Source: Candidatus Kuenenia stuttgartensis (lineage in GTDB: Bacteria > Planctomycetota > Planctomycetia > Pirellulales > UBA1268). From it: a DNA stretch of 39,995 bases. Below are positions 1 to 39,995 of the stretch, piece after piece; the first letter of the stretch is position 1, and each line of letters starts with the position of its first letter. A program made the position numbers and the translations under genes. The DNA is taken from contig CAMBSN010000018.1 of the NCBI GenBank assembly GCA_945870505.1, forward strand, positions 1 through 39,995, in the 5' to 3' direction. Under the pieces are notes generated by a model that saw nothing but the letters and a program-made list of their open reading frames with translations, did not search any database and had not been told where the DNA came from.

Positions 1-8
1 GGCGATTC

Positions 9-938
9 TCACACGTTTTCAACATTGGCGGCGTGCCGCCGCATCCACCCTGGCGAGACGAACCGCCGCAGGAGCGCCCGCCCCGTCCGGACGGCGTCGG
101 CCTGCCACTGGCGATCGTCGGGATCGCCACCTCCATGGAGGCCGTCGAAGCGGAGCCGGCAGGGCCAGCCGCGAGACTCGGCCACCACATTGAATCGCTC
201 CGCGATCCGGAGCGTCCAGGCGGCGCCGAGCGTCTCCCGCAGGGCGAGATAGGCCGTGCCAAACGCAGCCAGATCGGCCTGACTGCCGCGCCGCGTGGCC
301 ACCTCGGCCACCTCGCTCCCGACAACTCGTCGCTGAGCCTGCTGCAGCCACGACTGCGCTGCCGCGACGATCGCGCCGCTGGCGACGAGCCACGCGGCAA
401 CGGCGTCGAGTGTGGCCCCCTGCTGCCCCACGGACTCGACGAACGGCAGGAACTGCCGGAGCAGGATCACCTGACCGACGGCCACCATCACCGCCGCCAC
501 GCCATGGCGGGTGGCGGCGAAGTTCATCGCGGCCACGAGCACCAGCGCGAGCATGAACCAGCGCTGGAGGGCATGCACGTCGGGCGGCGATCCCGGCCGC
601 ACGAGCGCCGCCGACGCCGCCGGCAGCGCGACGATTCCCGCGAGCGACGCCACGATGAACTGCCAGACACCATGCTGCGGCCGCTTCGCCCCCAAGAGCG
701 ACATGATCGGACAGAGCGAGACCGCCACCACGGCGAGCCGGGCTGAGGCCTGCGATGCTGGATCGACGAGGCCGCCACTCCCGCGAACCGCTGACTCGAC
801 CGCGAAGGCGACCGCGGCTCCACAGGCCCACCAGGCGGCTGGCACGGCCGTGGTGCCGCGAGCCAGGAAGGCCCCGGCGCAGGCGGCCACCGCGGTGATC
901 AGGGCGGCAACACACGAAAGGCCGACGGCTACGGGCAT
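9..938 (-). CDS. Multi-pass membrane protein of unknown function
   Basis: 309-aa ORF with several hydrophobic segments; typical coding composition; no family recognised. Confidence 0.6.
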   Translation of the reverse strand: MPVAVGLSCVAALITAVAACAGAFLARGTTAVPAAWWACGAAVAFAVESAVRGSGGLVDPASQASARLAVVAVSLCPIMSLLGAKRPQHGVWQFIVASLAGIVALPAASAALVRPGSPPDVHALQRWFMLALVLVAAMNFAATRHGVAAVMVAVGQVILLRQFLPFVESVGQQGATLDAVAAWLVASGAIVAAAQSWLQQAQRRVVGSEVAEVATRRGSQADLAAFGTAYLALRETLGAAWTLRIAERFNVVAESRGWPCRLRFDGLHGGGDPDDRQWQADAVRTGRALLRRFVSPGWMRRHAANVENV

Positions 939-1080
939 CCCGACAGGCTACCACCGTGGGGTTCGATGATGACGATTGGGCGGGCTGCGGCGGCCGCGGT
1001 GCACGTGGCGGCCGCGCGAGGACGATGAGCCATGTGGTCCACGTGCGGCCCCATCGCGGCACGATCCCGGGAGGCTCTCC

Positions 1081-1479
1081 ATGCGCCGCGTTTCCCTCGT
1101 CGCCATCGTCGCGGTCGCCATCCTCGCGGCTGAGTCGCAGGCCATCGAGATGTTCACCTTCTACGGCGACGGCAGCCGAATCGGGCTGCCCAACCTCGAA
1201 GTGCCGATCGAGGCCTACCCGGGCATCCCGCTACGAAGCGACCGGATCCGCGCCCGGCGGCGGGCCATGCAGACCGGCTCGGCCGTCCGCGTCGGCCCCG
1301 GCACGCCCGTGGGCAGCGTGACGATCCGCCCCATGCCCACGAGATCGATGCCCACGACGTCTATGCCAGAAGCAGTGGCCCAACCGGCAGCCGAGCCGAT
1401 CCCAGCGCCACGGCCGTCGCCGGCGCCCTCCGATAGCGACGACGATCCGAAAACAACGAGCCGGCCAGTGGCTGACTGA
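1081..1479 (+). CDS. Small exported protein with Pro/Met-rich C-terminus
   Basis: Internal ATG start MRRVSLVAIVAVAILAAESQA looks like a signal peptide; 132 aa; upstream part of the longer ORF (from 976) has non-coding character. Confidence 0.5.
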   Translation: MRRVSLVAIVAVAILAAESQAIEMFTFYGDGSRIGLPNLEVPIEAYPGIPLRSDRIRARRRAMQTGSAVRVGPGTPVGSVTIRPMPTRSMPTTSMPEAVAQPAAEPIPAPRPSPAPSDSDDDPKTTSRPVAD

Positions 1480-1521
1480 CGCCGCCACTGACCGGCCCTT
1501 GAAACTGTGGGGGCCGAGCGA

Positions 1522-2898
1522 TTACTTCTCGCCCGCTTCCTTCTTGAGGGTGGCGAGCAGGTCGGCGGCCTCCGACTTCGTGGCGAACATCGGCTCGTTC
1601 GCGATCACTTCCTCGAGGATCTTTCGAGCCAGGTCCTTCTCGCCGCGGTCGGTGAGAATCTTCGCCACATAGAACGCGCCGTCACTCGACAGCGCGTTGC
1701 TGCGGCGAACCTGCTCCAGGATCCGCTCGGCGTCTTCGCGACGGCCGAGCTTGTAGAAGACCCAGGCGAGTGTCGTCACCGCCGGGATCTGCTGCGGCGT
1801 GTTCTCCCGGTACTTGGCGACGTTGGTGTCGGCCAGTTCGAGGGCACGACGACGGGCCTCTTCGTCGTCGCTCTCGATGAGAACCAGGGCCAGCGAGTTG
1901 CTCACATCGAAGTTGCCCGGCGACTGGAAGTGGGCCTCGTTGAGGAACTTCTGCGACGTGGCGTAGTCGCGGCCCACGCGGGCCACGAGCCCCCGAACGA
2001 ACTTAGCCTCGAGGCTCTTGGCGTCGAGCTTCAGGGCCGTGTCGGCTGCGGCCTTGGCCGCCTCGAGGTCGTTTTGCTGGAGATACCAGCGGGCCGCGAA
2101 GAGCTGCACGGCGGGATCGGTCGGAGCCGCCTTGATGGCATCCTGGATCCACTTCTTGGCCGCGTCGCGCTTCTTGGCCTCGTCGTTCCGCTGGGCCATC
2201 GCCAGTTCGGGGAGCGGCGAGTTCTTGTCGATCTTCTTCGCTTCCCTGAACTCGGCGAGCGCCTCGGGCTCCTTGCCGAGCTGGAAGAGGACGTTGCCCA
2301 TCCGCAGCCGCGAGCCGGCGTTGTCGGGATCGAGCTCGATCCACTTGGAGAGCTGCTTTTGGGCGTTTTCCCACTGCCGGCGGCGCTCGGCGACGGCGGC
2401 GGTGCCCGCTGCGCAGCGGATGTCGAAGTCGCGACGGCGCTTCGGGTTTTCGTTGTAGGCCGAGGTCAGCTCAGCGGCCTTCGCGAAGAGCACGTCGGCG
2501 TCGGTGATCCGCCCTTCGCCGAAGGCGAGGTCGCCGAGCTTGAGGTACGACTCCGGATCGGCCGGAAACTTCACGGCGGCGTTCTCGAGTTCCTCACGCG
2601 CCTGCGGGAGTTGGTTCACCGCCATCCAGAGCGTCGCCATCATCACGCCCGGCGGGGGCAGCTTGGGATTGTTGCTCTTGGACCGCTCGAGGATCGCCCG
2701 GCAGCCGTCGATGTCGCGGTCGCGAAACCGCGCGATGGCGTTGGTGACCTCCTTGTTCATGGTGTCGTCGGAGACAGCGGTGCCGATCAACGCCTGGGCG
2801 GTGATCTGCGCCTGCACCGCCGCGCCACTGGCTGCAGCGGCGATGACCACCAAGGCCACCACCAGACGACGGAACGGAAACCTGAAGCCGTAGTCCAT
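1522..2898 (-). CDS. TPR-repeat protein with N-terminal membrane/signal segment
   Basis: 458 aa; repeated TPR-like helices (e.g. PESYLKLGDLAFGEGRITDADVLFAKAAEL, AGSRLRMGNVLFQLGKEPEALAEFREAKKI). Confidence 0.8.
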   Translation of the reverse strand: MDYGFRFPFRRLVVALVVIAAAASGAAVQAQITAQALIGTAVSDDTMNKEVTNAIARFRDRDIDGCRAILERSKSNNPKLPPPGVMMATLWMAVNQLPQAREELENAAVKFPADPESYLKLGDLAFGEGRITDADVLFAKAAELTSAYNENPKRRRDFDIRCAAGTAAVAERRRQWENAQKQLSKWIELDPDNAGSRLRMGNVLFQLGKEPEALAEFREAKKIDKNSPLPELAMAQRNDEAKKRDAAKKWIQDAIKAAPTDPAVQLFAARWYLQQNDLEAAKAAADTALKLDAKSLEAKFVRGLVARVGRDYATSQKFLNEAHFQSPGNFDVSNSLALVLIESDDEEARRRALELADTNVAKYRENTPQQIPAVTTLAWVFYKLGRREDAERILEQVRRSNALSSDGAFYVAKILTDRGEKDLARKILEEVIANEPMFATKSEAADLLATLKKEAGEK

Positions 2899-2925
2899 GC
2901 TCGAAAACTCCTAGAAGGATGAGTC

Positions 2926-4716
2926 GTGGTAAAGCCGGTGGAGCCGCGGGCGAATCCCGAAACCCGTATGTTCGGTTACTCTATACGTCGATTTTCCCCT
3001 TTTCCATGGGCCGGCCAAATCCGGCGGCGAGCGATGTTTCTGGGAGCGGTCTGCGAGCGGGAGGTGCTGGTGGCCCCGAGGGCCCGCGGCCTGTTCGTGG
3101 CCAGGGCCGTCTATGCCGGCACGCTGCTGGGAATCATCGCCACCTGCTGGCTGCTGGTGTCGGGCACCCGGCCAATCACCACCGTGGGCGACACTGCCCG
3201 CTTCGGCGGCACGCTGCTGCGGATTCTCGGCCCCCTCCAACTGGCTCTGGCGATGATGTCGGCCGCCCTCACGAGCGTGGTGGCGGTGGGCGTCGAGAAG
3301 GACCGCAAGACGCTCGAACTGCTTCTCGTCAGCCAGCTCGACGACGCCCAACTCGTGCTCGGCAAGCTCGCCGGCAGCCTTCTTCGCACCGGCCTCCTGC
3401 TGGTGGCCGCGGTGCCCGTGTTCGCGCTGGCCACGGCCTTCGGGGGCGCCACGCCCGCCCAGATGGCGCGGGCCTTCCTGGTGACCGCGGCGGCGGCGGC
3501 GACGGCGGCCGCAGTGGCAAACGCAATCGCCTTCTGGCGCGACACCACCTTCCAGTCGCTGGCGATCACGCTGTTTGCGATCGTCGCCTGGCTGGCCACG
3601 GGCGAGGCGGTGGCCGCCCTGCGTGGCGGCGACGCCGCGGCAGCGATCTCGCCCGTTCGGGGCCTGTTTGCCGCGCTCTCGCCCACGGGGAGCAGCATCC
3701 TCGCACCCCTGCTCGGCTCGTGCGGCGCGATCGCGGTGATCGCAACCGGCTGGGCGATCGCGCGGGCCCGGGCCTGGAACACGCGAGTTCAGGTGCGGCC
3801 ACGATTTGAGGACGAGGCCGGCGGCGCGACGACTGGCGCCCGGAGGGAGCCACGGACGGTCTGGCGGAATCCCGTTCTCTGGCGGGAACTCCGCACCCGC
3901 GCCCACGGTCGGGCGATGCTCGCGGTGCGGATCGCCTGGCTGCTGCTCTTCGCCGCGGCGGTTGCCGGGATCGTCGCCGAGACCAAGACTCCGCGGCCCG
4001 ACCGGATCGGCATCGCCACCGCCGTGGTGCCGATGGTGGTGGCAAGCCTGCTGGCCATCACCGCGCTGGCCGTCACCAGCGTGACCACCGAGCGAGACCG
4101 GGGGACGTTCGATCTGCTGCTCGTCAGCGATCTGGAGCCGAAGGAGTTTGTCTGGGGGAAGATCCTCGGGGTGCTCGGGGCAGCCGCCGACATGGTGGTG
4201 CTCCCAATCGGCCTGTGCCTGGCGCTGGTGCCCCTGGGCATCGCCACGCCGGAACATGGCGGCGAGTTGGCCGTCGGCCTCGCGGTGCTCACGTTCTTCG
4301 TGGCCGTCCTCGGCGTCTACGCCGGGCTGTCGCACGTCGCCTCGAGGCGGGCGATCGCGGTGGCCCTCGGCGTGGTGGCCTTTCTCTTCGTGGGCGTGGC
4401 CACCGCGATGCGGATCATGGTGGCGTTCGGCGGCAGCTTTGAACTGCAACTGGCTCCGTTTCTCGCCGCGATCGTGGGGGGCGCGGTCGGGCTCTACGCG
4501 GCGCTCTCCGCCCGCAACCCGTCACCCGCGGTGGGCTGGACATCGGCCCTGCTGCCGGCGCTCACCTTCGTGGCGATCACCAGTTTCCTGCAGGGGAGCA
4601 GTCTGCAGGTGCTCCTCGTCGTGCTTGCGGCCTACGGCTTCGCCACGCTCGCGTTGCTCGTGCCGTCGATCGCCGCCTTCGACCTGCTCACCGGACGCAC
4701 CACCACCGGCGAGTGA
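2926..4716 (+). CDS. ABC-2 type transporter permease-like protein, two tandem homologous halves
   Basis: 596 aa multi-TM; duplicated motif KDRKTLELLLVSQL...LGKLAG and RDRGTFDLLLVSDL...WGKILG. Start may be downstream (ATG 2968 or 3034). Confidence 0.75.
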   Translation: MVKPVEPRANPETRMFGYSIRRFSPFPWAGQIRRRAMFLGAVCEREVLVAPRARGLFVARAVYAGTLLGIIATCWLLVSGTRPITTVGDTARFGGTLLRILGPLQLALAMMSAALTSVVAVGVEKDRKTLELLLVSQLDDAQLVLGKLAGSLLRTGLLLVAAVPVFALATAFGGATPAQMARAFLVTAAAAATAAAVANAIAFWRDTTFQSLAITLFAIVAWLATGEAVAALRGGDAAAAISPVRGLFAALSPTGSSILAPLLGSCGAIAVIATGWAIARARAWNTRVQVRPRFEDEAGGATTGARREPRTVWRNPVLWRELRTRAHGRAMLAVRIAWLLLFAAAVAGIVAETKTPRPDRIGIATAVVPMVVASLLAITALAVTSVTTERDRGTFDLLLVSDLEPKEFVWGKILGVLGAAADMVVLPIGLCLALVPLGIATPEHGGELAVGLAVLTFFVAVLGVYAGLSHVASRRAIAVALGVVAFLFVGVATAMRIMVAFGGSFELQLAPFLAAIVGGAVGLYAALSARNPSPAVGWTSALLPALTFVAITSFLQGSSLQVLLVVLAAYGFATLALLVPSIAAFDLLTGRTTTGE

Positions 4717-4719
4717 CGC

Positions 4720-5547
4720 TCACCGCCGCGTCGTCGGCCCAGCGGAGCGGGAGGCGGTCGCCCCGGCGGCCGCACCCTCCAGGACAGCCAGCCGTTCGGC
4801 CGCATCGGTCGGCCCGCCGCCGCGAGCGATCGCGGTGCGATAGCTGTCGATCGCATCGGCGGGCCGGCCGAGCGCCTCCTGCGCCAGGCCCTCGAGCACG
4901 AGCACGTTGGCGGGAGTCTGGCTCGGACCGTAGGTCTCGCTCAAGACGGCCAGCGTGGCGAGGGCCCGCTGCGGTCGGTCGAGCCGCCGGTAGGCCTCCG
5001 CGGTGTCGATCAGCACGCTCCGGTCGGATGGATCGATCGCCAGGGCCCTGTGGAAGTCGGCGAGTGCCGGTTCGGGCTGACCGCGAGTGAGCGACACCTC
5101 GCCTCGCAGGTGCCAGGCATCTGCCGATCCCGGCGCCACGCGAACCGCCTCGCGGGCGAGTCGGTCCGCGTCGTCGAAGAGCCCCATCTCCAGATACATG
5201 CCCCCGCCCTGCACGCAGAGCTCGGCATCCTCCGGGGAGAGTCGCAGCGCCTCGTTGATCTGCGCCACGGCCTCCATCCGCTCGCCCCGCTTCCAGAGCA
5301 CCTCCGCGTAGTGGCGGCGGGCATCGATGTCGCCGGGGCAACTCTTCACGGCCCTCTCCAAGAGCCCCTCGGCTCGCACGAGGTCGCTGTGATCGGCTGC
5401 CGACAGACCCTCGTTGCACAGCCGCCTGGCCTCCGCCACGTCCGGCGCCACCGGCCCGCCCCGCTGGACGAGTCTGCACCCCGTCCCCGACGTCGCGACG
5501 AGCGTCGCGACGACCAAGACAACGGCTGCGGAGCGTGGTGGCACCAT
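4720..5547 (-). CDS. TPR-repeat lipoprotein-like protein
   Basis: Start at MVPPRSAAVVLVVATLVATSGTGCRLV (lipobox-like SGTGC); TPR repeats follow; the supplied ORF extends upstream in low-complexity Arg/Pro sequence. Confidence 0.7.
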   Translation of the reverse strand: MVPPRSAAVVLVVATLVATSGTGCRLVQRGGPVAPDVAEARRLCNEGLSAADHSDLVRAEGLLERAVKSCPGDIDARRHYAEVLWKRGERMEAVAQINEALRLSPEDAELCVQGGGMYLEMGLFDDADRLAREAVRVAPGSADAWHLRGEVSLTRGQPEPALADFHRALAIDPSDRSVLIDTAEAYRRLDRPQRALATLAVLSETYGPSQTPANVLVLEGLAQEALGRPADAIDSYRTAIARGGGPTDAAERLAVLEGAAAGATASRSAGPTTRR

Positions 5548-5708
5548 CTCGAAATCAAGCGGTGGAGATCCGCCGTACAGTAGCGGGCCAGGCCGACGGT
5601 CGACAGGCGTGTTGGAGCCTGCCGAAATCCCGCCGCCCCCCAAGCTTGCCGCCGCGCACGAACAGGCCTTGTGGCCCGGAGATCGTCCACCTACCACCCC
5701 CGCTCGAC

Positions 5709-6281
5709 ATGCCATCCCCCTCGCCGAGCCTCGCGTCCGCCGCCCTTGCCGCCGCCCTCCTGGGAGCGGCCGCGGGCTGCACCGTGCGCGACGAGCAGGC
5801 GACGAACAGCGGCGATGGCCGGTGGTGGGCCGCGGCCCCTTCCCGACCAACCAGCGGCCTGATCGGCGGTGGGGCGGTCGCTCCGCTCGCGACTCCCGCC
5901 ATCGACTACGTCGACGGATACGAGACGGGCTCGCGGCGTGCCATGGAGTCGGGCCTGCCGATGCTCGTTGTCTTTCGGGCGGCCTGGTGCCGCTGGAGCG
6001 GCGAACTCGTGCAGGCCGCGGTGGCCGACCCGCGGGTCGTGCGGCTCTCACGACGCTTCATCTGCATGGCCGTCGATGCCGACCGTCATGCCGACGCCTG
6101 CCGGCAGTTTGGCGTTCAGGCATTCCCCACGGTGATCATCCTCGACGCCACTGGCACCGAGCGGTTCCGGGCCACCGGTTCGGCCGCCTCGGTGCACATC
6201 GCCACGGCCATGAGCGAGGCTCTGACCGATCAACCTCGGCCCCGCCGCATCGCAGCCGAGCCAAGCGGTCCCGCGCGGTAG
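5709..6281 (+). CDS. Thioredoxin-fold lipoprotein, monothiol CxxS-type
   Basis: MPSPSPSLASAALAAALLGAAAGC lipoprotein signal; FRAAWCRWSGELVQ...FGVQAFPTVIILDATG thioredoxin-like pattern. Confidence 0.7.
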   Translation: MPSPSPSLASAALAAALLGAAAGCTVRDEQATNSGDGRWWAAAPSRPTSGLIGGGAVAPLATPAIDYVDGYETGSRRAMESGLPMLVVFRAAWCRWSGELVQAAVADPRVVRLSRRFICMAVDADRHADACRQFGVQAFPTVIILDATGTERFRATGSAASVHIATAMSEALTDQPRPRRIAAEPSGPAR

Positions 6282-6283
6282 GA

Positions 6284-6377
6284 GTACAAGCCGACCGGCC
6301 GTAAGGCCGCGGGCGAACCACGCGAGACCCAGCCTTCTCCTGGCCGCACCCCACGCCTCACGGCGTTGGGCTTGTAC
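6284..6377. repeat. Small inverted-repeat element containing REP-like hairpin unit
   Basis: gtacaagcc (6284-6292) and ggcttgtac (6369-6377) form perfect ends; contains ccgaccggccgtaaggccgcgggc (6291-6314) and an inverted variant (6349-6371). Confidence 0.65.
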
Positions 6378-6501
6378 AAACGGCTGCGCATCGCTCGTGG
6401 AGAACCCGGAGCGGATGCGCTCCGACCGTTTCCGCTACGATTGCCGCGGTCGGGCCGGCAGGAGGAGTCAGGCCCCCCGATCACCACCCCGAACCGTCCC
6501 C

Positions 6502-7659
6502 GTGTCGAAATCCCCCAGCCCGTCCGCCGCCGCGAAGAAGGGGGAGTTCCACGCCTATCCCTGGTGGAGCCCGCGGTTCTGGCACGGCATGCCTGCCGGC
6601 GTGTGGTTTGGCCTGCTCCGTGAGTACGGCTACCGGATCGACTTCATGAAGCTCGGTCTGGCGGCCACGGTGTCGATGATGACGGGCTTCAACTCGCTGA
6701 TGGGCCCGCTGTCGGATGCGCGATTCCGCCGCCGCCTCCGCGACCGGCCCACCACGCCGCCGCCGCTGTTCATCATCGGCCACTGGCGGAGCGGCACCAC
6801 GCTGCTGCACGAACTGGCGATGCTCGATGACCGCTTCTGCTGCCCCAACACCTATGAGTGCTTCGCCCCGAGTCACTTCCTTCTCACCGAGGACGTGATG
6901 ACGCAGGCCCTTCGCTGGATGATCCCGTCGAAGCGGCCGATGGACGACGTCGCTGCCGGCTGGGACCGCCCGCAGGAGGACGAGTTTGCCCTGATGAGCC
7001 TCGGCGCGCCCTCCTGCTACCGGCGGATCGCGTTTCCGGTGAGCAGCCCTGCGCGGCCGGAGGCGCTCGACCTCACAAAGCTCCCGCCGGCCGAACTCGA
7101 CCGCTGGAAGCAAACGCTCCGCCGATTCCTCGCGATGCTCGCGGTCCGCGACCCGCGGCGGCCGGTCCTCAAGAGCCCCCCGCACACCGCGAGAGTCGGC
7201 GTGCTCGCCGGCATGTTCCCCGAGTCGCGGTTTCTCAACGTCGTTCGCGACCCGTTCGTGGTGATCCCCTCGACGCTACGGCTCTGGAAGTCACTGCACG
7301 ATGTGCAGTCGCTGCAGGTCGAACGGGGCGCCACGCTCGAGGAATACGTCTTCGCCGCCTTCGCGGAGATGCACGACGCCTTCGAACGCGACCGGGCCAC
7401 GCTCCCTGCCGACCGTCTGCACGAGGTCCGCTACGAAGAACTCGTCGCTGATCCGGTGGGAACGCTGGCCACGTGCTACGAGCGGCTCGACCTGGGCGAC
7501 TTTGGCCGCGTCCGCCCCGCCCTCGAACGGCAGGCTGAGTCGATGCGCCGCTACCGCACCAACACCTACCGCCACGACCCGCGACTCGTCGCGGAGATCG
7601 CCTCCCGCTGCAAGCCGTTCCTCGACCGCTACGGCTACGCCGCCCCGGCCATCGGCTGA
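6502..7659 (+). CDS. Sulfotransferase family protein
   Basis: PLFIIGHWRSGTTLLHELAMLDDRFCCPNTYECF (5'-PSB loop) and SRFLNVVRDPFVVIPSTLRLW (3'-PB motif); likely GTG start at 6502. Confidence 0.85.
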   Translation: MSKSPSPSAAAKKGEFHAYPWWSPRFWHGMPAGVWFGLLREYGYRIDFMKLGLAATVSMMTGFNSLMGPLSDARFRRRLRDRPTTPPPLFIIGHWRSGTTLLHELAMLDDRFCCPNTYECFAPSHFLLTEDVMTQALRWMIPSKRPMDDVAAGWDRPQEDEFALMSLGAPSCYRRIAFPVSSPARPEALDLTKLPPAELDRWKQTLRRFLAMLAVRDPRRPVLKSPPHTARVGVLAGMFPESRFLNVVRDPFVVIPSTLRLWKSLHDVQSLQVERGATLEEYVFAAFAEMHDAFERDRATLPADRLHEVRYEELVADPVGTLATCYERLDLGDFGRVRPALERQAESMRRYRTNTYRHDPRLVAEIASRCKPFLDRYGYAAPAIG

Positions 7660-8369
7660 CGCTGACGCTGCTGCTGCAGCATCCGCACCTTGGGATCGGC
7701 CTGGGCACTCTTCGCCTCCTCGGCAAACTCCTCCGGCGTCATCCGGATCTGCTGCTCGAACCGACGGCGGGCCGCCAGCCAACGCACGACCGCGACAACC
7801 GCGGCGGCGACGAACAGCCAGGCTGCTGCTCGCCAGGCCGCGGCAGCCACCCGTGGCTCGTCGCCGATCGCCGACAGCCCTGCCGTCCCAAGCAGCGGCC
7901 GCATCGCCAGCACGGCGGCAGCCACCAACACGGCGAGCCCGGCACCGCCGCCCAGCGCGGCCGTCACCGTCCGCCAAGAAAAAATCCGCGACAGGCCGGC
8001 GAACGGATCGATGCGGCGCAGGCTTGGCGTGATCCGCGCCGGCTGCCACGAGAAGCCGTCGAGCACGAACCGCGTCGCCAGGCCGGCTGCGGCCGCGACC
8101 ACCACCACCGCCGTCGTGGGCAGGGCGACAGCGATCAGCCCGGGCCAGAGATCGATCGGCTGTCGTCCTCCAGCACCACGGATCGCGGTGCGGACGAGAT
8201 CGGCGGCGGCGGGCATCGTCGCCGTGGCCCAGACGGGCAGCAGGAGCGTGGCCGTGCCGGCGGTCGCCACCCACGCAGGCAGCGCCGCGGTCGGCATTGC
8301 CCCCTGGCGGCGGGCGGCCTCGCGCCGCCGCGGCGTGGCTGGGATCACACGATCGGAGTCGTCGGCCAT
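7635..8369 (-). CDS. flhB: FlhB/SctU-family export apparatus protein, C-terminally truncated
   Basis: N-terminus VIPATPRRREAARRQGAMPTA, FSWQPARITPSLRRIDPFAGLSRIFSWRTV and MTPEEFAEEAKSAQADPKVR match FlhB organisation; no NPTH before the stop. Confidence 0.8.
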   Translation of the reverse strand: MADDSDRVIPATPRRREAARRQGAMPTAALPAWVATAGTATLLLPVWATATMPAAADLVRTAIRGAGGRQPIDLWPGLIAVALPTTAVVVVAAAAGLATRFVLDGFSWQPARITPSLRRIDPFAGLSRIFSWRTVTAALGGGAGLAVLVAAAVLAMRPLLGTAGLSAIGDEPRVAAAAWRAAAWLFVAAAVVAVVRWLAARRRFEQQIRMTPEEFAEEAKSAQADPKVRMLQQQRQRQPMAGAA

Positions 8370-8397
8370 CGAGGTTTCGCGTTCTCGGTGAGGGGCG

Positions 8398-9204
8398 TCA
8401 GGGGCGGATGTCGTGAAAGCACCGCTCGAGCGGCGACTGCACGGCGGCAGCGAAGCCACCGATCCAGGAGTCGGCCCCGCCGCACACCGCAGCGAGGAGC
8501 ACGAGCGAGGCCACCGCCTGGAGCAGCCCTTGGCCGGGGTCGAAGCCGACCGACCGCACGGCAATCGCGGCGACGAGGTGGCAGGCGAGCACGGCGACGA
8601 GCGCCGGCAGCGCGAGCGACATCGCGAGTGACAGACCGATCGAAGGCATCGTGGCGACGAGTTCAAGCAGGTCGTCACGGGCGGTCGCGGCGGCGACCGC
8701 GCCGATCGGCAGGCTGCGGACGCCATCGACGAGTCCAGCGACGACCACCTCGTGGCCCCCGGCGGCGACGAACCCCGCCAGCCCAAGCCACCAGGCGAGC
8801 CGCCCGACGCCGGCCGATTCCGAACCCGGACCGTCGCCGAAGTCGTCGGCCCAGGAGAGCCCGGTGACGGTGCCGAGCAGTTGGCCCGCCCACGACGCCG
8901 ACGCAAACACGGCTGCGACGGCCAGTCCGATTCCGAGCCCCACCACTGCCTCCCCGAAGAGGAGCCCCAGGATCGATGAGCCATCGACCACCGGTGTCGG
9001 CGATGCGGCGAGGGCCGCCGGAGTGGCGGCCATGGCGAGGACCGCGGCGACCGCTCCCTGAACGCGAAGGCCGGTACCCGTGGCCAGCGGCATGGCACCA
9101 GCCCAGACCGCCACGGCCATCCGCACGAGCACGCCGGCCGCCACCACCGCATGGGCCGGGGTGAACGTGGCCAGCCACGGCAGCATGTGCGGGTCGATCG
9201 GCAT
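8398..9204 (-). CDS. fliR: FliR/SctT-family export apparatus membrane protein
   Basis: Hydrophobic 268-aa protein between FliQ and FlhB homologues; gene order FliP-FliQ-FliR-FlhB supports it. Confidence 0.75.
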   Translation of the reverse strand: MPIDPHMLPWLATFTPAHAVVAAGVLVRMAVAVWAGAMPLATGTGLRVQGAVAAVLAMAATPAALAASPTPVVDGSSILGLLFGEAVVGLGIGLAVAAVFASASWAGQLLGTVTGLSWADDFGDGPGSESAGVGRLAWWLGLAGFVAAGGHEVVVAGLVDGVRSLPIGAVAAATARDDLLELVATMPSIGLSLAMSLALPALVAVLACHLVAAIAVRSVGFDPGQGLLQAVASLVLLAAVCGGADSWIGGFAAAVQSPLERCFHDIRP

Positions 9205-9229
9205 GGATCGCTCCAGTCGCAGCGTGGCC

Positions 9230-9484
9230 TCAGGGGCCGGCGGCCGCCTCACGAAACAGTTCGGCCAGCCGCTCGACCATCCACGGCAACGACACGACGA
9301 GGGCCGCGGCCATCGCCAGGGCTTTGGGCGCAAACCCCACGATCGGCTCGTGAACGCCGCTGGCAGCCTGCACGAGCCCCATCGCCACGCCCACCGCGAG
9401 CCCCGCCACGAGCACCGGCAGGATCACCAAGCAGCCGGCGATCACAGCCTGCCTCACGAGTTCCACGAGTTGCGACTCCGTCAT
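9230..9484 (-). CDS. fliQ: FliQ/SctS-family export apparatus protein
   Basis: MTESQLVELVRQAVIAGCLVILPVLVAGLAVGVAMGLVQAASGVHEPIVGFAPKALAM is FliQ-like; 84 aa, two TM. Confidence 0.85.
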   Translation of the reverse strand: MTESQLVELVRQAVIAGCLVILPVLVAGLAVGVAMGLVQAASGVHEPIVGFAPKALAMAAALVVSLPWMVERLAELFREAAAGP

Positions 9485-9516
9485 GATGCAGTCGCCTCCT
9501 TGCTCACCAGGGAAGT

Positions 9517-10344
9517 TCACGAGGGCAGTCCGCGGACGCTGTCGAGCAGCGTCCGGACGACGAGCGACCAGCCGTCAGCCGCGACAAACACGAGTAGCTT
9601 CAGCGGGAGCGACACCAGCGACGGCGGCAGCATCACGAGCCCCGTCGCCGTCACGAGCGTGGCCACCAGGATGTCGAGCACGAGGAACGGCAGCAGCATC
9701 CGGAAGCCGATCGTGAAGGCGGTCTCGAGTTCGCTGACGAGAAACGCCGGGAGCAGCACCTCCACCGGCACGTCATCGTAGGTCGCGGCCTGCCGGGGGC
9801 CGCCCGGGTGCCGTTCGAGGAACAGGAGCATCGTGTCGCGGTTGCCGGCATGCTCGATCTGGGCCGCCATCCAGCGGCGCAGGGGGAGCGAGCCCTTCGT
9901 CAACGCCTCGCCCGCCGTGAGTTCGCCCTGGTGGTACGGCTCGACGCCATCCCGCCAGGCCTGCGTCCAGACCGGCCACATCACCATGGCCGAGAGGAAG
10001 ATCGCCAGCGACGCGACAATCTGGTTCGAGGGAATCTGCGCGGCGCCCAGCCCCTGCCGGACGAGCGCCAGCACCACCGACATCCGCACGAAGCAGGTCG
10101 TCATGAGCAGCACCGCGGGCGCGAGGCTGACGATGCCAAACATCATCAGCGACGGCAGTAGCGACTCCAGGGGCCGGTCGCCGAGTCGGCTGAGCCACCC
10201 GCCCACCGCGGCCGACGACGACGCGGCCACCGCCGCCTGCGGATGATCGATCGCCTGCAGCGGACCGGCGAGGTCGTCGGCTGACGACGCGCGGCCGGTC
10301 AGGAGCACGGCGGCCACCGCGAGGACCACCGTGGCACGGCGCAT
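9517..10344 (-). CDS. fliP: FliP/SctR-family export apparatus protein
   Basis: LMMFGIVSLAPAVLLMTTCFVRMSVVLALVRQGLGAAQIPSNQIVASLAIFLSAMVM and PFLVLDILVATLVTATGLVMLPPSLVSLPLKLLVFVAADGW are FliP signatures. Confidence 0.92.
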   Translation of the reverse strand: MRRATVVLAVAAVLLTGRASSADDLAGPLQAIDHPQAAVAASSSAAVGGWLSRLGDRPLESLLPSLMMFGIVSLAPAVLLMTTCFVRMSVVLALVRQGLGAAQIPSNQIVASLAIFLSAMVMWPVWTQAWRDGVEPYHQGELTAGEALTKGSLPLRRWMAAQIEHAGNRDTMLLFLERHPGGPRQAATYDDVPVEVLLPAFLVSELETAFTIGFRMLLPFLVLDILVATLVTATGLVMLPPSLVSLPLKLLVFVAADGWSLVVRTLLDSVRGLPS

Positions 10345-10358
10345 GGCGAAGAGGGGAA

Positions 10359-10910
10359 TCACGCGCGGATCTCCCGCCGGCTCGCACGCCGGTCGGCGGC
10401 GGGAGCCACGCGAACACCCCGGCAGGCGGTGACGATCGCGTCGGTGGCCTGCGGGTCGGCGAGTTCGGCGAGCGTCTGGCAACCGGAAGCCGAGACACCG
10501 AGCAGGAGCGTCCGGGGACCGAATCGCACGATCCGGACCGACTGCTGACCGCCGAGCGACGCCTCGCCCAGGACCTCAAAGACGTCGTGGGGCAGCGCGG
10601 CGACCCGCCGCGCCGCGAACAGCCGATACCCCGCGAGCGCGGCGAAGGCACCGCCGAGGGCAATGAGGACCCGCCAGTCGGGGAGCGGACGCGGCGGTGC
10701 GACTCGTGGACTCTCAGACGACGGCCCACCCAGTGGCAGCGGTGCGGCCGAAGACGCGGCGGCGGTCGTGAGCGTGGCGGGCTCGACGCCACCGTCGGCG
10801 ACAAGCGGCTCGGGTGATGGGGCCACCGGCGCGTCGGCAGACGCCTGCCCGGCGGCCAGGAGGGCCACGGTGAGGACGGCGACAACGCGGTGGAGATGGG
10901 GGGAACGCAT
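10359..10910 (-). CDS. fliO: FliO-like export apparatus accessory protein
   Basis: Signal peptide, single TM, then FEVLGEASLGGQQSVRIVRFGPRTLLLGVSASGCQTLAEL as in FliO; located directly upstream of fliP. Confidence 0.7.
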   Translation of the reverse strand: MRSPHLHRVVAVLTVALLAAGQASADAPVAPSPEPLVADGGVEPATLTTAAASSAAPLPLGGPSSESPRVAPPRPLPDWRVLIALGGAFAALAGYRLFAARRVAALPHDVFEVLGEASLGGQQSVRIVRFGPRTLLLGVSASGCQTLAELADPQATDAIVTACRGVRVAPAADRRASRREIRA

Positions 10911-10923
10911 GATTGGATCAGGC

Positions 10924-12492
10924 TCACGCAGCCATCCGCCGCGGTGGAACGGCGGCGGTGGTGTCGGCATCGGGGGCATCGTCGACCGTGGTCCAGTCGA
11001 TCCGCGACCGCGGCGAACGCTGGCCGGCATCGGCCGTACGGCGGCGCGACGACCGCCCATCGGCGGACCGAGCGCCGCTATGAAACAGGATGTAGGCGAG
11101 GATCGCGGAGCACTTGGCGGTGAACACCATCCAGACCTCGCGGGGCACGTCGCCAAATCGCCCCTCGGAAACCGCCTGGATCGTCACGTCGATGTAGTCG
11201 CCGATCGTGCTGGGCGCCGCCGCCGGAGTGGCGGTTGCCGTCTGGTTGCCGGTGGCGGCCGGCGGGGCAGACGACGACACGGAACCCGCGGCACCCGGCC
11301 GGGGTGGCGGCTCAGGCCGCGATGAAACGACGGGGAACCTCGTGATCACGACCCGGCGGCCATCGGCTCGCGAAATGGGGGGCAGAAGTTCGAGGATGTG
11401 CCCCCGGAGTCGCTCCTCCTCCCGGCGATCGACCTCGGCCACGGCCATCTGCATATCGCGTTGCCGTGCAGACCTGACGACGGCATCAAACCAGGTCTCC
11501 GGTACCGCAACCGACACCACGATCGAGTCGATGCGGCCCTCGCGGGATGGCGAGGGCACCGGGGCGACGGCAGCCGCCTCTGTGACTTCCACCTCGGCGG
11601 GCGCGTTGGCATCCGCCACCCGTTGCTGCCGCGGCGGCAGGTTCGGTTCCACTGGCGGCGCAGGGGCCGTGTCGTCGGCGAACGTGACGGTCACATCGAC
11701 CACCGCTCCCTTCACGAACGCCAACCCCTGACGGACCTTGGAGACGAGGTGATGCTCGTGGGCGATCTGCCGGGCGAGGGCGGGATCCGCGACAGGCGGC
11801 GGCTCGGCGGCATCGACGGGCGAGAGCGGGCCGGCGTGGACGTGGCCGCTGCGGAGATCGGTGACGGCAACCTGCTCCGGGTCGAGCCCGGCGATCGACG
11901 CCGCCACGAGGACGCGGATCGCCTGCACGCGGGAGGGCTCCAACTCGACGTCGAGCTGCGTCCGCACGTTGACGCTCGCGGTCTGCGTTGGCCCGCCGCC
12001 GAGCGTGCCATCGAATGCCGCGCGGTCATTGACGTCGTAGAGCACCGCCGCCCGTTCGATGCCCGGCATCGAGCAGATGACGTGGGCGAGTTCCTCCTGC
12101 ACGGCCACGCGGAGCAGTTCCTCCTGCGCCGCCCTGCTCTGCCACGGGCTGTTGCTCTCGAGCGCGCGGCGGAGGCTGCTGCCGAACTCCCGGGGGAGCG
12201 CTTCGGCGTCGACGAGTGCCCGCATGTAGGCGCTCTGCCGCGGGCGCGACACCCAGACGCGGCCGTCCTCGGTGCGGTGGCCGCTGAGTTGCGCGCGGTC
12301 GAAGGCCGCCTCGACGATGGCCAACTCCGACGACGGCAGCACCGTGCCGGGGAGCAATTCCACCTCTTCGCTGGCGGGGCGGTCTCGCAGCACCCACGCG
12401 CCCCAGCCGATCGAGGCGGCGACGAGCCCCAGCGCGATCACCTGCGCGGGCGTGACCCGTGAGGAGCGGCTTGGTTCGGCGGATGTGTCCAT
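10924..12492 (-). CDS. FliF/SctJ-like ring protein, divergent
   Basis: N-terminal TM, ring-building-like region (SSELAIVEAAFDRAQLSG...VQEELAHVICSMPGIERAAVLYDV), C-terminal TM; adjacent to fliO. Confidence 0.65.
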   Translation of the reverse strand: MDTSAEPSRSSRVTPAQVIALGLVAASIGWGAWVLRDRPASEEVELLPGTVLPSSELAIVEAAFDRAQLSGHRTEDGRVWVSRPRQSAYMRALVDAEALPREFGSSLRRALESNSPWQSRAAQEELLRVAVQEELAHVICSMPGIERAAVLYDVNDRAAFDGTLGGGPTQTASVNVRTQLDVELEPSRVQAIRVLVAASIAGLDPEQVAVTDLRSGHVHAGPLSPVDAAEPPPVADPALARQIAHEHHLVSKVRQGLAFVKGAVVDVTVTFADDTAPAPPVEPNLPPRQQRVADANAPAEVEVTEAAAVAPVPSPSREGRIDSIVVSVAVPETWFDAVVRSARQRDMQMAVAEVDRREEERLRGHILELLPPISRADGRRVVITRFPVVSSRPEPPPRPGAAGSVSSSAPPAATGNQTATATPAAAPSTIGDYIDVTIQAVSEGRFGDVPREVWMVFTAKCSAILAYILFHSGARSADGRSSRRRTADAGQRSPRSRIDWTTVDDAPDADTTAAVPPRRMAA

Positions 12493-12527
12493 GATGTCGG
12501 TTCTGGTCGTGGGGTGGGAGACGGCGG

Positions 12528-13031
12528 TCAGGCAGCCTGCCGGCGGGCGCCGCGCCGCGGAAACCGGACGGTCACCGCCGTGCCTCCGGTGGCACAGGGC
12601 GAGACCGTCAACTCCGCACCGCATCGGGCGGCGGCGTCGCGGACGTCCTGCGGAATCCGAGCCGTGCCCGGCTGATCGGGTCCTGAATCGGCGATCTCCA
12701 CCTCGACCGCGTCGGTGGTGGCGACCACGGCGACGTCAACTTCGCGAAGAGAGGGGCCGTCGGATGTGCCCGTGGGGCCGGCGGCGTTGGCGAAGGCTGC
12801 GGCAACGAGCGGCTCGAGCAGGTCGCGGACCACCGCCGGATCGGCGTCGATCTCGTGCCCTTCACCGCCATCGAGTCCGACGCGGACAGCGGCGTGGGCC
12901 GCCGATTGGCGGCCGACGAGCGCGTCGACGACGGTCCGAAGCGAGTTCGGACGCGCCGCAACCAGCGGCAGGATACGGGGCTCCACGTCGATCGAGGAGC
13001 GGTGGGCATCGCGGCCCGCATGGAGTGTCAT
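12528..13031 (-). CDS. GHKL/HATPase_c-like protein, divergent
   Basis: VRDLLEPLVAAAFANA, DAVEVEIADSGPDQPG, CGAELTVSPCATGGTAVTVRFPRR follow the N-box, G1 and G2 order of histidine-kinase-type ATPase domains. Confidence 0.5.
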   Translation of the reverse strand: MTLHAGRDAHRSSIDVEPRILPLVAARPNSLRTVVDALVGRQSAAHAAVRVGLDGGEGHEIDADPAVVRDLLEPLVAAAFANAAGPTGTSDGPSLREVDVAVVATTDAVEVEIADSGPDQPGTARIPQDVRDAAARCGAELTVSPCATGGTAVTVRFPRRGARRQAA

Positions 13032-13078
13032 GGGAATCCTTTCCCGGTGACGAGGTGATGGAATGACGATCGGCGAGA

Positions 13079-13759
13079 TTAGCCGGCAATGGCCGCCCGT
13101 GTGACGGATGCCGGACCACAGATCTCGTCCATGAGCCAGCGGTTGACGTCGGCGAGCGCGGTGGCGGCGAGGTCGCGTCGGCGGGGATAGATCCGCATCG
13201 CGAGCGTGGCACCGGCGGCGTGAAAGAGTCGCAGCATGCGGTCGGTCTGATTCGCCGCCCCCGCCGCGTCGGCCGCGGTGCAGCAGTAGAGCATCGGTAT
13301 CTGTCGCACGACATCGATCCGGGCAAACAGCGATTCGTCGAGCGGGAAGCCTCCGCCGAGCGAGACGACGCCCGCGAATGACTCGGGATGCTGGCAGGCG
13401 ATGCGAAAGGCCTCGGTGCCGGCGGCATCTTGGCCGACCAGCCAGATCCGGCGCGGATGGATGCTCAGGCGATCCGTCACGCGATCGACCGCCTGCCAGA
13501 CGGCGGTCGCGCCCCCGGCGGCCTCGACCGCGACGAAGTTTCTCAGGCTCACCCGGGCCATGCAGCGGCCGAGATCAACGGAAGATCCGAGCGGGTCGCT
13601 AAGCCAGACGAGCAGCGGATAGTCGTATCCGGCCTCGTAGCCCTGCGGAATGAACACGGGCAGGCCGCCGGTCCAGTCGGCGAGCGGATGCCTGCGGTCA
13701 TCCGCGGCCACCCTGGGGCTGCGGACGCGATCGGTCCCATTCGACTGCCGGCTGCTCAT
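13079..13759 (-). CDS. Alpha/beta-hydrolase (esterase/depolymerase-like) fold protein lacking canonical Ser nucleophile
   Basis: GLPVFIPQGYEAGYDYPLLVWLSD...IWLVGQDAAGTEAFRIACQHPESFAGVVSLGG; GQDAAG where GxSxG is expected. Confidence 0.6.
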   Translation of the reverse strand: MSSRQSNGTDRVRSPRVAADDRRHPLADWTGGLPVFIPQGYEAGYDYPLLVWLSDPLGSSVDLGRCMARVSLRNFVAVEAAGGATAVWQAVDRVTDRLSIHPRRIWLVGQDAAGTEAFRIACQHPESFAGVVSLGGGFPLDESLFARIDVVRQIPMLYCCTAADAAGAANQTDRMLRLFHAAGATLAMRIYPRRRDLAATALADVNRWLMDEICGPASVTRAAIAG

Positions 13760-13969
13760 GATCGACCTTTACTGGATGGGAGCGGCTGCGGCCGCGGCGG
13801 TTCCGCCATCGGCGGGCCGGCGGGTTCTATCCCAGGCTTTCCCCCCGGGGCAACGCCAGCACGGCCGCCGGGGGCCCGGCCGCCGCCGTGGCCGATAAGT
13901 GGGGTAAGCAGGGCAGCCCGGGGGCCACTCAGACGGGTCACACTTGATGCTCGCGCGTGTATCAGGCTC

Positions 13970-14099
13970 GGGACTGCCCATGCCCGTCGCCGGACACTCG
14001 CTACGGCCCTCCAGGCCTTCGCTCGCTCGATGCTGACTTCGCTCCGCCATCCGTGGCTGTGCTTGTCAGCAACGCCGGCTCCCGGGCACGGGCAGCCCC
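13970..14099. repeat. Structured intergenic element, copy 1 (terminal arms 13970-13993 and 14075-14099)
   Basis: Imperfect terminal inverted repeat; long similarity to 39382-39540. Confidence 0.7.
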
Positions 14100-14300
14100 T
14101 CGCTGCATCATTCCGCCCATGTGATTCCGGAAAGGGGAGCAGCCGGATCGGAGGCACGCGCAGAAGCCGGTGAGACTTGTGCCCCGCTGCGGTCGCTCCG
14201 AAGCGTTTGAGCAGAGAACTCACAAGTCCCGCCGGCGCCGAGCATGTCTCCGGCCGGCTGCGGTGCCGCGACGACGCGCGAGGTTCACGTGTGAGCCGTA

Positions 14301-17618
<3,318 letters not shown>

Positions 17619-17622
<4 letters not shown>

Positions 17623-17912
17623 GGCGCGGAGTGCTCCTGCGTCTCACCATCGGCAGCGGCCGCCTTCTGCCGCCGCATCTCTCGCCAGACGTAGGCGCCG
17701 AAGGAGCCCACGAGCGTGAAGGGCATCGCGAGCATGAGGAGGATGCTGTAGAAGTAGCCCCGCGCGACGTTGAGCCCTTCGGGATCGGACGTGTTCACCG
17801 CGTCCTTGCAGTTCGGGCAGCCAAGAGCTTCCGCACCGGCCACGACCGCCATGACCGCCGCGATCAGCAGCAGCGGAACGAACTGACGGAAGGCAGCATT
17901 CAGAGATCGCAT
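17619..17912 (-). CDS. Small membrane protein with CPNCK motif
   Basis: 97 aa, two TM, ALGCPNCKDAVN; 4-nt overlap with next gene; embedded in oxidase cluster. Confidence 0.65.
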
Positions 17913-17945
17913 GGTTCGTACCTCAACACCATTGTAGGCAGGCCG

Positions 17946-18404
17946 TCAGGGGCCGGGAAACCAGTGGTAGAGCATGAGGTAGATCACCACGCCGGTCACC
18001 GACACATAGAGCCAGATCGGCAGCGTGATCCGGCCCAGGCGGCGGTGCGACTCCCACCGCCCCTTCCAGGCCAGGAAGAACATCCGCAGGGCCAGCACCG
18101 GCACCGCCACGGCGAGGAGGATGTGCGAGATCAGGATCGCAAAGTAGACCGGGCGGACCATCCCCTCACCGCGAAATGGCACATGCCCGACCAGGTAGTG
18201 GTACGTGAGGTAGCAGGCCAGAAACACGGCCGAGGTGACGAAGGCCGCGGCCATCGCGGCCCGGTGGCCCCGGACGTTACCCCGTTTGATGTACCTCCAG
18301 CCGACCACGAGCAGCACCGTGGCCAGCGTGTTGAGCAAGGCGTTAATGGTGGCAAGCGGATGCACGCCTGCGACGGCGGTGGCGTCGGCGATGAGGGCGA
18401 TCAT
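17946..18404 (-). CDS. DUF420 family membrane protein, oxidase-associated
   Basis: VHPLATINALLNTLATVLLVVGWRYIKRGNVRGHRAAM...HRRLGRITLPIWLYVSVTGVVIYLMLY. Confidence 0.85.
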   Translation of the reverse strand: MIALIADATAVAGVHPLATINALLNTLATVLLVVGWRYIKRGNVRGHRAAMAAAFVTSAVFLACYLTYHYLVGHVPFRGEGMVRPVYFAILISHILLAVAVPVLALRMFFLAWKGRWESHRRLGRITLPIWLYVSVTGVVIYLMLYHWFPGP

Positions 18405-19165
18405 GGAACGATTCCCGCGTCGGACGCGGAGGTCTTCTCGGCCAGGACCTCGCGAATCAACCTCTTGAGCAGGTCCACGCGATCCTGCTGGAGCAGGTGA
18501 TAGCCGCCCCGCATCCGCCCCTGGCGATCGAAGACAACGCCACGCTCCGAATGCACGCCGAGTTCCACCGGTAGCCGAAACACCTTTTGGCCCACCTGCT
18601 CGATGAGCTTCAGGTCACCGGTGAGGAACTTCCACCGCTTTGGATCGGCATCGAACCTGGCCGCATACGACGCCAGCGTCTCGGGCGTGTCGTTGGCGGG
18701 GTCGCAGGTCAGGCTCACCACCAGGAAGTCTGGGTCGTCGATCTCGCGCAGGATTTCGGCGATCGCCTGGTTCTCCCGGAAGCACGGGCCTGGACAGTTG
18801 GCGAAGAAGATGGCCCCCATCCAGACGCGGCCCTTCAGCGACTCCGACGAGAACTCGGCTCCGGTCTGGTCGCGAAGCGTGAAGGGCACGTCGGCGAGGT
18901 TCGGGGCGTCGGCGGCTGTCTCGTCCACGGTGCCAGCCACCGGCGCGGGACGGGACGAATCGACCACGGGGGCCACGGAAGACTTCGAGCAGCCGACCAC
19001 GATGGTCAGCATCAGGCTGAGCAACGTGCTCCATGCCACCTTGGCCAACGCGGCCAACGCGCCAAAGCCGGCTGCGGGATGGCATGAGTTGGCTCGCGCG
19101 GGCAGGATAGCCCCAGGCTCGCCATCCTCACGCCAGTCCCTCCGCCTCCGCTGGTGGTTGCTCAT
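18401..19165 (-). CDS. SCO1/SenC family copper chaperone-like protein
   Basis: VPFTLRDQTGAEFSSESLKGRVWMGAIFFANCPGPCFRENQAI...FLVVSLTCDPANDTPETLASYA. Confidence 0.88.
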   Translation of the reverse strand: MSNHQRRRRDWREDGEPGAILPARANSCHPAAGFGALAALAKVAWSTLLSLMLTIVVGCSKSSVAPVVDSSRPAPVAGTVDETAADAPNLADVPFTLRDQTGAEFSSESLKGRVWMGAIFFANCPGPCFRENQAIAEILREIDDPDFLVVSLTCDPANDTPETLASYAARFDADPKRWKFLTGDLKLIEQVGQKVFRLPVELGVHSERGVVFDRQGRMRGGYHLLQQDRVDLLKRLIREVLAEKTSASDAGIVP

Positions 19166-19208
19166 GAAGGACTCGTTCGCTGTTCCAGGGCGGTGCGAAA
19201 CACGTGGT

Positions 19209-19700
19209 TCAGTGGGCCTGGACCGCAAACGGGCCCTCGGTCGAGGCCTTCTCGAGCACCTTCAGATCAGCGCCACGGGCCATGTGGAGGGCCCGCTCCT
19301 GCGACACCATGCGGTTTCGCATGCCCACGTCGGGAATCAGCATGATCGCGAGAAACAGCGCCATCATCGCGGCGGGGATGGTGAGCACGTACTTCCAGTT
19401 CGCTTCCCACCAAACGTGCATGAAGAACAGGATCACGAGCATCGCCTTCGTGCATGAGACGGCCATCATGAACGTCCAGCCGACCTGCGGCTGATCCCGC
19501 CACGGCCACGCGGGCGAGTAGGTGAAGAACGACATCGTCGTCAGGCCGCAGAGGGCCAAAAACACGAGCAGGTATTTGCCGAGCCCGCCATGCGCGTGGT
19601 GGTCGCCGTGCTCAGACTCGATCGAGTGCTGCAGCGTCTCGTCGGCCGATTCGCCGGAGCGGGTGACGGGGCCGTGGGAGTGGGTGCCGTGATCGGACAT
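19209..19700 (-). CDS. Cytochrome c oxidase subunit IV-like protein
   Basis: KYLLVFLALCGLTTMSFF...KAMLVILFFMHVWWEANWKYVLTIPA; His-rich N-terminus. Confidence 0.8.
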   Translation of the reverse strand: MSDHGTHSHGPVTRSGESADETLQHSIESEHGDHHAHGGLGKYLLVFLALCGLTTMSFFTYSPAWPWRDQPQVGWTFMMAVSCTKAMLVILFFMHVWWEANWKYVLTIPAAMMALFLAIMLIPDVGMRNRMVSQERALHMARGADLKVLEKASTEGPFAVQAH

Positions 19701-19710
19701 GGTTGGGCCT

Positions 19711-20751
19711 TCAGAACAGGTACATGAGCGGAAACAGGAAGATCCACACGAGATCGACGAAGTGCCAGTAAAGGCCGATGTTCTCGATCGCCCCGACCCG
19801 CTTTGCGTTGAGCGTCCAGGTGCACATGATCCCGAACACGAGCAGGCCGACAGCAACGTGGATCGCGTGGAAGCCGGTGAGCAGGAAGTAGGTGCTGGCC
19901 CACATGTTGCCGCCGGGGATCACCGTGGGGAGCCTCAGCCAACGGAAGGCGTCGTTGAGCCCATGGGCCCCGTGGCCGCCTCCGTGGTCGGCCCCTTCCG
20001 CCGGCAGCGGCATCACCTGATCCGCGACGACCGCCATGTCGAATGCCTGCTGGTCGGCGCTCATCACAATCTTCTGAATCTGCTGCAGGCGGGTGCGGGC
20101 CGTCTGCTGGTCGGCGGAGAGGCGGTCGGCGGGCGCCGCGTCGAGCCGCTGCAAGAGATCGACCGTGTCGCCCGACTTGGCCTCGGCGTCGGCCGGATCA
20201 CGGAGGGCGCTCGGCACCTGCCCCACGGGCGTCTTTCGTAGTTCATCGAGGCGCGCCCGGACAGCTGAGCCGTAGTAGAGGTCGGGCCGCTCGTAGATCC
20301 GGCTGTGCGGCATCGCGGGGTAGATGCCGTGGGAGAACTTCGCGGAGTACTCGTAGCCCTTCACGCCAAGGAAGAGCGTCCCGAGCAGGAGGGTGAGCAG
20401 CATCCAGATCTTCGCCAGGCTCGCCTTGTTGGCGCGGGCGGCCTCGAGTGCCAGCACCACGGTGACGCTGGAGCAGATCAGCACAAACGTGTTGAACGCG
20501 CCGATCGGCTCGGAGAGGTGCACGTGGTGCGGCTTCGGCCAGATCGGGGCACCGAAGCGGAGCACCACGTAACTGCCGAGCAGCGCCGCGAAGAACATGA
20601 TCTCCGTCGAGAGGAAGAGCCACATGATCAGCTTGCCGCGGGAGAGCGGCAGGCCGGGCTGATACTGGAGCGTGACGTGGCCGTGATGGCCGTCATCACC
20701 GGCATGGCCATCATCGTGACCCGGAGAGATCGAGGCGGCGTGAGCGTGCAT
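19711..20751 (-). CDS. coxC: Cytochrome c oxidase subunit III with large insertion
   Basis: [65 protein letters not shown]. Confidence 0.92.
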
Positions 20752-20775
20752 GTCGTTGCTTGGGATTCGAGAGGA

Positions 20776-21750
20776 TCAGACCGGCCTGCCAAACGCGACC
20801 GCCGCAGTGAGCAGGCCGAGCAGGGAGCCAAGGGACGTGAACAAGAGAACGCGGGCGGAGGCGTCGTCGCGGCGAACTGCGAACCGGATCGACGCCACTA
20901 CATAGACGATCGAGGCCACGGCTGCCGCGAGAAACAGGCGGATGCTGCCGGAGGGCACCGCGAGCACGAGGCTGGCGGGCACCATGGCGAGCGCCGCGGT
21001 GAGCGACTGGCCCGCCGCACGGAGGCCGGAGGGATCAACGACCGTAAGCATCTTCAGTCCCGCCGCGTCGTACTGGTGGCGATAGAGCCAGGCGATCGCC
21101 ATGAAGTGGGGAAACTGCCAGAGGTAGAGGACCGTCGCCAGGGCCGCCGCGGCCAGCCCGCCCCGGGCATCGCCAGCGGCGAGCCGCTCGGGCCCACCGG
21201 CGGCGAGCCAGCCAATGGCCACGGGAAGGGCCCCAGCCACGGCGCCAACGGCGGTGTTAAGCGGCGTCGTCAACTTGAGCGGCGTGTAGAGCAGCACATA
21301 GAGCAGCCAGGTGGCGACAGCGGCGGCGGTCGGCTGCCAGCCACTCGACGCCCACACGAAAGCCACACCCACGATGAGCGTCGCAGCCGTGAGCCACCAG
21401 GCGTCGCGGATCCCGAGCCGACCCGCCGCGAGCGGTCGGTTGGCAGTGCGCTGCATCAGGCGGTCGGTCTCGCGCTCGAGAATCTGATTGGCGATGCTGG
21501 AACTCGCCGCCACGAGCGCCGTGCCCACGAGCAGGAAGGCCACGGCGGCAGGATTCTCAGGTCGGCCTCCGGTCAGCCAGAGTGCGGTGACGACCGTCGC
21601 GAGCACCATCACGGCGATCCGTGGCCGGGTGAGCCGCGACAGTTCTGTGGCCCATGAGGCGGCGTGCGTCACCGGCGGCGCGGCATCGGCGACACGCCCA
21701 GCGAACGGCGGCGACACGGCAACAGCGTCAGTGAAGGTCGGCGACGTCAT
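20776..21750 (-). CDS. ctaB: Protoheme IX farnesyltransferase
   Basis: ELSRLTRPRIAVMVLATVVTAL...NQILERETDRLMQRTANRPLAAGRL; YLWQFPHFMAIAWLYRHQYDAAGLKML. Confidence 0.93.
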   Translation of the reverse strand: MTSPTFTDAVAVSPPFAGRVADAAPPVTHAASWATELSRLTRPRIAVMVLATVVTALWLTGGRPENPAAVAFLLVGTALVAASSSIANQILERETDRLMQRTANRPLAAGRLGIRDAWWLTAATLIVGVAFVWASSGWQPTAAAVATWLLYVLLYTPLKLTTPLNTAVGAVAGALPVAIGWLAAGGPERLAAGDARGGLAAAALATVLYLWQFPHFMAIAWLYRHQYDAAGLKMLTVVDPSGLRAAGQSLTAALAMVPASLVLAVPSGSIRLFLAAAVASIVYVVASIRFAVRRDDASARVLLFTSLGSLLGLLTAAVAFGRPV

Positions 21751-22712
21751 GCGAAGGCCCTTTCAGACGCGCGCCCCTCGCGGACGCCGGCGGCACGGCC
21801 GATCGCCCCGGCCTCGATCGCAAGCACGACCGACGCGCCGAGGATCAGCATGCCGAGGACGACGTGCCCGGTGACGACCAGCGCGTTGCCCACGCTGCGG
21901 GCCCGCAGCGGTTCGGCCAACTGCCACCCCTCCGGCAGGATGCTCGAAGGCACGCCCCAGTTGGCGACCCAGGCGCCGCAGCCGAGCAGAAACTGCACGA
22001 TCACAAAGGCGACGATTCCCTTCGACCACCGCCGCGCGGCGGTCGAGCCGTCCTCACCGAGGACGACCGCACTGACGACCGAAAGCACCGTGACGGCGAC
22101 GGCGCCGAGGATGTGCAGAGCGACGAGCCCACGGAAGGTCGCCGGATCGACCGTCGCGTCGAGGTGCCGCAACTGGGCGCCGGCCACAAGCTGCAGGTAG
22201 GCCGCGACGAGCAGCGCGACGGGCAGTCTGGTGGCACCTCCGGCGACGACCTCCGCCGACCGCCTCGAGAGCGTGGCGATGGCGACGGCGACGGCAAAGA
22301 ACAGCGGCCCGGTGCAGGCGTGGACCTTGGCGACGGTCTTGTCGTCGAGCAGCACCCGCGCGCCACCGAGCACCCCTTGGATCACGACGAGCGCGACCGC
22401 GGCCACGGCGAGCCAGCGAACAGCCGGCCGGACGCTCGACCGCCACGCCACGGCGGCGAGGCAGAGCGTCACCATGCCCGTCACTGCGCCGAGCAGCCGG
22501 TGCCCGTGCTCGAGAAACAGATCCCACGGGCCGTGAAACCACTCGTCCCAGGGAAACAGGAACATGTTGTGGCCGTAGGTCGCCGGCCAGTCAGGCACGG
22601 CCATCGCCGCTTCGTACGTGGTCACGAGCGCCCCGAACGACAGCAGCATCGCCGTCACACCCACCAGCAGGCAGGCGACGATGTGCGTCCAGTTGTAGGC
22701 GGAAATTCTCAT
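21747..22712 (-). CDS. ctaA: Heme A synthase, COX15/CtaA family
   Basis: GALVTTYEAAMAVPDWPATYGHNMFLFP; EHGHRLLGAVTGMVTL; VVIQGVLGGARVLLDDKTVAKVHACTGPLFFA. Confidence 0.92.
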   Translation of the reverse strand: MRISAYNWTHIVACLLVGVTAMLLSFGALVTTYEAAMAVPDWPATYGHNMFLFPWDEWFHGPWDLFLEHGHRLLGAVTGMVTLCLAAVAWRSSVRPAVRWLAVAAVALVVIQGVLGGARVLLDDKTVAKVHACTGPLFFAVAVAIATLSRRSAEVVAGGATRLPVALLVAAYLQLVAGAQLRHLDATVDPATFRGLVALHILGAVAVTVLSVVSAVVLGEDGSTAARRWSKGIVAFVIVQFLLGCGAWVANWGVPSSILPEGWQLAEPLRARSVGNALVVTGHVVLGMLILGASVVLAIEAGAIGRAAGVREGRASERAFA

Positions 22713-22894
22713 GATTGCGACCGACACGGACCCAAACTGAGGCAGGCGAAGGGACTGGCGGAAGTTCGACGAGCGTTGGAGATTTCGCTCGCCGCAGTTC
22801 TGCCCCTTCGGTCCGGGTAGTGCGAAATATCCCCGCGAGGAGAACTCCGCCATCCCGAAGCCGTCTTTGGCTCACTGACCGTTGCGGGCTCCTC

Positions 22895-24721
22895 TCAGTG
22901 TGCCGCCGCCGCCGCCGCGGCGGCAGCATTTGGCGGATCGGTCTGCATGAGGTGATCCTTCTCAACGCCCGGCACCGAGTACTCGTAGGGCCCGCGGTGC
23001 ACGATCGGCTGGTAGTCGAAGTTGCCGTGGCCCGGCGGGCTCGGCGCGGTCCACTCCAGCGTGTTGGCGTTCCACGGGTTTCTGCCGGCGAGCGGGCCCC
23101 AGAACATGCTGTAGATGAAGTTGGCCGCGAAGATCACCTGCGTGGCCACCATGCCGATGGCGCAGTAGGTCATGAAGGCGTTCATCGGCTGGAGGTGATG
23201 GAACGTCTCGTAGTGGTAGGCGTCGGCGAGCCGCCGCGGAAAGCCGACCGCCCCAAGGATGTGCATCGTGAAGAACGTGCCGTTCAAGAAGATGAACGTG
23301 AGGAAGAAGTGCACCTTCCCCCAGAACTCGTTCATGGTGCGGCCGAACATCTTCGGGAACCAGAAGTAGATCGCCGCCCAGACACCCATCGCCGTGCCAG
23401 CGAAGAGGACGTAGTGGAAGTGGGCCACGATGAAGTAGGTGTCGTGAATGAAGATGTCGACCGGCGTGGCGGCCATGAAGATGCCGGAGAGGCCGCCGAT
23501 GATGAACATCGACACGAACGAGAGGGCGAAGAGCATCGAGGTGGTGAACTGGATCTTGCCGCCCCACAGCGTGCCGAGCCAGTTGAAGGTCTTCACAGCG
23601 CTGGGCAGGGCGATCATCATCGTTGACACCATGAAAGTGATGCCGAGCGCCGGGTTCATGCCCGACATGAACATGTGGTGGCCCCAGACGATGAAGCCGA
23701 GGCCCGCGATGCCGGCGATCGAATAGACCATCGGCCGGTAGCCGAACAGCGGCTTGCGGGCGAAGACGGTAAGAATGTCGCTCACCATGCCCATCGCCGG
23801 GAGGATCATGATGTAGACGGCCGGATGGCTGTAGAACCAGAAGAGATGCTGCCAGAGGAGCGGTTGGCCGCCGCCGGCACCCGCGATCGCGTTGTTGACG
23901 ACGTTGCCTTCCGGCGAGAAGAAGCCCGTGCCGAGCATCCGGTCGGAGAGTTGCATGAACCCGGCGGCCGTGAGCACCGGCAGGGCGAAGGCCTGGAGGA
24001 TGGCGGTGATGAACATCGCCCAGATCGTCATCGGGAGGCGAAACATCGTCATGCCGGGTGCCCGCATGAGGATGATGGTCGTCATGTAGTTGACGCTTCC
24101 GAGCATGCTGGAGACGCCGACCATCGTGAGGCCGAGTAGCCACATCGTCTGCCCCATGCCGCTGGCCGGCGACGAGGCGGGGTTCGTCGAGAGCGTGGGG
24201 TAACTCGTCCAGCCGCCCGAAGCCGCACCTCCTTCGACGAAGAAGCTTGCTCCGAAGAAGAAAAAGGCGGGCCACATGAACCAGTACGACAGCATGTTGA
24301 GCGTCGGAAACGCCATGTCATCGGCGCCGATCATCAGCGGGATGAGGAAGTTGCCGAACGCACCCGCGAGGATCGGGATGATCACGAGGAAGATCATCAC
24401 CGAGGCATGCATGGTAAAGAGCATGGTGTAGAACTCGGGCGACATCTGGCCACCCTCCTGCGCGAAGAGCTTGCCGATCACCGGCACGTCGGACCACGGC
24501 CATGCCACCTGCCAACGGACGGCGAGGGCGAGCAGGCCGCCGATCAGAAACCAGAGCAGCGTCGAAAACAGGAACTGCAGCCCGATGACCTTGTGGTCCT
24601 TCGAGAACACATAGGTCGAGAGGAAGTGCGACAGCCCCGCCTTCGGCGCATGGCCGTGGGCGTGTCCAACGACGGTGCCGTGCTCGACGGCGGGCGTTGC
24701 GGTGACGGGGGGCGGGGTCAT
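22895..24721 (-). CDS. coxA: Cytochrome c oxidase subunit I, YS-containing (A2-type)
   Basis: LFWFYSHPAVYIMILPAMGMVSDI, GHHMFMSGMNP, DTYFIVAHFHYVLF. Confidence 0.96.
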   Translation of the reverse strand: MTPPPVTATPAVEHGTVVGHAHGHAPKAGLSHFLSTYVFSKDHKVIGLQFLFSTLLWFLIGGLLALAVRWQVAWPWSDVPVIGKLFAQEGGQMSPEFYTMLFTMHASVMIFLVIIPILAGAFGNFLIPLMIGADDMAFPTLNMLSYWFMWPAFFFFGASFFVEGGAASGGWTSYPTLSTNPASSPASGMGQTMWLLGLTMVGVSSMLGSVNYMTTIILMRAPGMTMFRLPMTIWAMFITAILQAFALPVLTAAGFMQLSDRMLGTGFFSPEGNVVNNAIAGAGGGQPLLWQHLFWFYSHPAVYIMILPAMGMVSDILTVFARKPLFGYRPMVYSIAGIAGLGFIVWGHHMFMSGMNPALGITFMVSTMMIALPSAVKTFNWLGTLWGGKIQFTTSMLFALSFVSMFIIGGLSGIFMAATPVDIFIHDTYFIVAHFHYVLFAGTAMGVWAAIYFWFPKMFGRTMNEFWGKVHFFLTFIFLNGTFFTMHILGAVGFPRRLADAYHYETFHHLQPMNAFMTYCAIGMVATQVIFAANFIYSMFWGPLAGRNPWNANTLEWTAPSPPGHGNFDYQPIVHRGPYEYSVPGVEKDHLMQTDPPNAAAAAAAAAH

Positions 24722-24764
24722 CAGGATTCCTCCGGAAACAAAAGGGATTCCACTCGGCGATTGG

Positions 24765-25565
24765 TCATTCGGCGGCGGCCACGTCGGCAGCCTCCGGCGG
24801 GGGCTGCGTGGCACCCTGCTCGGCATACTTCCGTTCGAGCCATGCATCGAAGGCGGCTCGCGGCTCGAACGTGACGCGGCCCTTCATCTTATAGTGGCCC
24901 CAGCCGCAGAGTTCGGCGCAGACGATGTCGAACTCGCCAGCCTCGCGGGCCTTGAACCAGACGGGGATCTTCATGCCCGGCACGGCGTCCTGCTTGATGC
25001 GGACGTTCGGCAGGAAAAATGAGTGGAGCACGTCCATGCTCTTGAGTTGAACCAGCACATCTTCGTCGATGGGGAGGTGCAGGTCGTTGACAAGAAACAG
25101 GTCGTCGGCTGTGCCGAGCGTGCCGTCGCGGCCCGGATACCGCAGCCGCCACTCGAACTGCCGTCCCACAACCTCCACCGTCGGAGACATCGCGGGCCGC
25201 CGCATCTTCACGTCGGCCCAGGCGTTCATCTGGTAGATGGCGAGAAACAGGAGCGTGGCCGCGGGAATGATCGTCCAGACCACTTCGAGCGTGTGGCTGC
25301 CCTGGATGTAGGTCGCCTCGCCCTTCTGCTTTGCCGCGTCGTACTTCCACATGAACCAGAACAGCAGCACTTCCGTGACCACGAACACAACGCCCGTCAA
25401 CGCGAGGATGAAGTAGAAGAGCGAGTCGATGCTCGCCCCATGCTCCGACACGTCTTTCGGCAGCCAGTAGTCGTAGGCGGGAGCGATGGCGAACGTCGCC
25501 ACACCCAGCACCGGGACGGCGAGAAAAAGCAGGGACCAGAAGATTCCGGCGAGTCGCTTGCCCAC
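24765..25565 (-). CDS. coxB: Cytochrome c oxidase subunit II (CuA domain, no fused heme c)
   Basis: LHSFFLPNVRIKQDAVPGM...FDIVCAELCGWGHYKMKG CuA motif; two N-terminal TM helices; no CXXCH. Confidence 0.95.
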   Translation of the reverse strand: MGKRLAGIFWSLLFLAVPVLGVATFAIAPAYDYWLPKDVSEHGASIDSLFYFILALTGVVFVVTEVLLFWFMWKYDAAKQKGEATYIQGSHTLEVVWTIIPAATLLFLAIYQMNAWADVKMRRPAMSPTVEVVGRQFEWRLRYPGRDGTLGTADDLFLVNDLHLPIDEDVLVQLKSMDVLHSFFLPNVRIKQDAVPGMKIPVWFKAREAGEFDIVCAELCGWGHYKMKGRVTFEPRAAFDAWLERKYAEQGATQPPPEAADVAAAE

Positions 25566-25604
25566 GTCGATGAACTCCCTCGTCGATTGACCGTTCGTGC
25601 CGCT

Positions 25605-26900
25605 CTAGAGCCGATCCTTCGCCACCATCGGGCGATCAGCCCCAAGTTCGCCATCGAACTCATAGGGCAGCGACCGGATGTAGTTGACGATGTGCCAGAT
25701 TTCCGCGTCGGCGACACTCCCCTTGCCACCAGGGCCCGAGGGGCCGACGCCAGGCATCGGTGCGCCGTTGATACCCGTGTAGAGCCGGCGGTAGAGATCG
25801 ATCGGACGGCGACCGCCGCGGTACAGGCCAAGCCTCAGATTTCGCGGCGGGATGGGCCGCGGCCGGAGGGCGTCGCCCTCGATCACGTCAGTTGCTGCAT
25901 GGAGCCACGCCGCCCGGCCGGCATCGTCCTGAGACGCACCAAGGCCGCCGGCAACCTCCTTGCCCCACTCGACGATCACCTTGTTCCAATCGTCGTAATC
26001 ATTGGCCTGACCGTCGCCGAGCGCCGTCACGCCGTGACACTTCACGCAGCCACCATCGCCGTGGAAGAGCGCCCGGCCGCGGGCGACCGACTCGTGATTG
26101 GCAGGGTCGTCGCCGGGCTTCGTGAAATCCAAGGTGGTGGGCACCGCAGCGATTGGAATCCGGGCCTCCTCGGCCCCCTGCCACTTTTCGACGATCGGCG
26201 TGAGGATCTCGTCAACAAGAAACTCTTTCGTCGTCGGCATCGTGTCGTCGACGCCAAGTTCCTGCTCGGCGTAGGTGTAGAGCGCCAATTCCGTCTCGCC
26301 CCGCATCGACAGGTAGCGAACGTATTCCACCAGTGCGTCAACCTTCGCAGGGGGCAGGAGCGCGAACGATGGCATCGACGAGCCGGGCACGCCGTCGTGC
26401 AGAACGCGAGTGAGGTCGTCGCGAGCAGGCCGGGCATCCCGCCAGGTACTCTTGAACTTGTACTTCCCGGGACGATAGTCGCGGGGATACGGATTGAGAA
26501 ACGCCGCGGTCGGCCCCATACCGTCGCCGCTGATGCCGTGGCAATGGGCACAGTGCTCGCGATAGAGGCCGTTCTTACGACCCACGATGTCGCTGCGGAC
26601 CGGGCCGGCGGCAAGTTGAAGCTTCGCCAGATCGAGACCCGTTTCGGCGAGGGCCACAGGCGCGTCGGGCGTGCCGTACATCGCCTCCAGAATCGTGGCT
26701 ACCTGCTTCTGCCGGTCGTTGGCCCACGACGACCAGGGCTTTTCCATCCCCGACTCCGGGGCCGCGGTCTTGGTGGCCTGCACCATGTTGAGCCGGAACG
26801 ACGCGGGGGGCGTTTTGCCACACCCGACGGCGGTGGCGACGAAGGCCATGATGAAGGTGAATCGCATGGTGGATCGAGTCGCTGCGGACGACGTCTTCAT
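25605..26900 (-). CDS. Diheme c-type cytochrome lipoprotein
   Basis: CAHCHGISGDGMGP and CVKCHGVTALGDG; lipobox-like VATAVGCGK after start MKTSSAATRS. Confidence 0.88.
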   Translation of the reverse strand: MKTSSAATRSTMRFTFIMAFVATAVGCGKTPPASFRLNMVQATKTAAPESGMEKPWSSWANDRQKQVATILEAMYGTPDAPVALAETGLDLAKLQLAAGPVRSDIVGRKNGLYREHCAHCHGISGDGMGPTAAFLNPYPRDYRPGKYKFKSTWRDARPARDDLTRVLHDGVPGSSMPSFALLPPAKVDALVEYVRYLSMRGETELALYTYAEQELGVDDTMPTTKEFLVDEILTPIVEKWQGAEEARIPIAAVPTTLDFTKPGDDPANHESVARGRALFHGDGGCVKCHGVTALGDGQANDYDDWNKVIVEWGKEVAGGLGASQDDAGRAAWLHAATDVIEGDALRPRPIPPRNLRLGLYRGGRRPIDLYRRLYTGINGAPMPGVGPSGPGGKGSVADAEIWHIVNYIRSLPYEFDGELGADRPMVAKDRL

Positions 26901-26938
26901 GGGACTGGGGTTGCGTGTGGTGGACGGATGGTTGCTGA

Positions 26939-27823
26939 TCACGTGCCGATCGATCCCGCCGGAACTTCGAGCGTGCCGAGGTCCTTGTTCTCGTCGGCCT
27001 GCAGCGTGATTACGAAACGGCCCTTGGGATTCCACTTGAGATCGGGTCGCTCGAGCACCACGCCGCCACCAGAACCGGTGGAACGGGAGTGCCAAACCTG
27101 AAACTCCAGCGGTTCGCCCGCGGGCAGGTCGGGGATCGCAAACGATCCGTCGGTGGCGGAGACGGCAACGTAACCGTCCTTGCGAAAGATCACGTACGAC
27201 TTCATCCATGGATGGATGTTGCAGGTGGCGGTCTTCGGCGCGCCCATCTCCGTGTCGGGCTTGTAGGTGGTGCCCTGACCGGCGGGAATCAACTGGTTGA
27301 AGCTCGTGCCGTCGATGTTGGTGTTGTGCCCCACCGGATCGCTGTTTCGCACGTCGATCGGCTGGCCGACCCGGGCGGCGAACACCGGGGTGAGGAACTC
27401 GCAGTTCTTCTGGTCAAACACCTGCGGCGCATCGGGAACGGGATTCTTCACGCGGCTCGACTTCCGCACGAACACCACCACGTCGGCAAGCCCCTTGCTG
27501 GAGGCGTCCACCCGCAACGACTGGTCGAAGAGCTTTGCAGACTTGCCGCAGACTTCGGTGTCCTTATCGACGGCCAGTGCCTTCGGCTGTCCGGGGTCGC
27601 CAGTGAAGACGAAACGCCCCTTGAGCCCGGCCCAGCCGGTGCCTGTGGCGGCTGCCTCGCCCCCACTCACGGCTGCCGCCGTTGTCGACGCGAGCCCCTC
27701 GCGGATCGTCACCGCGGCCGCCGCGTCGGCGACGGGGCTCGATACCCGCCGCGGCCCGCAGCCGACCACGGTCGCGGCGACCATGCAGACACACAGGGCG
27801 AATGAGCGACTGGGCAACATCAT
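26939..27823 (-). CDS. Cupredoxin-like lipoprotein (paralog 1)
   Basis: CVCMVAATVVGCGP lipobox; VGHNTNIDG and CNIHPWMKSYVIFRKDGYVAVSATDGSFAIPDLPAGE. Confidence 0.75.
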   Translation of the reverse strand: MMLPSRSFALCVCMVAATVVGCGPRRVSSPVADAAAAVTIREGLASTTAAAVSGGEAAATGTGWAGLKGRFVFTGDPGQPKALAVDKDTEVCGKSAKLFDQSLRVDASSKGLADVVVFVRKSSRVKNPVPDAPQVFDQKNCEFLTPVFAARVGQPIDVRNSDPVGHNTNIDGTSFNQLIPAGQGTTYKPDTEMGAPKTATCNIHPWMKSYVIFRKDGYVAVSATDGSFAIPDLPAGEPLEFQVWHSRSTGSGGGVVLERPDLKWNPKGRFVITLQADENKDLGTLEVPAGSIGT

Positions 27824-27849
27824 GGACACTGAAACTCGCGTTGTGAGGA

Positions 27850-28629
27850 TCACTTCTGGAAGACAGCTGGGGCGAGCAGGATCTCACCGAGGTCGGTGCC
27901 ACCCGCGGCCACGGCCACCTTCTTGCGGCCCTTCGACGCCTTCTCGGCCTTTCCTCCGATCGTCATCTCGCCGAGGTAGCCTGCCTTCTCATGCCAGAAC
28001 TGCAGTTCGACTTCGCCGACCGGCACGTCCTTGATCTCGAACGTGCCATCGGCCTTCGAGACGGCGCCATACGGATTCGGCCGGACCACGAGCCAACCCT
28101 TCATCCAAGGGTGGATGTTGCAGGTCACCTGGGCGGGAACGGCCTCGTCGCTGGTGAACTTGATCGCCGTCTCGCCTCCCGCTGGGATCAGGTTGTTGGA
28201 CGGCGGGTTCTTCACCGTGGCGATGTTGCTGTTGTGGCCGACGGTGTCGGAGTTCTTCACCACGAGGTCCTGGCCCACCTGCACGAACGCGACGTGCGGG
28301 TCGAACCGGCAGTCCTTGTTGTCGAGCGTCACCTTTGCGGCGGCCGCCTTGGCGGCTTCGGGGTTGACCTTCACGTCCTTGTCGCGAACGAACACCACGA
28401 CGTTGGCAATCCCCTTGTCGGCACCGACGACGAGTTCCTCGGCGAGCAGTTTGTGCTTTCCGCAGACCTCCGGATCCTTGTCGACCTTCAGCTCACCCGC
28501 CGACGGCGGGGCACCACCGAACACAAACTTGCCCTTGATCGTCCCCCACTCGTCGGCGGCCACGATGTCGCCGAGGAACAGCGTGGCGAGGATGACGGCG
28601 GCAATCGAAAGCGGGGGAAGGCGTGTCAT
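27850..28629 (-). CDS. Cupredoxin-like exported protein (paralog 2)
   Basis: VGHNSNIATVKN and CNIHPWMKGWLVVRPNPYGAVSKADGTFEIKDVPVGE. Confidence 0.75.
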   Translation of the reverse strand: MTRLPPLSIAAVILATLFLGDIVAADEWGTIKGKFVFGGAPPSAGELKVDKDPEVCGKHKLLAEELVVGADKGIANVVVFVRDKDVKVNPEAAKAAAAKVTLDNKDCRFDPHVAFVQVGQDLVVKNSDTVGHNSNIATVKNPPSNNLIPAGGETAIKFTSDEAVPAQVTCNIHPWMKGWLVVRPNPYGAVSKADGTFEIKDVPVGEVELQFWHEKAGYLGEMTIGGKAEKASKGRKKVAVAAGGTDLGEILLAPAVFQK

Positions 28630-28694
28630 CGAAGTGCTCCAGGAAAGTAGGGCGAGGTGCTGGCGGTGGGATCCGACGAAAGAAAGCTCTAGGG

Positions 28695-31600
28695 TCAGTT
28701 TAGTGAGGCGGCGGCGGACGGGGAGCGGGTGGATGAAAGTGGTGCCGATTCAGCCGCCGAAGCTGAACCCGACGCCGCCCGCGGTTGGCCGGCGGTGGGC
28801 TGCTCTGCTGCCGGCTGAGCCGACTGGCCGGCTGGCGCCGCCGGGGGCTGCTGCCGCAGGAACGCTTCGAGCGACATGTTTCGCTTGGCAAACGCGTCGA
28901 ACTGCATGAGCAGGTCGGTGAGGGCATCCACCTGCTGCTCACTCGTGCCCTGGTAGAGGTCCTGACTCACGGGCTGGTTGTAGGGGATGTTCACCGGCAT
29001 ACCCGTGTACGGCAGGAACCGCTTCGGGTTGGCGATCCAGCCGTGGACGTAGTCGGGCCGCAGCCGCTCGTGCACCCGCTGCAACTGCGGCGCTAGCGCC
29101 TTCACGCTGCCCGCCGGCGCGTAGTCGCCCACGAGGTGGCACTTCACGCAATAGTTGTTGTTGGTCACGATCTTCAGGGCCCCGTCCAGATGACCCGGGT
29201 GCGCCTGCTCCGCCGCGGCGACCGATGACTCGTCGAGCCGCGGGTCGTAGACGTACGGGTATTCGGCACCGTCTACAGAAGCGAAGTAGTTGACGAGCGC
29301 CGCGGCCTTGGCGGAATCGAAGTTGAACTTAGGCATCCGCAGCACGGCCGGTGGGCGGATCGGATGGGGATTGAGCAGGAACTTGTGCAGCCACGCCGAC
29401 TGCACCTTCTTGCCCTCGCCCACCAGCGGCGGCGGGAGCCAGCCCCAGGCGTCGTCGGGCTTCACGTTCGGGTTCACCTGCTTCTCGTCGGCGATCACCA
29501 CGGGGAAGAGCAACTTGGCGAGGTCGCCGCCCCAGCCCGGGTAGTGGTGCCCCGCGGCGAGTGCATCCTGCGGAACGATCAGATTTTGGCCGCCCACGAT
29601 CCGCGGCGCACCGTCCACGAGGGCGTCCTGCCAGAGCGCGAACGGACGATGCACCACCGACTCGGCGTCACCCTCCTCGATCGGCACACCGTCCTCGTCA
29701 ACGAGCTGCGGCTTGCCCGTCTCTGGATCGAGCGTCGGCATCCCGACCAGGATCGCCTTTCGACGGCCCTGCCGGTCGGTGGTCAGCGAGACGGCGACCT
29801 GATCGGGGGTGAAGTGAGGAGACAGGAACGGATAGTCGGCGAAGGCCGGAGGCTCACCGAGCGACTCGGGCTTGTAGCGGATGTCCCAGCGATCCATGCG
29901 AAGCTGATGGCAGCCACCGCAGTTGTACTGCTCCGCCACCACCAGGCCGTCGAGGCGGGCCTGCTCCCGCGGGGCGGGTTGATGCACGTACTGCGGAGCC
30001 GGCGGCTCGGCGACCAGGCCGAGCACGAACGTCATCACCGCCTCTCGCTGGTCCTCGTTGAAGGGGAACTGCGGCATCCGGTACCGCTCATTGTAGGTTT
30101 TGTTCTCGGCCTTCTTGTAGTCGTAGCTCCGCGGCGCCCGGAGCTTCTGCCAGAGGAAGCCCTCCCGCTCGTGGCCGAGAAGTTTCTCGAGGAAGTAGCC
30201 GATGCTGGGATCGAGCGATTCGGGATCGACGTGGGCCTCGGTATGAGTCGCCTTGTAGGCGAGATCGGGTGCCAGCGACCCATCCTCCGCCGTCGGCTCG
30301 GCGCCGCCGTGCTGCCCGTGACCACCCGAGGCATGATGCCCGTGGCCGTGGCCGCCGGCCAACTGGCGCGTCACCAAGTGCGACACCTGCTCGAACGCGA
30401 TCCGCGAGGGATCCTTGCGGCCCCAGTCGGCGAGCGCGGCACCTGCCGGCTTGCTGTCCTCGAAGCCGGGGATGTCGTGGCACGAGTAGCAGGCAAGCTT
30501 ATTAATCGTCTTCTTGCCCACGTAGGTGAGCAGAAGGCGGTCGCGTTCGGCCCCGTCAAGGCCCACGAGCATCTGCTCGTCGCCCTGGATACCGGCCGCG
30601 TCGCTGACACCCGCGGCGAGCACCTGCTCGGCGCGAACCACCGTGAACCGCTCCTTGAGGTACATCAGCGCAAGTTCGTCGAGTGCCTTCCGCTCCTCTG
30701 CCGACAGTGAACCAGCCGACGCCATCGGGAAGGACGTCTCGCCGTCGAGCGTCTCCACCTGCCAGTCGGCGGCCGGCTTCCAGTCGCCGCCCGACCCCAT
30801 CAGGTATTCGGTCGCGTCGGCGGCGGGATCGCTCACGCTGCCGTCGGCGAGCGTCACCGGCTCGAGCAAGACGTTCGGCATGATCGTCTTGGGGTGGTAC
30901 CGCGACGGCTCGCGGAGCCAGCTGTAAAGCCACTGCTTGCCCTGCGGCAGCGAGGCCGCCTTGCCACCGATCCGCGACAGGTTGGGGCCGTGCATGCTCG
31001 TGGCCTCGGGGAAGTCGTCGTGCTGGTGGCAGGCGAGGCAGCCCCGGAGTTGGACGACCTTGCGGCCCCGCGCGGCGTCGGCCGTCGCGGTGACGCCGTC
31101 GAACGGCTTGACGTAGTCGAACGGGGCACTCGACGTGGTGAGGTAGTGCACCATGGAGCGGATCTCGAGCGGCTCGTACCGCTTCGACTCCTCGAGTTGC
31201 TTGCCCTCGAGGTGGCTCCAGAGTCCAAAGAACCGGGGCATCTTCGTCGAGGGGCGGAACTCCTGCGGATTTCTCAGCCACGAGTAGAGCCAGTCGAAGC
31301 CAACCTTGCTGGCGACGTGCCGCAGGCTCGGGCCGACTTTCGGTAGCGTGCCAGGTGTCTCGGGATCCTTGAGGACCGTGGCGAGTTGGTGCGAGCGACC
31401 GGAGAGCTTGGCATCGGCACCAGCGGCCGCGTCGCGATCGAGCGCCTCGCGGAGCCGCACCCGTGATTCATGGCTGTCGGGGCCCGAGCGAACGTCGGTC
31501 ACCCAGCGGGCGACGGTCTCCCCCATGTCCTTGAGGCCGGGATCGGTGGCGAGGGCCTCGGCCACCTCGTGGTAGTTCGACTCGAGCCGCATGTCGGGGC

Positions 31601-33266
31601 CGATTCGCTTCTCGGGTCCGGCCCAGCCGTTGATCTCGTGGCATCCATAGCAGCCGTACTGCCTGATGAGGTGATAGCCCTCGACGAGCTTTGGCGCGGG
31701 TGGCTCGGGGAACTTCTCGCTCGGCTCGAGATCGACCACCTGGTGGTGGCACTTCAGGCAGCTCGACTCCTCGAACCGCTCAGGCAGCATCGGCTGGATC
31801 CAGTGGTGGTTGTTGAACCAGCCATGCTCATCGTGCCACTCGTGGGCCTGTTTGGGCGTGTTGGGCGTGTGCGAAGACCACTTGAAGCTCGTGGCGCTCC
31901 CCTGCCCCTGATGGCAGATCGTGCAGCCGAAGTTCTTCATGGGATGCGGGCTCGAATCGCCCACGAAGAGGTCGAGCCGCGGGTGGCTCGAATAAGGCTG
32001 CGGCACGCCGCGGCGCACCGTGAGCGAGAGGGGCTTGCCCCAGGCGGGCGTGTCGAGAAGCGACGTGACGGCCATCTTGCGAGCCAGCGTCTTGCCGCCG
32101 TCCACCGCCTCGATCACGTCGCCGGGCTGGAGGCCCGCGACCGCCGCCGGCGACTCGGGCACCACCACGCTGACGGTCGGATCATCGGAAGCAAACAGCC
32201 CGTGGGCCGCAAGCCGCAGGCCGTAGGAGGCTTCGAGCCCGTCGTTCCCGTCGCCGGCCGGCGCCTCCGGCTTCGCCGCAGGCGTCGCGAGCGCCACCGT
32301 CATGGTGGACGCCTCGGGATACCCGGGCTCGGTCGGCGCTCCAGCCATCGACTTGTCCATCCCGCGGTGGCAGGTCGTGCAACGGTCGAAGCGGGCGACG
32401 TCTCGGAAGTTGTTGTTGAGGGTGAGCTGCGGCAGCCAGATCTGATCGACCCTGATCGGGCTGTTGAAGGCTTCGAGCACCGGGAGTTCGAGCAGACTCT
32501 TTCCAGCATTCGGCTGCCGCATGGCGAGCGTCTTCTGGAGTTGCACAAGCTTGGCGCGATGGTCGGCCAAGGCCTTGGCCGCTTCATCCTCGCCCTTGGT
32601 CATCTGCCCCAGCAGAGCGTCGAGTTTCTTGCGGTGGGTGTTGGCATCCTGAAACGCCAGGCTCGCGGCAGCCACCTCCTGACGCTTGGAGTCGGCGAGC
32701 ACGAGCAGCGAGGCCTGGCGATCGGCCGGGGCTTCTTCGGCCACGGCGAGCTCGTAGTCGGCGCGGTTCTTGTCGAGCTCGGCCCGCCGCAGTTTCAGCG
32801 CGCCGGCCAGGTTGTCTTCGCGAAACTTCGTTCGCTTGACGATGTCGCGAAGCCGGGCCAGGAGGTCGCCGCGAACCACCAGCCGCTGCTCCGGGTCCTG
32901 CTGGGACTTCAGCTGGTCGATGTCGAGTTCCGCCCGATCGGCTGCCTGGGCGTCCTCGGTCACCGTCCGGACCTGCGTGATGAACGCCTGGGCCACGTCG
33001 CCGTCAAGATCAGCTCGCCGCGCGTCGCCGAGGGCCGCCTCGAGTTCGTCTCGCCGGGCCTCGTAGGACTTGGAATCCTGCTCGTCAATCCGCGCCTGCG
33101 CGTTCCAGGTCTCGAGTTCGCGGAACTCGCGGGCGTACTGCTTCCACGGACGGTTGTGATCGCCCGTCAACACGAACACGGTCGCCGCCAGGAGCGCCAC
33201 GGCGGTCGCCGCGAACACCACGTGCAGGAGTTTGAGGTTCCACCAGGTCTGTTCTGTTGCGGGCAT
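28695..33266 (-). CDS. Octaheme c-type cytochrome with N-terminal TM, coiled-coil region and PDZ-like domain
   Basis: Eight CXXCH motifs: CTTCH, CTICH, CLKCH, CYGCH, CLACH, CYSCH, CGGCH, CVKCH; PDZ-like VVVPESPAAVAGLQPGDVIEAVDGGKTLARKM. Confidence 0.92.
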   Translation of the reverse strand: MPATEQTWWNLKLLHVVFAATAVALLAATVFVLTGDHNRPWKQYAREFRELETWNAQARIDEQDSKSYEARRDELEAALGDARRADLDGDVAQAFITQVRTVTEDAQAADRAELDIDQLKSQQDPEQRLVVRGDLLARLRDIVKRTKFREDNLAGALKLRRAELDKNRADYELAVAEEAPADRQASLLVLADSKRQEVAAASLAFQDANTHRKKLDALLGQMTKGEDEAAKALADHRAKLVQLQKTLAMRQPNAGKSLLELPVLEAFNSPIRVDQIWLPQLTLNNNFRDVARFDRCTTCHRGMDKSMAGAPTEPGYPEASTMTVALATPAAKPEAPAGDGNDGLEASYGLRLAAHGLFASDDPTVSVVVPESPAAVAGLQPGDVIEAVDGGKTLARKMAVTSLLDTPAWGKPLSLTVRRGVPQPYSSHPRLDLFVGDSSPHPMKNFGCTICHQGQGSATSFKWSSHTPNTPKQAHEWHDEHGWFNNHHWIQPMLPERFEESSCLKCHHQVVDLEPSEKFPEPPAPKLVEGYHLIRQYGCYGCHEINGWAGPEKRIGPDMRLESNYHEVAEALATDPGLKDMGETVARWVTDVRSGPDSHESRVRLREALDRDAAAGADAKLSGRSHQLATVLKDPETPGTLPKVGPSLRHVASKVGFDWLYSWLRNPQEFRPSTKMPRFFGLWSHLEGKQLEESKRYEPLEIRSMVHYLTTSSAPFDYVKPFDGVTATADAARGRKVVQLRGCLACHQHDDFPEATSMHGPNLSRIGGKAASLPQGKQWLYSWLREPSRYHPKTIMPNVLLEPVTLADGSVSDPAADATEYLMGSGGDWKPAADWQVETLDGETSFPMASAGSLSAEERKALDELALMYLKERFTVVRAEQVLAAGVSDAAGIQGDEQMLVGLDGAERDRLLLTYVGKKTINKLACYSCHDIPGFEDSKPAGAALADWGRKDPSRIAFEQVSHLVTRQLAGGHGHGHHASGGHGQHGGAEPTAEDGSLAPDLAYKATHTEAHVDPESLDPSIGYFLEKLLGHEREGFLWQKLRAPRSYDYKKAENKTYNERYRMPQFPFNEDQREAVMTFVLGLVAEPPAPQYVHQPAPREQARLDGLVVAEQYNCGGCHQLRMDRWDIRYKPESLGEPPAFADYPFLSPHFTPDQVAVSLTTDRQGRRKAILVGMPTLDPETGKPQLVDEDGVPIEEGDAESVVHRPFALWQDALVDGAPRIVGGQNLIVPQDALAAGHHYPGWGGDLAKLLFPVVIADEKQVNPNVKPDDAWGWLPPPLVGEGKKVQSAWLHKFLLNPHPIRPPAVLRMPKFNFDSAKAAALVNYFASVDGAEYPYVYDPRLDESSVAAAEQAHPGHLDGALKIVTNNNYCVKCHLVGDYAPAGSVKALAPQLQRVHERLRPDYVHGWIANPKRFLPYTGMPVNIPYNQPVSQDLYQGTSEQQVDALTDLLMQFDAFAKRNMSLEAFLRQQPPAAPAGQSAQPAAEQPTAGQPRAASGSASAAESAPLSSTRSPSAAASLN

Positions 33267-33352
33267 AGGAGTATTCGTCGTCGAGGCGACCGTGCAGCGT
33301 GTTGGGCGATGAGCACCGTGCTGGCTGGCGCGATTGGCGCCGCCAGCCATCT

Positions 33353-34678
33353 TCAAAAGTTCAGCGAGATCTCGGGGATGCTGATGATGTATTTCAGGTT
33401 CAAGGTCCAGCGAAGGATCATTTTGATGGGCAGCGTGAGCATGAGCAGCATCAGGTTCGCCATCACCATGTAGCGGACGAACCCAAGTTTGGCGAAGAAC
33501 CCGCGAAAGATCGTCACCGCCAGAAGCGGCGGTAGCAGGAGCAGGTAAGCGCCCATGACGAGCAACCCGGGAGCTTCCCGGAGAAGCACGTAGCCCGCCT
33601 GGACCAGCCCACTCGCGCCGGCCGGTGCCTTGGGCAGGGGCTGGTCGAGCAGGTTCACCCAGAACATCTGCGGCAGGTCAACGTTGTTGAGCACCTCGAC
33701 CTTGTAGGGCGTCCAATACTCGAACGGCCCGAAAAAGTTCCAGTTGGGACCACGGAGGAACGTTCCCAGGATGATCAGCGTGATCCAGAGCACGAAGAAG
33801 CCGAACTGGTAGGTCAGATAGCTAAACTTTCGCTCTTCGATCGAGTAGTAGCCATTACCGTTCTTGTTGAAGTCGAGGTAGGGCATCGCCATCAGGCCGA
33901 AGACGACAAGGCTCGGCAGCACCACGCCCGCATACCAGGGGTCGAAGTAGACGAGCATCTCCTGAAGCCCGAGGAAGTACCACGGGGCCTTCGATGGGTT
34001 TGGCGTCTTCACGCTGCTGGCCGGTTCCTCGAGCGGCGCTGGCAGGAAGATCGCCCAAACCAGCAGGAACGCCATCACGGCCACCATGCAGATCAGTTCG
34101 GTGTAGACAAGGTCGGGCCAGACGAGCACCTTCTCGTCGTTCTCTTTCTCAACCGTCGGTAGGCCGCGGGCGATCCGGTCGTCGTTGACGACGGCCTGCT
34201 TGGTGGCGAGCCAGGTGAAGAAGGCGAGCAGGAAGACGAGGCCCACGATCGGCACGTTGTCGGGCTTCATCACAATCGCGGCAAAGTTCTCGTCGGCCAT
34301 CGACAGGCCCATGAGCACGAGCATCGCATTGAGGATGCCCCAGGCCACCATCGGCTTGACGAAGAAACTGCGAAACACGAACAGCACCGTGAGCAGCGCG
34401 AACGTGCCGAGGGTGTAGAGCATGGGTCCGGAGAGACGATTGACGAGGCTGCGGACCGAGGCGGGCAGCGCCGGCACCATCCCGGGGGAGGCCGAGAGGG
34501 CGAGGCTCGCGAGCACCATCATCGCGATCGCCAGAGCCGTCCAGACCATTGCCCAGCCCAGCTGTCCCTTCTTCCGCCAGAGGATCAGCGCGGCGATCCC
34601 GTTCATGATCGCGATGCAGGAGTAGTAGCCGCCTAGAAAGCCGGCGACGTCCTGAAGGAAAAAGCCATTGGAATGCAT
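33353..34678 (-). CDS. Cytochrome b C-terminal half (subunit IV-like) with extra N-terminal TM domain
   Basis: TPNPSKAPWYFLGLQEMLVYFDPWYAGVVLPSLVVFGLMAMPYLD; 441 aa, many TM helices. Confidence 0.88.
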   Translation of the reverse strand: MHSNGFFLQDVAGFLGGYYSCIAIMNGIAALILWRKKGQLGWAMVWTALAIAMMVLASLALSASPGMVPALPASVRSLVNRLSGPMLYTLGTFALLTVLFVFRSFFVKPMVAWGILNAMLVLMGLSMADENFAAIVMKPDNVPIVGLVFLLAFFTWLATKQAVVNDDRIARGLPTVEKENDEKVLVWPDLVYTELICMVAVMAFLLVWAIFLPAPLEEPASSVKTPNPSKAPWYFLGLQEMLVYFDPWYAGVVLPSLVVFGLMAMPYLDFNKNGNGYYSIEERKFSYLTYQFGFFVLWITLIILGTFLRGPNWNFFGPFEYWTPYKVEVLNNVDLPQMFWVNLLDQPLPKAPAGASGLVQAGYVLLREAPGLLVMGAYLLLLPPLLAVTIFRGFFAKLGFVRYMVMANLMLLMLTLPIKMILRWTLNLKYIISIPEISLNF

Positions 34679-34688
34679 GTCTGTGTCG

Positions 34689-35462
34689 TCACAGCGGCCC
34701 GCTGATGCCGCCGTCCTTTCGCACGCGCCAGAAGTGGATCGCCAGAAGCAGCGCCACCGCGAGCGGGATCGCGATGCAGTGGAGCACGTAGAACCGGTTG
34801 AGCGTTTCCTCGCCGACGAACCGGGCGCCGAGGAGGCCAAAGCGGGCGTCCGAGGCATCGGTGATCATGTCGATTCCGCCCACCGTGAGGAGTTGCTGCC
34901 CCGGGCCTTCGTAGCCGAGGAAGGGGGTGGCACGGGCCATGTTCGAACCCACCGTGATGGCCCAGATCGCCAGCTGGTCCCACGGCAGGAGGTAGCCGGT
35001 GAACGAGAGCAGGAGCGTGAGCAGCAGGAGGATCACGCCGATCACCCAGTTGAACTCGCGTGGCGGCTTGTAGCTTCCAGTGAGGAACACCCGGTACATG
35101 TGGAGCCAGGTGGTGATCACCATCGCGTGCGCCCCCCAGCGATGGAGTTCGCGAAGGATGCCGAGGCTCGTCACGTCGCGGAGGGCGAGGATGTCGTTGT
35201 AGGCCCATTCGAGCGTGGGCCGGTAGTAGAACATCAAGAGCACGCCCGTGACCGTCTCCACCAGAAACAGGAAGAAGGTCACACCGCCCATGCACCACGT
35301 GAACGACAGGGCGATGCCCTGCTTCTTGATCGAAACCGGGTGAAGGTGGAGGAAGAAGTTGGTGAGCATCACCACGATCCGGTTGCGCCGATCGAGCGGC
35401 ATCGGATGGCGGAAGATGCTCTTCCAGATCTGAGAGTTGCGGATGGTCTCGCCGATGGCCAT
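34689..35462 (-). CDS. Cytochrome b N-terminal half, b6-type
   Basis: [33 protein letters not shown] (H-x13-H) and [18 protein letters not shown] (H-x14-H); [13 protein letters not shown]. Confidence 0.94.
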
Positions 35463-35483
35463 GGTCTGCTCGCGGTCCCTTCG

Positions 35484-36548
35484 TCAGACGGTCACGTATG
35501 AATCGGGGTCGGCCCACTGGCCGAGCTCTTCCTGGAACGTCTTGCTCTTGTCGATCTCGAGTTGCCCGTCGTCGGCGACGCGGATCGAATATCGCTCGAG
35601 CGGACGAGGCGCCGGCCCCTCGAAGTTGACGCCGTCCTTGTAGAAGCCGCTCCCGTGGCAGGGGCACTTGAACTTCTGCTCGGCCTCGAGCCAGCTGGGC
35701 GTGCAGCCAAGATGGGTGCAGACGGTTTTGAGGGCGTAGATCTGCTGCAGGCCCTGAAAGTCGCCGTTGACGACCCAGACGCCGTACTGCGGGACGTACT
35801 TCGTCTCCACCTTGCCCGATGGGAAGGCATCCTTGAAGCCGACCTTGAACTTGCTCGGCGGCTCAGCGAGCACGTTCGGAAACAGGAACCGAGCCAGGCC
35901 GAGCGAAAACAGGCCGCCGGTCACCGCGAGGGCGGAGAAGCCAACAGCCATCGCCGACCCTAGGGCGATCTGAAGGAAGCCACGGCGGTCTTCGGCGTCC
36001 TCTCCCTTCTTGGCGGGCTTCAGGGGCTTGGAAGGAAGCGTGGCCACCGTCCGCGACGGCGCGGCCTTCTCCTCAACAGGCTTCGCCTCGCGGGGCTTCG
36101 GTGCCGGACGCGATGGGGCGTCGGCCTTGCTCATCGGCCCCGGCTTCGCCCCGGCGCGGGCGGCGGCCAGAATGCTGGCGGTATCGCGTTGCACGCCGGT
36201 CTTCGCTGCCCCGGCGGCAGCGATGGGCTTCGCAGTTGGCTTGGCCGCAGCGGATTTGGCGGCGGGAGCAGTTGCCGGCTTGGCGGCGGGTTTGGCGGCC
36301 GGGGCCTCACCGGCCTCTTTTTTCGCCCTGGCCATGGCCATGATGTCTGCCACGCTCGGCCGGGCGCCGCCTGCGGCCGGCTTCAGCTTCCCGGCGGTCG
36401 CCTTTTCCGCGGTTTCCTCAGCGGCCGGTTGGGCGGCCTCCGGTTCCGCGGCCGGTGTTGGAGCCACAGACGCTGCCCCACCCTTGCCGTCCGACGACCG
36501 GGCAGCCGCGAGAATCTCAGCCACCGACATCTTCTTCTTGTCTGCCAT
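35484..36548 (-). CDS. Rieske 2Fe-2S protein with ~185-aa N-terminal extension and Tat-like signal
   Basis: CTHLGC and CPCHGSGF; DRRGFLQIALGSAMAVGFSALAV Tat-like TM anchor; Ala/Pro/Lys-rich N-terminus. Confidence 0.93.
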   Translation of the reverse strand: MADKKKMSVAEILAAARSSDGKGGAASVAPTPAAEPEAAQPAAEETAEKATAGKLKPAAGGARPSVADIMAMARAKKEAGEAPAAKPAAKPATAPAAKSAAAKPTAKPIAAAGAAKTGVQRDTASILAAARAGAKPGPMSKADAPSRPAPKPREAKPVEEKAAPSRTVATLPSKPLKPAKKGEDAEDRRGFLQIALGSAMAVGFSALAVTGGLFSLGLARFLFPNVLAEPPSKFKVGFKDAFPSGKVETKYVPQYGVWVVNGDFQGLQQIYALKTVCTHLGCTPSWLEAEQKFKCPCHGSGFYKDGVNFEGPAPRPLERYSIRVADDGQLEIDKSKTFQEELGQWADPDSYVTV

Positions 36549-36649
36549 AGGAGGCGCCTCGGCGCGGCACCGCCCTCGGTCAGCGGGGCCAAAACACCGC
36601 CGACGGGACGCGGGACCACGTAAAAAGCATGTTTCGGCCGCGTTTGCGC

Positions 36650-36675
36650 GAGTTCGTGAAGTTTTTCACGAACTC
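36650..36675. promoter_or_regulatory. Perfect 11-bp inverted repeat, candidate operator or 5'UTR hairpin
   Basis: gagttcgtgaa-gttt-ttcacgaactc in the divergent intergenic region between the Rieske gene and purD. Confidence 0.5.
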
Positions 36676-36919
36676 CATTTAACTGTATCGGCAGGCCCGG
36701 TACTGTCAACTTCGGCTTTCACCAAAGTACCCCCCTGAAAGTGCTGCTCTCTCGATTCGGCGGCGGCGAAAGCCCTCTCCAGTCCCCCTAGAAGTCCACA
36801 CGGCCACCGACGCGGAGTGACCCGAGGGTTCGCACGGCCACTAAGTTCGGTACAACCACGCTCCCGCGCTGGACGAAAAAGTTCCGACCGCAACAGCCTG
36901 CCGCCCAAGGAGCCCGACC

Positions 36920-38254
36920 GTGCCCCCATCCCGCCGCGTTCTCGTTGTGGGCAGTGGCGGACGCGAACACGCGCTGGTCTGGAAACTCATCCAGGATGGG
37001 GCCGAAGTGCTGGTGGCGCCCGGGAACGCAGGCACGGCTTCGATCGCGGAAAATGTGCCCATCGCCGCCACGGATATTCCGGGGTTGCTCGACGTCGCCC
37101 GCCGCCGCGGCGTGGACCTCACCGTGGTCGGCCCAGAGGTGCCGCTCGTGGCGGGGATCGTTGATGAGTTCACCGCCGCCGGCCTGCGGATCTTCGGCCC
37201 CACGAAGCGGGCCGCCCAGATCGAGGGCAGCAAGTCGTTCTGCAAGCAGATCCTCCACCGTGGCGATGTGCCGACCGCCATGTTCCGGGAGTTTCGCACG
37301 CCCGCGCAGGCCCGGGAATACATCGAGGTCCGCGAGGACATCCCGGTGGTGGTGAAGGCCGACGGCCTCGCGGCAGGCAAGGGCGTGTTCGTGTGCGACG
37401 ACCGCGCCGCCGCTCTCGCGGCCATCGAAGCCTTGGCAGCCGATCCGCTCCTGGCCGCCGCGTCGGGCAACATCCTCATCGAGGAGCGGCTCGATGGCAT
37501 CGAGGTGAGCGTGCTGGCGATCACCGACGGCCGCACGATCGTCACGCTCCCACCGCTTCAGGACCACAAGGCCGCGCACGACGACGACGCGGGCCCGAAC
37601 ACCGGCGGCATGGGAGCCTACTGCCCCACGCCGTTTGTCGACGAGCCGCTCCTCGCCGAGATCGAGGCGCGGATTCTTGTGCCCACCGTGCACGCGATGC
37701 GGCGGGCGAAGGTGCCCTTCCAGGGAGTTCTCTATGCGGGGCTGATGCTCACCGCGCAGGGCCCGAAGGTGCTTGAGTTCAACGCCCGGTTTGGCGACCC
37801 CGAATGCGAACCGCTGCTCCTGCGAATGGAATCGAGCCTGCTCGAACTTCTCGACGCCACGGTCGATCGCACGCTCGAAACCTGCCAGCCCCCGCGATGG
37901 CGTGACGGGGCGGCGGTGAGCGTGGTGATGGCGAGCGAGGGCTACCCTGGCCCCGTCTCCAAGGGCCAGCCGATCCGCGGGCTCGAGGCCGCGGGCCGTC
38001 TTCCCAACGTGCAGGTGTTTCATGCGGCCACGCGCCTGGCAGACGGCGCGGTCGTCGCCGATGGTGGTCGCGTGCTTGCCGTGACGGCCCTCGGCTCGTC
38101 GCTCGCTCGAGCCAAACTCCAGGCCTACACCGCTGTCAAAGAGATTCGCTGGGCCGGCGCCTGGTGCCGCAAGGACATCAGCGACAAGGGCCTGCGGCGT
38201 GAACGAGAACTCCTCGCGGCCGAAGTCGCGAGCGAGGAGCCGGCGGCCTCATGA
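36920..38254 (+). CDS. purD: Phosphoribosylamine-glycine ligase
   Basis: RVLVVGSGGREHALVWKL; VVKADGLAAGKGV; AGPNTGGMGAYCPTP; EFNARFGDPECEPLLLRM. Confidence 0.97.
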   Translation: MPPSRRVLVVGSGGREHALVWKLIQDGAEVLVAPGNAGTASIAENVPIAATDIPGLLDVARRRGVDLTVVGPEVPLVAGIVDEFTAAGLRIFGPTKRAAQIEGSKSFCKQILHRGDVPTAMFREFRTPAQAREYIEVREDIPVVVKADGLAAGKGVFVCDDRAAALAAIEALAADPLLAAASGNILIEERLDGIEVSVLAITDGRTIVTLPPLQDHKAAHDDDAGPNTGGMGAYCPTPFVDEPLLAEIEARILVPTVHAMRRAKVPFQGVLYAGLMLTAQGPKVLEFNARFGDPECEPLLLRMESSLLELLDATVDRTLETCQPPRWRDGAAVSVVMASEGYPGPVSKGQPIRGLEAAGRLPNVQVFHAATRLADGAVVADGGRVLAVTALGSSLARAKLQAYTAVKEIRWAGAWCRKDISDKGLRRERELLAAEVASEEPAAS

Positions 38255-39261
38255 AGCTCCGCGTTGGCATCGTCGGGCTGGGTGATCAGTGGGAGGGCCG
38301 CCACCTTCCCGCCCTGAGGATGCTGGCCGACCGGTTCGAGGTACGGGGCGTCTGCGAGCAGGTGTCGCATCGCGCGGAGCGGGCCGCGAAAGAACTCGCC
38401 TCCGCCGCCGTCGATGGCTTTCGGGCACTCGCCGCCCGCGACGACATCGACGCGATCCTGTTCCTCGCCGACCAGTGGTTTGGCGCCACGCCGATCCTCG
38501 CCGCCTGCGACCACGGCAAGGCGGTCTACTCGGCGATCTCGTTCCCGCTCGACCCCGCCGAGGCCGAGGTGCTCGGGCGGCGCGTCGAGGAGTCGGGCAT
38601 CGCCTTCATGGCTGAACTGCCGCGGCGGCATGCCGCCGCCACGGTGCGGCTCAAGGAACTCATCGCCACCCGGCTCGGATCTCCGCGGATGCTCTTCTGC
38701 CACCGCCGCGTGCCACTCTCGGCGGCCTCCGGCCCCGCCCCGGCGAGAGACCGCGCCAGCGAGGCCCGGCATCTGATGGAACTCGTCGACTGGTGCAACT
38801 ACGTGGCCGGCGTCGCACCCACGAGCGTGGTCGCCGTGCGGCACGCGGAGACGGTTGGCGCCGAGGCCGACGACTACCGGATGATGAGCCTCGACTTCTC
38901 GGCCACCGGCCGGACCGGCGACGGTCCTCTCGCCCAGATCAGCTGCGGCTACTACATGCCGCGGGCCTGGGAGGAGGCGGTCGGCTTTCGGCCGCCGCCG
39001 GGCCTGCAGGTGGTCTGCGAGCGCGGGATCGCCTTCGTGGATCTTCCGCAGACGCTCGTCTGGTTCGACGACGCGGGCCGCCACCAGGAGTCGCTGGAGA
39101 GCGAGCGGCCGGTGGGCGAGCGGATGCTCGGCCAGTTCCATCGGATGGTGACGAGCCTTGTCCGCCAGACGAGCGGCCTCGACGACACGCTCCTTGCGAT
39201 GCGGATCGTGGAGGCCGCCGACAAGAGCGTCGCCGACGGCATCCGCGTGCGGCTGGGCTGA
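38251..39261 (+). CDS. Gfo/Idh/MocA family oxidoreductase-like protein
   Basis: MKLRVGIVGLGDQWEGRHLPALRMLADRFEVRGVCEQV; ALAARDDIDAILFLADQWF; GKAVYSAISFPLDPAEAE. Confidence 0.8.
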   Translation: MKLRVGIVGLGDQWEGRHLPALRMLADRFEVRGVCEQVSHRAERAAKELASAAVDGFRALAARDDIDAILFLADQWFGATPILAACDHGKAVYSAISFPLDPAEAEVLGRRVEESGIAFMAELPRRHAAATVRLKELIATRLGSPRMLFCHRRVPLSAASGPAPARDRASEARHLMELVDWCNYVAGVAPTSVVAVRHAETVGAEADDYRMMSLDFSATGRTGDGPLAQISCGYYMPRAWEEAVGFRPPPGLQVVCERGIAFVDLPQTLVWFDDAGRHQESLESERPVGERMLGQFHRMVTSLVRQTSGLDDTLLAMRIVEAADKSVADGIRVRLG

Positions 39262-39286
39262 GCAGTGCCCCCGTCCGCCTAGAAAG

Positions 39287-39362
39287 CCGACCGGCCGTAA
39301 GGCCGCGGGCGTCCCCCACGCTGGGGCTCGTGTTCAAACCGACCGGCCGTAAGGCCGCGGGC
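39287..39362. repeat. Two direct copies of REP-like unit
   Basis: ccgaccggccgtaaggccgcgggc at 39287-39310 and 39339-39362, identical to 6291-6314. Confidence 0.75.
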
Positions 39363-39381
39363 TCCTGCCGATGCGCCGCTC

Positions 39382-39540
39382 GGGGATGCCCACGCCCCGT
39401 CGCCGGACGTTCACTCCGTCCATCCTGGCCTCCGCTCACTCGATGCTGCCTACGCTCCGGCATCCATGCCTCCGCCGACCAATCCGCCTGCGGCGGATCG
39501 GTGCCCGAGCAACGCCGGCTCCCGGGGCATGGGCATCCCC
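39382..39540. repeat. Structured intergenic element, copy 2 (arms 39382-39406 and 39515-39540)
   Basis: Terminal arms pair; long similarity to 13970-14099. Confidence 0.7.
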
Positions 39541-39569
39541 TCGCTTCATCACTTCATCGCTTCCCCGTA

Positions 39570-39629
39570 GCACAGGTTTTCAACCTGTGCCTGTCCGGTG
39601 CGTTCCCAGAGCAATCGCTTTTCAGCGAT
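39570..39629. repeat. Two consecutive perfect hairpins
   Basis: gcacaggtt-ttc-aacctgtgc (39570-39590) and atcgct-tttc-agcgat (39614-39629). Confidence 0.65.
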
Positions 39630-39675
39630 GAACGCCCGACGTTTCTAGGCTCACAAATACCCGCTGCCGCCCGCC

Positions 39676-39995
39676 TTACCCCAGCGCCGCCACGACGAGG
39701 TCGCCGACTTCCTTCGTGCCGTAGCCCATCTTGCCGGCGGCCTGGCTCTTCATCTTCGTGCCGGTGATGTGGGCGACAGCCTTCTCCACGCGGGCGCCCG
39801 ACGTCGGGTGGCCGCTGTGCTCCAGCAGCATCGCCATCGCGTTGATCGCCGCCACGGGATTGATCACGTTTTGGCCTGTGTACTTGGGCGCGCTGCCGCC
39901 CATCGGCTCAAACATGCTCACGCCGCCCGAGTCGGGATTGAGGTTGGCGCCAGCCGCCACGCCCATCCCGCCCTGCAGGATGCCGCCCAGATCGG
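39676..39995 (-). CDS. leuB: 3-isopropylmalate dehydrogenase-like protein, C-terminal part (gene continues past right edge)
   Basis: GGMGVAAGANLNPDSGGVSMFEPMGGSAPKYTGQNVINPVAAINAMAMLLEH is IMDH/ICDH family C-terminus. Confidence 0.85.
   Translation of the reverse strand, partial: DLGGILQGGMGVAAGANLNPDSGGVSMFEPMGGSAPKYTGQNVINPVAAINAMAMLLEHSGHPTSGARVEKAVAHITGTKMKSQAAGKMGYGTKEVGDLVVAALG

Follow-up and report, generated by a model that had tools for sequence, protein, structure and literature searches.

The way in which flagella give rise to simpler secretion machines is mostly inferred from a single event in the distant past, the emergence of injectisomes. In the Myxococcales, the export apparatus of the 'Myxo' NF-T3SS derives from the flagellum, but rod, hook, motor, secretin and needle are all missing; it is conserved throughout its clade, and protein translocation at the inner membrane has been proposed as its role (Abby and Rocha, 2012, PMC3459982). 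In the non-flagellated bacterium Lysobacter enzymogenes, flagellar export genes have taken on a new role, and FliI, which is retained, was reported to be required for export and pilin secretion (PMC7277350). The same inner-membrane core proteins are found in the CORE of nanotubes and in a hat-shaped fT3SS-related complex, and evidence in other organisms indicates that the fT3SS core may act outside flagella (PMC9380563; PMC7064499).

Here, we describe a reduced export gate encoded in a stretch of 39,995 nucleotides (hereafter, the window) from a planctomycete whose family comprises uncultured bacteria of lakes and the sea. It qualifies neither as a flagellum nor as a canonical injectisome, and we found no published description of such a gate. 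Whereas the 'Myxo' systems are an early branch of the NF-T3SS tree (PMC3459982), the present gates arose separately inside the Planctomycetota; they carry FliO and FliF but lack the ATPase, FliM/N and the C-terminal autocleaving domain of FlhB (FlhB-C). In contrast to L. enzymogenes, the present lineage has lost FliI and carries a truncated FlhB. The CORE and the hat-shaped complex were described in organisms whose flagellar or T3SS gene sets are full.

The locus and its flagellar ancestry

The gate is encoded by a minus-strand operon (positions 7635-13759) of eight tightly packed genes, the order, strand and packing of which were confirmed. The first gene encodes an alpha/beta-hydrolase-like protein of 226 aa (13079..13759) and the second a degenerate GHKL (HATPase-like) protein (12528..13031). 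They are followed by the MS-ring protein FliF (10924..12492; YscJ_FliF, 56 bits), the flagellum-specific gate assembly protein FliO (10359..10910; Pfam FliO, 34.7 bits with a cut-off of 22, and TIGR03500), the gate proteins FliP (9517..10362; Pfam FliP, 210 bits), FliQ (9230..9484; Bac_export_3, 63 bits) and FliR (8398..9204; Bac_export_1, 77 bits), and a C-terminally shortened FlhB (7635..8369; Bac_export_2, 98.5 bits). FliF aligns with transmembrane helices at both termini, RBM1, RBM2, a split RBM3 and a recurrent IDW motif in its C-terminal tail; its AlphaFold model (pLDDT 74) matches FliF MS-ring structures. The operon is flanked upstream by a conserved malate dehydrogenase gene (MDH; 14301..15251, minus strand; Ldh_1) and downstream by a convergent sulfotransferase gene (6502..7659, plus strand; Sulfotransfer_3), the tail of which overlaps flhB by 25 nt. 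Another conserved neighbour encodes a TPR protein (4720..5451, minus strand; Pfam TPR), homologues of which have a lipoprotein-like N-terminus. Near the gate, we found no gene for an ATPase, an export chaperone or an outer-membrane conduit, and no secretin SctC or needle SctF was recognised beside it.

The locus is an in-place remnant of an ancestral Pirellulales flagellar cluster from which about 20 genes have been lost. In flagellar clusters of this group (G025, G035, G046 and others), the same components are found in the same locus in the order MDH-hydrolase-kinase-fliF...fliOPQR-flhB, and a sulfotransferase gene follows in several genomes, adjoining flhB in flagellated relatives (L205, L207, L120). 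MDH adjoins the locus in G035, G042 and G026 as well as in the window's family, and this flank marks the ancestral locus. In contrast to these clusters, the window locus lacks flgBC, fliE, fliGHIJ, fliK, flgDE, motAB, fliL and fliN, its FlhB is cut, and the kinase is reduced to its GHKL domain.

The initial annotation proposed the two head genes as candidate system-specific components. This proposal was abandoned, since both have counterparts in the flagellated G035, where the rod/hook/motor cluster is complete and the MDH-hydrolase pair lies upstream of an FlrB-type histidine kinase with HisKA and HATPase domains, a response regulator and flgB-flgC-fliE-fliF, and since catalytic hallmarks have disappeared from both proteins: the phospho-acceptor H-box pattern is absent from the GHKL protein in all family members, and the family alignment of the hydrolase-like protein contains no conserved nucleophile Ser. 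The labels of both proteins rest on weak matches below curated cut-offs (Pfam and NCBIfam for the hydrolase, HATPase_c for the GHKL protein), and that of the GHKL protein is firm only through longer homologues and the histidine kinase of G035, which these homologues match. The GHKL protein is a remnant of the FlrB-type flagellar kinase; the hydrolase-like protein was inherited from the ancestral flagellar cluster.

The locus might instead belong to an injectisome-like NF-T3SS with its remaining parts elsewhere in the genome, and FlhA, FliP, FliQ and FliR do match the SctV, SctR, SctS and SctT models. However, flagellar models outscore the Sct models for FliF, FliP (213 bits against 149 for SctR), FliQ (54 against 34.5 for SctS), FliR (63 against 50 for SctT), FlhB and FlhA. 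As, in addition, FliO is present, the locus shares synteny with flagellar clusters, and neither an SctN-type ATPase C-domain nor an SctQ/FliM-type SpoA domain was found in 25 genomes of the family, this reading is extremely improbable and was rejected.

Loss of the flagellum and truncation of FlhB

To determine what else is retained, 25 genomes of the window's family, 14 of which are at least 92% complete, were profile-searched family by family. FliP and FlhA were each found in 24 of them. Rod/hook proteins (PF00460), present in 12 of 15 other families sampled, were found in none of the 25, the window's own genome included, and the export ATPase FliI or its SctN-type counterpart (T3SS_ATPase_C) and the SpoA domain of FliM/FliN and SctQ were likewise absent from all 25. 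Flagellin (PF00669) was found neither in the own genome nor in any of 20 family genomes, and FliG (FliG_C) was not found in the own genome. Thus, the lack of FliG/M/N, FliI, rod and flagellin genes first noticed within the 40 kb holds for the whole genome by direct search. A full flagellar regulon elsewhere, which would have made this one of its operons, was looked for and not found; the genome contains a single gate set, with one copy each of FliP and FlhB. Incompleteness of the assembled genome was rejected as the cause of the missing parts, given their absence from 25 genomes of which 14 are at least 92% complete. The family has lost the flagellum yet kept only the membrane export gate, under clear selection. 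In these lake bacteria, annotation of flagellar genes is therefore no sign of motility by itself.

The truncation of FlhB reported in the initial annotation proved to be genuine. The Pfam match spans profile positions 3-239 of 335 and stops ahead of the NPT[H/E] region; in the alignment, the protein ends just before VPKADVVVTNPTE, retaining the transmembrane part and the linker helix. A frameshift or assembly error was rejected as its cause, since six-frame reading revealed no frame-shifted remainder downstream and the same end recurs in all other family loci. The NPT[H/E] autocleavage domain was absent from all 53 family FlhB sequences examined. In a comparison of 119 genomes across the order, truncated FlhBs ended at profile positions 220-248 of 335 in all 33 genomes that have them. 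None of these 33 contained flagellin, as opposed to 72 of the 82 with full-length FlhB; hence, loss of FlhB-C tracks loss of flagellin. A gate tree indicated at least six independent FlhB cuts, with truncated gates grouping with their own families, which disfavours a single horizontal spread. Since the same domain was lost independently in other families of the order, the retained gate probably serves a function in its own right.

Conversion of a flagellum appears to have occurred several times within one order, where intermediate gene sets are extant: a full flagellum, a set that lacks the rod but has ATPase and C-ring, a version of that set in which FlhB is cut, and the gate only. In this natural deletion series, persistence of the gate needs FliF, FliOPQR, FlhA and the transmembrane part and linker of FlhB, and only the axial structure needs the ATPase, the C-ring and FlhB-C. 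Gate function without the ATPase and without FlhB-C, the switch domain, as well as a gate role outside the flagellum, thereby become directly testable.

FlhA, FlgM and the putative role of the gate

FlhA, which the initial annotation did not find here, is indeed absent from the window but is encoded once elsewhere in the genome, unlinked (G000:C6:47442-49382). Its gene is followed by those for sigma-28 (FliA) and FlgM, both of which are conserved beside FlhA in the family. The transmembrane part of FlhA shows 81% identity within the family. In Salmonella FlhA, residues have been mapped to the proton path and a charge ring (PMC13308203), and seven of the ten published positions (R85, R94, R147, R154, D158, D199 and D249) are invariant in 17 of 17 family sequences. 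D208E and Q254A/S substitutions are found in all 17, and N137Q is common to the family and its flagellated relatives. FlgM matches its profile with 33 bits (cut-off 25) and has a conserved N-terminus (M[NQ]IxGV) separate from its anti-sigma half. A sigma-28-like promoter precedes flgM in 10 of 12 loci; none recurs upstream of the gate operon. A riboswitch was considered for the flgM leader, which gave no Rfam match.

The reading we favour, with somewhat better than even confidence, is that this in-place flagellar remnant is kept by selection as an ATPase-less, proton-driven inner-membrane export gate, for which FlgM is the leading candidate client. FliPQR and the transmembrane part of FlhB would lie inside the FliF ring, above an FlhA nonamer, and would pass a limited number of unfolded proteins through the inner membrane to the periplasm. 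The gate is probably proton-driven, and the proton-motive force alone would power the putative export; export without FliI is possible, although less efficient (PMC7277350). FlhB-C is a docking site for early rod and hook substrates (PMC8983047) and may have become dispensable because these clients were lost. Export of FlgM would couple gate activity to the release of sigma-28, and further exported proteins under sigma-28 control are likely. FlhB has been called indispensable to type III secretion of every kind and the coupling element, which counts against export via a truncated FlhB. The proton-path changes D208E and Q254A/S, shared by all 17 family FlhAs, also speak against this reading, Q254 being essential in Salmonella (PMC13308203), as does the failure to find an ATPase, a chaperone or a conduit near the gate. 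In the gate-bearing genomes G029, G036, G073 and G074, no FlgM was observed next to FliA, so that FlgM export cannot generally explain why the gate is kept in the order. More tentatively, the gate may be a new envelope device, a minimal type III gate without an ATPase that lies in a FliF ring and delivers FlgM and a small number of clients under sigma-28 control to the periplasm. It would so form a stand-alone secretion-coupled transcription switch, similar reduced gates having evolved repeatedly from flagella in one order.

Alternatively, the gate might not export proteins but form a nanotube/CORE-like platform, with FliOPQR, FlhA and FlhB as the base of membrane extensions or of a small-molecule conduit. 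The retained proteins are those of the core tied to nanotubes (PMC7064499; PMC9380563; PMC7277350). Such a role might require neither the ATPase nor FlhB-C. The CORE set is not known to need FliF, however, and FliF is kept and conserved here. FliA and FlgM have likewise been retained, and so has the cytoplasmic part of FlhA that binds substrates; moreover, evidence for the nanotube role itself comes mainly from Bacillus. We consider this unlikely.

An alternative that we consider slightly less likely still is a regulatory scaffold, in which FlhA, FliF and FlhB transport nothing but sense or anchor the FlgM-FliA circuit or modulate a machine such as type IV pili. It would be consistent with the conservation of FliA and FlgM beside FlhA and with the loss of Q254, which is essential in Salmonella FlhA (PMC13308203). 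A precedent is offered by non-flagellated Lysobacter, where deletion of flhA, flhB, fliI or fliR stops twitching and that of fliP or fliQ does not (PMC7277350). In the present family, however, FliP and FliQ rank among the best conserved genes of the locus, and FliF and FliOPQR are passed on together, as one would expect of a working channel.

Conservation and selection

The operon and its flanks are conserved in more than 60 loci. In several GC-rich loci (e.g., L125, L128, L132 and L137), where simple gene calling chose ORFs on the wrong strand, gene order was left unscored. In close pairs, dN/dS was 0.04-0.37 across all gate genes, and values for FlhA (0.15-0.30), FliA (0.02-0.09) and FlgM (0.15-0.31) were similarly well below 1. 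These data bear on the possibility that the locus is a functionless flagellar relic in slow decay. The step-wise loss of neighbouring genes and the degeneration of the kinase and the hydrolase would fit such a course, but reading frames and gene order are intact across the family, gene fusions stay in frame, and FlhA and FliP are retained and conserved as described above. Since purifying selection acts on the gate genes and the whole family conserves them, decay is not supported and appears very unlikely. Of the earlier suggestion of a repurposed or relict gate, the first part stands, with no flagellum elsewhere in the genome, and the second, in the sense of decay, does not.

The in-frame fusions comprise FliO-FliP, FliF-FliO, FliF-FliP and FlhB-TPR. 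The last, in which the TPR protein is joined to the C-terminus of FlhB, is confined to one subclade, where the fused protein measures 541-543 aa in L170, L172, L173, L176, L177 and L179, and a contig-cut copy is present in L171.

The export operon and its distribution

The eight minus-strand genes at 7635-13759 encode a hydrolase-like protein, a GHKL-like protein, FliF, FliO, FliP, FliQ, FliR and FlhB, and both the existence and the order of the operon proposed in the initial annotation are borne out. Genes were called with a simple codon-usage caller. Pfam recognised FliF, FliO, FliP, FliQ and FliR, and its match to FlhB covers the N-terminal part, up to position 239 of 335 in the profile; genes 1 and 2 showed weak matches to the alpha/beta-hydrolase and GHKL ATPase folds, respectively. 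The C-terminal domain of FlhB (FlhB-C) was not found downstream of flhB in any other frame, and a convergent sulfotransferase gene overlaps the end of flhB by 25 nt. Elsewhere in the window, a long minus-strand block (17619-36548) reads like an ordinary respiratory cluster with cytochrome oxidase and related complexes.

An injectisome was considered and rejected, as flagellar NCBIfam models outscore injectisome models for FliP (213 vs. 149 bits), FliQ (54 vs. 34.5), FliR (63 vs. 50), FlhB (69 vs. 58), FliF (35 vs. 25) and FlhA (624 vs. 462), and the flagellum-specific FliO is present.

The genome itself (3.35 Mb, 180 contigs, 87% complete) contains one FliP, one FlhB and one FlhA, the latter on another contig; next after it come a FliA/WhiG sigma factor (266 bits against a cut-off of 190) and FlgM (33 bits against 25). 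It has no Pfam match to FliG_C (sought in this genome only), Flagellin_N, Flg_bb_rod, T3SS_ATPase_C or FliMN_C; therefore, the operon is not simply part of a conventional flagellar regulon encoded elsewhere in the genome, the reading that would have undone the initial annotation. All absences are based on Pfam profiles at E 0.001 in draft genomes. A gap in one metagenome-assembled genome (MAG) is ruled out as their cause by the family: among 25 genomes (this one, 21 of the same genus and one from each of three other genera; 14 of them 92% complete or better), FliP and FlhA were each found in 24, and rod/hook, ATPase and SpoA proteins in none. Flagellin was absent from all 20 family genomes of a further sample. 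Among 15 genomes of other families of the order, rod/hook proteins were present in 12, and the ATPase and SpoA in 14.

A scan of GTDB genomes yielded 64 named loci. All come from uncultured planctomycetes, for the most part of lakes, with some of marine or brackish waters and several titled Pirellulales. Some carry names of the ZH-3NOV15/RH-20APR16 MAG scheme used by Andrei et al. (2019; PMC6461901). That paper proposes a freshwater family, Vodnikaceae, as a neighbor of Pirellula, and reports flagella for Nemodlikiaceae and three further MAGs only; the parts consulted do not mention a retained gate. We infer that the family studied here, labeled as in the search tool, is Vodnikaceae.

Origin from a flagellar cluster

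A relative, G035, has a full rod/hook/motor cluster, yet no Pfam flagellin match. Its order is malate dehydrogenase (MDH)-hydrolase-TPR-FlgN-histidine kinase-response regulator-flgB-flgC-fliE-fliF-G-H-I-J and, with gaps, fliK-flgD-flgE, motA-motB-fliL-fliN-fliO-P-Q-R-flhB. The flagellin-positive G025 and G046 have the same cluster, in G046 with a sulfotransferase gene after flhB. The window operon is such a cluster minus the intervening genes. Its two head genes, taken in the initial annotation for candidate system-specific components, are leftovers of that cluster: the GHKL protein is the histidine kinase minus its H-box, which no tested family member has, and the nucleophile serine missing from the hydrolase-like protein is already missing in G035.

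The initial annotation also allowed for a relict. However, the order MDH-hydrolase-GHKL-FliF-FliO-FliP-FliQ-FliR-FlhB is kept in every related locus of sufficient length and with correct gene calls, and the flanking genes are usually the same too. Pairwise dN/dS (Nei-Gojobori, close pairs with dS below about 1) is 0.04-0.37 for the gate genes, hydrolase and GHKL, 0.15-0.30 for FlhA, 0.02-0.09 for FliA and 0.15-0.31 for FlgM. Fusions (FliO-FliP, FliF-FliO, FliF-FliP) are in frame, as is that of FlhB to the neighboring TPR protein (541-543 aa; six MAGs and one contig-cut copy). Decay is, therefore, a poor explanation of the locus. The FlhB-TPR fusions (L170, L172, L173, L176, L177, L179 and L199, with L171 cut by a contig end) join FlhB without its C domain to a protein whose own gene is normally separated from flhB by a few others; the junction is a hydrophobic segment, which would place the TPR domain in the periplasm.

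The planctomycete system is classed as a flagellum-derived type III export apparatus, neither flagellum nor injectisome, with a presumed function. The closest known system is the NF-T3SS of Myxococcales, read by Abby and Rocha as a conserved translocation system, not a relic (PMC3459982). Non-flagellated Lysobacter keeps a working FT3SS with FliI (PMC7277350), and the export core has also been tied to nanotubes and a hat-shaped inner-membrane structure (PMC9380563). No published description of the planctomycete systems was found in a library search that covered few preprints or subscription journals.

Truncation of FlhB across the order

Among 119 genomes of the order, the FlhB match reaches profile position 332 or beyond in 82 and ends at 220-248 in 33, i.e., 19 of the window's family and 14 of f2, f3, f6, f13, f15 and f17; G081 (contig edge) was set aside, and G127, with a full and a second, truncated FlhB, counted as full. 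Flagellin was found in 72 of the 82 but in none of the 33 (Fisher P 3e-20 overall and 8e-11 without the window's family); every genome whose only FlhB is cut lacks it. Since these counts are not phylogenetically independent, a gate tree (FliP+FliQ+FliR+FlhB-N) was built. Truncated gates fall within their own families, beside members with full-length FlhB (f2 87/98, f3 86/88, f13 99/100, f15 97/99, f17 99/99), and the window's family forms its own clade (100/100). This implies that FlhB-C was lost independently at least six times at the same boundary, with some supports moderate and a long f6 branch.

The loci form four grades: a full flagellum; a rodless set (FliF-G-H-I-J-N-O-P-Q-R) with full FlhB in G042, G066, G043 and G076; the same set with cut FlhB in G106, G059, G073 and G036; and the gate only in the window's family, G026 and G069. 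The second, intermediate grade (L219, L204, L202 and L203, respectively) lies in genomes without a flagellin match. Flagellin-positive G127 carries elsewhere a second gate of FliP, FliQ, FliR and truncated FlhB (L185, G127:C1:1228000-1247000), which groups with the gate-only system of G074. In L194 (G135), a 2974-aa ORF on the same strand downstream of truncated flhB is a possible large client or partner.

We know of no task for FlhB-C without rod and hook clients. The domain docks rod and hook subunits via their gate-recognition motif (PMC8983047) and switches specificity when hook growth ends (PMC7064499). Alignment A4 shows the four-TM region to be retained along with the linker helix, a helix that in the Salmonella structure passes through the FlhA basket (PMC13308203). 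Loss of rod and hook clients may be linked to loss of FlhB-C, which fits the distribution.

Possible activity of the gate and FlgM as a candidate client

In FlhA (numbered as in Salmonella, with positions mapped via the PDB sequence of 36hw), R85, R94, R147, R154, D158, D199 and D249 are kept in all 17 family members, and Q replaces N137, as it does in flagellated relatives. In the proton path, D208E and Q254A/S occur in 17 of 17 (e.g., L003:7334-9448); both residues are unchanged in flagellated relatives and in G026, G029 and G036. Identity within the family is 81% in the TM domain and 59% in the cytoplasmic part. In an AlphaFold model of FliF (mean pLDDT 74, low pTM of 0.37), two TM helices are retained, as are the RBM domains, and comparison of single domains with the Salmonella MS ring gives matches (TM-score of 0.8-0.9 for RBM2). 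Thus, judged from residues and model, the gate looks functional but differently tuned.

In flagellated bacteria, FlgM exits via the flagellar export gate. The family retains FlgM next to FliA; the FlgM N-terminus is conserved (M[NQ]IxGVxS), with a variable stretch between it and the anti-sigma half. Of 12 loci, 10 have a sigma-28-like promoter of the TGAAGTTT-N12-GTCGATGA type 110-330 nt upstream of flgM; the background is about 35 matches in 1.4 Mb. FlgM is proposed as a client still exported through the gate, on circumstantial grounds, mainly because its N-terminus is conserved in a cell without a flagellum, as expected if export persists. In G029, G036, G073 and G074, no FlgM was seen next to FliA; FlgM, therefore, cannot account for gate retention everywhere. 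Downstream of the promoter, the roughly 215-nt flgM leader (L003:10606-10850, on contig C6 of the window's own genome, and L098-L108) contains a GC-rich block with strong conservation, ACCGGCCGCTGTCCGACGACTGG...GGAAGCGCGGCAA; it has no Rfam match and could be a structured RNA.

What the first reader, a model, noticed from the sequence alone, without database searches (positions are those of the whole stretch)
13970..14099. Dispersed intergenic element with covarying terminal stem (copy 1)
Arms GGGACTGCCCATGCCCGTCGCCGG and CCGGCTCCCGGGCACGGGCAGCCCC pair (CTGCCC/GGGCAG, GCCCG/CGGGC, GCCGG/CCGGC). A second copy at 39382-39540 keeps the pairing while changing bases: CTGCCC/GGGCAG becomes ATGCCC/GGGCAT, GCCCG/CGGGC becomes GCCCCG/CGGGGC, and an internal hairpin GCCA-TCCG-TGGC (14046-14057) becomes GGCA-TCCA-TGCC (39459-39470). 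Compensatory changes in several helices suggest selection or mobility for a folded form, RNA or DNA. On the minus strand it contains repeated GGAGCGAAG / CGAGCGAAG / GTAGCGAG-like blocks. It could be a non-autonomous mobile element or an undescribed ncRNA family.
Basis: seen in the sequence. Interest (0 to 1): 0.7.

Follow-up and report, generated by a model that had tools for sequence, protein, structure and literature searches.

The report
Folding, jumping intergenic DNA repeat family
This is one copy of a roughly 140-base non-coding element present in up to about 200 copies per genome in one family of lake-dwelling Planctomycetes; it keeps the same folded shape on one strand while its bases change, and it appears and disappears between related species like a small mobile element whose engine is unknown.

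Summary
Window 13966-14103 and 39378-39544 are two copies of a ~140-bp palindromic repeat (here 'element A'): about 200 copies in this 3.35-Mb planctomycete MAG, and found in 63 of 72 genomes of its family but in none of 324 genomes of other families of the order. Covariation is strong on 46 divergent copies: 26 of 45 pairs are double-changed, 96.9% of cells are paired, and 0 of 500 shuffles reach this. It is strand-specific: G·T cells outnumber A·C cells 70 to 6 on the minus strand, which folds better in 272 of 277 copies. Internal loops are near-invariant G-N-A triplets. No target-site duplication was found.

Sites are polymorphic. Between two congeners with ~90%-identical genes, three of four compared sites differ by presence or absence; the fourth holds the same copy inverted in place. 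Copies lie downstream of genes.

Best reading: a non-autonomous mobile element of the REPIN/ERIC kind, kept by selection on the folded minus strand. It is not a REPIN: no GTAG tag, and a Y1/RAYT transposase was detected in only 26 of 72 family genomes, uncorrelated. The mobiliser, and whether ssDNA or RNA is the folded form, remain open.

The parts
13966..14103 (-). Element A, copy 1 (the folded strand is the minus strand)
   Evidence: nhmmer/BLAST family of ~70 distinct full copies examined in this genome; CM R1 match at 13968-14101 minus, 133 bits
39378..39544 (-). Element A, copy 2, with a nested ~27-bp palindrome in one arm
   Evidence: CM R1 match at 39380-39542 minus, 92 bits; alignment row L031
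13970..13993 (.). Left terminal arm GGGACTGCCCATGCCCGTCGCCGG (3' arm of helices P1 and P2 on the minus strand)
   Evidence: sequence; pairs 4-21/130-145 and 26-30/120-124 of alignment A1
14075..14099 (.). Right terminal arm CCGGCTCCCGGGCACGGGCAGCCCC (5' arm on the minus strand)
   Evidence: sequence
14000..14028 (-). Arm P4 (approximate limits): hairpin with a short purine loop flanked by a symmetric G-N-A x G-N-A internal loop
   Evidence: helices 6 and 7 of A1: 8 of 9 pairs with both-sided changes; loop conservation
14030..14074 (-). Arm P3 (approximate limits): GCTGAC..GTCAGC stem plus inner hairpin GCCA..TGGC, with G-N-A internal loops
   Evidence: helices 3 and 5 of A1: 11 of 13 pairs with both-sided changes
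13932..14308 (.). Larger composite around copy 1: outer inverted ends CAGACGGGTCACACTTGAT..TTCACGTGTGAGCCGTATCAG containing A plus a second structured module B (~14108-14255)
   Evidence: absent from the orthologous intergenic region of six congeners; outer left end recurs at other sites; B recurs alone or with A
39566..39590 (.). Neighbouring REP-type palindrome GTAGCACAGGTTTTCAACCTGTGC (separate family, often flanking A)
   Evidence: sequence; flank listing

Best explanation
Element A is a ~140-bp non-autonomous mobile palindromic repeat confined to one planctomycete family. It works like a REPIN or ERIC-type element. Shown: (i) its minus strand is predicted to fold into a long terminal stem that opens into two arms; (ii) this fold is preserved while the bases change; (iii) copies come and go, and invert in place, between closely related species; (iv) no target-site duplication is detectable; (v) copies are found downstream of genes and are rare in promoter-side gaps. 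Inferred: the folded single strand is the form recognised during spread, most likely single-stranded DNA exposed at replication and handled in trans by a hairpin-recognising enzyme. This would explain the missing target duplication, the strand-specific wobble pairs, the near-invariant G-N-A loops and the same-site inversions. The enzyme is not identified, and the Y1/RAYT transposase is not a general partner. Because copies sit just past stop codons, they are probably also transcribed into 3' mRNA ends.
For: Copy number and range: dozens of 88-97% copies in the own genome; ~6.4 per 100 kb in 440 kb sampled; CM hits in 63 of 72 family genomes and 0 of 324 others. Fold: 26 of 45 pairs double-changed, 0 of 500 shuffles. 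G.T 70 vs A.C 6 cells, with 24 vs 2 pairs leaning each way, p=1e-5; repeated on a second alignment, 90 vs 20. Minus strand folds better in 272 of 277 copies with RNA or DNA parameters. G-N-A loops 91-100% conserved at most G and A positions while the middle base is free. Mobility: six congeners lack the insert at copy 1's site, and a seventh has an independent copy in the opposite orientation. G008 vs G011: presence/absence at 3 of 4 sites and in-situ inversion at the fourth. Tandem partial copies. No TSD. Position: 99 of 210 copies in convergent gaps against ~20% of intergenic bases, 12 divergent.
Against: No mobilising enzyme was found. Y1_Tnp was detected in only 26 of 72 family genomes, and the A-lacking genomes G022 and G205 have it. 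No longer copy with a gene between A ends turned up in the DNA held. No transposition intermediate, small-RNA or strand-specific data were available. G.T pairs are allowed in RNA as well as DNA, so ssDNA is an inference. The orientation bias towards transcription (64 vs 35, p=0.005) fits an RNA role at least as well. The fetched copies are biased towards those similar to the query.
Confidence: 0.6

Rival explanations
1. The minus-strand RNA is what selection sees: A is a structured 3'-UTR/intergenic RNA (mRNA stabiliser, RNase III or terminator-like processing site, or protein-binding ncRNA) that the host has kept. Mobility is secondary.
For: Copies are downstream of genes; among same-direction gene pairs the folded strand is the transcribed one in 64 of 99; G.T wobble tolerance; G-N-A internal loops also suit RNA; orthologous copies in G000 and G005 have a rewritten but still paired arm.
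Against: Sites turn over very quickly, which argues against a per-gene function. Copies in convergent gaps have no preferred orientation by definition. 35 of 99 copies are antisense. No conserved gene partner was seen.
Confidence: 0.25
2. Pairing is maintained without selection: template switching within palindromes (quasi-palindrome correction) and gene conversion between copies rewrite one arm to match the other.
For: Arms are replaced as blocks; tandem partial copies and in-place inversions suggest that the palindromes recombine and slip.
Against: Such a process is blind to strand, yet G.T:A.C is 70:6. It does not explain conserved unpaired G-N-A triplets, nor three-way geometry kept across 11 genera.
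Confidence: 0.1
3. A classical MITE cut and pasted by a DDE transposase acting on its terminal inverted repeats.
For: Terminal inverted repeats, intergenic location, presence/absence polymorphism.
Against: No target-site duplication across 266 copies. Constraint lies in the interior fold and is strand-specific. No autonomous copy found.
Confidence: 0.05

Closest known systems
REPINs / REP elements mobilised by RAYTs (PMC3116915; PMC3733652)
   Same: Hundreds of extragenic palindromic copies, structured spacer with frequent compensatory changes, hairpin in ssDNA or mRNA, enrichment in convergent and same-direction gaps downstream of genes.
   Different: No GTAG tag. The ends covary with each other rather than forming two separate tagged hairpins. 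RAYT-type Y1_Tnp detected in only 26 of 72 family genomes and uncorrelated with A. Multibranched interior with G-N-A loops.
ERIC / RU elements of enterobacteria (PMC2759123, PMC2229807)
   Same: 103-168-bp intergenic elements of one bacterial family, present in multiple intergenic regions, regarded as MITE-like.
   Different: No detectable sequence similarity in E. coli genomes. The strand-specific covariation and three-way fold are not known to me for ERIC.
CGTC-tagged REPs (PMC3733652)
   Same: Palindromic repeats without a dedicated transposase, mostly downstream of genes. A contains a CGTC next to GCCGG.
   Different: A is about four times longer. Its CGTC is internal, on one side only, and replaced by GAGA- or GGGA-type sequence in some copies.

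Membership tests
REPIN/REP (RAYT-associated) | Two inverted REP palindromes, each with a terminal GTAG (or CGTC) tag | tested here: not met
   Ends are conserved GYGA|GGGG..CCCC|GARC on the minus strand. Column 8 covaries with the opposite arm (CG to UA), not with the local palindrome.
REPIN/REP (RAYT-associated) | RAYT transposase in the genome, flanked by the repeats | tested here: not met
   Y1_Tnp in 26 of 72 family genomes; not detected in A-bearing G009, G012, G013, G020. The own-genome RAYT-like gene at C13 has no A within ~1.4 kb.
REPIN/REP (RAYT-associated) | High-copy, extragenic, hairpin-forming unit with compensatory changes | tested here: met
ERIC/RU | Sequence homology to the enterobacterial element | tested here: not met
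   No match in 20,395 E. coli records at E 0.01.
MITE of a DDE transposon | Fixed-length target-site duplication | tested here: not met
   No direct-repeat excess that looks like a fixed-length TSD in 266 copies; the top excesses are 4-mers in a quarter or less of copies at offset positions inside the conserved end motif.
MITE of a DDE transposon | Autonomous parent with the same ends | tested here: inconclusive
   No paired solo ends enclosing a gene in the DNA held; most of each genome was not scanned for this.
Rfam ncRNA family | Match to a curated covariance model | tested here: not met
   No match at gathering threshold for the whole window, nor at E up to 1 for 13900-14350.
Structured ncRNA | Transcription of the folded strand | not testable with these tools
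   No RNA-seq held; only an orientation bias, 64 vs 35.

The most novel reading that the evidence does not exclude
A distinct class of bacterial mobile element whose unit of selection is a folded single strand (two arms built from short GC helices and opposed G-N-A loops). It is copied and inverted by a machinery other than RAYT/IS200 or DDE transposases, and drives rapid turnover of the sequence after stop codons across a whole bacterial family.
Probability: 0.25. Interest if true: 0.78.

Novelty: new variant of a known kind. Interest (0 to 1): 0.57.

Why it matters
It gives an unusually clean natural experiment: large numbers of copies per genome across 11 genera with strong, strand-specific covariation and demonstrable turnover. 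That lets the long-standing question of what moves and maintains ERIC- or REP-like repeats be tested directly. It also supplies a covariance model that annotates part of the intergenic DNA in freshwater Planctomycetes, and may explain some assembly breaks in their MAGs.

Tried and rejected
RAYT as the general mobiliser was rejected: Y1_Tnp detected in 26 of 72 family genomes and uncorrelated. Target duplications were sought and not found. An autonomous copy (solo left and right ends around a gene) was sought and not found. Rfam, plasmids, phages and E. coli gave no match. Degraded-gene origin was rejected (almost no overlap with predicted genes). A DNA-motif explanation of the G-N-A loops (GNA triloops and opposed GNA loops are stable in DNA, from my own knowledge) could not be supported from the paper library.

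Full report
WHAT WAS CLAIMED AND WHETHER IT IS THERE. Both are in the sequence. BLAST of each copy against the window's own genome (a 3.35-Mb, 180-contig MAG; the window is its contig 18) finds dozens of strong copies, with ~250 first-look candidates of which only 40 were scored. In 440 kb of that genome, 28 near-full copies were counted, 6.4 per 100 kb, or roughly 200 per genome; contigs were partly chosen because they held hits, so this is an upper-side estimate. Stretches of G008 and G009 gave 8-10 per 100 kb and of G018 2 per 100 kb, also chosen around hits.

RANGE. DNA BLAST finds the element in all 21 congeners tested. A covariance model (R1) built from 46 divergent copies finds it in 63 of 396 genomes of the order. 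All 63 belong to the window's own family, which has 72 genomes in the set; the other 324 genomes have none. A pattern scan of named genomes gives mainly lake-derived Planctomycetes MAGs (Planctomycetaceae, Planctomycetia and similar record titles). No match in plasmids, phages or E. coli or Rfam.

ANATOMY (minus strand, 5' to 3'). GYGA, then GGGGCTGCCCRTGCCCC, a short mismatch, GCCGG, arm P3 (GCTGAC.. with an inner GCCA..TGGC hairpin ..GTCAGC), arm P4 (GAGC GNA GGCC .. GGCC GNA GC), CCGGC, GGGGCAYGGGCAGCCCC, GARC. On alignment A1, 96.9% of cells are standard pairs; 26 of 45 pairs have both-sided changes; 0 of 500 shuffles reach any of the five measures; slid versions pair 31-43%. Outside the model, flank positions -3/+3 are C-G 103, T-A 72 and G-C 28 of 266, so the stem continues past two opposed GA dinucleotides. 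Loop positions read G-N-A with the G and A at 91-100% in most loops and the middle base free. Several copies, including window copy 2, carry a nested ~27-bp palindrome at or near the tip of an arm.

WHICH STRAND. If only the DNA duplex, or palindrome repair, mattered, G.T and A.C intermediates should be equally common. On the minus strand they are 70 and 6 (24 pairs lean to G.T, 2 to A.C, p=1e-5), and 90 and 20 on a second alignment that was fitted to the model. At flank position -3/+3 the opposite lean is seen (C.A 26, T.G 6), so that outermost pair may not follow the rule. Minus folds better than plus in 272 of 277 copies with RNA and with DNA parameters. A one-sided deamination bias on an exposed strand could contribute to the asymmetry; it was not tested.

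MOBILITY. Copy 1 sits inside a ~360-bp composite (element A plus a second structured module B and outer inverted ends). The orthologous space downstream of the lactate/malate-dehydrogenase gene lacks the composite in six congeners; a seventh (G016) has its own A copy in the opposite orientation. Between G008 and G011 (genes ~90% identical), of four sites examined one has A in G008 and GTAG-type REPs in G011; one has A only in G008; one has A only in G011, where G008 has another palindromic element; and one has the same A copy inverted at the same junctions, recognisable by its private CCCAATGCCCTGAGAG arm. Between G000 and G005 one composite is inverted and lacks A, and at another site the orthologous A has a rewritten but still pairing arm. 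Partial copies of the plus-left end stand directly before full copies in tandem, up to three in a row, while true solo right ends are almost absent. No target duplication is detectable.

PLACE IN THE GENOME. Genes were called by a codon-usage script of my own, not by a published gene finder. Three samples of 54, 145 and 65 copies were placed; the 54 are largely contained in the 145. Of the 210 copies in the last two samples, 99 are in convergent gaps, 64 in same-direction gaps with the folded strand transcribed, 35 in same-direction gaps with it antisense, and 12 in divergent gaps. Convergent gaps hold only ~20% of intergenic bases. The 64 vs 35 split has p=0.005, with a small possible overlap between samples. 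Two of 65 copies in the second set overlap a predicted gene; none of the 145 do.

WHAT MOVES IT. The own genome has two Y1-transposase genes. One is RAYT-like without A or the main GTAG REP nearby; the other is flanked on both sides by GGCCGTAAGGCC-type palindromes, a likely REP-RAYT pair for that other repeat. Across the family Y1_Tnp is detected in 26 of 72 genomes; A-bearing, near-complete genomes such as G009 and G013 show none, and A-lacking G022 shows four. So A behaves like the REPs for which no dedicated transposase is known (CGTC REPs, PMC3733652).

COMPARISON. REPINs are described as extragenic hairpin units whose spacers show common compensatory changes (PMC3116915), and REPs as lying mainly between convergent or same-direction genes (PMC3733652). 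Element A shares these features but fails the tag and RAYT tests. ERIC/RU elements are the nearest in size and family-restriction (abstracts). The main paper on freshwater Planctomycetes genome architecture (PMC6461901) has no occurrence of 'palindrom' in its main text.

VERDICT. A genuine, and as far as the searches here show uncatalogued, family of mobile, folded intergenic repeats: a new variant of a known kind. The steps shown are repetition, covarying fold, strand, turnover and position. The steps inferred are single-stranded DNA as the moving form and an unknown hairpin-recognising enzyme. RNA action at mRNA 3' ends is the main rival and may coexist.

Noticed in passing
window 39566-39590 and many loci: A REP-type family GTAGCACAGGTT-TTC-AACCTGTG occurs in many copies, often on both sides of element A, and sometimes in tandem.
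   Followed up: partly
window 6288-6324, 39284-39320, 39336-39372: A third dispersed palindrome GACCGGCCGTAAGGCCGCGGGC; similar GGCCGTAAGGCC units flank a Y1-transposase gene on both sides in L062 (596-1535), a likely REP-RAYT pair.
   Followed up: partly
window 14108-14255: Module B, a second structured repeat (GCCGGTGAGACTTGTG..CACAAGTCCCGCCGGC) recurring in congeners with or without A, inside composites with outer ends CTGATACGGGTCACACGTGATCC.
   Followed up: partly
L141 15348-15472, L098 11665-11699, L143 2708-2747: Tandem truncated copies of A's plus-left end directly before a full copy; the opposite truncation is nearly absent. The asymmetry is unexplained and suggests a polar process such as replication slippage or primed copying.
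   Followed up: partly
L136 9279-9412 (G008) versus L338 (G011); L098 16094-16400 (G000) versus L162 (G005): Same-site inversion of whole palindromic elements between close relatives.
   Followed up: partly
L138 15653-15775: Another ~123-bp palindromic family (TCGGGGGTCGCGCGCAGCCGCCGG..CCGGCGGCGAGCACGTGCCCCCGA) with at least five copies in G011.
   Followed up: no

Follow-up and report, generated by a model that had tools for sequence, protein, structure and literature searches.

An octaheme c-type cytochrome of 1523 aa, with a PDZ domain inserted between its first two hemes, occupies the place of cytochrome c1 or f in a Rieske/cytochrome b gene cluster of the 39,995-nucleotide stretch analysed here (the window). 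The protein is most probably the c-type subunit of a b6f-like Rieske/cytochrome b complex of the Kuenenia Kustd1480-1485 kind. The preliminary description had read it as a possible giant electron-output subunit whose PDZ-like segment would tie it to the oxidase encoded downstream. The first part of this reading is well supported by the conserved operon, the c1/f place of the gene and a published Kuenenia homologue, while the second part has no specific support. An octaheme output subunit of a Rieske/b complex is of an already known kind; its PDZ insert and its association with cupredoxins and an aa3-type oxidase are new.

The octaheme protein and its gene cluster

The cluster is composed of the following genes.

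35484–36548, minus strand: Rieske protein whose N-terminal extension is long and Ala/Lys-rich; Kustd1480 (9rk3) is its best solved relative
34689–35462, minus strand: cytochrome b6-like N-terminal half (Pfam, NCBIfam)
33353–34678, minus strand: subunit IV-like protein/cytochrome b C-terminal half with extra TM helices (Pfam, NCBIfam, hydropathy)
28695–33266, minus strand: octaheme c-type cytochrome with PDZ insert, 1523 aa, in the c1/f place; eight invariant CXXCH
27850–28629, minus strand: cupredoxin-like protein A with an H...CNIHPWM type-1 copper-like motif (Pfam and motif)
26939–27853, minus strand: cupredoxin-like protein B with an H...CNIHPWM motif like that of A (motif)
25605–26900 (start approximate), minus strand: diheme class I cytochrome c (Pfam and motifs)
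24765–25565, minus strand: CoxB, oxidase subunit II with a CuA-type CxxxCxxxH motif (Pfam, NCBIfam)
22895–24847, minus strand: CoxA (Pfam, NCBIfam), the sole COX1-family oxidase found in the genome
17946–22853, minus strand: genes read by eye from their translations as CtaA, CtaB, CoxC, CoxD, SCO and DUF420

The octaheme gene follows the Rieske gene and the two genes of the split cytochrome b, confirming the order given in the preliminary description. Cys57 of the cytochrome b6-like protein aligns with the cysteine of the b6 YCLGG motif (heme c_n site). Ahead of its TM helix the Rieske protein carries a ~190-aa Ala/Lys/Pro-rich stretch that exceeds that of the Kuenenia protein. The tandem cupredoxin-like proteins, which are weakly named by Pfam, are candidate blue-copper carriers, their H...CxxHxxM motif being kept in 89/92 and 60/61 relatives, respectively. 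This pair (26939–28629, minus strand) is found between the octaheme and diheme c genes in nearly all relatives. Elsewhere in the window, FlhB/YscU-family and YscJ/FliF-family genes lie in a GC-rich stretch (7635–12624, minus strand) and belong to a cluster for flagellar or related export.

The octaheme coding sequence is a single open frame of 1523 aa and a stop codon whose product begins with MPATEQTW. Its start codon is confirmed by the conservation of the N-terminal residues, M1, P2, A3, E5 and T7 being invariant in 17 aligned homologues. The features of the protein are given below in order from its amino terminus.

33162–33224, minus strand: N-terminal transmembrane anchor, aa ~15–35 (hydropathy and predicted helix 5–36)
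32472–33149, minus strand: charged long-helix region, aa 40–265 (structure prediction and composition)
32367–32381, minus strand: heme 1, CTTCH, invariant
31992–32318, minus strand: PDZ domain, aa 317–425, between heme 1 and heme 2 (Pfam and predicted structure)
31911–31925, minus strand: heme 2, CTICH, invariant
31746–31760, minus strand: heme 3, CLKCH, invariant
31638–31652, minus strand: heme 4, CYGCH, invariant; probable ligand Met676
31026–31040, minus strand: heme 5, CLACH, invariant, PF00034 match; probable ligand Met796
30477–30491, minus strand: heme 6, CYSCH, invariant; probable ligand Met1064
29907–29921, minus strand: heme 7, CGGCH, invariant; probable ligand Met1311
29136–29150, minus strand: heme 8, CVKCH, invariant, in a SoxX-like domain; probable ligand Met1423

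Open reading frame, hydropathy, predicted helices and motifs agree with the architecture initially described, namely one protein of ~1523 aa with an N-terminal TM, a charged coiled-coil-like region and eight CXXCH. Hydropathy identifies one TM only (aa 16–34). Residues 40–265 are 36% K/R/D/E and are predicted to form long helices, e.g. 125–176 and 181–250. This region is the counterpart of the long helices reported for Kustd1485, which wrap halfway round the Kuenenia complex, the Rieske protein included (PMC12954380), and which offer, by analogy, a possible explanation for the helical region of the window's octaheme.

The family, the operon, the eight heme sites, the five methionines discussed next and the PDZ fold are established by sequence or prediction. 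All eight CXXCH motifs (aa 296, 448, 503, 539, 743, 926, 1116 and 1373) are invariant in the 17-row alignment, and the probable heme ligands are assigned from conservation. M676, M796, M1064, M1311 and M1423 are likewise invariant, with one found behind each of hemes 4–8, and would fit one His/Met heme each. The C-terminal half of the protein, where Pfam and NCBIfam recognise class I cytochrome c and SoxX, has no fold match when taken as a whole; its single-domain SoxX/cytochrome c matches have weak E-values, a result that leaves room for a relative. Hemes 1–3 have no conserved Met of the kind seen at hemes 4–8, and the invariant His428, His441 and His466 suggest that they are bis-His ligated. 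The likely plan, judged from these residues, is a tri-heme bis-His module beside the membrane part, followed by a series of five domains with Met-ligated hemes. Note that the predicted structure of the heme 2–4 part (about aa 428–560), modelled without hemes, is of low confidence.

For this organism we infer complex membership, stoichiometry, heme ligands and PDZ role as well as the following electron path. The single TM would anchor the octaheme protein beside cytochrome b/subunit IV, with its long helices packed around the core and the Rieske domain. The Rieske protein would hand an electron to the (probably bis-His) hemes 1–3, from which it would move along the five class I domains, exit to the cupredoxins and/or the diheme c encoded next, and reach the CuA of the aa3-type oxidase. 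Insertion of the PDZ domain would have come later, at a loop between hemes 1 and 2 that tolerates it.

Conservation of the cluster across the phylum

The order Rieske-b6-IV-octaheme-cupredoxin(s)-diheme c-Cox is the same, as far as contigs allow, in 80 loci obtained from a scan of bacterial genomes, and is therefore not due to chance. It recurs in relatives at the level of class and of phylum as well. Nearly all of these loci are from planctomycete MAGs, Adhaeretor mobilis HG15A2 being the one named complete genome. Orthologues of CtaA, CtaB and CoxC are found in the same order in most of the 80. The search of plasmids gave no match. PDZ-type octahemes with 66–75% identity to that of the window are present at L097, L101, L112, L116, L119, L131, L134 and L151, in MAG records titled Candidatus Kuenenia stuttgartiensis; this title looks wrong because the true Kuenenia protein (locus L083) is quite different.

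Some match to the octaheme protein is found in 209 of 294 sampled genomes of the phylum, a figure that includes many single-domain matches and is no count of octahemes. Twenty distant loci, picked among the better matches, were examined in full. Their homologues all have exactly eight CXXCH (20/20), and in most of these loci the octaheme gene comes after those of the Rieske protein and both b halves, while at some the neighbours are unrecognised or the contig ends. Three genomes from the window's own order (G029, G030, G038) have no full octaheme, showing that some lineages can do without the complex. No paper describing the cluster in aerobic planctomycetes was found among open-access full texts.

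The PDZ insert and its possible partners

The insert between hemes 1 and 2 is, by its predicted structure, a true PDZ domain. It scores 34 bits with PF17820 (PDZ_6), above the cut-off of 27, and its AlphaFold model (aa 317–425) has a pLDDT mostly of about 83–92. Among solved PDZ domains the best alignment of this model (VIA-align) is with PDZ1 of Scribble (Z 11.7, rmsd 2.3, 88 residues). The PDZ-like segment first placed at 32005–32215 is thus real and larger (about 31992–32318), and the fold on which that claim depended is present in the prediction. Tyr348-Gly349 is kept in 17/17 alignment rows, with the Gly falling in the place of the carboxylate-binding loop. PDZ domains are normally peptide-binding modules; a domain for peptide recognition within a respiratory electron wire is unusual. 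A search of open-access full texts found no paper on a PDZ domain in a multiheme cytochrome. The insert is the new part of the window's octaheme, as opposed to the known kind of octaheme subunit that carries it.

The first two CXXCH motifs are 152 residues apart in the window protein versus 39–113 in most PDZ-less relatives. A profile built from the alignment detects the PDZ domain in 79 of the 80 close loci, which, as profile and loci are related and some loci are truncated, is no independent test. It is absent from 19 of the 20 distant loci, the exception being L072, where Pfam agrees. At L079 and L082 the same site carries unnamed inserts (heme 1–2 spacing of 195 and 247 aa, respectively) in which Pfam finds no PDZ match. 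The short spacing or other inserts of PDZ-less relatives identify the heme 1–2 loop as an insertion site.

The PDZ insert is mainly a feature of Pirellulales. In a quick tree its presence needs two changes, one for a Pirellulales clade and one for L072, whose very long branch prevents one gain from being told apart from two; a separate acquisition by L072 is possible. At the latter locus (L072:4300-11234, genome G205) the gene order of the octaheme complex is unchanged and the PDZ domain occupies the same place. Its b6 is very divergent, with 62% to that of the window, lower than in most of the distant loci examined.

The likeliest role of the domain is a local protein contact in the periplasmic part of the complex (packing, assembly or holding of a partner's tail), with the PDZ domain neither taking part in electron transfer nor required for the partnership with the oxidase. 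A general structural or assembly contact is the default reading. Comparison of the C-termini of the cluster proteins did not find a diagnostic PDZ ligand. Those of CoxB and of the octaheme protein itself show no conservation among the cluster tails compared. The tails of b6 and subunit IV are equally conserved with and without PDZ, and the diheme c tail ([RK]DR[FLM]) is conserved among near relatives only.

The Rieske C-termini are compatible, by sequence, with a hydrophobic-x-hydrophobic PDZ ligand, yet this is not exclusive to PDZ-bearing loci. In 64 such loci the Rieske tail has Y/F at -3 (64/64), V/I at -2 (62/64) and V/A at 0 (63/64). These ends, together with the modelled wrapping of the Rieske protein by the Kuenenia homologue (PMC12954380), would agree with a PDZ domain that holds the Rieske tail and so positions the head domain or limits its movement. 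Similar tails are nevertheless present in PDZ-less relatives (FVEV in L073, FLKV in L083, FLPV in L080), so that the reason for the pattern may be structural; at L072 the PDZ domain coexists with a Rieske protein ending in EHGVG; and the PDZ-bearing loci are related, so their number is no independent evidence. Capture of the Rieske tail is, on balance, unlikely. A wider proposal is that the PDZ domain, mainly in Pirellulales, might hold the C-terminal tail of the Rieske protein's mobile head, or that of the diheme c, and thereby gate or shorten electron transfer. We consider it doubtful; if true, it would define a PDZ-controlled respiratory complex, mainly of Pirellulales.

A supercomplex in which PDZ-ligand contact ties the octaheme/bc complex to the aa3 oxidase, as initially suggested, is improbable. 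The oxidase genes do lie just downstream of the octaheme gene, the PDZ domain keeps the invariant Gly after Tyr in its carboxylate-binding loop, and the diheme c of close relatives has the terminus A[RK]DR[FLM], which could serve as a D-x-hydrophobic ligand. However, the C-termini of CoxB are not conserved, nor is the diheme c tail beyond near relatives. Moreover, the PDZ-less loci L070, L071 and L089 have the order Rieske-b-b-octaheme-cupredoxin-diheme c-CoxB-CoxA as in the window. Because these relatives keep the same oxidase cluster, partnership with the oxidase is independent of PDZ, and a tie through this domain has no specific support. The local contact described above is preferred.

Other complexes of the genome and comparison with known systems

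The genome codes for a second Rieske/cytochrome b complex on contig C139 (L032:68-2709, G000), in which a diheme c domain is fused to cytochrome b. G029 and G030, which have no octaheme, encode a single cytochrome b each, of this diheme-fused type. Cytochrome c1 (PF02167) has no match in the genome, which is 87% complete, nor does this family match P0001; apocytochrome f (PF01333) has only a below-cut-off match, on another contig. A further oxidase beside CoxA, or a c1, could be missing from such an assembly. Alternative complex III was rejected for this genome, in which NrfD has no match. A separate c1/f gene linked to another bc operon, which would weigh against the octaheme as output subunit, is thus represented in part: the other complex exists, but its c-type component is a fused diheme, with cytochrome c1 undetected and cytochrome f below cut-off. 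This complex does not touch the argument drawn from the octaheme operon itself. Although its presence, with the large size and many hemes of the octaheme protein, would suit a periplasmic enzyme or electron store that acts on its own and has only the operon in common with the complex, such a role is very improbable given the phylum-wide adjacency to cytochrome b/IV, the lack of any family match to HAO/OTR-type octahemes (hydroxylamine oxidoreductase type; Pfam, NCBIfam) and the published placing of the Kuenenia homologue in the complex (PMC12954380).

Similarity to the ExtP/ExtQ/ExtS proteins of a selenite/tellurite reduction operon is found for the window's cytochrome b halves, which match ExtP (260 bits, cut-off 290) and ExtQ, and for the last heme region of the octaheme protein, which weakly matches ExtS (NCBIfam). 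These matches are all under the curated cut-offs and the Ext operon differs from the window cluster.

The actinobacterial bcc-aa3 supercomplex (QcrABC and CtaC-F) has a multiheme c subunit, the diheme QcrC. The window system resembles it in having a c subunit with several hemes and, probably, a reductase that is coupled to an aa3 oxidase. It differs in that its c subunit is an octaheme with no match to the QcrC model (NCBIfam), and QcrC carries no PDZ domain.

The b6/IV split, the heme c_n cysteine and the b6f-type Rieske protein are shared with cytochrome b6f. The output subunit of the window complex, unlike that of cytochrome b6f, is an octaheme, and its subunit IV has more TM helices.

The closest known system is that of Kuenenia. 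The Rieske protein of L083 is identical across all 117 residues to PDB 9rk3, named Kustd1480 of Kuenenia stuttgartiensis in a study of b6f-related Rieske/b complexes in which a hexa- or octaheme c replaces cytochrome f (PMC12954380). The octaheme encoded behind the L083 Rieske gene (956-aa open frame) is taken, from its position, to be Kustd1485. The window's Rieske protein is closest to Kustd1480 (9rk3; 2.7e-37), followed by Kuste4569 (3.4e-19). Common to the window and Kustd1480-1485 are a split b6-like cytochrome b with subunit IV, the same Rieske subtype and, directly after subunit IV, a one-TM subunit with long N-terminal helices and eight CXXCH. Unlike that of the window, the Kuenenia octaheme has about 950 aa, its first two CXXCH are 39 residues apart and it has no PDZ domain. 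The Kuenenia cluster includes a gene proposed to encode an NAD(P) oxidoreductase, and the stretch examined there has no recognised oxidase genes. Electron bifurcation to NAD(P)+ without an ordinary Q cycle, as proposed for Kuenenia, would fit the same complex type and the heme c_n Cys kept in the window; it is highly unlikely here, since no NAD(P) oxidoreductase ORF is found between or beside the window's b genes and that of Kuenenia (L083:1541-3241) has no counterpart. The window complex is for this reason a homologous variant rather than the same NAD(P)H-forming complex, and the NAD(P) oxidoreductase subunit is perhaps an addition of the Kuenenia branch, no defining trait of the complex type. 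The octaheme-for-cytochrome-f arrangement of anammox Kuenenia occurs widely across the planctomycete phylum, where aerobic lineages encode it together with an aa3-type oxidase, so that the unusual anammox complexes become comparable with an aerobic-type respiratory module.
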